Assembly: GCA_963924555.1 (NCBI GenBank)
Contig: OZ004588.1
Location: forward strand, 6,917,205-6,981,204
Source of the DNA: Crambe crambe
Lineage: Eukaryota; Porifera; Demospongiae; Poecilosclerida; Crambeidae
DNA: 64,000 bases
Direction of reading: 5' to 3'
The notes below the pieces were generated by a model. It was not told the origin of the DNA and made no database searches. It saw nothing but the letters and a program-made list of their open reading frames with translations. The position numbers and the translations under genes were made by a program. Every line of letters starts with the position of its first letter. The first letter of the stretch is position 1. This document shows, piece after piece, positions 1-64,000 of the stretch.

Positions 1-76
1 TTCTAACAGCACCTCATCTGAAAGGTGAGAAAAAGATGATCGCTCACCCTTGATTTATCTTCTTCTCTCTCATCAG

Positions 77-160
77 ATTGGTCCAGATCAGTGGGACGAA
101 GGAAAGTGTCGCAAAAGCATTTTCAGCCATTGGCAAAAAGATTGAGTTGGTACATCAACC

Positions 161-223
<63 letters not shown>

Positions 224-827
224 GAACTCTTTATAACTTAGTGGATGAAGCTAATGAAATCATGGGAGAGAATATGAAAACCATGTACATACCTAGAACG
301 TGTATATGCTTCCCTGTGTACACCCCACAATAGGTAACATGTCCGGCCCAGCCCACTTGTTCTTCTGGCGGGCATCTTCACTCAATCTAATATTCATGTT
401 TTGGGTTACTTAATCCTCTGGTTATTTTTTTGTGGTCCCACCTTTACTAGGCGGTACAAACTGATAGCCTTATGAGTATTAGATAAATAAACAAGGTTTT
501 GATTGCTTATCACCCACCCACTAAAGGTTGCCATATCCATGTGGTAGCAAACTGATGACCCTTACCATTTTGTATTATGGTGGTTTTGTCTTTGACGACC
601 TTTACCTATTTTACTATAGGATACAATTGTTGCAAAGCAGTCAGCACTTGCTGAAAGTGGACAGGCTGATATGGAAGGAGCATCGGGCAGGGCTAGCCCC
701 ACCCAGGTATCCTTTAAGCTGGTGATACAATCGTCTCAGTGTGGATCAATAATTGGAAAGGGAGGGTCAAAGATCAAGGAAATCAGAGAGGTAGGGATGG
801 AGTTGTTTTTTTTAAAGAAGAACTATT

Positions 828-888
<61 letters not shown>

Positions 889-3800
889 GAGCACTGGTGC
901 CTCAGTACAGGTAATTGTATTAAATCAATATAATTATTTAACATTGAAGGTCCATTTATGTTGTTACTAAATTACTAAATACTCCAAACTAGACTCCAAA
1001 CAGTTGACATAGATGACCTAGTGACCTTGAGGCTTGTACCCAGGTGACTTCATGAATGAAGAGTTTTTAATTGGCTACCGTGTCATAATCATTATAGCTG
1101 CTAGCTAGCTTAATATGAAGGGGGTGGGAGCTAATTCAAGGTTAACCACAGTGTGGTGATTAGTAATAACGCACTAATTAAAGGAGTTCCCCTCGTGGAA
1201 GGTGCCTCGGTAGATTTTAAGGGCAGCTTATGTAAATAGTTCGGACAACCAGACAACCCCGAGTTTTGCTTACAGATGAGATACTGCATTGCTGAAATGG
1301 CTTTGGGAGACAGGAGTTGAGTTAATAAGTACTCTACTATTATTCTGTTCCAATAAAGTGTTGGAAAAATCATATGGAGTTTATTCATTTCCATCAAAAA
1401 CATGTAACTTAATGTCCTGTTGTTAACAGGACAATCTGAACTGTTAGGTCATTCTTACTCCCATCACAAGAAAGCAGAATTTATTGCATGCATTACTAAG
1501 ATCAGAGTTCTCTCCATGCTTGGCAAAATTGCTCCTGCTTCAGTTTGTATTTCTTATTAAGTTAGAACTTCATGAAATGATGGGGCTGTGCTTGCTCACA
1601 AAAGCTGCAATCTTACACACTCGAAAGGAATTTAGTTTAGCTCACTGTCTCTTGGTGATGTGGTAGCCTGCAAAACTGCCTCCATAGCTTGGATCTTCCT
1701 ACAATACTAGACTTGACTGAAGTAATGCTCACTATATCACGATCTAAGCTAGAAAAACTAAGATTTTCAACCACAAGGCTAAATCAACATAGAAAGTACG
1801 AGCTGAGTTGAACTAGTGACTACATTCTTGGATCAGTATTGTTTTGTAATGCTGGAGGAAGTATGGTTCATATTTTTGCACAGTGTATAATTGGTAGTGG
1901 GTGGTAATAAAATGGTGATAAGGCTCTCATGTGCTGAACATGACCTCTTTTCCTGTTTTATTGTAGGGAACATTGGGCAGCCAGTGTTCCCACAGCTCGT
2001 GAGTAACACTTACCATACTGAAAGGTGACCTTTTAAGTGGCCTTTGACACTGGTGTCTGATAACTGTTGTCTGAGTCTTGTTCTTTCCTCTGGGAAAAGG
2101 AACCCAAGTCTGCATTTGTCGCCATAGCAACTCTCCACAGTTAGGGTGGGATGATCGGGTACTTGGCAGCTGTGATATGATCTGAACCTAATACTCTGTA
2201 ATACTTTACTTGGGGTACTAGGCAGCTGTGATATGATCTCTGTCCATAGAACCTAATACTCTGTAATACTTGGAGCCGTGGTGTAATCCTGTTGTACTTA
2301 AACCAATAGTTACCTAATACTCTATAAGTCAAGAAGCTTATTACCAGATACCACTACTCCATAATGCATACCCCAAGTACCCAATACCCCATAATGCCAA
2401 GTACCCAATACCCCATAATGCCAAGTACCCAATACCCCATAATGCCAAGTACCCAATATCCCATAATGCCAAGTACCCAATACCCACATAATGCCATACC
2501 CACATAATGCAAGTACCCAATACCCCATAATGCCAAGATTGCCCAATACCTAAGGTTTCCCATTACCCTATAATGCCATGGTTACCATATCCTGGTTACC
2601 CAATACCCTACAATGCCAAGGTTACTCACTTCCTCAAAAGGACCAGTGCCCACCGGTCCTTCTTACTGTATGAGGTATTCCCACTGAAGATGAAATTCAG
2701 TCAGCTATTTAAGTATGATTGATTTATGATCGCTTAGGTTGCAGGAGAAACTCTACCAAACTCCACTGAGAGAGCAGTTACCATAACAGGTGAGACTTAA
2801 TGCGACAGTATTGACAAACTACTGTCAAATCATCTTATTACTGACTCTTACCTCTCTCCCCCTCCCCCTCTGCCACCCCCCCCCCAGGTACCCCCGATTC
2901 CCTCACACTATGCATCAACCAGATGAGCAACATTATGCTGGAGAACCCAGCCAGGGGACCCCATGTCCCTTACAAACCTCACACCCTCCCCAACCAGGCC
3001 TATCAACCCAGAGTCAATGTAAGTTCAGGACCCCCCTTCACCTTTCATAGCTCTGTTGGGAATCAATGTAGTAGCTAGCCTCATTCCCAGGCTCTCGGTG
3101 AAGTGGAAAAGAGAGGATTAGGTAGATTATGTTGGGAATAATTGGAACTTCCGCATAATGCCAGAATAATGGGGCATATTTTGAGCATAATAGAGCTGCA
3201 AGCCGAAAACAAAGATTTCTGTCGCCTGAGGTGGTTTCTTGCTACACTGTGACAGTGTCTACCAATACCTAAGACCTGAATCATGAGTACATAATACGAT
3301 ATGATATGGACAATTACATGCAGCTGTTAGTTTATGGCAATGGCTATGCTACTTTAGCTCTGCTACTGGTGGACTGGGGAAGCATAATCATTAGCTTATT
3401 TAAGAATAATAGTGGGAATAATTGGTGCATTGTGGAATAGAATAACTAGCATAATCTACCTAACCTAGTTCCCACATTTCTGCTTCAGCAGGCTATGTAC
3501 ATTCAATAAGGTAAACTGGGGTATTTACTTTGAGTAGAACCCTGTGTTTGGGTATTTCCTTTGAGTATGCAGCTGTTAATTTATGGCAATGGCTATGCTA
3601 CTTTTAGCTCTGCTACTGCTACTGGTGAACTGGGGAAGCATAATCATTAGCTTATTTAAGAATAATAATTGGTCCATTGTGTAATAGAATAACTAGCATA
3701 ATCTACCTAACCTAGTTCCCACATTTCTGCTTCAGCAGGCTATGTACATCCTTTGAGTAGAACCCTGTGTTTGGGTATTTCGGTTGAGTAGAACCCTATC

Positions 3801-4853
3801 GAGTAGAACCCTGTGTTTGGGTATTTCCTTTGAGTAGAACCTTATAAAAGGAGAAGTCTTGTATTCTAGAAATTGCTAGCTAACTCATAAGCGAACTGGA
3901 TCTATTTCCTCCCCCACAACTATACCTACCCTTTGCATCCTGTGAGTGGCTGCTAGGAATCATTCCTTATAGATATTGTAGAGGGTGAAAAATTCTTCTG
4001 ACCAACATCGATACAGGAATATGGTTAGACAAACAAGGTCTTGGTATTTTCATATTGAACTATTTCTTGTTATGATTCAGAACTGTTATGTTTCTCTACA
4101 GCCTAGTCTACCATATCAAGCGCCATATACTGCAAGTTAGTCCTCTCTTTAATCATTATTAATCCCTTGTGTTATCTAACTAATTAACCCTTTCTACAGC
4201 ATTCCATACAACAGCTGGTCCAGCCACTGCCACTCAGCAGATGAGAATCCCTAATAATGTAAGTGTGTCATGTGACATTCCCAGCTAATCAAAATGTCTG
4301 TTTGATTATCATACTTTATCATGCAGTTAATTGGATGTGTGATTGGAAGAAAAGGCTCAAAAATCCACGAGATAAGGTATTAAGCCATTGTGCCATGCCA
4401 TGATGAACACTGTTTTCGTGGGGTAAAACTACGTACTGCAAGCAAAGGGAGCCACTAGGGGGGCAAGTGAGGGCACTATATATATTTGTATTGTATGTAT
4501 GTTCTTCCGGTCCCGTCCTTTGCAATAAGGTGACCTCAATGGCTAAAGCTTCACTCATCACAATTTGTCCTGGGGTGGATAACTTCTGCATGTTAAAATG
4601 CTGTCTCTCCTTTCAGGGTGAGCTCTGGTGCACAAATCAAGATAGCTGGCAATGAAGGGGATGAATCAGACCGTCTGGTCACAATAACGGGAACACCTGA
4701 GGCAGTGGGTGTGGCACAATATCTCATCAGTTCCAGGTAAGGGGTCTCTCTCTTGCATTTAAAAAAATGATCTTTCTTTCTCTCTCTGGTCACAGGATAC
4801 ACTCAGAGGTGAATGCCTTCATGTCCATAGGGAGTACCATGAACCCCACATAA
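77..4853 (+). CDS. PCBP: Poly(rC)-binding protein (hnRNP E/PCBP family), 3' part
   Basis: This gene encodes a KH-domain RNA-binding protein of the PCBP/hnRNP E family, which binds C-rich single-stranded RNA to control splicing, stability and translation. The 5' end lies left of the window. Exons joined by phase and GT-AG sites: 77-149 (end of KH1, VQISGTKESVAKAFSAIGKK), 620-790, 890-910, 2738-2789, 2888-3018, 4102-4135, 4200-4258, 4327-4376, 4617-4736, 4796-4853. KH2 carries the GXXG loop as IIGKGGSKIKEIRE and continues through STGASVQ, VAGETLPNSTERAVTITG and GTPDSLTLCI. KH3 has CVIGRKGSKIHEIR, then VSSGAQIKIAG and VTITGTPEAVGVAQYLIS. The protein ends MSIGSTMNPT before TAA at 4851. The 21-nt exon at 890-910 is needed to complete KH2. 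The KH2-KH3 linker is proline- and glutamine-rich. Which vertebrate paralogue is closest cannot be told. Confidence 0.93.
160..220. repeat. (GA)n microsatellite in PCBP intron
   Basis: A run of about 29 GA dinucleotides lies just after the donor site of the first visible PCBP exon. Confidence 0.95.
832..886. repeat. (TC)n microsatellite forming a polypyrimidine tract
   Basis: This TC run abuts the CAG acceptor of the 21-nt PCBP exon, so it also serves as that exon's polypyrimidine tract. Confidence 0.9.
911..2737 (+). other. Large PCBP intron without a recognisable gene
   Basis: This is an intron between the two halves of the KH2 coding sequence. It holds short ORFs with no recognisable similarity and, near its 3' end, a tandem repeat array. 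I see no RNA gene or intact mobile element. A pseudo-exon-like stretch near 1966-1998 has an AG before it and a GT after it, but including it would interrupt KH2. Confidence 0.6.
2341..2625. repeat. Tandem array of about 24-bp units
   Basis: The motif CCCCATAATGCCAAGTACCC recurs with a period near 24 bp about seven times, then degenerates rightwards into diverged units. It lies inside a PCBP intron and creates repetitive ORFs on the minus strand that are not genes. Confidence 0.85.
3019..4101 (+). other. PCBP intron with a tandem duplication
   Basis: About 200 bp beginning CAGCTGTTAGTTTATGGC at 3320 recur from 3571 with small changes, a period of about 250 bp. A shorter unit containing GAGTAGAACCCTGTGTTTGG repeats several times between 3530 and 3840. 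No gene is seen. Confidence 0.7.
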
Positions 4854-5829
4854 CTTGAGCGGAATCTATCCCCAGCCACTATAACACGTACAAGTCACTA
4901 TAACACATGCAAGTCACCTCATATGTATTATACAACAGCTAACAATGAGCGGTTTTTTGTTTTGTTTTTTTTTTGTTGTTTTTTTCTAAACGACTATAAC
5001 ATATGGTTAACTTCATTCTTTCTCTCTCATTTTTTTTGTTTTTTTGTTTTTTGGCAATAATTAATGACTTTAGGATTGGTGTGCCTTGCACTTTATTATC
5101 ATTATTTCTCTCTCTTGTCTGTACATAACAAACCAATGTTTAGTATCATGTCATCCATTGCATTCTATAATACAATAATTATTTTCCATTGCAATGTATC
5201 AGTACAGGGAGTGAATACAACCGTCAAGGTGAAATCTTTTTACCAATCTGTGCAGTGTTCCACACCCTCAAAGCTTCTCATAATTATCAACAGAACCACA
5301 AAACCATAATCAGCTGGTACACTCAAGAGGAACATTGGACTACAACCTGACTACTGTAGATTTCAGGATGGTTGTCAGTAAGGAATGAGAAATAGGTAGT
5401 GGCTTACAAGGACCTAAGAAACCCGATCCTTTCATGTCCTATATAATCCATGCAGTTGTATAAACCATAGGACAAATGGTATCCACCTATTCCCCAAACC
5501 TTCCTGACAACCAACCTGCAATGGACAGTATTACTGGCATTTGTAATCTTGCACCATCATCATAAATAGATATGTAAATTAAAATATGTAGGGAAGGGGA
5601 GAAAAAAAAAGAGCTTGCTATCGTATATACAGTACAGAGCAGGTACTGGCTTTATTATGACTGTGAAAAGTTACATCTTAATGTCCACAAGTATGTATGA
5701 ACAACCATGTGTGTTGTGTATGTGTGTATGGTGGGAAAGGAAAGATGCTGATGTGTGGATGAAAAGAAATGAAATCCACTAGCTTTTTTGTGTTGTTTTA
5801 TGAGGTTGCCATGACACTGGAGTGTTCTC
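4854..5829. other. Convergent intergenic stretch between PCBP and HP1
   Basis: Downstream of the PCBP stop and of the HP1 stop, which face each other. It contains T-rich tracts (about 4950-5050) and an A-rich tract near 5605, as expected for two 3' UTRs. The short ORFs look random. Confidence 0.55.
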
Positions 5830-6970
5830 TCATACCTTGAGCTCAGCATCATGCCACGTCAGCTTCGACTCGTAAAACTTGATGACCATCTGCGGTATGT
5901 GACTGTTCGCTTCATAGTTGTAAACAAGTTCTGGAGTACTAACCCCTTTCCTGGAGAAGAGAAGGAGAACATTACATCCATATGATGGTGTGTATTAAAT
6001 AGAGTATTAGTAGAGAACTCGTTAATATCCCAAGAGCCAGTAGGCAGTATGGCAAGGCTACTCTTGTAACCTAGAGTTTTGGTTGTTCCATGGGATTGCT
6101 CAGTTTGCAATGGTCATGGCACAAAGGTTTCGCTCTGGCCCCTTTCTATTGCATGGTAACTGGCCACTTTGGTACCAAAATTCACCAAAAATGGAATCCT
6201 GTTCCATGCATTTGATTCAGAATATATCTCTTCGCTAAAGGGCTTGGAAATGAATTAAAATTAGGGGGTAATGTTAAGCACCATTTAATAAGAAAGAGTA
6301 TATGTCCTTCCACTTCTGTAGCCCCCAATATATCCTCAGCTATCAGATTCTTATCAAAACCACTGGGTGTATTCGGGTTAGGAAGACTCGGATTTGGAAT
6401 TTCCCCTTCAGAGTTCTCTCCATTCTCTTCATCGTGATTTTGTCCCGATGCGGAGGCAGCTGGTTTGCTTTCCTTCTTCAGTCTTTCGGCATCAGTCATT
6501 CTTGAGTGTGGGGAAAAACGTGCTTTCTTTGCTCTTTTTTCCTGTGCATGATGAGAGGGGGGGAGAGAGATGATAACCTCCATCCATACATATATGCAAT
6601 CATATAGCTGCCACTGAGCAGTCACGCACACCTGGTCAAGCCAGGATGCCTATGACCTAGTGCTGCAAACCTCCTAGAGCCTGGCATACATACATACTTT
6701 TCCCTTATCTCCTCCACTTTCAGGCTTTGCTGGTTTAGCAACTGAAGCTTGGGAGGAAGATTTCGCCAATTTTCTCTCAAATTCCGCAATAAGTTCAGGA
6801 CAGTCCAAATTGTGTACTGGCTCCCATGTGTTATCATCGTCACTATAGTTCATCCATTTGAGGAAATACTCGGTTGTTCCATTTGAAGTCACTCTTTTCT
6901 TCAAGATCTTCTCAACAGTGAAGACTTCTTCAACGTCTTTCCCTCCTCGCTTCTTCTTACTCTTAGGCAT
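5830..6970 (-). CDS. HP1: Heterochromatin protein 1 / chromobox protein
   Basis: This is an HP1-type chromatin protein: an N-terminal chromodomain reads methylated histone H3K9 and a C-terminal chromoshadow domain dimerises and recruits partners. Exons on the minus strand: 6970-6698, 6541-6282, 5950-5830, giving 217 residues, typical for HP1. The start was chosen at 6970 ([10 protein letters not shown]). The chromodomain is [13 protein letters not shown]...[21 protein letters not shown], with aromatic cage positions Y/F, W and W visible. The hinge is rich in K, E and S. The chromoshadow domain (about residues 140-215) starts [20 protein letters not shown], includes the FLIKWK junction made by the last splice, and ends [18 protein letters not shown]. 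It diverges from MTX2 with 845 bp between the starts. Confidence 0.93.
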
Positions 6971-7814
6971 ACCAGCAAGCTTTTGAGGAAAGAAAAACAA
7001 CAACAACAAGAAGAACAAAAAGCAGGTAAGCAGATAATTTGAAAGACTACTGGCCTGGGGGTGGTACATGCATTCCACTGGGCATTTTATTCATTACCAT
7101 GGATGTGGCTACCAAGGTGACCAGTATTTCCCTAACCACCCTTGCCCTGTTTTGTGGGCCTGGCCCAATGATTGGAAGTTCTAACTGGACCGTCATATCA
7201 ATTATTCATTAACTACAAGTTACTAAGAGACTCATTAACAGCATCACATCCCATTTCAAGGGTGTGAGCGTAGTAAATAGGGGGTGAGCGTAGTAAATAG
7301 GGGGTGTGGTCAGAACTTTAAGGCCAAATTAACTAGAGCTCAAGTAAAACTATATCAGTTTCATTAATTAAGAAGGGGCTCAGGCAAGTCAGAAGTGGAC
7401 TGGCCTCTTGTATGTGTTCCATCATGTAGACTTTTACATAAATGAGGGGCTTGTTTAAAAATACACTGCCCTTTTCTAATACACTACATAGTGTTCAACA
7501 GTAGCTTTATGAGACTACTAGTGAGCCATATAGCTTGTATTCCTCTCATAAAGTAGCTAAGCTAACTAAAGAAAAATTCATCCACTTCAAAAGCATTGAA
7601 TCAAGGTGTGCTCATTTCCCATGATAAAAAATTACCTTTTCTACTGTGTCCCGTATTCAGAAGAGATTTAGTGACCACCTATTCAGTTATCACTCAGAGA
7701 ACAGGTACCGCCATTTTCCTCAACACACGTCTTTTTTTTACCGCTATTTTTAATTATTATTCGACTCTTCGCGCATGTGCGGACTTCCTACGCTATATAT
7801 ATACATTAAACAAA
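6971..7814. promoter_or_regulatory. Divergent upstream region of HP1 and MTX2
   Basis: This 844-bp gap separates two divergent start codons and must hold both 5' regions. An 18-bp unit near 7263-7302 (GTGAGCGTAGTAAATAGGGG) occurs twice in tandem. No recognisable TATA box or other core element can be assigned with confidence. Confidence 0.4.
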
Positions 7815-9586
7815 ATGGCTTCTGGCACGGACCAAAACCTAACAGAGCGAATCCTAGCTTCTACGACAGGTTAGTCCTCCATGGTGTGACATATATCAGT
7901 GCTGCAGGGTCTCTTTCTTGCTTTTTTCAGAAAATTTCAAATGGCCAGATGCAGAAAGGGTGACTTTATATCATCTTCCATCAGGTATGTTCTCCATCTT
8001 GGTGACTTCAAAATGTTTTTTGTTGTAATACATGTGCGTATTTAAATATTTCTTTCAATTAGACCAAGAATTGTTGAGTGATGCAGCCAGACGTCTCTGT
8101 TTTCAGACTTATTTGAGCCTATCGAAGCTTCCCTTCACTATGAAGGCAGCTCGCAACACCAACAGCATGTCTCCAGAGGGGACTTCCCCATTTATTGTTC
8201 TCCAGCTAGGGTGTGAACCCCTCATACTTTGTAACTTTGAGAAAACAGTGGATTTTCTGGAAGCCAATGTTAGTATGTGCTATACGAAAGTCCCAAAGAG
8301 GGAACCGGACATAATAGAGGTCACTGAGACCATTAACCAGGTTCCGCTCAGTGTGACATTCAATCAGCCCAGATGCTTAATTATGCGGTATCATGTTTCA
8401 ATTTAAACTGAATTTATTATACTAGTTAAGTTGGGTACAGTGAATTGCAAGTTGGTTGTCCAAATGTAAAGCACAAATTGACTGCAATAAAAACTTGCAT
8501 CTATTGAGGAAAAGTCACACATCTTATTCAGGAACAGCCTCAAGTTTACACAGCTCTTTTAGATTTTGCATCTTACATTGGACAACCAACTTGCAATTCA
8601 CTGTAGTAGGGTAGGCAAGAACCAGTAGGGCTATGGATTTTGAGATATGATTGTTATTTTATTGTTTTGTTTGTTTATGGATTCCCGAGTTTTAGAGAAA
8701 TTTTTTATTTTCCTGTCCAGCACCTTGGTATTGGGAGCAAATTAGAGCATGCCGATAAACTGGATCAGGAGGCTCACATCTCCTTGCTCAGGACAAAGAT
8801 AATGCCTGCTCAGACATGGGCCAACAGAAAGAACCTGAGGGAGATGGTTAAGATAAGTGGGCATGGCTTTTCCTGGCCGCTCAGTGTGGTCCTTCCTTGT
8901 CTCTTCCATTTGCACTACATATGGGACCAGTGGTCCACCTTCATGAAGCCAAGGGAAGAGATTTTGAGAGACTTTGAACAAGTCTGCAGCTCTCTTTCCC
9001 AACGACTTGGCAACCAAGACTCTTTCTTCCCATTCAGGTACGAGACGATATTACGATTATTACGGTGGCACCCTCACTCAATATCCTATAAACCAGGACC
9101 AACATGCAATAGAGTTCGGGAAACTTTAGTGTGGGTGGGCCCTCCATGGAAGCTGAAACACTCTTGATAATAATTACCTCTATCGACTGATTTTTTTTTT
9201 GCATTTCCTTTTAAGGAAACTCAATTTATTCCTCAATTTCCCGATTTTCAGCTTCTTATAAGGAAACCCGATTTCTCAATATTTATAAGGAAACCTGAGA
9301 TATCCAGTACAGTAGTAACTGCATCTTTCATTAGCGGCTGTATGGTTATTTTTTCTAATCAATGACCCTCTACAGACTGACTACTTTGGATGTTGTTGTC
9401 TACAGTCATCTACAAGCTATTCTCTCCACTCGTCTCCTCAGCAAAGAACTCCGCCAAATCATCGTGCAGTTTGAAAACTTGACAAAGTTTTGTCAGCACA
9501 TTGCCAAGTTACCTGAACTGAACACAACGCCAACTCAAAAGTTCCTAGAGATACACCCACTCAATAATTATTTTCCATTTCAATAA
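7815..9586 (+). CDS. MTX2: Metaxin-2
   Basis: Metaxin-2 is a GST-fold protein of the mitochondrial outer membrane SAM complex, acting with metaxin-1 and SAM50 in beta-barrel insertion. Five exons: 7815-7869, 7931-7984, 8063-8268, 8721-9037, 9376-9586, all in phase, giving 280 residues. Recognisable segments are WPDAERVTLYHLPSDQELLS, LSLSKLPFTMKAARNTNSMS, PEGTSPFIVLQLG, the C-terminal helices with FEQVCSSLSQRLGNQDSFFP, and TLDVVVYSHLQAILSTRLLS. These match metaxin-2 rather than metaxin-1. A 170-bp foldback element sits in intron 3. The stop is only 100 bp upstream of the AGPAT5 start in the same orientation, so the two may be co-regulated. Confidence 0.9.
8436..8605. mobile_element. Small foldback MITE in MTX2 intron 3
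   Basis: Terminal inverted repeats of about 33 bp begin TACAGTGAATTGCAAGTTGG on the left and end with its complement on the right, around a short unrelated centre. There is no coding capacity. The ends start and finish with TA, consistent with a TA target site. Confidence 0.8.
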
Positions 9587-9686
9587 ACTTCTATGGAAAT
9601 CCACGTGGCGTGGTTAGCTCGCGCGTTGGTAAAGGGTCAGCTATACGCCAGCAGTGCAGTATATAGTATAGTACTAGGCAAGGACC

Positions 9687-11870
9687 ATGATACTTTCAGT
9701 TCCTCACGTCCTACTGTCTTTGCGGTGGATCCCTCCTGGGTTGACCATCTTGGGTGCCTCCTCGATCTTCCTGGGAGAATGGAGCGCCATCAGAATTCTC
9801 ACTCTGCCCTTTCATCGCAGGATCTATCGCAGGCTGGAGGAACTCCACTACAGCAACTACCAAGCTGTGGTGGGATTCTATTATGAAACTTGGTCAGGTG
9901 TGGAGGTAAGGAGAAAGCTTCAGGATCTAGAACCTCTCTCTCTAGCTCTAGCTCTCTCTGGAATAATCGACCCTTTACCATATTTTCCTAACTATCATGC
10001 AGTTCTGTTTTTATGGTGACAAGATCCCTGATGAACCTGAGAATGTTCTCTACCTCTCAAATCATCAGTGTTCAGGTAAACATTTTGAAACTCCATTGGG
10101 CAATGCTTGCTCATTGCATAAGCCCTTGACAAGTGAGGTCACTTCCTGATACATGCGCAGGAAGTTTTACTTTTGAAAAATTAATATTAAAGCAGTTCAA
10201 AATAAAATAGCTTGTTTAATGGATTTCCCTGCCCAAGTATGACCACACAAACTCATTACAGTATGACAAACTAGTATACTGACGGAGTTTGTTTATTTCA
10301 TTCTGTTTCTGTTAAACAAGGGAACTGCCTAATGGTTCTACACAGTTCACACTTCAAAATCACGAGGATATACTCCACACAGAAATTTTGATTCTTTGTT
10401 TATTGGTGTTGCAGTTGACTGGGTGATTGCAGAGGTATTGTGTGTGAAGCAGGGGGGTTATGGTGGACGAGCCCGCTACATTCTCAAAGATGCTATCAAG
10501 TACATTCCTCTCTATGGCTGGTACCTTGGACTGGTAAGTGAAAAAGAAAATTACATATGTCATAGAAAATGAAGCCTTTGACACCAGCAGCTGTTTCTAA
10601 ACTGATTTTTGGTAGGAGACCCAACACTGAAATTATCATGCTCGTCCACTTTTGTTGGAAGATTTTGAAACAAACTTTGGTATTGAGTGACCAATTTTAA
10701 CACCATGATGTGACTCTTTATTGCAGCGAGGAGGAATATTCATTCGAAGGAAGATGGACAAAGACCAAAATCGATTGATCAAGTGAGGATTTTTTCCTTC
10801 TTCTTTTTGCTACTATGTAGACATTAATTTTTGTTCTTGTGTCATAGAGGACTGCGAAAGTTTGTGGAAGAGGATGTCCCTGTAAGAATTAATAGCCTTT
10901 TGCTATAAAACTTTGAACTTATTGATTGCTCGATCCAGCTCTGGTTAGTAGTATTCCCTGAGGGCACCAGATATAGTCAGGAGCGTATGAAACGAAGCAA
11001 AGAGTATGCAAGAAGTTTAGGTAGTCATAAAATCTCGAGGGTGTGGTAGAGAATTCCAATTAAAGCTTCTTCTCTTTTCGTAAAGGTATTGCTGAATTAG
11101 AGCAGGTATTGACTCCAAAAACCACAGGATTTGAAGTAAGTAAATTCCTAACTAGTGAATAATGACACACTTGGGACCCCTCTGTAGAGAGGTCGTCCTC
11201 TTTTGTAATTTTTAGGTCCTCTTTCAGAGGTTTTATATTACTATATATTCTGCCCAGCTTGCATTGGAACATATAGGTGGACACTTTGATGCAGTGTATG
11301 ATATCACCATTTACTACGAGGGGATGGGAAAGCATGAGGGGTGTGGTCGAGCCCCACCCCCTAACTTATTCAGTAAGTTTGAGTGAGATGGAGGCAAGAA
11401 TTTAAATTTTTTTTTGAAGATTTTTTCTGTGGGACATGTTCTAAAGTACACATTCATGTGAGAAGAGTTCCTATAGAGGATATCCCTAAGGTAAGTAGTG
11501 CTAATTAAATCTCTAATCTAACAGGCTCTTTCTAGCATTACTGTTCTCCCTACAGAACCCAGAAGGTCAGAGGGCATGGCTCCACGATGCTTATCAGCAG
11601 AAAGACAAGTAAGGAAAGCCTCGATTTTCCTATAACTTGTACATCTTAATTATTAATTTTAGGTTGCTGAAGGAACTGATGACCCACGGTCGGTGCAGTG
11701 CCCCTCATGTGTGCCACCCACTTCCCCTTTCTCGGACGATTTTCCCCCTGTTGGTCCAATCAATCACTACTCTCTTGACCCTCTTTACACGCATGGGTAG
11801 GATCTACTGGTTGACTACGATCGGCTTCTTCACATTAGTGAGCTACATATCCGCCTTAAGGAACAAATAG
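9687..11870 (+). CDS. AGPAT5: 1-acyl-sn-glycerol-3-phosphate acyltransferase, AGPAT5 type
   Basis: The encoded enzyme should transfer an acyl chain to lysophosphatidic acid to form phosphatidic acid, at an ER or mitochondrial membrane. Eleven exons: 9687-9905, 10003-10075, 10415-10533, 10727-10782, 10848-10881, 10939-11020, 11086-11135, 11258-11372, 11420-11490, 11556-11608, 11663-11870. They join in phase to 359 residues, near the length of AGPAT5. Motif I is NHQCSVDW (NHX4D), the GIFIRRKMDKDQ block follows, and the phosphate-binding motif is FPEGTRYSQE. An N-terminal hydrophobic segment (ILSVPHVLLSLRWIPPGLTI) and two C-terminal hydrophobic stretches fit membrane anchoring. The catalytic H and D and the EGTR motif are all present. 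Confidence 0.92.
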
Positions 11871-12203
11871 AAACACTGACATCCCATTCACAATCAAACC
11901 TCCAAAGAGAATCAGCAGCTGCCATTGCATAGTAATAGTAGAGTCCTTTCACCATAATCAAGCTTATGTGCATTAATTCTTCTATCTTCATTATAAAAGT
12001 GATGTAAGCCATAAACTACATTTGGTGTTCCTAAAGTGACACCTGAACAAGTCTCTGATATAATGGCCTTACATTATAGAATTTTTGAGTGATTCTATAA
12101 CATTGTTCTCAGACTTGACTAGAAGGAATGGCTATCCCATGTTCTTCTTGTTCCCCCAACCTCTTCTATTATCTGGAGAGGAAAAGCACAAGAAAAAGTC
12201 ATC

Positions 12204-13730
12204 TTAGCTACTCAGGGAATCCACACTGAAAGGTTTCTGTTCACTGTGACTACAAGTCTTACCATCTTTGAAGTCGTCCCACTCTCGCTCTTTCTTCAGA
12301 GTTTCTTCACTCTCCTCCTCGTCATCTGCCTCCATCTCCTCCACTTCTTCTTGCTCTTTCCTCCCCCTGGCTCCTCCCACCATTGAGTCATCATCAACCC
12401 TAGTCTGAAGAAGAGCAGCTTCCGCATCTGCAGCCTTCCTGGGAGGATAAACAAAGCTTTTCATCAGTACAATCAAGACGGGTTTGAGCTATTCCCCCCA
12501 ATACCTTTGTTCCATTTCTTCCTTGTATTTTTGTTGGTAGAATTCTTCAACAGACATTGTAGGTAAGCTAGGATAGCCAGCTCCAAATACCTTTGACTAG
12601 AGACAATGAAAGAATCAGGCAACTGAGCTGCATGCTAGGTGTGTGTTATGATCGATGACCCTTTACTAACCCAAGGGAAAGACCAATTAATAACCACTAA
12701 CTTCTCACCTGAAGCATTTCTTTTGTGATCACAATGGGTTTTACTGGCTTTATCACAGGAGGTGGGGCAGTAGGTGTGGCCTCACTCCCCTTACCCACAC
12801 CCCTATTCTTCATGCTCTCCAAGATCTCAACTTCTTGGTCGATGGAACGGATGTGGTCTTGGCAACGAAAGACCCATACTCTGAGGAGAGTGAAGGCCTG
12901 GTCTCTCATGACACCCTCGTCCACTTGGTGCTCTTGCGAAACTAGAGAGAGCTCTACTCTTACTGTCAGCTCCTTGGAAACAAAATAACATGACAATATA
13001 TATATATATATATATATTATAGCACCTTCCCTACTTTTAGTTTTCTCTCTATTTCTTTCTGTTCAGTAAGCCGGGCTATTCTGGCTGTCCTCTCAGCTGC
13101 TAGATGTTGGTAAGACCTTGGAGTGGGGGCCGATGATGCCGAAGGATCTGGGTTCCTTGCAGGGGGAGGATCCTGTTATCAGGGGGTTTTAATAATCAAG
13201 ACCGACTTTTATGATCTTATTCTGACCTCAGAGGTGATGGAATAGGATCTACAACGTTGAAGATAGTCTACAAAATATACCCGTGCCTTCTGAATTGTTT
13301 CAAGGCGATCACCCTCCGATATCTGCAGCGTAAGGTCACCAAGTAGTGCAGGAAGCAGAAGATATCTACACCAATATAATGTAATCATACCGTGTATACC
13401 TCTGTACCTTTTAATTCTTTCTTTACTTGACGTCTGCTGTTGCTAAGTCGTCTAAGCCCTCATTGGTGCTGAAAAGGCTGAGTTGATTGGCCAGGCGTGT
13501 TGCCTGCTCTAAATGATCAATACCTCCCTGCACACAAACCTTTAAATATAACATATAGCTTTTACTGAGTGGTCAGCCAATGGTATACATAGGATGATCC
13601 TTCTCACCTTGTACTCATCTGAAGTAGAGTTTAGATCATCATCTCCTCTCTCTATTCTTTTCTGAGCATCCCAGCCTTTTTTGAACAATTTCTGTAAGGA
13701 TTGGAGGTCAAGAGAAGAGCTTTCAGCCAT
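12204..13730 (-). CDS. IGBP1: Immunoglobulin-binding protein 1 / alpha4 (TAP42 family)
   Basis: IGBP1/alpha4 binds and protects catalytic subunits of PP2A-type phosphatases and links them to TOR signalling. Seven minus-strand exons: 13730-13608, 13527-13427, 13365-13227, 13172-13035, 12972-12709, 12596-12505, 12438-12204, giving 363 residues. The N-terminal helical TAP42 repeat region contains LATADVKYLLLPALLGDLTL, and the C-terminal part has the conserved KVFGAGYPSLPTMSVEEFYQ. The acidic tail contains the family motif REWDDFKDG, but the last residues (CSHSEQKPFSVDSLSS) differ from the usual HPRGYGNRQNMG-type ending. The gene converges on AGPAT5 (333-bp gap) and diverges from CHMP5. Confidence 0.92.
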
Positions 13731-14042
13731 GAAGCCAAAAAGAGTTCAAGGGTTAATCAAACTTTAGGTCTAAGCGCGCGCGTAGAGCTAGCTAGGTCAC
13801 ATGGTTTCAATATGATCATCACATGACAACCCTATAATAACAACATCCGGATAATACTGCTGCTGTGTCATCCCAGCAACATTGACTGATTAAGCGTTCG
13901 CTTCGCGGCTTGTACAAGAAAATTACTCACCAATAGTAAAATCCCAGTTTGGTAGGTTACCATCTAGTGTATATTATAAAGTGTTGTGTAGCTAAGCTTC
14001 TTATATTCCTATCAAAACAATACTGCAGTTCCAGCTGTGAAG
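13731..14042. promoter_or_regulatory. Compact divergent promoter region, IGBP1/CHMP5
   Basis: Only 312 bp separate the two divergent start codons, so both 5' UTRs and promoters must lie here. GCGCGCGTAGAGCTAGC-like sequence occurs near 13774. No specific factor site is claimed. Confidence 0.5.
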
Positions 14043-15596
<1,554 letters not shown>

Positions 15597-15852
15597 ATTC
15601 TTTGAAACAATTTATTATTTTTAGTATCCTCAACTCTATGTTATGCACTCAGAATTTTATGAAAAATTTTTTATGGGTAAATGGCCCCATAAGAAAAGGT
15701 AAAGGTCCTATAAAAAAAATTATTATAGTCATGATAATATTACTGTCCAATAGAGAGAAAAATAATTGATGCTTCAAAATTAATTGAATAGAGAGAAAAT
15801 AATAGCATATTAATTTTGTGTCTCAAGAAAAAAAGTTGTTATGGCAAGTGTT

Positions 15853-17822
15853 TCACAGATCCCAGACCAGCTGTTTTTGGAACTCTCTGATCATGAGGGA
15901 GTTGACCTCGTCTGTAGCATGGCTGACATTCTTGACAAGGTCCTGCACTTCCCTATCATCACCCTCAGAGACATTTTCTGGAACAGACGAGACAACTGTA
16001 AGCTGATTGGACTGTGTCATTGATCCTTGGGAACCTGGTATTACCATTGCTGTTACTGTTGATCGAGCGGTCGAGGCCTTTTTGTTCTGTTCCTTCACTG
16101 AAGACGACTCCTTTCCTAAACTGGACTGAGAAAGCATTGACAATTTATTGAGCTCAAAGTCACTTCGATTCTGTTCGGTTGTTTCGTCGTCATTAACAAG
16201 AGGGGCAATGGGTGATAAGTTTCCTGCAGAACCTTGTTTACCTTCAGTGTCGTTTTCAACCTCATTTTCTCGTGCTTTTTGGTTATAATATCGATCTGAT
16301 CGTCTTTGTTTTCGTTTGAGTGCAGCATAAGAAGACTGAAGTTGCTGGCATGCATTTCCCAATGATTCCACTTCCAACTGAATGCTAAAGGCAGCAGAGA
16401 AGTTGCAAAGCTGCTGAGCTTGCTCCAGCTCGACCAGTTTAGCTGCTTGCTGAGCTTTATTGGCAGAAATCAACCTCTCCAGTTCATTCATCTTCTCTTG
16501 TCTCATTCTCCCACTTAACTTCTTTGGCATTCGATATCGCTTGCAATCCTAAGCATTTTTGAAGACGATCCCGATGAGAGAAGTGAACTGTTGTTAGTTC
16601 TCTTTTTCCCCGTTGTTGTAAGGGTACTTTCCATATCCTTCCCAGTCTTAGAATAACCATGATAATACGAATACCCTCCTTCCTTCACAGCTCTCTTAGC
16701 TAGAACAAAGAGCTCTTCCCTACGAACCAGCAAAGTCGGATCTCTCAAACATAACTGATATGCTCCTTCATTCACTTGTTCCTCAAAAGGTGTCAAGAGT
16801 TCATGCTGACGCTTGTTGAAATTCTTACCATATATGCTGGAGTATTTTCGGATAAGTTCCTGTCTCTCGGGGTCCCACATGCTTGGGAGGAAAGGACACA
16901 ATCCCAGGGTTTTCTGGACGGGTGTTTGATCATCAATAAGTTCATCAAAGTTCCGACAATCGGAGCCTTCTTGGAGGTAAGGAGGGAGGAAAACCGTCTT
17001 TGAATTCTGTCCATCTTTGTTATTGGTATTACTCGAAGACGTTTTGGTTTTATTTGTGCTGGGAAGGGAACGACCTGAAGATTCCATGGCATCCACAAAT
17101 GCCTTACTAATACTAGGAGGTGTTTTTTTCAATGACGCTTTATTACCTGTATCAGATAAGTAGTGTTCTAGTAAAGAATCTTTATCCTTATTTGAAGAAG
17201 TGGATAAATTTGGAGATGGAGATGTGGAAGTAGTCGATAAAGAAGGTGAAGTGAACTGGTTTACAGAAGAAGTGGGTGCAGTTTTGTTGTCTGGTGGGAG
17301 TGGTTTGATGGTAGCAGTGGTGGTAGTAGTGTGTCGGGTGAGAGCTTTCTTCAGTCGCATGACATGAAAAGGTTTTTTGTCCATGCCCACCATGGCACAC
17401 AACTGATCAAACTCATCACTCTCAAGTTCTTGTAGTTGCTCGATGTCATCTGCTCCTATAATATTGGACAAAAACTAATCCATTTGGGACTATGTCATCT
17501 AAGATTAGTGTTCAGAAGTCAAATATTGGACAAAAACTAATCCATTTGGGACTATGTCATCTAAGATTAGTGTTCAGAAGTCAAGTGGTATGGATAAGCT
17601 TATGCTAAGATACACGACCCTCTTGTAAGGTGTAAATTTCCTTGGCTCCTTTTCTAAATAGAACCACCAACACTCTAAGCTACAGCTCTATATCACACTG
17701 TGGCACACAAGCTATCAATGTGGGGTTGTGTAGAGACCTTGTTCAAGGAGGGCATCCTCATAGCTCAGGAGATTAGCCTTCTCAAGGAGTTGGTGTAGAT
17801 CATTACCACACAGGGCACTCAT
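15853..17822 (-). CDS. NAB conserved-region-1 (SAM-like) protein, unknown function
   Basis: Exon 1 (17822-17738) and exon 2 (from 17455) join in phase to give LLEKANLLSYEDALLEQGAD, then DFDQLCAMVGM-type sequence and KPFHVMRLKKAL. This resembles the N-terminal NCD1 dimerisation domain of NAB transcriptional co-regulators. A Ser/Thr/Lys-rich linker follows. Next is a conserved-looking block: ELIRKYSSIYGKNFNKRQHE, NEGAYQLCLRDPTLLVRREE, LFVLAKRAVKEGGYSYYHGY. That reading frame stops at 16515. An overlapping frame (about 16551-15853) then encodes a helical, probably coiled-coil segment (LERLISANKAQQAAKLVELE, QQLCNFSAAFSIQLEVESLG) and a Ser-rich tail. The two frames do not join with a simple GT-AG intron that I can find. 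I infer one gene but cannot prove the junction. Function is unassigned beyond the NAB-like start. Confidence 0.6.
17459..17582. repeat. 62-bp perfect tandem duplication in NAB-like intron 1
   Basis: The 62 bp beginning ATATTGGACAAAAACTAATC at 17461 recur identically from 17523. The array sits right next to the acceptor site of exon 2. Confidence 0.95.
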
Positions 17823-18151
17823 AACCTAGGGAAAAGAACAAGGCAACCGTGGCCATTTAAAGTTTAAAGAACGGCGCCAACAGAACCATCGCTGACAACT
17901 GGAAGAATTTTGGTACTTCATTTGGTTGGGCTTTTGCTTACCTTCTAAGACTAACGTTTGAAAGTCCTCGGTTGGCAACGATTGCTTAGTTCCTCCTTTG
18001 TTTGTCTTGTCTATGTCCCGATGACAAGCAGAAAATGGTTCCTGTTGACGATTTACTGCGCATGTGCAGCGAGATTTACCAAGGCAACAAATATGACCTT
18101 TAACCCCGAGCTATTGGCGGGAAGAACCCAGGATTTGAAGTTGGAGAGGAG
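17823..18151. promoter_or_regulatory. Divergent upstream region, NAB-like/NCAPG2
   Basis: The 329 bp between two divergent start codons should contain both promoters. No specific core element is claimed. Confidence 0.45.
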
Positions 18152-21100
18152 ATGAAGAGAGAAGAAGCTATTTCTGTCATTAATAAGGCAGCAGAAGACT
18201 CAAAGGCGTTTCTTGAGTTACTAAAGAAGCATGTGAGTAGTCAATACACCCTATATCAAGAAGCTGGCTGCCAGTTACCACTATGCTTGCTGTCCACAGA
18301 AGTCTAAGGATCCATTTAACATAACTGAGTTCCTCCAGTCTCTCTCCAAGAAGCAACACTCAGTGGTGTGGGAGTCTCTTCTGCGTCTCCTCCTGGAAAA
18401 TGTTGAAGTTAAGGAAGTTGAGTCAGGGGAAAATTCTCCACCCACTTCTGCTGGACTAGTGAGTTTAATTACATCATTGTTTGCTGTGACCATGGCATGA
18501 TGTGTTTCATTTCTCCCTCTAGGTGTCTGACAAGTCACTTCTCCTGGTGTCTGGAGTGGTGGAATTCTGCTCGTGTGCCCTCTCTCTTGAGGACCCAGTG
18601 ACCCCTGAACCTATGCAAGAAGCCCTTCAAGTGCTGCATGGTGAGAGATAGGCCCCTAGGGAAATGACATAATTTAGCCCATAATTACCTCTTTATCAAA
18701 AAAAATTTGCCCAGATAATCTGCTTACTTTATTTGAGCCGACCCCTCAGTTGCAGAATAGAGCGTGTCAGTTATTGGAGAGGTGGTGGTGCTTGGAGAAA
18801 GGTGAGAGGGATGGTCTTGTCCCTCATTGCCTCCTCTATCTAGTGGCTAGGACCCTCAATGAAGGAGCCAAGGTCAGTCCATGGAATGTGATATTGATGA
18901 GAATGGGGGGGTCACCAAGCATAAAATTCCCCACTTGCTAATTTCAATGAAGGAACCTCAAAGAGTATGATGTCAGTCATGAACTGATTGGGTGGTCACC
19001 AATGAATATGATTAATAGGAGTTCCCCACTTTTACCTTGACTTTTCTTTGATGGTCTTGTAGGTGTCAGATGTGAAGCGGGTGTGGGTGATGAGGAAGGC
19101 TTTCCTTCTGCTGGACTTTGAGGACCCAGGAACCTCTCCTTTCAAGACTATGCTCCTTGCATGCATTCTCCAGCATGTCTACCTCAACTCTGATCAGGTG
19201 ACTCTGATCAGGTGAGACGGAGTATCACCTTCCCTAATGGCATAGTACAGATTCCTCATTTTCTGATTTGCTGCTATTTAGGGGAGAAAGTTTTTGAGTT
19301 TCCTGTTCGGTATGCACCCCAAGTTTGTAGAGGACCTCCATCAGACAATCAAGAACCAGATTCCCCGTGCACCCAAGTAAGAACTGACTGGTTTGCATGC
19401 ATTTGAGATTAGGAAATTGATATATATTATATATGTGACAGTCGCGCATCTATTTTTGGCCGCTTTTCAAACTTTGGCTCACCATAACTCATGACTACTA
19501 GTGGCCATGTGTAGAAATAGGAATACAGGACAAAAATTTAGCATAAATTTCAAAATTCAAATAAGCTAAATAATATTTGATTGCAGGTCCTTACTTGAGA
19601 TTTATGCTGAAATCTACTTCCGAGCCTGGAAACTCTCGTCGGGTCCTTACTTGCTGCAGATCGAAGAGCACTGTTTGCAGGACCTGATGTACAGTGCTGT
19701 CCACGCCCCTCGCAATGGCTTCTGTCTCTTTCAATCCCTCAGGAAGGTAAGAATATTTGGTTCTAGCAGAGGGAGAGATGTTATATGTATTTCAAGTCCA
19801 TTCCCCTTATATAGTATGAAGGATTTAATTAAGATCCTATAGATTTGAATTTTACTCTCTATTATTCAGATTCTCAGTTTTATCCATCAGCAGCGATCAC
19901 AAAAGGGTGTGTCAGAGATGCTACTCCGCCTCTATTCCCCTTTCCTCTGGCGTTCCCTGAAGGTGGCATGCCCCCAAGTCCGTGCGAATGCGGCCAGCCT
20001 CTTATTGGACGCCTTCCCCCTACAGGACCCGGACTCTACCAGAGAAGAGATAGACACCATCATGCAGAAGCAATTTGATGTCATGATGGTAAGCATTTCC
20101 CCAGCAATATAATTTATTCAAAAAAACAAAACAAATTATTTCTTATACAAAATAACAGCAAAATGACAATAAAAGGTTTGTTAATTCAAGAGTTAACATT
20201 CGTTGCAGACATCAATGCATCTGACAAGATTGGAATCTCGTATGACCAGACAAAATAGTTATTTCTTCACATCTTGGAGATCTTGACAGAATCTCTGCAT
20301 TGATGAATTTTCTGATCACATAATTACCACAATAGTAGAATAACCTTCAAAATGTTGCTGTTAGTGATACAAACATCTATGCAGTCATCCCTGGTGGAAT
20401 TCCCAGGGCTAGGAGTTAGATCTGTAGGATTTGGGCTCATAGGAGTGGGGCTGGTAGGAATAGAGCTGGTAAGACTAAGACCGAAAATCATCACTGATAA
20501 AACCAGCAGAACACAAGAAGTGAAGCTATTCATGTTTCTTTTTTACGTAGCTGCTTCAGAGAAGATGGAAAATCTGATAATTCAAATCCAGGTGCACTCT
20601 TGATCTCAGCTCTTACGCCTTGCTTTTATAACTCCTGGCATAATTAGGCTGCCAGTAATTATTAAATATTGGTTGAAATGGTAGTAATTGAAAGTGATGG
20701 TTTCTATTAAGGAGTATGGATCGTTAAAAGCATGCTTTGAGTGTGTCATTAAAGACATAACATTATAAAACATGCACAAAATTGTGCTCATAAACAGATT
20801 GAAGGGTTTCCATCACTTTAGGGAGATGTTTATTACATCTTAATTATTATTCCCACATTCCCTCCCACACATTCATTCCCCTTTTGTTATATATTATAGT
20901 ATTAGAGTAAGTTGATATGAAAATTGTACACATGAAATTATAACTGAAATTTATTTATTAACAGAATCACTGAAATAGCAATAATAATAACACACGGTAT
21001 GATATGTCCAAAGTTTTCATATTAGTCACAATACCAGTTGCAGAAACCAGAGCAGACGGTAGGACCACCAAATTGCACAGCCCAACAAGCAGCCCTGACC

Positions 21101-24100
21101 TGTGGCAGTCGAATCCTTCGACAGAAAGCCTACATCAATTTAAAAAGAGACCACAATTCAGAATAGAATGGTTGGAAATCGTATGTGTACTAGTTAAAGC
21201 TTTAGTGCAGTGTTTGAAGGATAAAAAAGTACCAAAATGGCCAAAAAATAGCTGCACTTGCATAACATTACCTGGATGGATTTAGTGCCACGGTTGCAAG
21301 CTCTTATGCAAGCGCTCCTGCTGCAGTTCCCAGCATCTGCCCTCTCAGGAAGCAGCACTGAGAGAACCAGCAACACACAAATAACAGTAACAGTGTAGGT
21401 TTTCATACTCTCCTTCTTCTGATTTATCTTCTCCAATGAGGATTATGAATCTATTGCTCGGCTGAAGAAATTGCTCGGCAGATGATTTTATACCCTCTAC
21501 AGAGGGAATATGTTTATTTTGCCTAATATGGAATTAGTTGTGCTATTTATTATCTCTAGGAGATTGTTTTCTTTCATTGTTTACAGTCTGACACTGACAG
21601 TCTGATGTATAGAATAATTATATAGAATATATGAACTTTGACCCTTTATTTTTTATTATTGGTTTGAACCCATTAGCTTAACTTTCCCATCAACTTGCAA
21701 ATGCTCCCCCAGGTGTGCACTTATTCATATATTTCTCTTATACACAGTGATCCCTACAATTGAACTCCTTGCCATCTGTAGGAATAAGGATAGAGTTCGT
21801 AGGGGTAGGGATAAAGCTTGTATTTGTAGAGATAGTGCTTGAGCCTGAATGTGATCATGAATAGTGCTGAGGGAACAACAACAGAATGTACTCTGTGTGT
21901 AATAATATTTTTGACTAGTAATCTCATTATCAAAGCAACTGACACTAACTAATCAAGTAATGCCTAAAGACTCAAAAGACTTAAAACGTGTTATCAGTTG
22001 TTATTTGGTTTCATCTAATATAAGTCATCATGCTATTGATGATGGTGCAGAGTCCAACCATGCTTGAAATGAATGTTTATTAGACTTAGCATTGGTTGCT
22101 CCCATCGCTAGATGACCAGGTGAATATGGGACTTGGTTTGGAGCAATGAAGTCTTCAAGTCATTTAGGATCTCTTCTAATGGAACAAACTCACCAGATTC
22201 AATCTTTTTGCAGACATTGGAGGTAGTTCGAAACTGAAGGCACCTGAAGATGGAAGTGGTGGTTATAGGGAGAACTTGGTCCTGTTATGCCTGGGGGCAT
22301 TGGATTGACCCGAGGCTACTGATATAGCCTGGCTACTTTGGTGGCCTTCGATCCATAGAGTACCAAATGGTTTTTAAGTTCTGCCTGGTATTCTGACCAT
22401 GTGGACATGTAGTTACTGTGTGCATGCTCCCTGTGCCAATTATTGCAAACTTGGACTAAATTGAGTGACCCAGCAAAGAGCTCTGATCCACTGTTCCCAT
22501 TTTGGAGTCCTTCGACATAAAGCCTGGATAAAGTAGAGTGACCAGAGATTGAAAAAAGGGTGTGAACCATAGAACCATAGAAAATGAAGCCCCCCCCCCC
22601 TCCCCCAAACCAAACCAATTAAATTTCCTGTTTCCCATCGGCTCCATCATTGATTTTTGAAAAACACACAAATAAAACTTTTGTGTCTAATTATAAATAA
22701 TAGAGAGACTCATAGTGAGTAATTTGTGACAGCTGCTTAAGTTAGGCAACAAAAAAATTGCTCTTTTTAATGGCACACACACTAGCTAGTAGTTATCTAG
22801 ACCAAGTTAGCTAGGCTGGCTAGCTATTAAAATAATCGATATATCTAGCTACATAACTCAGTGCAGCTGGAAAGTCCTTGTGTTTTTGTTTTCGCACGCA
22901 GCATTATTTTTTTGTGATGATGAAACAAGAAATTTAATTGGTTTGGCCTAATGGTAATTGTTTGAACTCATAGTTTACCCATTGCCTCCACAACTGGCAG
23001 GTCTGTGTATTTTTTAACTATCAAAGCAACTGACTTCTCCAAAGACAAAATATCCTAAGTGTCACTCTTGGTTTTATCTGCAAGGCATTATGCTGATGGG
23101 GGAGGGACATAGAAGGTTCTTCTGGTGTGTACCCATAGTGTGTGAGTTAAAGGTTTTGATTAAGTTTCAAATGATTATTAGAGACATCACAGTGTACGAG
23201 TATTTGCCACAACACTCTTTATCAAAGGACTGAATCAACAACTTTTAGTAGTGTTTACGAAGATGGAATGACAATATTGCTAAAAATGATTTATTATTAT
23301 GTGGGACTGTCACTCTGTGTGACGATGCAGGGCCAGTACTAGTCTCGTGTAGCCAACCCATTACCAACCGCAAGGGTCTGGTGACATGTAATACTTGGAC
23401 TTGTGCACTTGTGGAAGTCTAATTATGAGGTAGTGTGCATTAATAAAAATATTAGCCACATCCACGTGTATGGCATGCATCTTCGCAGTCACTAAAAATA
23501 CGGAGCTACTTCAAGATGATGTCATTAAGTAATAAGTTCTTATGCGTCACTGAATGTCAGAATACTCAATTTAATGATATTCATTGCTAAAAGTACAAGT
23601 CTTAGTATTGCATATCTCCAGACCCTTTCCTTCCCTCGCAGTTGGTTAAGGGTTGGCTGTAACAAGTTTTTTATTGCAAAATTTGTACAAAGACTGAAGT
23701 GTGAAGTATAAATTATAAATTCTCTTGTTAATTTCAAATTTTAACCCCGCAAAAGTTAAATTTCCAGCATGTAATATGCAGCAAATTTGAAACACGGAAA
23801 CTTACTAAGTCATTGACCAGTTGAACAGCAGCAGTAACTTTTTCCTCATTACTTTGTTTTGTAGGAATTATTGGGAGATCAGTCGGTGCTTGTAAGGGTG
23901 ACGGCAGTGTCGGGGGTGTGTCATGTCCTCTCCCTGTACTTTGAGATGATCCCTTTCCCTGCGATTAAGACCTTACTGGGACGTCTTGTCAAAGAGTTGG
24001 CTTGGGATGCAGCTGCCATTGATGTTAGGGTGGCCGTTCTTCAGGTGAGATGTGATCCACAATATTTTAGAAATACAGTGAATCTCCTATCAACAAAGGA

Positions 24101-26009
24101 CAATTTAGAAGTACTTACACTCTATACCAAATAATTAACTTTCAAAAGAGGACAACCTTTCTACAAAGGACAAAAGGATGGGTCCCTAAAGTCTACTTTT
24201 GTCATTCACTATAACTGCTATAACTTTCTCAATTTAATGCATCAACAGAGAGCTGATTATCCACTCTCTCTGCTGGTGTTTGAAATTTGAAAAATTGAGA
24301 AGATTATAGCAGTTATAATGAATGATCAAATGCTTTATAGTGTTCAGAGGTTCACTATATGAGTGAATAGAGTACCTTTGTGTTACAAGATTGCTTCTGT
24401 TTTCTAGGGTTTGTGTGTTATCCTTGGCAATCACATGACCCACAGCCTCCTTAAGGAGCTCCTCCCATTACTCCACCCTTTTCTCCATGACAACTCAGAG
24501 AAGGTCCGTTTGGCGTTCCTTGAACTACTGCTGTTGGTGAAGGGAATGAAGTCGCTCAAATTCTGGAATATTTGTCCAATTGAACACCTTTTAGGTATGA
24601 AACACGTATAGGACCTACGGCCAATTTTGACCATCCTCAAGTACTGTAATTAATACTACCAGATATAATGTCCTGATCATTATGTATAGAGGCTTTTTTC
24701 AGTGAGACAGATTCTGAACTAAGGATACTTCTCAAAATAAGCCCAGGCCTGAAATTATGTCGTTTTTTTTTCCTGTTCCCAATGTTGTTTTTATTACCTC
24801 CAATGTTATCTTTAATAGCAAACCCAGTTTATATGGCTAGAAATCCCTGATGATATAGGGCCTCCTTGCTTCAAGCTTTTTAGAGTTTAGTATAATGTTG
24901 ACTGTTGCTTTATTCTGATGCAGCACGTATGGAAATGGACAGTATTCATGTGGTGAAGAGGATTGTATCTCTCCTTATGGATGCTTTCAAATATTCCTCT
25001 TCACAGAAGGTAATCGGGACTATCCATTGTATGTAATAATATATATACATTATACAATATACTTCTTTTTGTTCACTGAATGTAGATCCAGCGCTGTCTC
25101 TCTCTGCTTCGGATGAACCCAGGGGCTGCCAGGCGTTTTTACCAGCTGGCTGGGACACTCCTTTCCCCTGGGGACGTGGTTCACTTGATCCTTGCCATAC
25201 AGAGTGCCCTACTCCAGTGCATTCAGAGCAAAGGAGTGGAAAACAGCACAGCCACTGGTAATACGAGATTAAGGGAAAAGAAGATCTGCATTCACCTGGC
25301 ACTTTGATCATTCACTATAACTGCCATAACTTTCTCAATTCTTAACCAAATTTCATTGCATCAACAGGGAACTAATTATCCACTCTCTCTGCTGGTGTTT
25401 GAAACTTGAAGAATTGAGAAAGTTATAGCGAATGATCAAGATGCAAGGTGAATGCAAATAGACTATAGCTTCACCTGTTCAGTTCTTGATCCAGAAATTT
25501 ATAGCATGAAAAACTTGCTGATCACTGCATAGCATATGTAATAATTATATGCAAGAATAGATTTAAATATGGCCAGCACTTTTGTGTTGTTTTTTTAGCA
25601 AGGGACAACCCTTTATCATGCTTTCTTTAATGATTTAGTAAATGGGGTAGACCCTGGCAGTGATGATGGTAATAAGGCAATCCCAAAGACGAGGAAGCGA
25701 GGGAAACAGTGGAAGAGTGAGAGCCCCACTCCTGACACTGCTCTCAGCCAGGAGATGATAGACCGGTCTGAAATGGAAGAGCCATTGAGTTTGCAGGACT
25801 TTGACCTGGTATGTGGACTGTTGGACGTGATGGCAGTCCTCTGGGAGGTGGTTAAGGACCGCCTGGACAAACCTACTCATCGAAAAGTCAAAAAGAATCT
25901 AATATCTAAGACAGCACAAAACTTGCCTCTCTTCTTTGATACCTTCACAGTAAGTATTAATTAAGAGGAATCTTTGCAGCAATCAAAAGAAAAGTTGTCT
26001 GCAGTGAAA

Positions 26010-26103
<94 letters not shown>

Positions 26104-29100
26104 GGAGGGAACTTCACGTTCCACCCTTTACCTACTTGCCTCCCATCTCCCTCGGCAATCTGTGGCACCCATCGCACGAGGGACACTCCAAGCTCTCTCC
26201 TCTCTCCAGTACCTCTCTTCAAAGACCCACGACCACACCTCTCTCCTAGTAGCGCTGGTGTCATGGCAACAGACTAATGATGTCCTCCAACTAGTCAGTC
26301 GCTGGCTTTCTCCGTATTTGAATAGTGTTGAGCACAATGGAGTGGCAGAGGCAGTGGAAAGTCACCCATCAAAAACTGGAAGGAAAAAGGTATAATAGGG
26401 TACTGAAAATATCGTTCCTTACTTAAGCCTCCCTCGTTCCCAGCCTCCCTCATTCCCAGCCCTCCCTTGTTCCCAGCCCTCCCTCGTTCTCAGGCCTCCC
26501 TCATTCCCAGCCCTCCCTCGTTCCCAGGCCTCCCTCGTTCCCAGCCCATAGTTCATATTAAGTATAAATTTTGCAGATATGAACCAGTAGTGTATCCGAG
26601 TCTTCTGTACAGAAAGAAATCTTTAAAATACGTACCTAATAATCATTTCTCTATATATAGACTAAACGAAGTGGTTCCAAGCATGCTACTGCTAAGAATG
26701 ATGTCACTGAAATTGCACCTCTCGATATGCCACGCCCTCTGTTAGCTCTAGACATGCTCAGTTGGATGATGGTAATGCCCCCTTGTGCCCCCTCCCCCCT
26801 TGGCAATATAGATCTATTTACGATTATTTTTTTTCAGTGTCACCCTATCTGCCTACAAGAACTGAAAAAGGCAGAGAAGTTTTGGGATCTTGTGGGACTA
26901 TTTAAAAAATCCTTGGTAAGTTAAGTGCCTGGCCTACTGGTCAAAAGGACATAAGATTAGATTATTCCACACCAGTGATAGTAACACTATACTCCATGCT
27001 CTCATTATTTCAAACATAGGTCCCACTTTCAGTTTGTAACCCAGTTTCATACATGCATGAGAAGTACACTTAAACTCTGAAGTGCGCTCCCAATACTTAG
27101 TCCACAACTGTCTATGAGCTTTTCTTATAAATGGCTGTTCTAAATTTCAACTTTATACAGGATCTGCTTAGCTTGCATTTCTCCTCTGCTCAATCCAGTC
27201 GACCTGTACCCTTTGAGCTTCTGAAGAAGGCTTTCTCTCTCTACTTGCGCATGTGTGTCCACAGAAGGGTCAGGGGTATTGGGGGCAGAGCCACGAAGGA
27301 CGAGGAAGGAGAGGAGGCGTGGCTCATTGAGGAGATGAAGGATATACAGCAGTGGTGCACAGATGTCCTTCTACCACCACTTACAGAAACCACAAGGTGA
27401 AAGGGGTTATCATTTTATGACTTTATGGCTTATCCTCAGCCTCATAGCTACATACAAAGCTTCAAGTTTTTGGTCACTGGCTGTGACCTTCTGAAAAATA
27501 TTAGTGACTGTTATGGGAGATGTCTTAAGCAAATTATACACACCAGCTTTTAACTCCCTCGAATCCTTCTCCTTTAGGCGTATTATGAGGGTCTTTTCTA
27601 CAGCGAGAGTCCTTTGTTCCACAGACGGGACTTATCATACTCATTGTGGGATCAGTTGGGAGGTCAATGATGTCCTATAGTTATTGTTATAGTTTCAGTA
27701 TTTTGTGTCAGGTCTGCATGTGTAGTGTGATGTGGGGGAGATATAATTTAGTACTATAAGCACTAAGTTAATTTCTATAGCTGAGAGTTATGAGAACTTT
27801 TTAGATGTGAAATACAGCCAAAGAATGTCCCTCAGGACTTATCTGACACAACCCACACATTCTTTGGATGGTGGGAGCACTTAAGCATTAGCTAGCTATG
27901 TCACTTGTGTGGTTGGTTTCCAATCATGGCCATCCAGTGGAAAAAAATATTTATTCTAAATAAAAAAGAGAAGTAGGGATGGCTGTGTGTGGTTCAAAAA
28001 AGTTCAAGAGAATGAACTTCAGTCAAGTAACCCCTTATCCATCACCAACTACAAGGTAACTATTCCTACTTCACTCCCATGATGAGATATAAAGTAGGAA
28101 TAGTTGGCTTGTAGTTGGTGATGGGTAAGGGGTTACTTGACTGAAGTTCACTCTCTTGTTGCTGAACTTTTTTGAACCACACACAGCCATCCCTACTTCT
28201 TTTTTTTTTTTTGGCACCCTGTCTAGGGTGGTTACTACTTCATTTTAACTTCCCACATCTTCCTATTTTTAGCTCAGCAGCATCTTCTAGGAGACGCAGT
28301 TCTCGCAAGCGTAAGGCTAGTCAGTCGTGTCCACCAGCCCCTCCCTCTCTGGCAAGGACTCAAGCAGAAGAACTTACCAGAGACTTGCTAAGCTTGTTTT
28401 CAGAGATGCTTCTGATAGGAATAGCACAGGACTCCTTGCTACAAAACCAGATGGCTCAAATTGCAAGCAACTTTGCTGCTACAAGTAAGAGAATAGTAAT
28501 CACACAAGTGAAAGTTTAAGGATTATAGTGGCGTCCATATAAAATTATATCAAATGAATTGAAGGTATTGGGACCTCAATTTTCTAGCTTAGAATTCTGC
28601 ATATAGGCTGTAATAAGGCTAGTTTTGCATGGGACTGTTTGTTCATATTTAGTTCTTCATCGCCCAACATAGATTCAGGGCAGTTGTTTTTGCCGTCCCT
28701 TTGCAAACTACTCTTCCAGCTGTGTGAGGTCTCTTCCCACCAGGAGGTGGAAGGAATAGCAGTGGGACCGGGGGCCCTTACCCCCACTGCTACCCTCCTT
28801 GACTCCCTACTCACTCTCCTCAACAAAATCAGTGTTGAAAACCAAGCTGCCTTCACCAAGGTACAATACAATCCAACTACAGGTCTAAAGGATCACAGAT
28901 ATGATATACACTGGAACCTCTGAGTAAAGGACACTTTGGAATCAGCCACTTTATCCTTTGCAGAGAGGTTATCCTTTCTTGGAGGTTAAAAATGTACTTT
29001 GGAAAAGGGCCCAAAAGAGCATCCTTTGTTGGGAGGTTGTCCTTTTCTTAGAGAGTCCTATAGCAGAGATTCCACTGTAAGAGAACATCTGTTGTGAAAT

Positions 29101-30269
29101 GATGCACCTTTGATTACGTTTCTTGGAAATTTGAACTTATTAACTTAATGTACCATTGATAGTTGGTACTTGATAGCATAAAAAGTTTTTTGGTAGACTC
29201 CTCCCAAACTTATTGCATCTTTTCTTGTCAAGGCATGGAATAATAGTGTTCGTCAGTGTGTGAGTGCAGTCATTGTGACCTCTCTTCGAACCACATCCCT
29301 CTCCCTCTCACCACACCCCTTGGAAACATATTCTATCCTCGTCAAGACTCTGATCCAAGCCCAACTTGACCATATAAAGACTGTGAGTACATACCAATCA
29401 ATACATACCATATTAATCTTTTGGATTCTCTAGAATTCCAATATAAAACTGCCATCATCCTCAGATGACCTTCCGACCTTTATAGGCTATGTCTTAAAGC
29501 ATGCATGCAGAGAAACCCAGTCTGTGTGGTAAGTATATAGCTGAGTTAAATAAATGTACAAATTGTTAACTGTCCCCTTTCTTATCTTTCTCTTCAGTTT
29601 GTTTGGTAATCATCTTTGTGATTACCTGAATGAAGTGGAGCCATTGGATGTCTCACAAAAGTTGCTTGTCCATATATCATCTCTTTATCTCATCCACGTC
29701 ATCCATACACTCTCAAGAGGTCACTACTTGCAACTACAGTAGTAGAAAGATCATAGCCCTCCTAATAAAGAGCAAATTTAAAAGCAAAATATGTTACTCC
29801 ATCAGAAAACTAGCTACCTCCCAATCCAGTTTCATAATCAGTTGTAGTCTTGTTCCCAGGCCTTCCTCTCTCACTAGTATATAGTCTCTTTACTTTTTTC
29901 TTCAATGAGAGAGACTACCAGTGTGAGAGGAAGGCCTGGGAATGAGGCTAAGTCAGTTGTGTCTCGAGGTCATGGCTGGTTGAGATGTAAAGTACTGTAT
30001 GAGCCAGGGTGACTGGCTCACACAACATTATGTCAAGATTTTTTTTGTTGTTGTTATTAAATTTTAGGCAAACATGGAGGAGAGGAACTTATGCACTGCA
30101 TGAGATTCTCCATGAAGTTTCTGGACGGACTTGATGAGGAGAATAATCAAAGGTAAAATGATCTGAATTTTTCTCATAATGATATTATGTTTTATTTAGG
30201 TCGAAAGAACTGATTTTAGAGATGAAAACACTTTTAGAAACTGTTCAAGAGAAATTTTATACTAGATAA
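18152..30269 (+). CDS. NCAPG2: Condensin II complex subunit G2 (CAP-G2)
   Basis: NCAPG2 is the HEAT-repeat G subunit of condensin II, which compacts chromosomes before and during mitosis. I join 24 exons in phase to 1242 residues: 18152-18232, 18300-18458, 18523-18640, 18715-18872, 19063-19197, 19282-19376, 19587-19746, 19870-20088, 23865-24044, 24408-24594, 24924-25009, 25086-25257, 25603-25949, 26105-26389, 26661-26771, 26838-26915, 27161-27396, 28273-28484, 28673-28860, 29233-29382, 29434-29528, 29598-29719, 30068-30152, 30200-30269. Diagnostic blocks are EIYAEIYFRAWKLSSGPYLL, EMLLRLYSPFLWRSLKVACP, LHDNSEKVRLAFLELLLLVK, FWNICPIEHLL and RMNPGAARRFYQLAG. Intron 8 (3.8 kb) hosts genes on the other strand. 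Exon starts at 25603 and 28673 were picked to keep phase over slightly earlier AG sites. Exons 17-24 lie in the tandem duplication. Confidence 0.93.
20193..20533 (-). pseudogene. Stop-interrupted paralogue of the cysteine-rich peptide gene
   Basis: Two minus-strand exons mirror the neighbouring intact peptide gene. Exon 1 (20533-20345) has a signal peptide (MNSFTSCVLLVLSVMIFGLS), a Pro/Thr/Ser-rich spacer absent from the neighbour, then CIDVC. Exon 2 (20294-20193) begins RFCQD and ends in CNEC before TAA. The intron phase (0) is the same. Cysteine spacing in exon 2 (11, 10 and 3 residues between successive cysteines) equals that of the intact copy, but a TAA at 20261-20259 interrupts it after 11 codons. 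The first cysteine of the intact pattern is a serine here. It may be a pseudogene or encode a shortened peptide. Confidence 0.55.
21022..21406 (-). CDS. Secreted cysteine-rich peptide nested in an NCAPG2 intron
   Basis: A two-exon gene opposite to NCAPG2: exon 1 21406-21272, exon 2 21129-21022, with GTAATG donor and GTAG acceptor, joined in phase 0 and ended by TAA. The product is 80 residues. It starts with a clear signal peptide (MKTYTVTVICVLLVLSVLLP, cleavage likely after ADA) and leaves a mature peptide of about 55 residues. Eight cysteines fall at positions 28, 33, 37, 48, 60, 71, 75 and 79, with several arginines. An in-frame ATG ten codons upstream (21436) is an alternative start. It resembles disulfide-rich defensive or signalling peptides in general form, but I recognise no family and assign no activity. 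Confidence 0.68.
21725..21900 (-). pseudogene. Possible third, decayed peptide-gene copy
   Basis: On the minus strand a Ser/Thr/Pro-rich stretch (SFIPTPTNSILIPTDG) followed by NCRDHCV and a stop resembles the spacer and first cysteines of the paralogue at 20193-20533. The upstream signal-peptide frame is broken. Similarity is weak, so this is only a suggestion. Confidence 0.25.
22607..22951. mobile_element. MITE with GGCCAAACCAATTAAATTTC-type ends
   Basis: Inverted ends AAACCAATTAAATTTCCTG and CAAGAAATTTAATTGGTTTG bound about 345 bp. The interior matches, in inverted orientation, the element at 49420-49797, including the AGCTAGCTAG-rich core. No ORF is present. Confidence 0.8.
24190..24335. 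mobile_element. Short palindromic element, copy 1
   Basis: The arm TCATTCACTATAACTGC is mirrored by GCAGTTATAATGAATGATC about 130 bp later. The interior CCACTCTCTCTGCTGGTGTT recurs in the copy at 25305-25440. It lies inside NCAPG2 intron 9. Confidence 0.7.
25305..25440. mobile_element. Short palindromic element, copy 2
   Basis: GATCATTCACTATAACTGCC and the complement of its start bound a region almost identical to the element at 24190-24335. It is in NCAPG2 intron 12. Confidence 0.7.
26011..26100. repeat. (CT)n microsatellite at an NCAPG2 acceptor
   Basis: About 45 CT units lead directly into the GTAG acceptor of exon 14. Confidence 0.95.
26425..26550. repeat. Minisatellite of CCTCCCTCGTTCCCAG-like units
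   Basis: Units of about 14-16 bp (CCCTCGTTCCCAG and CCCTCATTCCCAG) repeat eight or nine times within NCAPG2 intron 14. Confidence 0.85.
27947..28203. mobile_element. Foldback MITE in NCAPG2 intron 17
   Basis: Long inverted arms (AGAAGTAGGGATGGCTGTG on the left, its complement on the right) enclose a short loop. The same family occurs at 38207-38463 (duplicated copy) and 54715-55012. Confidence 0.85.
28907..29079. mobile_element. pogo/Tigger-like MITE
   Basis: Ends TACACTGGAACCTCTGAG and the complement of TACAGTGGAATCTCTGC are imperfect inverted repeats with TA at both tips. Ends of this kind are typical of pogo-group elements. It is non-coding and lies in NCAPG2 intron 19; a duplicated copy sits about 10.26 kb downstream. 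Confidence 0.65.
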
Positions 30270-30363
30270 CCACAAAAATTTATTGCACATGCGCATTGAC
30301 GCGCCTCTAGCTAGCCAGCTCATTGCCACACCCACGTATATCGCTTAGGACGACTCTTTGGAT

Positions 30364-31475
30364 ATGGCCGATTATGACGCCCCTCCATCTTCTAAGCGGA
30401 GAAAGACATCGGATAAAAGTAAATATATTGCGTTTGTGCATTTTAAAATTTTACTTCTTTTTTTATTTTTCCAGATGAAGAATCTGTCATTCTACTGAAT
30501 AAAACCACCCGTGAAAAGGTGAACAAATTGTTTGGATCAAACACGAGCCTTGAGATTATGCTAGTTGGTGAACCCGGTATTGGAAAATCGACTTTAATTA
30601 ATGGAATACTCGGAAAGGAAGTAGCTAGAGTAAGTGAGCCTGGTGAAGTGGCTGAGAAAGGAGTTACTCAAGAACTCACTAAATATGTTGCTAAAGTGGG
30701 TAGTGTATCAATAACCCTTTGGGACACACCTGGATTGCTGGACGAAAGTGGTGAGAGTGATCCAGAAAAGGTTTTGGCTGATATAAAGAAGAAATGCACA
30801 TCTAGCAGCATTGATCTTGTATATTTTTGCATTAATATGACTTCGACAAGATGCATTAAAGGTGGTCAGGTGAAGACAATGATCAATAGGTTTACCGAAA
30901 CAGTTGGACGTGATATATGGGGCAAGACGCTCATTATCCTTACAAAAGCGAATTCTGTCATTAATGAATTATTGGATGAGACTGATGATGACTATAAAAA
31001 AACTGAAAAAGGATACCAGCGTAAATTATTTGATTGGAAAAACATTATAAACAAAGTATTAGGCTTGGATACTGATCAAATTCCAGTCATTCCTGCTAGC
31101 ATTGCTAGCAAACACAAAATTCTTAAAACCGACAAAGAATATTGGCTCTCCGTCCTCTGGCAAGAGACTTATAAGCGAATAAAGCGAGAAGGAGCTCGAG
31201 TCTCTTTGGTTAAACTGAATCTTCCCAGATTACAAGAGGAAGTAAAAGAAGATGAATTGAAAGGGAAAAAATTATACGAACAACCTATTCAAGTATCATC
31301 GTTCTGGAGGAATTTAGGGTCCTTTGTGGAAGGTGGTGCAGCAGGTGGCACTTTGGCTGGCATTGGTGCCACAATTTTATCTGTCTGTGGTGTTGCTTCT
31401 GTTGCGAATCCAGTTGGAATTGGTGCCATTGGTGTTGCAGCTGTTGCGGGTGGTTTGTATAATATGTTTCGTTAA
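30364..31475 (+). CDS. Stand-alone AIG1/GIMAP-like GTPase, gene A1
   Basis: Two exons (30364-30418, 30475-31475, phase-1 intron) give 351 residues. The start is MADYDAPPSSKRRKTSDK, with a nuclear-localisation-like basic patch. The G domain has a P-loop GEPGIGKST (about 50-58), a Thr in the GVT switch I block, DTPG (102-105) and a G4 motif TKAN (175-178) instead of N/TKxD. This layout fits the AIG1/septin side of TRAFAC GTPases. After the G domain a conserved PRLQEEVKEDELKGKKLYEQ segment leads to a glycine/alanine-rich hydrophobic tail (about 300-347) that could insert into a membrane. It starts only 95 bp after the NCAPG2 stop. Function is not known; GIMAP-like GTPases act in immune-cell survival and defence in other animals. 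Confidence 0.85.
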
Positions 31476-31643
31476 TTGCTGTAACCATTAGCTGTAGGTA
31501 GGCCCTTACAGTTGCTCCATCAAGATAGTAAACACTTTTATGTCGTTATTTTCATTAAAACACAAGATTGTATATTCTAGTAAATTGTGGGTGGGGCTCG
31601 TTCAAATCACGTTCACGCCCCAGGCTCAAGTATCGATCTGAAA

Positions 31644-34600
31644 ATGGATGGTAAGCCCTAAGGCAATCGCTAGCTACAGCTTTAAACTTCCTTTTCTATA
31701 GTAAAACCTAGCCTTATTGAAGTCGCTACATTCATTCGTGACTTGGATAAAAATGAGGTGACAAGAGTGGGGCTGGAACTTGGATTATCCTTATCCAAGC
31801 TGCGTGGTATGGAAATGATTCCTGAAGACATGATTGCAAAATGGCTGATTGCTGATGATGATGTTCTTAAAATAAGTGGCAGCCCAAGCTGGAACAGTTT
31901 GGTCACAGCACTGGAGAAAATTGGTCACAATGGTATTGCCTACGAAATCAGGAAGAGTAAGCTGGTTTGTAGAGAAATGGGATCCTTTAGTATACTATTC
32001 CAATCATTACAGAAAATCTTTCATTTGCCTGTCCACATTCACCACCGAGTGTTGCTCAAGGTGAGCTTATAAAAACTGATTAGCAAACCACAATAGATAA
32101 TGTCAACTACCATAATGCTGATAGCTGTTTTGGAACTCTGTTGTAGATTATTATACCCAAGCCAATAACCCACTAAACTGCATCCTCAGGCAATTCCTTT
32201 AAGGGAGACTCCCCTACAATTACAAGTGATTTACTATCAGCTATTATATTTACAGATGAATTGTCTACAGTACGAAGGGAGAGACTTGAACTTGAAAAAT
32301 TTCTGTCTAAACTAGTTCGAACCCTTTTGTATGAACTCGAGAAGGGTAATGTGGAAGTTTGGAAGGTAAGACAGCACATCGTTGCCTTGCCGCTATCATT
32401 GAACCAAGAGATACACAACACTATGGAAGAATACGTGGGTAAACTGGATGACCACCACACTTTGACTTCAATCTTTCACTTCCTGAATTCAAATGTATGG
32501 AATTTCATTGATTATTATCTTCTGGAATACCTTATCACTGAATTCGGTAGCGATAACCTCAAAGAGGACATGAAGAAGTATATCAGTGAGCTAGAGAGAT
32601 TTCAGAAACATACTACCGTGTATCATTTTGCACAATGCTGGATACCAAAGAAAAAACCTGAGATCTATGCTAACGTTAGAGAAAAAACAGGCATGGATCC
32701 AAGAAAATGTACCCTGGAAGTATTGAACAAGAAGCGAAAAGAGCTATGCGAGCAATTTCTACCTCCTTTCTCTGAATATGCTATATTTTTATACAATATT
32801 GAGATTGGGTGCTTTCAGATTACCTGGACGATGCCACCACAGCTTGCTGATACACTATGGGAAAAAATTACCAGCAATTGTCAAAAAAGCCAACTGTACT
32901 TCCAGGAGCATTCAATACTCTCTTTTACTATCCACCAGAATAAGCAAGTTTTCATTTATCAAGGTTAGTTATAAATTACACTCGCTAATAATTATTTCTC
33001 TGTGTTCTGACCATTCTACCATTACTGCCGTGTTCTTCATTGTCTTCCAGAACCAACTAAAGCCGATATTAGTCAGAAAATGACCATTTCTCAAGAGGGT
33101 GTCTCTGAGAATGTGAGCATGGAATATTCGTCTGCCATCCCTGAAGACTCACTGAGTTCTGCAGAGGAACATATCTCGCTACAGCTTCATCCCTTCTTCA
33201 CTGGACCATTCCAACTGCCAGATGATTATGAGTCAGCAAGTCCAGCTTATCTGATCAAACCCAGCAGAAGAGTGGAATTTAAGAAGGATGTAAGAGTCGA
33301 AATCCAGCACTATGCTTGCCTGGAGAGTGAGGAGGACTGTGACGACATGGTGTTCCTCTCAGCCAGTGCCACTCCAGAGTTAAGGGAATCTGGTCCAGTG
33401 TATATCTTCCAAAAAGAGGAGGCCAAAGGGGTGTTCAAGCCTGGATACCAAGTGGGAGTGGTGGAGCTGGTCTCCTTGAGAACACCTTGCTTGATTAAGG
33501 CAGGCAAAAGGAAGCAGTCTTCTTTAACAAATTCATCCAAAGGTTAAGATGATTCACTCTGCAATGGGTATGTCCATTCATTTATTGTTAATTTTCCAGG
33601 AAACACATTCTATTACTCAGCAAGATTGTATAGGAGTTTATCCCGAAACTTTGCAATATTTTGCATCTGTTTGTACCATGAAGTATACATGAAGGTGTGC
33701 ACTTTACTACTATCCCCATCAAGTGTATACATCACTGCTTTATTCATACACAGCACTGTGACAGAGTGATAGCACAAAATGAACCTGAGTGGGAAATAAG
33801 TACAGTCACTGCTCGACTAAAATCGGATGAAGTCAGTCTTTGTGTGGCTGATGGAAAAGGATGGAAAATTGTATTCGATAGTGAACCTTTAAAGGTGATG
33901 TCTGATCATACATAAGAGCATATTATCATTATCTACCCCACTATAGATCTTGAAAAGAGATATCCATCTAAATGTTTCCGAGTGTCCTGACTATCCTCCA
34001 AGACTCTCACTTCAGTTTGAACTGGACGCCATGAGTGAATATTCCAATCCAATCATGCTGAGGGTTGATGGACTGGACATGGAGCATTGCTTCTTTATCA
34101 ATGGCAAACATAACTGTAAAATTTGTGGTCTAGCTAGCTAAACCAAGGCATCACTAATAATCTATGTTGTACAGTGGTGGTACCTTCTGAAAGTCTCAAG
34201 TCTAGCAAAGACTCCATTCCTGCATCATCTGGAGAACCCACTAAAGAATTGAAGACTTCATCACAAGGTAGGTAGCTATGGAATTGGATCACTTAGTGTG
34301 TGGTTAATGGTCCATAGCTCAGGTGTGTTTGGTCAGGTTTAATGGTATTCACAGGACCAGTACTTGTGTGGTACAAACCAACTTGTAATAACAGCTGCCC
34401 AGTCAGCGGCTGACCTTTTGTGTCTAAGGATTATAATAATAATAATTATGGAGGCCACTATAATAGGGTCTGGGTGTCCTACATTGATCTGGGTATCTAT
34501 GCATATGCAGCATGTCTATCAGCAAAAGATCACTGGAAAGTTGCTAAGCATCTGAAAAAGCTGGATTCGGAAGCGCTAATGGATTTGGGTATGGCACTGG

Positions 34601-36005
34601 GACTCCTCTATGCCAATTTGAAGCGTATGACACCTTTATGCAATGAGATGATCGCTGCATGGCTCGATCAGCAAGATAATGTCGTTGAGCAGAGTGGTGA
34701 GCCTAGTTGGAAGAGTCTGAAATCAGCACTTGAGGATACAGGACGTATGCATATTGCTGATGAAATCACGTATAATTTATACCAGTCAACTGCCAAACGA
34801 TTGCACAGAATGGTAGGTGTACAACTATTGTTAGCTTATCCACTGCCAGTCATGTTTTGTCCAACTTGCCATTTTTTGATGTCCTGCTATGAAGTGGCAT
34901 TAACAGATTTATCAGAGTGTTAGAGGTAGTGTTTGTATGATAATGTAGGAGAGTTCTGAAGTCGCTGTCCCTTCACCTAAACGAATGAAGAAATCAAATA
35001 AAGGTACCATTTCACGACTATTACAACACACACTGTATCTAATTTCCTCTCCAATTTCTCTCAACAGAAGATTACATCAAACCATCCCAAGAATCATCCA
35101 GTGAAGTCAAATCTCACACCAAATCACATGAAATGCCAACCAGTGAAGGAGCTGCTAGTGATTCCACTGCTGAGAAACCTATAGATAGGAAGCTGTTCGA
35201 ATCCGAGACATCTCTGGATATCATGGTTGTAGGTCAACCTGGCATTGGAAAATCGACTCTAGTAAATGGATTAATTGGTCAGAAAGTGGCGAAAGTGAGC
35301 GCTCTTGGTCGAGTGATGATGGAAACTGTTACTAAGACGATTGAGAAGTACAGCATCAAAGTGGGCACGGCAACGATCACTATCTGGGACACACCTGGAC
35401 TGTTGGATCCCAGTGGAGACCCTGAGAAAGTCTTGGCTGATATACAAGAAAAGTGTACAAAAGTCGACCTCATTTTTCTCTGCATTAACATGTGTGAGAA
35501 GCGTTATCTCCATGGCAATACAGTACAGCAAATTCTCAAGCGATTCATTGAAGCTTTCGGCCACGATGTGTGGGAGAAAATCATAATTGTTTTGACAAAA
35601 GCCAACATGGTTGTCAATGAACTCCGAGATCTTGGCAAAGACATTCAGGAGGGCTACGACCGCTCTCTCTCAAATTGGCACCAGATTTTGTGCAACGAAC
35701 TGGGTCCAGATATGACGGTTCCGATAGTTCCTGTCGGCATACAGACTAGACCTAAGATTATGAGGACAAGTGAACAGTATTGGCTCTCCAATCTGTGGGA
35801 AGAGGCATTCCATAGAATGAAGTATCCAGAAGCACGTGCATCACTCTTAAAAGTGAGCCTTCCCAGACTGAAGCAGAAGATCAAGGAGAGAGATTTAAAG
35901 GGGAAAGAGTTACATGAACAGCCTATTGAAGTCAGCAAATCTCGCATGGAGTATTTCAGACAGATGGATTATGCACTTCACTTTTTCAAAGAATTATTTT
36001 TTTAG
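31644..36005 (+). CDS. Multidomain protein A2: Death - helical - ZU5 - UPA-like - Death - GTPase
   Basis: Eleven exons join in phase: 31644-31650, 31702-31956, 32256-32963, 33051-33542, 33600-33694, 33754-33894, 33947-34115, 34175-34267, 34511-34812, 34949-35003, 35068-36005, giving 1084 residues. Residues 1-87 are a Death domain (VTRVGLELGLSLSKLRGMEM, then SWNSLVTALEKIGHNGIA). Residues 88-323 are an unnamed helical domain with YLLEYLITEFGSDNLKEDMK. Residues 324-487 contain a ZU5-like domain (SPAYLIKPSRRVEFKKDVRV). Residues 488-622 look UPA-like, after their position behind ZU5. Residues 654-754 are a second Death domain. The GTPase follows a basic linker (PSPKRMKKSNK), with GQPGIGKS at 828-835, DTPG at 880-883 and TKAN at 949-952. 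Unlike A1 it lacks the hydrophobic tail and ends HFFKELFF. ZU5-UPA-Death order recalls PIDD, UNC5 and ankyrins; the role is inferred to be signalling. The exact start of exon 9 (34511 or 34523) is uncertain. Confidence 0.8.
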
Positions 36006-37187
36006 GATCTGGCCGAATTCTCCATTGAAAAGTACATCAGATTCTCACTTTATGATAATTATATATAGCATGTCAAGTATGTATGCATTTCCTCCTTATG
36101 TGTATAGTTTTGTGCACATTATACAGAGTGTTGATTACACATAGCTAAAGGTATATTCATGGGTGTGTGGGGCATGGGCGTAGCCAGGGGTGGTTCGGTC
36201 TTCAAAATGAATAAAAATAATTATTTTAAGCGCGAGCGCGCTATGCATGTCATCATCAGAACCTGACTTATCACTTGTTATAAATCATTTTTATGTTACA
36301 CCTGAGTAGCCTCCCTCAGTCACTTGACATTCTTTTTCCCCCGTTTATTTTGCATATGCCCTTTGGGCTTTACATTGCTTGATTGATTGATGTACGCGCG
36401 CGTTCGTGAAAGAGATCGATTGATCGATCGTGAGCTCGAAGCGTGAGAGAAACGAGTGAGGCAAAGCCTCTTATTATTTTCGTCCAAAAAAGGTCAGTTT
36501 TACTTATAACTCAGCCCTACTGAGCAGTTAGTGGCTTAGTGCCTGAGACTATTGCTGTAAAAACAGTACAAGTAGCTAACAGATTGTGAAGAAGTGGTGC
36601 CATCTTCATCATCTACTACTCATCTTCATACATTCCCTGCCTTCGTATGCTACATTGCAGCTGCATAGGTTCCAACTTTCTGAAATGATAATTAGTGACA
36701 TGCTTGGATTAATATACTGCGCGCGTGAAAATTGTTGAAACCACGTCCACTTCTGGTTAACCACACCCTCTTTCTTAGGCAAGATAGTCGATTGTCTGTG
36801 GCTAGCCCAAATTTTTTTTTCCCCGCGTTAATGCGCGGATAATTTCAGAACCCCCTCTCAAAAAACTCTGGCTACGGGCCTGTGGGGGTATACTGGAATG
36901 CACATTATGTAATTAGCTATAATAATGGACAAAAAGTAGCACATGTTTTTTGCTCTATCCTGCACATGCACTGTAGGAAATGTGTACAACATCCAATCTA
37001 TCCTTTATAGGACCCAGTAGTATGATATATATTTAGCAAGCTGCATGGTCATAGCTATCCCCATAAACTTGCATTATCATTGGTGTGGGTATGACTAATC
37101 ATTCATCCGGATGGTGATATATATCACACCAAGAGAATGCCAGAGGTATTATAAGTCCTCAGACACACATACACAATAACCAGTAGC
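36006..37187 (+). other. Spacer after A2 with a transposon insertion
   Basis: Outside the element at 36173-36880 the sequence is AT-rich, matches 46838-47322 of unit 2 with noticeable divergence, and contains no gene I can support. Confidence 0.7.
36173..36880. mobile_element. Non-autonomous TIR element, possibly hAT-like, unit 1 only
   Basis: Ends CATGGGCGTAGCCAGGGG and the complement of GGCCCGTAGCCAGAG are imperfect inverted repeats. The flanks share TGTGGGG, an approximate 7-8 bp target duplication. The corresponding site in unit 2 (about 46985) is empty. A related copy is at 51515-52010. No transposase ORF is present. Confidence 0.8.
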
Positions 37188-40100
37188 CCTGGCCTACTGG
37201 TCAAAAGGACATAAGATTAGATTATTCCACACCAGTGATAGTAACACTATACTCCATGCTCTCATTATTTCAAACATAGGTCCCACTTTCAGTTTGTAAC
37301 CCAGTTTCATACATGCATGAGAAGTACACTTAAAGTCTGAAGTGCACTCCCAATACTTAGTCCACAACTGTCTATGAGCTTTTCTTATAAATGGCTGTTC
37401 TAAATTTCAACTTTATACAGGATCTGCTTAGCTTGCATTTCTCCTCTGCTCAATCCAGTCGACCTGTACCCTTTGAGCTTCTGAAGAAGGCTTTCTCTCT
37501 CTACTTGCGCATGTGTGTCCACAGAAGGGTCAGGGGTATTGGGGGCAGAGCCACGAAGGACGAGGAAGGAGAGGAGGCGTGGCTCATTGAGGAGATGAAG
37601 GATATACAGCAGTGGTGCACAGATGTCCTTCTACCACCACTTACAGAAACCACAAGGTGAAAGGGGTTATCATTTTATGACTTTATGGCTTATCCTCAGC
37701 CTCATAGCTACATACAAAGCTTCAAGTTTTTGGTCACTGGCTGTGACCTTCTGAAAAATATTAGTGACTGTTATGGGAGATGTCTTAAGCAAATTATACA
37801 CACCAGCTTTTAACTCCCTCGAATCCTTCTCCTTTAGGCGTATTATGAGGGTCTTTTCTACAGCGAGAGTCCTTTGTTCCACAGACGGGACTTATCATAC
37901 TCATTGTGGGATCAGTTGGGAGGTCAATGATGTCCTATAGTTATTGTTATAGTTTCAGTATTTTGTGTCAGGTCTGCATGTGTAGTGTGATGTGGGGGAG
38001 ATATAATTTAGTACTATAAGCACTAAGTTAATTTCTATAGCTGAGAGTTATGAGAACTTTTTAGATGTGAAATACAGCCAAAGAATGTCCCTCAGGACTT
38101 ATCTGACACAACCCACACATTCTTTGGATGGTGGGAGCACTTAAGCATTAGCTAGCTATGTCACTTGTGTGGTTGGTTTCCAATCATGGCCATCCAGTGG
38201 AAAAAAATATTTATTCTAAATAAAAAAGAGAAGTAGGGATGGCTGTGTGTGGTTCAAAAAAGTTCAAGAGAATGAACTTCAGTCAAGTAACCCCTTATCC
38301 ATCACCAACTACAAGGTAACTATTCCTACTTCACTCCCATGATGAGATATAAAGTAGGAATAGTTGGCTTGTAGTTGGTGATGGGTAAGGGGTTACTTGA
38401 CTGAAGTTCACTCTCTTGTTGCTGAACTTTTTTGAACCACACACAGCCATCCCTACTTCTTTTTTTTTTTGGCACCCTGTCTAGGGTGGTTACTACTTCA
38501 TTTTAACTTCCCACATCTTCCTATTTTTAGCTCAGCAGCATCTTCTAGGAGACGCAGTTCTCGCAAGCGTAAGGCTAGTCAGTCGTGTCCACCAGCCCCT
38601 CCCTCTCTGGCAAGGACTCAAGCAGAAGAACTTACCAGAGACTTGCTAAGCTTGTTTTCAGAGATGCTTCTGATAGGAATAGCACAGGACTCCTTGCTAC
38701 AAAACCAGATGGCTCAAATTGCAAGCAACTTTGCTGCTACAAGTAAGAGAATAGTAATCACACAAGTGAAAGTTTAAGGATTATAGTGGCGTCCATATAA
38801 AATTATATCAAATGAATTGAAGGTATTGGGACCTCAATTTTCTAGCTTAGAATTCTGCATATAGGCTGTAATAAGGCTAGTTTTGCATGGGACTGTTTGT
38901 TCATATTTAGTTCTTCATCGCCCAACATAGATTCAGGGCAGTTGTTTTTGCCGTCCCTTTGCAAACTACTCTTCCAGCTGTGTGAGGTCTCTTCCCACCA
39001 GGAGGTGGAAGGAATAGCAGTGGGACCGGGGGCCCTTACCCCCACTGCTACCCTCCTTGACTCCCTACTCACTCTCCTCAACAAAATCAGTGTTGAAAAC
39101 CAAGCTGCCTTCACCAAGGTACAATACAATCCAACTACAGGTCTAAAGGATCACAGATATGATATACACTGGAGCCTCTGAGTAAAGGACACTTTGGAAT
39201 CAGCCACTTTATCCTTTGCAGAGAGGTTATCCTTTCTTGGAGGTTAAAAATGTACTTTGGAAAAGGACCCAAAAGAGCATCCTTTGTTGGGAGGTTGTCC
39301 TTTTCTTAGAGAGTCCTATAGCAGAGATTCCACTGTAAGAGAACATCTGTTGTGAAATGATGCACCTTTGATTACGTTTCTTGGAAATTTGAACTTATTA
39401 ACTTAATGTACCATTGATAGTTGGTACTTGATAGCATAAAAAGTTTTTTGGTAGACTCCTCCCAAACTTATTGCATCTTTTCTTGTCAAGGCATGGAATA
39501 ATAGTGTTCGTCAGTGTGTGAGTGCAGTCATTGTGACCTCTCTTCGAACCACATCCCTCTCCCTCTCACCACACCCCTTGGAAACATATTCTATCCTTGT
39601 CAAGACTCTGATCCAAGCCCAACTTGACCATATAAAGACTGTGAGTACATACCAATCAATACATACCATATTAATCTTTTGGATTCTCTAGAATTCCAAT
39701 ATAAAACTGCCATCATCCTCAGATGACCTTCCGACCTTTGTAGGCTATGTCTTAAAGCATGCATGCAGAGAAACCCAGTCTGTGTGGTAAGTATATAGCT
39801 GAGTTAAATAAATGTACAAATTGTTAACTGTCCCCTTTCTTATCTTTCTCTTCAGTTTGTTTGGTAATCATCTTTGTGATTACCTGAATGAAGTGGAGCC
39901 ATTGGATGTCTCACAAAAGTTGCTTGTCCATATATCATCTCTTTATCTCATCCACGTCATCCATACACTCTCAAGAGGTCACTACTTGCAACTACAGTAG
40001 TAGAAAGATCATAGCCCTCCTAATAAAGAGCAAATTTAAAAGCAAAATATGTTACTCCATCAGAAAACTAGCTACCTCCCAACCCAGTTTCATAATCAGT

Positions 40101-40527
40101 TGTAGTCTTGTTCCCAGGCCTTCCTCTCTCACTAGTATATAGTCTCTTTACTTTTTTTCTTCAATGAGAGAGACTACCAGTGTGAGAGGAAGGCCTGGGA
40201 ATGAGGCTAAGTCAGTTGTGTCTCGAGGTCATGGCTGGTTGAGATGTAAAGTACTGTATAAGCCAGGGTGACTGGCTCACACAACATTATGTCAGATTTT
40301 TTTTGTTGTTGTTATTAAATTTTAGGCAAACATGGAGGAGAGGAACTTATGCGCTGCATGAGATTCTCCATGAAGTTTCTGGACGGACTTGATGAGGAGA
40401 ATAATCAAAGGTAAAATGATCTGAATTTTTCTCATAATGATATTATGTTTTATTTAGGTCGAAAGAACTGATTTTAGAGATGAAAACACTGTTAGAAACT
40501 GTTCAAGAGAAATTTTATACTAGATAA
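37188..40527 (+). pseudogene. NCAPG2: Duplicated 3' fragment of NCAPG2 (exons 17-24)
   Basis: The last eight NCAPG2 exons recur with near-perfect identity, offset by about 10260 bp (first at 37421-37656, stop at 40525-40527). Exons 1-16 are missing and the left edge falls in intron 16, so no complete protein can be made. The exon sequences remain open, as expected for a recent duplication. It could still be transcribed or act as an alternative 3' end. Confidence 0.9.
38207..38463. mobile_element. Foldback MITE, copy carried in unit 2
   Basis: Identical in structure to the element at 27947-28203 and duplicated together with the NCAPG2 tail. Confidence 0.85.
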
Positions 40528-40625
40528 CCACAAAAATTTATTGCACATGCGCATTGACGCGCCTCTAGCTAGCTAGCCAGCTCATTGCCACACCCACGTA
40601 TATCGCTTAGGACGACTATTTGGAT

Positions 40626-41740
40626 ATGGCCGATTATGACGCCCCTCCATCTTCTAAGCGGAGAAAGACATCGGATAAAAGTAAATATATTGCGTTTGTG
40701 CATTTTAAAATTTTACTTCTTTTTTTTTTTTTTTTCCAGATGAAGAATCTGTCATTCTACTGAATAAAACCACCCGTGAAAAGGTGAACAAATTGTTTGG
40801 ATCAAACACGAGCCTTGAGATTATGCTAGTTGGTGAACCCGGTATTGGAAAATCGACTTTAATTAATGGAATACTCGGAAAGGAAGTAGCTAGAGTAAGT
40901 GAGCCTGGTGAAGTGGCTGAGAAAGGAGTTACTCAAGAACTCACTAAATATGTTGCTAAAGTGGGTAGTGTATCAATAACCCTTTGGGACACACCTGGAT
41001 TGCTGGACGAAAGTGGTGAGAGTGACCCAGAAAAGGTTTTGGCTGATATAAAGAAGAAATGCACATCTAGCAGCATTGATCTTGTATATTTTTGCATTAA
41101 TATGAATTCGACAAGATGCATTAAAGGTGGTCAGGTGAAGACAATGATCAATAGGTTTACCGAAACAGTTGGACGTGATATATGGGGCAAGACGCTCATT
41201 ATCCTTACAAAAGCGAATTCTGTCATTAATGAATTATTGGATGAGACTGATGATGACTATAAAAAAACTGAAAAAGGATACCAGCGTAAATTATCTGATT
41301 GGAAAAACATTATAAACAAAGTATTAGGCTTGGATACTGATCAAATTCCAGTCATTCCTGCTAGCATTGCTAGCAAACACAAAATTCTTAAAACCGACAA
41401 AGAATATTGGCTCTCCGTCCTCTGGCAAGAGACTTATAAGCGAATAAAGCGAGAAGGAGCTCGAGTCTCTTTGGTTAAACTGAATCTTCCCAGATTACAA
41501 GAGGAAGTAAAAGAAGATGAATTGAAAGGGAAAAAATTATACGAACAACCTATTCAAGTATCATCGTTCTGGAGGAATTTAGGGTCCTTTGTGGAAGGTG
41601 GTGCAGCAGGTGGCACTTTGGCTGGTATTGGTGCCACAATTTTATCTGTCTGTGGTGTTGCTTCTGCTGCGAATCCAGTTGGAATTGGTGCCATTGGTGT
41701 TGCAGCTGTTCTGGGTGGTTTGTATAATATGTTTCGTTAA
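40626..41740 (+). CDS. Stand-alone AIG1/GIMAP-like GTPase, gene B1
   Basis: Duplicate of A1: exons 40626-40680 and 40740-41740, 351 residues. It differs from A1 by only a few substitutions (for example NMNSTR for NMTSTR, LSDWK for LFDWK, AANPVG for VANPVG, VLGGLYN for VAGGLYN). P-loop, DTPG and TKAN motifs and the hydrophobic Gly/Ala-rich tail are intact, so both copies look functional. The upstream sequence is duplicated too, so any promoter within the 95-bp gap after the NCAPG2 tail is shared. Confidence 0.85.
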
Positions 41741-41918
41741 TTGCTGTAACCAATAGCTGTAGGTAGGCCCTTACAGTTGCTCCATCAAGATAGTAAACAC
41801 TTTTATGTGCAGTGCGTTAGCTATTTTCATTAAAACACAAGATTGTATATTCTAGTAAATTGTGGGTGGGGCTCGTTCAAATCACGTTCACGCCCCAGGC
41901 TCAAGTATCGATCTGAAA

Positions 41919-44900
41919 ATGGATGGTAAGCCCTAAGGCAATCGCTAGCTACAGCTTTAAACTTCCTTTTCTATAGTAAAACCTAGCCTTATTGAAGTCG
42001 CTACATTCATTCGTGACTTGGATAAAAATGAGGTGACAAGAGTGGGGCTGGAACTTGGATTATCCTTATCCAAGCTGCGTGGTATGGAAATGATTCCTGA
42101 AGACATGATTGCAAAATGGCTGATTGCTGATGATGATGTTCTTAAAATAAGTGGCAGCCCAAGCTGGAACAGTTTGGTCACAGCACTGGAGAAAATTGGT
42201 CACAATGGTATTGCCTATGAAATCAGGAAGAGTAAGCTGGTTTGTAGAGAAATGGGATCCTTTAGTATACTATTCCAATCATTACAGAAAATCTTTCATT
42301 TGCCTGTCCACATTCACCACCGAGTGTTGCTCAAGGTGAGCTTATAAAAACTGATTAGCAAACCACAATAGATAATGTCAACTACCATAATGCTGATAGC
42401 TGTTTTGGAACTCTGTTGTAGATTATTATACCCAAGCCAATAACCCACTAAACTGCATCCTCAGGCAATTCCTTTAAGGGAGACTCCCCTACAATTACAA
42501 GTGATTTACTATCAGCTATTATATTTACAGATGAATTGTCTACAGTACGAAGGGAGAGACTTGAACTTGAAAAATTTCTGTCTAAACTAGTTCGAACCCT
42601 TTTGTATGAACTCGAGAAGGGTAATGTGGAAGTTTGGAAGGTAAGACAGCACATCGTTGCCTTGCCGCTATCATTGAACCAAGAGATACACAACACTATG
42701 GAAGAATACGTGGGTAAACTGGATGACCACCACACTTTGACTTCAATCTTTCACTTCCTGAATTCAAATGTATGGAATTTCATTGATTATTATCTTCTGG
42801 AATACCTTATCACTGAATTCGGTAGCGATAACCTCAAAGAGGACATGAAGAAGTATATCAGTGAGCTAGAGAGATTTCAGCAACATACTACCGTGTATCA
42901 TTTTGCACAATGCTGGATACCAAAGAAAAAACCTGAGATCTATGCTAACGTTAGAGAAAAAACAGGCATGGATCCAAGAAAATGTACCCTGGAAGTATTG
43001 AACAAGAAGCGAAAAGAGCTATGCGAGCAATTTCTACCTCCTTTCTCTGAATATGCTATATTTTTATACAATATTGAGATTGGGTGCTTTCAGATTACCT
43101 GGACGATGCCACCACAGCTTGCTGATACACTATGGGAAAAAATTACCAGCAATTGTCAAAAAAGCCAACTGTACTTCCAGGAGCATTCAATACTCTCTTT
43201 TACTATCCACCAGAATAAGCAAGTTTTCATTTATCAAGGTTAGTTATAAATTACACTCGCTAATAATTATTTCTCTGTGTCCTGACCATTCTACCATTAC
43301 TGCTTGTCTTCCAGAACCAACTAAAGCCGATATTAGTCAGAAAATGACCATTTCTCAAGCGGGTGTCTCTGAGAATGTGAGCATGGAATATTCGTCTGCC
43401 ATCCCTGAAGACCCACTGAGTTCTGCAGAGGAACATATCTCGCTACAGCTTCATCCCTTCTTCACTGGACCATTCCAACTGCCAGATGATTATGAGTCAG
43501 CAAGTCCAGCTTATCTGATCAAACCCAGCAGAAGAGTGGAATTTAAGAAGGATGTAAGATTCGAAATCCAGCACTATGCTTGCCTGGAGAGTGAGGAGGA
43601 CTGCGACGACATGGTGTTCCTCTCAGCCAGTGCCACTCCAGAGTTAAGGGAATCTGGTCCAGTGTATATCTTCCAAAAAGAGGAGGCCAAAGGGGTGTTC
43701 AAGCCTGGATACCAAGTGGGAGTGGTGGAGCTGGTCTCCTTGAGAACACCTTGCTTGATTAAGGCAGGCAAAAGGAAGCAGTCTTCTTTAACAAATTCAT
43801 CCAAAGGTTAAGATGATTCACTCTGCAATGGGTATGTCCATTCATTTATTGTTAATTTTCCAGGAAACACATTCTATTACTCAGCAAGATTGTATAGGAG
43901 TTTATCCCAAAACTTTGCAACATTTTGCATCTGTTTGTACCATGAAGCATACATGAAGGTGTGCACTTTACTACTATCCCCATCAAGTGTATACATCACT
44001 GCTTTATTCATACACAGCACTGTGACAGAGTGATAGCACAAAATGAACCTGAGTGGGAAATAAGTACAGTCACTGCTCGACTAAAATCGGATGAAGTCAG
44101 TCTTTGTGTGGCTGATGGAAAAGGATGGAACATTATGTTCGATAGAGAACCTTTAGAGGTGATGTCTGATCATACATAAGAGCACCACATAAGCATATTA
44201 TCATTATCTACCTATAGATCTTGAAAAGAAATATCCATCTGCCTGATTTAAATGTTTTCAAGTGTCCTGACTATCCTCCAAGACTCTCACTTCAGTTCGA
44301 ACTGGATACCATAAGTGAATATTCCAACCCAATCATGCTGAGGGTTGATGGACTGGACATGGAACATTGCTTCTTTATCAATGGCAAACATAACTGTAAA
44401 ATTTGTGGTCTAGCTAGCTAAACCAAGGCATCATTAATAATCTATGTTGTACAGTGGTGGTACCTTCTAAACGTCTCGAGTCTAGCAAAGACTCCATTCC
44501 TGCATCATCTGGAGAACCCACTAAAGAATTGAAGACTTCATCACAAGGTAGGTAGCTATGAAATTGGATATAATTGGATCACTTAGTGTGTGGTTAATGG
44601 CAGTGGCGTATCTAGCGAGGTGCTCAGGGTGCTCGAGCACCCCCCTCAGCTGCTAGCTAGCTTTTTCAGTAAGCTCGCTTCTATAGTTATCTATCCAATT
44701 ATTTAAAGCTGATCATCTAGCAAGCAGTTTAATAATTATTACACTTACAGAAAGAGCAGCATTGGGGCATTGGGTCAGAGTTCAATAATCACATCGGCGA
44801 GGCGCATGCGCCCGGCACGTTTTTACCCTAAATAATGCAACATCTCGATCTAATTATTTCTGTGCTTTTTTATTCAGTCTGCACCAGTGTCTTCTCACTT

Positions 44901-46837
44901 CTGATCCTGTACGCTGGTAAAGTAGGGTAGCTAATACTTAGGCCATCATCTGGGTATAATAAAGAGGGTGTGGTTAATCAAAAGTGGGCGTGGTTCGCAA
45001 AAATTTCGTGCGCGCTTACGCGCGCATTATCTAGCTAGCACCCGCCTAGCTCAAATTCTAGATACGCCACTGAATGGTCCATAGCTCAGGTGTGTTTGGT
45101 CAGGTTTAATGGTATTCACAGGACCAGTACTTGTGTGGTACAAACCAACTTGTAATAACAGCTGCCCAGTCAGCGGCTGACCTTTTGTGTCTAAGGATTA
45201 TAATAATAATAATTATGGAGGCCACTATAATAGGGTCTGGGTGTCCTACATTGATCTGGGTATCTATGCATATGCAGCATGTCTATCAGCAAAAGATCAC
45301 TGGAAAGTTGCTAAGCATCTGAAAAAGCTGGATTCGGAAGCGCTAATGGATTTGGGTATGGCACTGGGACTCCTCTATGACAATTTGAAGCACATGACAC
45401 CTCTACGTGATGAAATGATTGCTGCATGGCTTGATCAGCAAGATAATGTCGTTGAGCAGAGTGGTGAGCCTAGTTGGAAGAGTCTGAAATTAGCACTTGA
45501 GGATACAGGACATATGGATATTGCTAACGCAATCATGCAAGGTACAGGAATTCGTGGACTAGGTAATATAATTTATTATACCCAAAAATTATCATAGGGC
45601 AGCCCAGAAGAGATCAGTCAACTGCCAAACGATTGCACAGAATGGTAGGTGTACAACTATTGTTAGCTTATCCACTGCCAGTCACGTTTTGTCCAACTTG
45701 CCATTTTTTGATGTCCTGCTATGAAGTGGCATTAACAGATTCATCAGAGTGTTAGAGGTAGTGTTTGTATGATAATGTAGGATAGTTCTGAAGTCACTGT
45801 CCCTTCACCTAAACGAATGAAGAAATCAAATAAAGGTACCATTTCACGACTATTACAACACACACTGTATCTAATTTCCTCTCCAATTTCTCTCAACAGA
45901 AGATTACATCAAACCATCCCAAGAATCGTCCGGTGAAGTCAAATCTCACACCAAATCACATGAAATGCCAACCAGTGAAGGAGCTGCTAGTGATTCCACT
46001 GCTGAGAAACCTATAGATAGGAAGCTGTTCGAATCCGAGACATCTCTGGATATCATGGTTGTAGGTCAACCTGGCATTGGAAAATCGACTCTAGTAAACG
46101 GATTAATTGGTCAGAAAGTGGCGAAAGTGAGCGCTCTTGGTCGAGTGATGATGGAAACTGTTACTAAGACGATTGAGAAGTACAGCATCAAAGTGGGCAC
46201 AGCAACGATCACTATCTGGGACACACCTGGACTGTTGGATCCCAGTGGAGACCCTGAGAAAGTCTTGGCTGATATACAAGAAAAGTGCACAAAAGTCGAC
46301 CTCATTTTTCTCTGCATTAACATGTGTGAGAAGCGATACCTCCATGGCAATACAGTACAGCAAATGCTCAAGCAATTCATCGAAGCTTTCGGCCACGATG
46401 TGTGGGAGAAAATCATAATTGTTTTGACGAAAGCCAACATGGTTGTCAATGAACTCCGAGATCTCGGCAAAGACATTCAGGAGGGCTACGACCGCTCTCT
46501 CTCAAATTGGCACCAGATTTTGTGCAACGAACTGGGTCCAGATATAACAGTTCCGATAGTTCCTGTCGGCATACAGACCAGGCCTAAGATTATGAGGACC
46601 AGTGAACAGTATTGGCTCTCCACTCTGTGGGAAGAGACATTTCATAGAATGAAATATCCGGAAGCACGTGCATCACTCTTAAAAGTGAGCCTTCCCAGAC
46701 TGAAGCAGAAGATCAAGGAGAGAGATTTAAAGGGGAAAGAGTTACATGAACAGCCTATTGAAGTCAGCAAATCTCGCATGGAGTATTTCAGACAGATGGA
46801 TTATGCACTTCACTTTTTCAAAGAATTATTTTTTTAG
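41919..46837 (+). CDS. Multidomain protein B2: Death - helical - ZU5 - UPA-like - Death - GTPase
   Basis: Duplicate of A2. Exons: 41919-41925, 41977-42231, 42531-43238, 43315-43806, 43864-43958, 44018-44158, 44218-44395, 44455-44547, 45278-45541, 45613-45644, 45781-45835, 45900-46837, about 1085 residues. Most domains differ from A2 by single residues. The UPA-like exon 7 is three codons longer (LPDLNVFKCPD against LNVSECPD). The end of the second Death-domain exon is rearranged: A2 reads straight through, while B2 needs an extra intron (donor at 45542 or 45563, acceptor before 45613) to reach STAKRLHRM in frame. A 472-bp MITE lies in the intron between 44547 and 45278. The GTPase keeps GQPGIGKS, DTPG and TKAN and also ends HFFKELFF. 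Confidence 0.75.
44601..45072. mobile_element. 472-bp MITE inserted in B2 intron 8 only
   Basis: Perfect ends CAGTGGCGTATCTAG and CTAGATACGCCACTG are inverted repeats, flanked by AATGG on both sides. The matching A2 intron has a single uninterrupted AATGG (about 34305), so the empty site proves an insertion. The CAGTGGCG tip resembles hAT-type ends, but a 5-bp target duplication would be atypical. Confidence 0.9.
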
Positions 46838-47413
46838 GATCTGGCCGAACTCTCCATTGAAAAGTACATCAGATTCTCACTCTGTGATAGCATGTCAACT
46901 ATAGCTATGCATTCCTCCTTATGTATATAGTTTTATGCACATTATACATAGTGTTGATTACACATAAAGGTATATTCATGGGTGTGTGGGGGCATACTGG
47001 AATGCAACATTATGTATTATGGACAAAAAGTAGCACATGTTTTTTGCTCTATAATACTCCAACTATTCTGCAGAGGATGGAGCCAAAATATCCTGCACAC
47101 TGTAGGAAATGTGTACAACATCCAATATATCCTTTATAGGACCCAGTCAGTGATATGATATAGCTAGTATAATTATTTAGCAAGCTGCATGGTCATAGCT
47201 ATCCCCATAAACTTGCATTATCATTGGTGTGGGTATGACTAACCATTCTGAAGATGGTGATATCACACCAAGAGAATGCCAGAGGTATTATAAGTCATCA
47301 GACACACGTACACAATAATAATCACATAAACAATAATAATCACATAAACAATAATAATCACATAAACAATAATAATCACATAAACAAAAGTAAAAAGGAA
47401 TAACTGCATAGTC
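46838..47413. other. Spacer after B2
   Basis: The right end of duplication unit 2 followed by the tandem repeat at 47313-47390. No gene is seen. An ORF at 46921-47139 has no recognisable similarity and lies in repeated non-coding sequence. Confidence 0.6.
47313..47390. repeat. 18-bp tandem repeat (AATAATAATCACATAAAC)
   Basis: Four near-perfect copies sit exactly at the right edge of duplication unit 2, just before the GTPase pseudogene. Confidence 0.9.
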
Positions 47414-47416
47414 TAG

Positions 47417-48340
47417 CTATTCTCTTAAAAACTTAACTGCACCACCTACAAGTGCTCCTACGCCCAAAAGTCCTAAAATTGGGCTTGCAATGGCACCACC
47501 ACAAACAGCTAGAATTGCTCTGCCAACAGCAGCTGCAGCTGCTTTACTTTTGCTTGAAACATTTAAAGATGGCACTTGAATGAATTGCTCTAGTAATGTT
47601 TTTCCTTTCAATTCTTCTTCTTTTACTTTTTCTCGTAACCTTGGGATATTCAATTTAACAATAGAGGCTCAAGCTTCTTCTTTCCTTAATCGATTAAAAG
47701 TCTCTTGCCAGAGGACAGAAAGCCAATATTCTTTGTCTGTTTTGAGTATTTTGGGTTTCATAGCAGTCCCAGCAGGAACAATTGGAATTTGATCGGTACC
47801 CAATTCGTCATGTATAATATCTTTCCATAACCTTGTATGCTTCTTCAGCCTTTTCATAGTCATCACCTGTTACGTCTACAAACCCAAAAATGACTGCATT
47901 TGCCATTGTTTATTGTCTTCTCCCATATGTCATCTCCAACAATTTTGGCAAAAATTTTTATGACTTGCTCCACTGGACTACCTTTGATGAATCTTGTTGA
48001 ATTCATATCGATGCAGAAATAGACAAGATCAATACGGCTTGATGCATGTTGTTTAATATCACCTAAGACTTTGTCAGGATCACCACTTTTGTCCATCAAT
48101 CCAGGTGTGTCCCAGAGTTTTAGCCATACTTTGCCCACTTTATCAGTGTATGCAGTAATTCCTTTTGTGACACCCATAGTGGTCACTCGACCCAGATCAC
48201 TTACTTCAGCTACATCCTTTCCAAGAATATCATTGACTAAAGTAGACTTTCCAATCCCTGGTAGACCAACCACCGTGATGTCAAGTGTATCTGAGTTGAA
48301 TAAGTTGATTATTTTTTCACGGGTGTCTTCTTTCTGTAAA
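47417..48340 (-). pseudogene. Broken AIG1-like GTPase copy
   Basis: On the minus strand the sequence resembles the GTPase exon of A1: DTREKIINLFNS, VVGLPGIGKSTLVNDILGK, LWDTPGLMDKSGDPDKVLGD and FCIDMNSTRFIKG. It is then disrupted. Around 47860-47925 the frame shifts at least twice across the G4 region, and a TGA interrupts it at 47671-47669. The C-terminal part is still recognisable (KPKILKTDKEYWLSVLWQET, PRLREKVKEEELKGKTLLEQ), with a glycine/alanine-rich hydrophobic tail before the stop at 47417. Opposite orientation to its neighbours suggests an inverted, older duplicate. The intact frame would resemble A1 more than A2. Confidence 0.85.
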
Positions 48341-49008
48341 ACAGTTTCGATTGTTTCAGTAGCTAGCGTTTTCTTCCCGTTCTAATCTTTCTTTTCACTT
48401 AGTATAAGAATGAAAATGCAGTTTATATAATACTGCTGGTCATAACCGTGGCCCGTAACCTTAATTCAGCTAATCACCTACAGATGATCATCAATAGCTA
48501 TTATGAAACAAAAATAAAGTGAGGTGGTTGGACTGCATATCTACATACTCCCATCAATTAGCATGTGAGTCTCAGATTCCTCAACCAAATAACTGTATAG
48601 CTATGCTCCCATGGATGTCACAATTAAAACCAATGATTCTATAGCAATTGTTAAACTATTCGGGACTGTTAATGTGCTACACAGAGATCACATGCACTGT
48701 ATCTTAATAATTGACAGAGTGACCAATCAAAAATAAGGTGCACACTACATGCTGATTGTACTTGCAATAGCCATGGGCCCTCATATCTTGTTCCTAGCTA
48801 TTACTATAATAGGTACATAGATACCATTGGTGCATATTATCATGCATTGACTATGAATGAACCGTTACCATTCACATGATATGCCAATGAATTTCATTAG
48901 CTTGTACTTCTACCCACTTTTATGACAAAAAACAAACTTTGAGTTATTGAGTTAGTAAAGTTAGCCATTGCAGTACTGAGTCCTACAGAGTATCAGATTC
49001 TACATAGT
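48341..49008. other. Intergenic stretch
   Basis: AT-rich sequence between the GTPase pseudogene and gene E. It must hold the gene E promoter. I see no gene, RNA or defined repeat. Confidence 0.5.
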
Positions 49009-52000
49009 ATGGCCTCTAGAGTGGAGTTATGTGATGTCCTGACAGAATATGGATTAACAAGAAATGAGCTAAGCATTCCTTGTCCTGCTAAAGTTTGCAA
49101 CATCATAGCCATGAAGCTGGACAGGTGGGAATTGCTGGCTTCTTCCCTTGGTTTGGCTGAGGAAGATTGCACTGCTATCAGGGAAGATTACAACACCAAC
49201 TATGCTGTTCAACGTTCAGTATCTCTGAATACATGGAGGAAGCAGTTTGGAAGTAAAGCCACTTACCTGATGTTGGCTGAGGGTCTGGAGAAAATCAAGC
49301 GTTTGGACCTGGTGGGAGAGCTGTGTGTGCTTTATAAGGACACTGTTGCTAGTCAAGATACTGACAATGAGACAGCACTGACAATAGGACCCAAAGGTAT
49401 CGACAGCATGATCTAACTTAGGCCAAACCAATTAAATTTCCTGTTTCTCATCACAAAAATATGAAAAATCCAATGCTGCGTGCGAAAACAAAAACAAAAA
49501 CACTAGGACTTTCCAGCTGCACAGAGTTATATAGCTAGCTAGATTATTTTAATAGCTAGCCAGCCTAGCTAACTTGGTCTACATAAAGCTGCTAACTAGC
49601 TAGTGTGTGTGCCATTAAAAAGAGCATTTTTTTGTTGCCTAACTTAAGCAGCTGTCACAAATTACTCACAATGAGTCTCTCTATTGTTTATGATTAGACT
49701 GGCAGAGCAAAGAAAAAGTTTTATTTGTGTTTTTCAATTTTGGCAAGAATCAATGAGGGAGCTGATGAGAAACAGGAAATTTAATTGGTTTGGCCTATAA
49801 TAGAGCACTCCGTGGATATGAAACGCCCGCGAATACGGATGGTATACGGAGACAATCGCATCATGCAATTTTTTAATTTGGGAATGGTTTCTGGAGTCAA
49901 AGGTCACCAGGTCGCGCATGCTCAAAAAACTTAGAAAATCTCTGATGCCAGATTCCAGCAACTTTTGTTTTGAAGTCTAGTAAGCTCAGCATTGACTTTT
50001 CGGCACCTCCTTTATTTGTTCATTGTCTCAAAAGCCTTCTGTTTGCAGGTGAAGCTTGGAACTTGATGGTGTCAGAATTTTTAGCAACAGGTCAAAGGTC
50101 ACAACTCTAGCCGTGCCAATCAAGTTCCAAGCTTCAACTACAAACAGAAGGCTTTTGAGACCATAAACAGATAAAGGAGGTCCCGAGAAGTTAATGCTGA
50201 GCTTATTAGACATCAAGACAAAGTTACAGGAATCTGGCATCAGAAATTTTCTCAAGTTTTTTGAGCATGCGCGACATGGTGACACGTGTCTGACCTTTGA
50301 CCCCAGAAACCATTCCCAATTAAAAAATCGCGAAAAGCATTGCAGCGCTTGTTAATATAATGTGTAACTAAGAAATCGCGAGGTAACCAGGCAACCCTCC
50401 CAAGGTAGTCTCGCGGGCCGACCCTTTACCGAGACTACTCCCAAGGCTGCAGCTAAGTTTGGACTGCTGGAGCTTCTCATGAGTCTTGATTCAGGTCATT
50501 TCAGTGTGAAACTGTGGACAATACACAAGGTGACTAGTAGCAAAAATATAATTTATTGTTTTTGCTTAGACCAAGCAGAGGGCCAGAATGAAATGAATGA
50601 TTTCCCTAGTAACAACTTTGTGTTAGATTTTCTTACACTGGATATCTATTGTAGAAGAATCTAGTTTGCATGGAGCTTCAATTCTCTATCAAAAACTTGG
50701 AGAATCTAGTATTGAAGTATAATAAGCTATGGAAAAAGAGTATTGGCACCTTTTCCAAAATTGAGGTCCTCCATTTTGTGTTAGATTATTTCAGAGAGTT
50801 ATTGAATGATGCACTTAAACTGTGTGTATTATTGTAGTACACAGGTCAGTGTGCTTGGAGAATGTGGTGATCTTGTTGGCATATAATGCACAACTTCATA
50901 AGCACTCTTCCATCTACGACTGATCATCTGTGCACTACCACTTTACCCGATGAACATCAGCAGGTATTAACCACAGGTGCACCAACAATCTCAAGCTATT
51001 CAAAAGATTATATGATGAACGTACTTGTTCATCAATGTACGTGTGTGGTACAGCAACTTTTAATTGATAGAAGATTTTCAAACACCTTCTGAAGTGCACC
51101 TGATGATGATATTGCTGTCTCCTATTGAACACAAGACTGTGGTGGTCTGCTGTTGGACATCTGCCCATTCACCTGGAGCATTATTCTTGCAAATCTCTTA
51201 GAATAACATTTTTATAAATTCTTGAATATCTGTCCTTTTTAACATAATTTAAAGAATTTGTTTGAATAATATCACACTACTATGTATCTATAACCTAGCT
51301 ACAGTATTATATAATCACTGATGACCATCCTGCTGTTGCAACTTACTTCTAAAGTTTCTTCCTGGATGCAGCTATGAAAGTCCGTATTTTTAACGTAATT
51401 TTAATTAGTATTCCGTAAATGGGCGCTGCAATGATTAAACCTCGAGAAAATGAATATCCGGGAGCGTTTCATATCCACGGAGTGCTCTATTATCTATGGG
51501 TATAGTATAGATGGCATGGGCGTAGCCAGGGGTGGTTCGGGTGGTTCGGTCGAACCACCTTTTCAAAATGAATAAAAAATGTTTTAAGCGCGATCGCGCG
51601 CTATGCGCGTACGCGTACGCGCGTTCGTGAGTGATCGATCGATCGTGAGCTCGAAGCGAGCAGAGAGAAACGAGTGAGGCAAAGCCTCTTATTATTTTTG
51701 TCCAGAAAAGGTCAGTTTTACGTATAACTCAGCCCTACTGAGCAGTTAGTGGCTTAGTGCCTGAGACTATGAATAAATCTTGCTGTAAAAACTGTACAAA
51801 AAACTGTACAGGTAGCTAGCAGATCGTGTACCATCTTCATCATTTACTCATCTTCATACTTTCCCTGCCTTCATATGCTGCATTGCAGCTGCTAAGTCAT
51901 TGTTTTTTTATAAATCGGTTATCAAAAAGGGTGTGGTTATAGGAAAGTGGGCGTGGTCATGCCAAAAAATTTTCTTAGAACCCCCTCTTCTAAAACTCTG

Positions 52001-54146
52001 GCTACGGGCCTGGATGGGTATAGCTGGGTAGCTTGCTGTGATGAGAATTACCACATTCTCAAACAATCGTCATCTTTCAAGGGAGCAGCTGAGTCCTTTT
52101 ATAGTTAATGATGCTTAATGGCTTTAGCTATGGGAGTTAGTTAACATGCACTAACAGACTGAGATAAATCCCTTTACTTTTACTTTTGGCTTTGTGGATG
52201 TCCAGATAGCTAATTGGGTAAGTCATTTTGAACTACAATTTGAAGACCTTGCTGTCAGCCTGTCACTACTTGCTTGCTATCAGAACTGATGAGAATTACC
52301 ACATTCTCAGAATTGCCATTACAAGGAGCAGCTTCCTTTTATAGTTTATGACAGTTAGTTAACAGACTGAGATACATTGTAAGTCCCTTCTAATTTGGCT
52401 TTGTGATCATTTGATGTCCAGGTAATGTGGAAGAAATTATAAGTCGTTTTGAACTACAATTTGAAGACCTTGCTTTCACTACTTTTCAAGAAGTGAGAGA
52501 AGGAAATAAAGTCTCTCTTGAACAATTTCGGTTTACCCTCACTCTCTTTCCATTGAAAGTCAAAAACAATCATTTCACATTCCTCGAAGAAAGTATACCA
52601 AAATTAATGAAAGCATCAAATCTGCAGGAAATCTTCATGCACCTTAACCTCTACTGGAATTGCTTCAATTATACACTTCTCCAAGAGATTGTGAACAGAT
52701 ATGGGAGTGAGAACCTCAAGAAGCAAATGAAATCTTACGATTCCAATATGCAGCAATTTTTGCAGAAAACTACTGTAGCCGACTTCATCCCATATTGTAA
52801 GGGCTTGCGAAGGTTTGAAAAGGTCCCTGAAGGGTTCATAGAAGTAAAGGACGTGATCGACAAGCCGATAACAGAGATTACACTATTGGAATTGGAAGAA
52901 TTGAGGCTTCGTCATACTTCGAGCTGCCAACTACCAATTTTCGCTCTTATTCTGTTTGACATACAAAAAGGATCACTGGAAGTCACATGGCTGGTGGCCA
53001 CAGAGTTGCAGAAACAACTAAAGGAAGCATTGAGAAGAGAGCTGAGTGGTCAGCTGGAAAAGGAAACACAACAGATAGTGTCTATCTCAGTGGGAGGTGA
53101 ATGCATTAAAAGAAGTGAGTTAAATTAATTTTAGACATCAGATTCTGCATAAGGCCATGCAAACTAAATTCACTGTTTATCGTCACCGCCCACACATGCA
53201 CCACAAACAGCTGCATGCTAGCATAGATACATATTAGCCTTACGGGGATTGGAAACTCAATACTAGCACGTGGCAATTTTTGACCACATCCGTGTTGTCG
53301 AAGGAGCGGATTTCTGCCATTGGGTGGTTGCTAAGGAAAATTCATGTAGTGTCAAAATGGAAGAGCGACAATTTAGTGAGGCAAGTAAGCTGTTAGCTAA
53401 GGGATGTTTTAATTTTATGATGAATAAGAAACTACAATTAAGCCAGACAATGGAAATAATAGGCTTGGGCCCCTTTTTTGGCTCACTGGATATAATAAAA
53501 ATACACCAAAATATCACCAATAAGTTATAGTGTGCTATAAAGTGCAAAATTGCCTGCCTGGTTGCTTATAAGAGATACAATCACTGAAATAGTGGTCTTC
53601 AAGGTGCATTCGTTGGGCCTCTTTCCTGACTTATCACTTTGAGTGTTGTAGTCTTCTTGCACGGTAACAACTACGTACATCATAATGTTTAGAACTTCTT
53701 GCATTTACTGCAAGTATAATAGGGAAACTTGAGGTGTGAAATAGACACTGCATGGATATCATAATACAATAATGTAATACTGCAATGATAGAGTGCCACG
53801 AAAGCTCCTTCTTTCAAGGAGAGCCAAGAATTGGAAGAGTGAAGAAATACCTCTCCCATAATCAAGTACTAATGCTCTAATGCAGCCAAGTCTAAAAATG
53901 CAAGTGAGTCAAGAAACTCTTTTGGGCTACATTTGCTCAAAATTTTACAAGAAGATGACGATCATTAATAGATGAAGATTGTCATGGAATCCTAGAGGAT
54001 GTAAATCTACAATGGTCAGCAATTTGTGTAGATTTAGATGATGCAAGCAAGGCAATCTTTTATGTATGATTGCTGCACACATTACTTTCAACATGAAAGC
54101 AGTATCATTTTACAGCGACTTCAAAAATCGCTGTTTTCATCTGGTC

Positions 54147-54188
<42 letters not shown>

Positions 54189-57100
54189 TGGTTCATTCAA
54201 ATGCTATAATTCTTATACCAATCTACTCAGAAATGACTGCGCTATAATCCTTTACCTTTAAATCGACATATTAGCACGTCATTTTCCAACTTGTTAGCTT
54301 TCAACCTACAACGAAGCAGACATTTTTATGCCCTGCCCCGTACACGTGATTCTTGGACCTTGACCTCGCAACTGACTAGTGAATCTGTATCATTAGCTTT
54401 CTCGGTCTCTCAATGCTCAGAGCGTAAACCCTAGGCACTAGTCTGGTTATGAATCAACCCTTGATATAACAGTATATCAGGTACATATCAGTAAAGGCCT
54501 TAAAAATTATTATACAAAATTAGGTCAATGGCAATCTTATTATAAGCTGTATAGATCTTTCAGATCTGATTCATTTCGGCTCATACAATATTATGATGAA
54601 ATCTCCAATGAACTACATAGCTACAATACGTGAACTTTAACTTTTGATAGCATTCAGTTGCCTGTAATAAAATAATAGAGCATTACATCAAAAAGATGAT
54701 GAACAAATAAATGAAAAAATATTTATTCTAAATAAAAAAGAGAAGTAGGGATGGCTAGCTATGTGCGGTTCAAAAAAGTTCAGCAACAAGAGAGTGAACT
54801 TCAGTCGAGTAACCCCTTACCCATCACCAACTACGAGGTAACTATTCCCTTAAATTATATCTCATCATGGGAGTGAAGTAGGAATAGTTGGCTCGTAGTT
54901 GGTGATGGGTAAGGGGTTACTTGACTGAAGTTCACTCTCTTGTTGCTGAACTTTTTTGAACTGCACACAGCCATCCCTACTTCTCTTTTTTATTTAGAAT
55001 AAATATTTTTTCCTTTCTCCAAGGGGTTCTGAGAGATTCGTTCACTCCTGGTATATGTATATATTTACTTGACAAGCTCAATGCAAACAAGCTGGAAATG
55101 AAAAGATTGTATTATCAGAGAGTGCGCTAGCACTCTCTAATAGGGATGGCGGGTCAAAGGTCATAAGACTGTATAAACAAAAACTCTTCTTTCTCTTCTA
55201 TCCTTACTCTACAAGGCTACAGTGAGATACTACTTCTACAAAGAAGAGAGGAGAGTGTTCAAAAACCAAAAATTCATTCGCTAACATAAGAAAAAAACAA
55301 GTTCTAAAATTGACTTTTGTTCTTTTTCTTTATCGAGAGTGTGTATAAACTAAAACTCTTCTTCTCTTCTACCCTTACTCTACAGGTTCTCAGAAGGTTA
55401 CAGTGAATTAGCTATTACATCTACAAAGAAGAGAGGAGAATGTTCAAAAACCAAAAAATCATTAGCTAACATAAGAAAAAAACAAGTTCTAAAATTGACT
55501 TTTGTTCTTTTTCTTTATAATAATAATAAGATCAACGTACCGACTTACTGGCTATAGTCATCAAAATTCTGCTTTGGCCATTTGTTAGAGCGGCACCTAA
55601 TCATTTCAGTAGCTCTTAAAGCTAGGTCTTCAATTTAATCGTTTGGCTAGCTATTTATTCTTATCTGATGATCTTCCTGACCTCCTTGCTGCATTGCAGT
55701 ACAGATGCTCATCCTATAGTAGTATTATAGCCAGTACTTGGAGGCCATGTGTAGTCAGCTCACTTTACTATGCCATGCACATGTCATTTACATTGCTGTT
55801 GCTATTAAATAATGCACAGAAGTTAAATAGCTAAATATATTCTTCCAGAGACTGTGTATGTGCCTACAAAAGAAAAAAGATAGGTTTATGTAAAGCTGGC
55901 TTTATATAGACTATATACTGTACTGTAGCCTCATGTCAATATTAATAATCACTGCATACTTACACAAACTTACTTTCAACTTCAAGCACTAAAAAAAAAA
56001 AAGAAGGATAGGAACAAGTGAGCGCAAAAAATAGCTAGCTATAGGCAGTGAATATAAATGTAGGGATTATTTTCATACGAGGCTGCAGTACATTATACAA
56101 GCCCAGTGTACCTACAAAAGAAAAAGATAAGGTTTATGTAGAGCTGGCTTTGTATAGAACTGTACTGTAGACTCATGTCAAATTAATAATCACTGCATAC
56201 TCTCAGTTAAAGTGACACATTGAACTTCAAGCACTAAGAGAAACAAGTGAGCACAAAAATTTCTTCTAAATAGTTAAGTAGCTATCTCAAGGCATTACAT
56301 TCTTCATGAGATAGACTGAATCAGTCACCCTATCAGGCCAAGCAGGAAGTCCTCTTTTGAACATTGGTTGAAAATGTGTTGCCTGCTAAACTTAAAAAGG
56401 TCTTCTGACATTTTAGAGCCTGAGGATCTATATTTTCTTGAAACCTATTTTCCCTCCAGTAATATCCTGCCACTCCTTCACAATAACACTTGACTTCTTA
56501 AAATGTTTATTAATTGTTCTTCAAAAATTAATTTTGAGAGATCACGCGGGCGTCACAAGTAGTTGATGTTAGAGCTCCCAGACCACTTTTCTTCCCCGTC
56601 CCAAAAAAATAAAAATAAAAAAATAAAGAAGAAAAGCTGGGCTGGCGACGCCAGACTACTATCTCCCATGACTTACCAACTGGTGTTGCCCTTAAAATCC
56701 ACTTTCTCAGTTATCTTATGATTTGTGACGAAATGAAGCAATTGCATCAATTGCTTCAATCACATATCCTGTGGGTTGATACATGTATGAAGTAGCTAGG
56801 TATAGAAATGTATAACTTGTTTACCTTCTGTAGGCCTGAGGCTATTATGCCAGGCATAATTTTGGGCATAATCGGTACTTCCATTCTGCTGGCATAATGC
56901 TGGCATAATGTTGGCATAATAGCATGTCTAGCTAATGCTGTACATGCATGCACTATCTATAGTAGGCTTTTACAGCTGCTTTTACAGCTGAGTCAGTTGA
57001 TTCGCAGTGACACTGACTCAGCACTATTGCGTTCACCTTGACCTTCTTATATCCGCGATAACTTGCTCAATTCTTGACCAATTTCAAAATTTCAAACACC

Positions 57101-60100
57101 AGCAGCTAGCTAATTATCTGAGATTTATGATGATGCTTTTTATAAGGACTCATTCCTTACCAGTAAGAAGTTAGCTGTATGTCCCATAAGCAAAGTATGG
57201 AGCTGCCATTCACCACAAGGAATGTAGTGCGCGCGCATTGCGCGCGATAGAGCAAAACAATGGCTGCCAGGTGCTACTGATTCTCGAGTAAGTTAGCTAG
57301 CTTACGCGAGTAACTGCTGGTTAAAACTAAGAAATATGAATTATAGAATAGTTTAGCTAACTAGAAAACTGAATCACAGAATCTTTTAGCTAACTAGATC
57401 GATAGAATCAATGAGAAGTCACATTATCAAGTTTAACTACAATATTCGAATCACTGCTAAACTTCCCGGCAGTTTAGCTTATACAGAATATACAGAATAA
57501 TCATTGCTAAACCCTCCAGGAGTTGCTGGGATCATGAAAGGAAGGAGCAGGCTTGAGATGTCAGCTAAACCACCCTACCTCTCTGGGGATTGTCCGGTAG
57601 AAGACAGGGCAGAAGTCCAGGGAGAGTCATGGCAGGCATGAGAGAAAGTCACGCAAAAACGAGAAAAGAACTTGATCTAAACTGATAACACGTGGCTTGC
57701 CTCCAATTACCCGCGCATACCTCTAGCCATAACTATGTGGCTAATTGGATTAACACGCGTTCTTACGTAAGCTTACTATACCACAGCTACTTCTGGGGCC
57801 AAGGTGAACGCGAATAGACTTAAAAGCCACTGTCAACTGTGCTTTTGCTGCAGTACAACAAGCGTTGAACTTGAATTGCACATGCACACACTTTCATAAT
57901 ACTCATTGTCAAAAAAGTTTTGAGTATAAGTTTCAGCATAATAGGTACCTAAATGAGCATAATAGGTAAAATTTTTGGGAATTGCTCAAAAGCATAATAG
58001 GCTAAAAAAAGAGCATAATAGCCTCAGGCCTAACCTTCTGCCACATTAAATGCTATGCATTCTGTACTACTTTCGTATTACCCGTAGACGCTTGCACGCG
58101 CCATAGCCCACCGACAACATGGATGTTGTCAGTTTCCAATCCCCATAAGGCTGATATGTATCTATGAAGAGGGCATTACCTCTAAGATCAGGAGAAGTAG
58201 CTATTGGCTAGCATAATGCACACTCTCTGCAGATCAGCCTACAGCTAAAGCCCCAAAGAGGAAAGAACAATCTGAAACTTGTGAGGTAGGTGGCTAGCTA
58301 GCTAGGTAGGAATAGTAGCCAGGTTCATTTGTGTTGTTGTTGTTATTGTTGTTGTTGTTGGTGTTGGTGTTGTTGTTGTTGTTGTTATTGTTGTTGCTGC
58401 TGCTGCTGCTGCCGTTGTTGTTGTTGGGAAGCTTCCTCTCTGGCTCCCTCCAATAGCCTGGTAGCTAGCTAACTAGTTTTTGTTTTTCCACTGCAGGATA
58501 TGATTGATGCCCCTCAACCCAAGAAAACCAAAAAGCTCTCATCAAGTTATTTTTCACCAAGTATGTATGTTGACAACTGTAGACCATGAAAATTTCATGG
58601 GGTGAATTAAAGTGTGCATGCATAACTTGTAAAAATAGCTAGCTAGCTAGCTAGCTAAGGGCATCCCTGCATGCTGCAACTATAGTCTCGTCCCCAGGGC
58701 CTTCTGTGCATGCGCAAGAGCCTTGGGACAAACCCTCTGCTTTAGTATATAGCCTCGTCCCTAAGAAATAGAGCCTAGTATCAATTGTTTGCACATGCAT
58801 GTACATACAGGCAATAATCTGAAAGTTTACTGAATGAGATTCCTTTTCTTTATTGATTTCGTCAAGTTTTTCCAAACCATTTGCTACTGCAGTACTTATT
58901 TGGTGCTCAGATTATTTTTTTTAACGAATAAACATCCATTTACAGAGAGTGTAGCTACGAGGAATATACAGAAGCCTCAGAATTCCGAGGCTAAAGCGAA
59001 CAATTGATACCAGGCTCTCTTTTAGCAAAAGAGTGCCTGGGGCTGAGGCTACTTTAGTATAATGATGCATAAGGGTCATACAGGCATTGCCTCTAAGATC
59101 AGGAGAAGTAAGTAGCTCTTGGCTAGCATAATTACCATTGCTAAGCCACATTTAATTCATACAGACACTAGAACCTTATGCTCCATTTGTAAACGTTCTA
59201 TAAAACTGACCACTTCGGGAAACTTACGTACCCATGGTCCTCGTAACAAAAGATGTCATGGTTCTCCAATTACTTCAATTTCTAGTAAGTGTCTGATTTG
59301 TGATATCATAGCTTGTTAAGTAGCCACTTTAATTCATGCAGCCCCAAAGAGGAAAGAACGATCCGAAACTTATGAGGTAGGTAGCTAGCTAGGTATAGGA
59401 ACGGTAGCCAGGGTTCATTTTTTTTTGTTTTTATGTTGTTTTTATGTTGTTGTTGTTGTTGTTGTTGTTGTTGGGAAGCTTCTTCTCTGGCTCCCTCTAA
59501 ATAGCCTGATAGCTAACTAGTTTTTTTTTTCCACTGCAGGATATGATTGATGCACCTCCACCCAAGAAACCCAAAAAGCCCTCATCAAGTGGTTTTTCAC
59601 CAAGTATGTTGACAACTGTAGACCATGAAAATTTCATGGGGTGAAATTTTGTGAAGTAAAGATTTCTCACTACAATGTACATGGTAGTTGTTAGCCAGGT
59701 AGCTACTTTAGTTAGCTAGAAAGATGCTGCAACTATAATCTCGTCCCCAGGGCCTTCCGTGCACACACGAGAGCCTTGGGACAAACCCTCTGCTTTATAT
59801 AGTAGCTATATAGCCTCGTCCCCAGGCTCAATATCAATTGTTTGCGCATGCGTGTACATACGGGCAATAGTTCACTGAATGAGATTTCTTTTCTTTATTG
59901 TTTTCATCCAGTTTTTCCATACCATTCACTACTGCAGACTTATGCTCCAAAAGACACTCTTTAGGCTAGTTTTATTATTTGGTGCTCATATTATTTATAA
60001 ACATCCATTTACGGAGAAATATATGGAAGCCTCAGAATTCTGAACAACTATGTAGCTAGCAAAAGAGTGCCTGGGGCTGAGGCTACTTTAGTATAATGAT

Positions 60101-61246
60101 GCATAATAATAGCTATTATTATAAGGTTGGATTAATCTTGATTCTCAAAAGTTAAGCTTGCAGGCAATAATTATATATAGCTGCAGTCATATTAGCCCTA
60201 GCCCTAGCCCTAGCCCTAGCCCCCTAGCCATTAGTAAAGATTTTCTCTCATTGATAACTATCATCATAATAGGAAAAGTTTATACTGATATCCTGAATGA
60301 AACCACTCGTAAAGAAGTTATTAAGCTATTCGAATCTGATTTAACTCTTGATATTGTGGTGATTGGTGAAGCTGGTATAGGAAAATCGACTTTGGTGAAT
60401 GGTATAATCGGAAAAGAAGCAGCTCCAACTGGAGACTTTTCTCGATACGGCATCACTGCGAAAACAACGAGTTACATAGGTAATGTAGGCAGTGTGAAAA
60501 TTTGTCTTTGGGATACACCAGGATTATTTGACCCGAGCCACAATACTGTGAGAGTTATGGCTGATATCAAACATTTAATTAACACTGCCGATCTTGTATA
60601 TTTGTGCATCGATATGATTCCAGCAAGATTTCTCGAGGATGCCAAGGCTATAAAAATTATTAAAAAATTACCAACTATGAGCTCAGATATATGGGATAAA
60701 ACTGTGATTATTTTGACACAAGCAAATGTGGTTGTTTCAAAGTTTTCACACAAGTATGATAAAGAGAAAGTTGAAGATGAATACAAAGACAAATTGTCTA
60801 AATGGAAAGAGTATATACGTGAACTTCTTCCACCCACTAATCAGATTCCAATCATCCCTGCTGGTTATCGTTTGCCAAGAATTATTGAAAGTGATGAAGA
60901 ACTTTGGATCTCTTTGCTTTGGAGAGAAACGTGTAAAGTGATAAAAAAACCCGAAGCTCAAGCGGCTTTTATTAAAGCCAGCATACCAAGGTTCCAGAAT
61001 GAAGTAAAAGAAGATCGAATCAAGGAGAAGAAATTATATGAACAGCCTATACAAGAGCCAGCTATCTCAGATCGCATATCATCCTTCATACAAGGTAGTG
61101 CAGCTGCTGCTGCTGCAACTGGCATTGGCGAAGCAATTTTAGCCGCCTGTGGTGTCACTACTGCATTGAATCCGGTTGGAATTGGGATCCTTGCTACGGC
61201 AGCTTTTTCTGGTGGTTTGTATAATGTATTGAGGAAAAAGGACTAG
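49009..61246 (+). CDS. Gene E: Death - helical - zinc-finger/basic linkers - GTPase
   Basis: Eight exons join in consistent phase: 49009-49396, 52422-53114, 58233-58285, 58497-58560, 59165-59284, 59342-59376, 59540-59603, 60273-61246, giving 796 residues. Residues 1-129 include a Death domain (CNIIAMKLDRWELLASSLGL ... LAEGLEKIKRLDLVGELC). Residues 130-360 are the unnamed helical domain (LLQEIVNRYGSENLKKQMKS). The middle has two copies of a linker pair (PKRKEQSETCE + DMIDAPQPKKTKK; PKRKERSETYE + DMIDAPPPKKPKK) around a C2HC zinc-finger-like exon (CSICKR ... LRTHGPRNKRC). The GTPase has GEAGIGKS (504-511), DTPG (553-556) and TQAN (621-624), then a Gly/Ala-rich hydrophobic tail. The join across 53114-58233 is inferred from matching phase and the architecture of gene D. 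Alternatively there are two genes, 49009-53128 and one ending at 61246. An ATG at 60158 would only extend the last exon backwards through its intron. Confidence 0.6.
49420..49797. mobile_element. MITE related to 22607-22951
   Basis: Ends AGGCCAAACCAATTAAATTT and its complement form about 27-bp inverted repeats. The interior matches the NCAPG2-intron copy in the opposite orientation. Confidence 0.88.
49797..51492. mobile_element. 1.7-kb inverted-repeat element with internal foldback
   Basis: Ends ATAGAGCACTCCGTGGATAT and its complement are inverted repeats of about 28 bp. From about 49856 to 50345 the left half contains a second, imperfect palindrome with arms near 200 bp (CTCAAAAGCCTTCTGTTTG and GCATGCGC segments mirrored). 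No transposase is recognisable. An exon-like stretch at about 50449-50529 could encode KFGLLELLMSLDSGHFSVKL before a GTGACT donor, perhaps captured host sequence. Confidence 0.75.
51515..52010. mobile_element. TIR element related to 36173-36880
   Basis: Starts CATGGGCGTAGCCAGGGGTG and ends CTCTGGCTACGGGCC, like the unit-1 insertion but about 200 bp shorter. It shares GCGCGATCGCGCG-rich and TGAGCTCGAAGCG segments with that copy. Confidence 0.8.
54149..54188. repeat. (TCA)n microsatellite
   Basis: Twelve to thirteen TCA units. Confidence 0.95.
54715..55012. mobile_element. Foldback MITE, most complete copy
   Basis: AAATATTTATTCTAAATAAA at the left is mirrored by its complement at the right, with arms of about 130 bp around a short loop. 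The same family as 27947-28203 and 38207-38463, but with both ends preserved. Confidence 0.9.
55171..55518. repeat. Tandem duplication of about 172 bp
   Basis: Two units starting GTATAAAC and including AGAAGAGAGGAGA and ACAAGTTCTAAAATTGAC lie head to tail, with a few substitutions and indels. Confidence 0.85.
55851..56259. repeat. Diverged tandem duplication of about 245 bp
   Basis: Segments with TTAATAATCACTGCATACT and TTGAACTTCAAGCACTAAG-like sequence occur twice in the same order, separated by about 245 bp. Confidence 0.75.
56831..58032. mobile_element. 1.2-kb element with TAGGCCTGAGGCTATTATGC ends
   Basis: TAGGCCTGAGGCTATTATGC at the left is exactly mirrored at the right. Subterminal GGCATAATGCTGGCATAATG-type repeats follow the left end, and GAGCATAATAG-type repeats precede the right end. 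No transposase ORF is visible, so it appears non-autonomous. Confidence 0.8.
58166..60110 (+). repeat. Tandem duplication of the gene E linker region
   Basis: 58166-59080 and 59082-60110 share the order CCTCTAAGATCAGGAGAAGT, the PKRKE exon, a GTT-rich tract, the DMIDAP exon, GACCATGAAAATTTCATGGG and TGCCTGGGGCTGAGGCTACT. The zinc-finger exon occurs only in the second unit. Confidence 0.88.
58331..58424. repeat. (GTT)n / (GCT)n microsatellite
   Basis: Imperfect trinucleotide run in a gene E intron. A shorter GTT run occupies the equivalent place near 59446-59473 in the second unit. Confidence 0.9.
60193..60229. repeat. (CCCTAG)n run
   Basis: Five hexamer units in the last gene E intron. Confidence 0.9.
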
Positions 61247-61825
61247 CTAGTAGATCAACTGTAGTTACTTCCATTATTGTTATTAGGAACTATCATGATT
61301 ATTGTAGACTGTAGTTACTTCCATTATTAAATTTTGGTTATTTGGCTATTAGTTATTGTTTTTCCATTGCACTCACATTATTACACATGTACGCTGTATG
61401 TACATGTACTACATACATAAGAGGTCACCCCATTATCAGCACAAGCGAGCACAGATTCACATTCAGGTACCTCACCAGCTATGGCTGGTAGCTATATATA
61501 TCACTGTCAAAGAAATCATAGCTATAATATTCCTATAGTTTGCCAAAGTTTGCTTGAGTAAACTTTGGCAAACTATAGCAAACTCAAGCAAACTTTGCAA
61601 ACTATGGGCCAATAATTATTAAAGTGGAGCAAAATGTGGCAATACATACTGTAAAACAGGGCTTGGCAGGGACAGAAAAATAATGCTTGTAGATGAATTG
61701 TTGGTTAGAGCTGTGCCACTACAGGTATGTGCACGTGACGTCACATGTGTAATGCGCGCGCGTATCCGTAAGAGGTCAAAGGTTAAAGATGATTCTAAAT
61801 ATAGCGCTCCATCATCGAAGTCACT
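61247..61825. other. Intergenic stretch between genes E and D
   Basis: AT-rich spacer that must hold the gene D promoter. It has a hairpin at about 61538-61607 in which TAGTTTGCCAAAGTTTGC-like segments pair with their complements. No other gene is seen. Confidence 0.55.
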
Positions 61826-64000
61826 ATGGCTGGTAAGTCGTACTTTATCAATGATCAGACCCAGGGCATAATGAAAAAGGTATTTGACCTCCCCTTCTTA
61901 TTATATGTAGCTGCACCTAACTTTGGTGAAGTAGTTACGTTTCTAGAAGACTTAACAAAACGCGAGGAGGTGACAAGATTGGGGTTGAAACTGGGACTCT
62001 CAATGAGAAGACTGCGTCGTATGAGGCTGTTCCCTGAAGACATGATTGAGGCTTGGCTGAGAGGTGACGATGAAGTAGACAATCCATGCTGGGAGAGTTT
62101 GGCAATGGCACTGGAGGAAGTTGGTCACATTGGCATCGCCTCAAGCATCAAGAAATCCAAAGGCAAGAACAGTATGTTAATCCAATGTAGTGATATCAAA
62201 AAAGGCATGGTTTACAGGGGAAATTAACTGGTCAGTCACTGTATAGGAGTCATGAATGATTTTTGATGTGGAGCATTTAGTTGAAACTTTGTTCTTACAA
62301 ATATTAAATGATGAACGCACAACTCTTGTATATCACAAATACAATCCAAATGTACCTTTTCAAATTCAGTCCTTTGCTCTGTCTGTAGTTACTGCCAAAG
62401 AAAATTCTTCACCGTCCAATTCAAGTGAAACTGCACACATGCGTTCCTATCTTAACCCAAGGCCGCTGTCACCTGAATTGCCTCCCCGTCGAGCTAGAGG
62501 AAGAGGACTAGGTATAACAGTAAGGAGAGAAATATCGTATGAATAAACTTTCCATGGCAAAAAACCTGTGATTTTATAGAATGGATTTAGCAATTTTTAA
62601 TCCATAGGAATGATCACAACAGACAAGTCTTTCAGCCTTAGTTAATTTTTGGCCTTACTTTGTCTTTGTCTTGGTAAAATTCCTATTAACAACTATTTCA
62701 CTGAAATTTTTACTTGCAGGGTTCATTTCAAGAAGCCCCCCCCCCCCCCCCCAGGAATTAGCTAGCTTTCGTAATGAGAATTCCACATACATGTACTGGT
62801 TTGTACTTGCCCCTCCTCAAATTTTTTTACTACGCATTTGACCTCCCCTTGAGCAAAATTCCCTGACTTGTATTTTTTAGGCAGTTGCAGGGAAGAAAAC
62901 TTTCCTTGTTTAAAAAGTGGAGATTTATCACAAGACGAAAGAAACAGACTTAAGGGGAGATTAGTGGTTGAGAGTAAAGGAATGCGAGACAGATATGCAA
63001 CTCTTCTCGTCCAAACTGATAGATCTCTGAACAGAAGGAACGTATCCATACAGTCCTTACATGCGTTCCTTCAACCTTACAATATTCCCGATCTAAATGA
63101 ATCTGATGATGAAGTCAGTAAGATATTATTGAAGGCACTTGATCTCTGCTGGTTCTTCAGTTGTGCAGTCTTGAAGGATATTATTAAGAATTTCGGTACG
63201 AGTGTTGACAAAGAGAGGTTGGTTGAATATGAGGAAGCATTTGGGCTTTATGGTAAACGTAGATTCTCTGAAATACCTATGGATGCAGTAAACAATTCCG
63301 ACAGAAAAGAAGGAAGTAAAATTTATGTTAAAGTGGATAAAAATTTCGACGTTCCTGCAGGGGAGGTTTTCAATATTGAGACTGAAATTTCAGATATATT
63401 GGGCAAACCTGTCTACTTAAATGGGGTGGAAAATGAATGCATCAAACTCACTTACTATATTCTTCATGAGCTGGATGAAGTTTTCCCTTTGAATGAGGAG
63501 CAAAAGGAGCGGCTTAGAGGAATAGGAGTGCTGAGAATATATGGTGAACACAATGAGTACTTCACTGTATCAAAAGGTATTGTGAGCGTTTTATCTGTCA
63601 TTACTCTTACCGTTATGCCCATGTCTGATTTCCATAGGAGCTGAAAGTTTAGCACCTGTCGAAGCTCCTCCCACTGGAGATTTACTTCCATCATCACCAA
63701 AAAAGCCAAAATCATCATCACCACCTGCTCTAGGTACAGTGGAAACTGCTTTCCATACTAAGCCTCACTATTCTTCTTCTTAGGTGAAGAACCTGTTACA
63801 GATAAAATCACTCCTGAAAAAGCAGTGGAAGTCTTTACATCACACACGACACTGAACATTATGGTGGTGGGTCGATCAGGCATTGGGAAGTCCTCTCTAG
63901 TTAACGGCATTATTGGTAAAGTGGCGGCCGAGGTGAGTGAGTTGGGAGCAGTGGAAGTTGAAGGTGTTACCGAAATGATCCAGCAGTTCAAAGCCGAAGA
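61826..64000 (+). CDS. Gene D: Death - linker - helical - linker - GTPase, truncated by window end
   Basis: Exons in phase: 61826-61832, 61911-62171, 62389-62511, 62881-63576, 63638-63733, 63784-beyond 64000. The 7-nt first exon (ATGGCTG) matches the organisation of A2 and B2. Residues 1-89 are a Death domain (VTRLGLKLGLSMRRLRRMRL, then CWESLAMALEEVGHIGIA). A Pro/Arg-rich linker (PELPPRRARGRGLG) follows, then the unnamed helical domain (about 131-362), more diverged than in A2 or E, with VLKDIIKNFGTSVDKERL. A Pro/Ser/Lys linker (SSPKKPKSSSPPALG) leads to a GTPase with VVGRSGIGKSSLVNGIIGK and EGVTEMIQQ at the window edge. There is no ZU5/UPA between the two, so this is a shorter architecture than A2, similar to gene E. 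Confidence 0.8.

Follow-up and report, generated by a model that had tools for sequence, protein, structure and literature searches.

The stretch of Crambe crambe DNA analysed here, a window of 64,000 nucleotides, carries on its forward strand a gene, B1, whose predicted product joins Death and ZU5 domains to a GTPase of the AIG1 type. Its features are these:

31644..36005, + strand: fused gene B1 (copy 1), an open model of 11 exons and 1106 aa
31644-31650, 31702-31956, 32190-32963 and 33051-33542, + strand: B1 exons 1-4
33600-33694, 33754-33894, 33947-34115 and 34175-34267, + strand: B1 exons 5-8
34511-34812, 34949-35003 and 35068-36005, + strand: B1 exons 9-11
31702..31956, + strand: Death domain 1 (Death1), sister to the g7 Death domain (gene at 61826)
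32255..32659, + strand: conserved helical domain, borders approximate
32660..32962, + strand: TRADD-N-like domain, borders approximate, with a G-C turn ahead of an ITW strand
33155..33541, + strand: ZU5 domain, from PF00791 on paralogues
33482..33490, + strand: T-P-C replacing the relatives' H-F-C at the end of ZU5
33600..34115, + strand: UPA-position segment, exons 5-7, placed as in PIDD, after ZU5 and before Death
34511..34767, + strand: Death domain 2 (Death2), whose usual donor is absent in B1
34949..35003, + strand: exon 10, with an internal in-frame ATG at 34985
35068..36005, + strand: AIG1/Toc34-type GTPase, the last exon, with no hydrophobic tail
35232-35255, 35388-35399 and 35595-35606, + strand: GTPase motifs G1, G3 and G4 (TKAN)

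An earlier reading of 31644-36005 as eleven exons in a single frame is borne out by an open frame of 1106 codons, by GT-AG introns throughout and by a second copy of the locus; introns at domain borders are in phase 1. The chain runs Death, helical, TRADD-N-like, ZU5, UPA-position segment, Death and AIG1/Toc34-type GTPase, and the gene model supports a predicted protein in which Death, ZU5 and Death are joined to an AIG1-type GTPase. Among the domains named in the first-pass annotation, Death, ZU5, Death and GTPase stand through paralogues and Pfam and UPA stands by position only, and the TRADD-N-like domain had been missed. The HMM check proposed there succeeded in part: on the whole B1 chain the GTPase is the sole Pfam match, with no direct match to Death, ZU5, UPA or TRADD-N and with neither a NACHT domain nor LRRs, so Death and ZU5 were traced via paralogues. 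A homologue search with the whole chain gave no match at E 0.01, and an Rfam search of 28000-64000 gave nothing at the gathering score.

The ZU5 assignment comes from paralogues 46-59% identical, on which PF00791 exceeds its cut-off (33.8 bits at C3:7723945, for example) with none of the 14 controls matched. In alignment A3, ZU5 is matched by 8 of 17 rows (best E 0.0071), and the ZU5 domains of B1 and of its second copy, B2, have no direct Pfam match themselves. PF17217 (UPA) matched nowhere in the genome or in the controls, the UPA exons being split, and we designate exons 5-7 as UPA by position only. Direct Pfam signal is weak for the Death1 group, where 3 of 11 rows match with E 0.078 at best, and absent for Death2 of B2. 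The latter shares 33% identity with a Death domain that Pfam does recognise, behind a ZU5 paralogue (C19:4990279), and L081 bridges the assignment of Death2 as a Death domain. Among solved structures PIDD ranks first for the Death2 group at E 0.07; an initial PIDD match at E 2e-4 leaned on one clear Death row and was set aside, 0.07 being the value without that row. An hhalign comparison of Death alignments A6 and A7 yielded no match.

The helical domain (alignment A5) has no convincing Pfam family. Exon 3 of B1 has at least 138 matches genome-wide, and for three of them a GTPase match follows on that strand within the next 5 kb, two of the three being B1 and B2; the exon-3 and GTPase match lists are both lower bounds, g7 being too divergent for the former. 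The TRADD-N-like domain is recognised by a G-S or G-C turn before the third strand, seen by eye in 15 of 17 rows of A5, and a Gly-Ser/Cys turn at this place has been described for TRADD-N (PMC8195603). The PF13820 (TRADD-N) profile found nothing in the genome and was blank in the controls too, and the matches of the A5 profile include no TRADD-N family and no solved TRADD-N structure.

On the B1 chain the Pfam AIG1 profile scores 54.4 bits against a cut-off of 27, and it is not specific, since it exceeds that cut-off in 8 of 14 control genomes too, mostly prokaryotes. The nearest solved relatives are of Toc34 type (E about 1e-9), followed by Der (2e-7), septins (8e-6) and GIMAP7 (6e-5). The G, G, K and S of the P-loop (G1) and the D, P and G of DxxG (G3) are invariant in the 46 rows of A4. 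GIMAP/AIG1, Toc34 and septin GTPases share G1, G3 and an AIG1 score above cut-off with B1, and an FG...W motif before G4 is common to the B1 GTPase and Toc34. GIMAPs have a conserved box and a C-terminal coiled coil. From this group of GTPases the B1 GTPase differs in its T-x-A-N G4 motif, and in sequence it is nearer to Toc34-type proteins than to GIMAPs; with the AIG1 profile unspecific as well, the original label "AIG1/GIMAP-like" keeps its first half and is too narrow in its second.

The window holds further genes of these kinds:

30364..31475 (30364-30418 and 30475-31475), + strand: stand-alone GTPase A1, with a Gly/Ala-rich hydrophobic tail
40626..41740, + strand: stand-alone GTPase A2, the second copy
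41919..46837, + strand: fused gene B2 (copy 2), its Death2 exon ending at 45541 and followed by a phase-1 donor
60273..61246, + strand: g6 GTPase exon, with a hydrophobic tail, near-identical to P0003
61826..64000, + strand: second fused gene g7, running off the window, with Death, linker, divergent helical domain, linker and GTPase

Each fused gene is preceded at close range by a stand-alone GTPase gene whose product has a hydrophobic tail. From the A1 stop to the B1 ATG is 168 bp, and the g6 GTPase exon ends 579 bp upstream of g7; a database protein of 351 aa, P0001, is identical to A1 and joins both of its exons. At least 81 pieces of the genome match the neighbouring stand-alone GTPase. 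The two copies of the locus are 98.6% identical over 26928-34289 versus 37188-44569 and 96.3% over 34783-36175 versus 45615-46995, with the same exon ends in B1 and B2 for exons 1-8, 10 and 11 and an in-frame 9-nt difference in exon 7.

The g7 model encodes 718 aa, has all introns in phase 1 and joins its Death domain in phase to a GTPase that scores 57.7 bits for AIG1. The g7 Death is sister to Death1 (support 99/97), which suggests that a Death-GTPase fusion is old. For the GTPases, tree tests leave a grouping of g7, B1 and B2 with g8 standing (p-AU 0.286) and reject a clade of g7, B1 and B2 excluding g8 (p 0.0003). The closest GTPase relative, g8, is a stand-alone gene. A cluster at C5 was considered as an additional fusion and ruled out, its GTPase having its own ATG and its Death/TRADD-N gene being merely adjacent.

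The join between Death2 and the GTPase is not alike in the two copies. In B1, 65 bp are missing from the end of Death2, among them a donor that B2 retains, and confidence in its exon 9/10/11 junction is lower than in the other parts of the model. In B2, a phase-1 donor follows Death2 and the GTPase exon is joined in frame with exon 10 skipped, giving a chain of 1078 aa; the end of exon 9 and exon 10 are thus peculiar to B1. Exon 10 shares 30 of 55 identities with A1 exon 1 (30364-30418) at equal length and phase, is the best ungapped 55-nt match to that exon in the window, and is one of three among 127,890 sequence windows to reach this score, the others being A1 exon 1 and its copy. By this resemblance, exon 10 is probably a captured first exon, the relic of a stand-alone GTPase gene.

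Alternatively, the locus may hold two adjacent genes, a Death-TRADD-N-ZU5-UPA-Death gene ending after Death2 and a GTPase gene starting at exon 10 or 11, which we regard as a serious but lesser possibility. In its favour, exon 10 is like the first exon of a stand-alone GTPase gene, in-frame ATGs lie at 34985 in exon 10 and at 35133 in exon 11, an AATAAA lies at 34997 within exon 10, the B2 frame continued beyond Death2 closes with a stop 18 codons on, C5 shows such genes side by side but separate, the nearest GTPase relative g8 stands alone, and no database protein spans Death2 and the GTPase, though spliced P0001 is present there. On the other hand, a phase-1 donor follows the Death exon behind UPA in B2 and in 5 of 6 paralogues (donors by eye), unlike a last exon, and exon 11 has the matching phase; the same donor follows one Death exon upstream of ZU5 (by eye). 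In g7, moreover, the single in-frame ATG that the last two exons offer before the P-loop sits within strand 1 of the G domain, so that a protein begun there would not be a complete GTPase. A single transcript carrying both parts is the reading that we carry forward.

B1 and B2 could also be parental haplotypes set in tandem by the assembly, which would leave one fused gene and is compatible with the other readings; we give this a minority chance as well. It would fit the high identity across about 9 kb and another long contig with the cluster, which has one B-type GTPase, P0045, among the matches listed, but the A-type GTPase of that contig (P0002) is 80% identical, no simple allele, and the copies differ by the 65-bp deletion and other indels. 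It is improbable that gene turnover has produced the fused copies as decaying by-products that do little as a joined protein, for although B1 is without the donor that B2 retains, a broken GTPase gene lies nearby (48381-47420) and pN/pS between the copies is 0.37 in Death2 and about 0.9 in exons 5-8, so that the UPA part may be decaying, neither model contains a stop codon, pN/pS in the GTPase is 0.09 (5.0 nonsynonymous and 15.0 synonymous differences), and the Death-GTPase combination is common to the divergent g7.

Self-cleavage occurs at HF/S in PIDD and SF/S in CARD8, and the Phe is required (PMC3210808). The relatives of B1 have HFC at the PIDD position, in 28 of 28 paralogue loci fetched outside the window, and by its resemblance to HF/S these ZU5-UPA proteins probably cut themselves after HF, at the cysteine. 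B1 and B2 carry TPC rather than HFC and so are expected to stay uncut; from this motif we infer that the fused copies lost self-cleavage. HFC relatives and TPC fused copies would together form a natural experiment on ZU5 self-cleavage.

PIDD1 and NLRP1/CARD8 (FIIND) likewise have ZU5, then a UPA-position segment, then a death fold. B1 differs in having no LRR or NACHT found, an extra N-terminal Death and TRADD-N-like domain, the TPC motif and a C-terminal GTPase. In Amphimedon, 357 Death - TRADD-N proteins have been reported (PMC8195603), similar to B1 in their N-terminal Death, TRADD-N-type domain and variable C-terminus; unlike in B1, there is no GTPase and no ZU5-UPA among the Amphimedon C-termini that this paper names in its section 10. 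AIG1/GIMAP genes were reported as undetected in Amphimedon (PMC3723955, PMC7053062, PMC11229196). For the DEDD2 clade there is a description of fusions with AIG GTPase and with UPA-ZU5, and for the mollusc Crassostrea virginica one of fusions of death folds with AIG GTPases (PMC8195603). Biomphalaria glabrata, also a mollusc, has AIG1 proteins with N-terminal death domains, the order seen in B1, and the portion of that paper covered here leaves ZU5, which B1 has, unmentioned (PMC7053062). A literature search for AIG1 combined with ZU5 found nothing. The initial claim that no described protein combines these parts is consequently tenable solely for the full chain, Death-fold and AIG1 fusions having been published already (PMC7053062, PMC8195603), and the full combination looks new within a known kind of immune-protein reshuffling.

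On balance, and by a narrow preference, we favour a cytosolic scaffold for immune or cell-death signalling that carries a GTP switch of its own. Partners would be drawn in through homotypic contacts of the Death and TRADD-N-like domains, and the ZU5-UPA pair, its cleavage site lost, would act as a permanent link. With GTP bound, the tail-less GTPase would form dimers, either with a GTPase of its kind or with the tailed one that the upstream gene encodes, a pairing that could gather Death domains at the membrane. If the protein is one chain, a nucleotide switch from the AIG1/Toc34/septin class would form part of a death scaffold resembling PIDD, and death folds would have another way to controlled assembly in addition to the NACHT and NB-ARC switches; the parallel with NLR sensor logic drawn in the first-pass annotation is reasonable as an analogy.

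A bolder and rather unlikely extension is a two-gene GTPase immune module, duplicated as a unit, in which a tail-bearing, membrane-seeking GTPase would work with a partner welded to a scaffold with a locked ZU5, a sponge-evolved, GTP-switched counterpart of paired NLRs. The scaffold of such a module would be Death/TRADD-N, with ZU5-UPA-Death added in one lineage.

The eleven exons that the first-pass annotation had drawn for B1, a gene fusing a Death domain (Death1), a helical domain, a TRADD-N-like domain, ZU5, a segment in the UPA position, a second Death domain (Death2) and a GTPase, are all present, with GT-AG introns and a single frame of 1106 codons ending in a stop at 36005. All introns but three are in phase 1; the phase-0 ones are two within the UPA part (5/6 and 6/7) and the one that follows Death2 (9/10). 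That annotation described one copy of the locus. The region starting at 26928 is repeated 10.3 kb further on, with identities of 98.6% and 96.3%. Unless the doubling represents two haplotypes that the assembly has set in tandem, the stand-alone GTPase (A1, A2) and the fused gene (B1, B2) are thus each present twice. The gaps within the pairs are short (A1-B1 168 bp, A2-B2 178 bp), and a third pair, g6-g7, is separated by 579 bp.

Genes and exons of the A/B locus and its neighbourhood
30364-31475: A1, stand-alone GTPase upstream of B1
31644-36005, plus strand: B1, fused gene
48381-47420, minus strand: frame-broken GTPase gene in pieces 47866-48381, 47672-47869 and 47420-47668
48943-49416: Death exon
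52415-53128: exon like exon 3 of B1
60273-61246: g6, GTPase exon with tail
from 61826 onward: g7, second kind of fused gene
beyond the window end: g8, stand-alone GTPase

An open piece related to the frame-broken gene is found on another long contig (P0006). Across the sponge's own genome (143 Mb, 119 contigs), the A1 GTPase has at least 81 matches, exon 3 (helical plus TRADD-N-like domain) at least 138 and the ZU5-UPA part at least 177, all of them counted as pieces, not genes.

A Pfam scan of the whole B1 chain matched the GTPase alone (AIG1 54.4 bits, MMR_HSR1 50.8 bits), and the annotated ZU5 and Death domains are borne out through paralogues. Pfam does not match the ZU5 of B1 and B2 directly, but in paralogues with 46-59% identity PF00791 exceeds its cut-off (for example 33.8 bits at C3:7723945 and 32.5 bits at C12:4933606); this model is without signal in the 14 control genomes. 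Among Death rows lacking a clear Death member, 3 of 11 have weak Pfam matches (best E 0.078), and comparison with solved structures places PIDD first (E 0.07). The bridge is a Pfam-positive Death domain that follows a ZU5 paralogue (C19:4990279) at a distance of 2.3 kb and shares 33% identity with Death2 of B2 (BLASTP 2e-6, search set of 7). The UPA-like region is assigned by position; the PF17217 search gave no match. In 15 of 17 rows of the exon 3 family, a G-S or G-C turn precedes a strand whose last residue is an invariant W. This agrees with the description of TRADD-N in PMC8195603, but searches for TRADD-N with PF13820 and against solved structures gave no match. A Pfam Death lies no more than 1.5 kb upstream of 22 of 39 exon-3-like matches (39 of 138 checked) and no more than 4.5 kb downstream of 6 of 68 ZU5-UPA-like matches (68 of 177 checked), counts that rest on 150 scored of 965 Death candidates. 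The same scoring, 150 of 965, gives at least 150 Pfam Death matches in this genome.

The weak spot of the fusion model is the junction between Death2 (exon 9) and the GTPase (exon 11). Compared with B2, B1 is missing 65 bp from the end of its Death2 exon, a gap that the first-pass model spans by shifting the donor and using exon 10. It is possible that the Death2-containing gene and the GTPase are separate genes. Spliced A1 is present in the database as an identical protein (P0001, 351 aa), yet none of the 22 proteins found at E 0.001 covers more than 67% of the query or spans Death2 and the GTPase, and the full B1 chain has no match among database proteins of 608-1935 aa. Separate genes are also favored by in-frame ATGs (34985 and 35133), by an AATAAA (34997) and by the C5 locus, where a GTPase that has its own ATG is only a neighbor of a Death/TRADD-N gene. 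Exon 10 matches A1 exon 1 at 30 of 55 positions with equal length and phase, a score reached by 3 of 127,890 windows (A1 exon 1, A2 exon 1 and exon 10 itself); it has no ATG at the A1 start position, its internal ATG being that at 34985. On this likeness, we read it as probably the first exon of a once-separate GTPase gene.

The donors point the other way. The Death2 exon of B2 ends at 45541 in a phase-1 donor, CAAG/GTACAG. Seven paralogous Death exons were inspected by eye (L033, L034, L039, L042, L058, L059 and L060, that of L040 being left out): of six behind a UPA, all but L033 show a donor in phase 1 at the corresponding position, and in L058 the Death exon with such a donor lies upstream of its ZU5. 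Given these donors in B2 and the paralogues, the Death2 exon is probably followed by another. Splicing it to exon 11 in B2 yields an open chain of 1078 aa; splicing it to exon 10 meets an immediate stop.

The reality of the B fusion is supported by g7, a second, divergent fused gene of six exons (718 aa, all introns phase 1) that encodes a Death domain, a linker, a helical domain that is divergent (weak HMM match, E 0.0053), a linker and a GTPase. In its last two exons ahead of the P-loop, the sole ATG sits within the first strand of the G domain. The g7 Death is sister to Death1 of B (support 99/97), and in the GTPase tree A groups with g6 (88/82) and B with stand-alone g8 (100/99; the g8 row is P0004). 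When g8 is included, a clade with g7, B1 and B2 is not rejected (p 0.286); when g8 is left out, the clade is rejected (p 0.0003). The simplest history would be that one old pair, a tail-bearing GTPase followed by a Death-GTPase fusion, duplicated to give A-B and g6-g7, and that the fused line released g8.

The GTPase had been called AIG1/GIMAP-like; the GIMAP part of that label fares less well. The nearest solved relatives are Toc34 and T7I23.11 (which we take to be Toc33 of Arabidopsis), then Der and septins, and then GIMAP7 and GIMAP2. Since the AIG1 model gives signal in 12 of 14 control genomes (above cut-off in 8), "AIG1/Toc34-type" is the safer label. Across 46 aligned rows, the G1 and G3 letters, the N of the G4 T-x-A-N and W238 are invariant, and T176, A178 and W168 nearly so. 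By eye, A1, g6 and several relatives bear a Gly/Ala-rich hydrophobic C-terminal tail that the fused B copies lack. The database protein P0063 (463 aa), probably from a transcriptome judging by its name, has a CARD-like N-terminus (E 4.5e-4, under the cut-off) followed by a GTPase of this class and a hydrophobic tail rich in glycine.

The earlier statement that no described protein combines these domains can stand for the exact arrangement, which we did not find in open-licence papers, but not for Death-fold/AIG1 fusions as a kind, which are already known. AIG1 proteins with N-terminal death domains are reported in Biomphalaria (PMC7053062). For C. virginica, PMC8195603 reports AIG GTPases that follow DED-TRADD-N, and for the DEDD2 clade it reports fusions with AIG and with UPA-ZU5. 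Open-licence searches for AIG1, death domain and sponge returned the Biomphalaria report alone; those for AIG1 together with ZU5 returned nothing, and the passages retrieved for GIMAP and ZU5 describe no B-type chain.

The ZU5 domains differ at a putative cleavage site. PMC3210808 reports self-cleavage at HF/S after each ZU5 of PIDD, and at SF/S in CARD8 and NLRP1; the nucleophile may be Ser, Thr or Cys, and changing the CARD8 Phe to His severely impairs cutting. At the ZU5 end, HFC, likely a cysteine version of the PIDD site, is found in 28 of 28 loci that lie outside the window (L033-L060, the best-scoring 28 of at least 177 matches), whereas B1 and B2 have TPC. If HFC is a working site, as we infer, then to judge from these motifs the relatives probably self-cut with cysteine, and the copies fused to the GTPase probably stay uncut. 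Between B1 and B2, pN/pS is 0.09 for the GTPase and 0.37 for Death2; pooled exons 5-8 give approximately 0.9 (15.5 nonsynonymous and 4.5 synonymous changes) and may be under loose constraint, and exons 1-4 hold too few changes for a judgement on selection.

Other features of the window
7090-6677, minus strand: chromodomain protein (63 bits)
17474-16518, minus strand: NAB-type transcription cofactor (NCD2 76 bits, NCD1 42 bits)
27958-28211, 38218-38470 and 54709-55016: three occurrences of a fold-back (inverted-repeat) element, each roughly 250-310 bp long, with 87-90% similarity between arms and between copies

A long TC-type simple repeat at 15148-15436 shows up as an open reading frame made of S and L.
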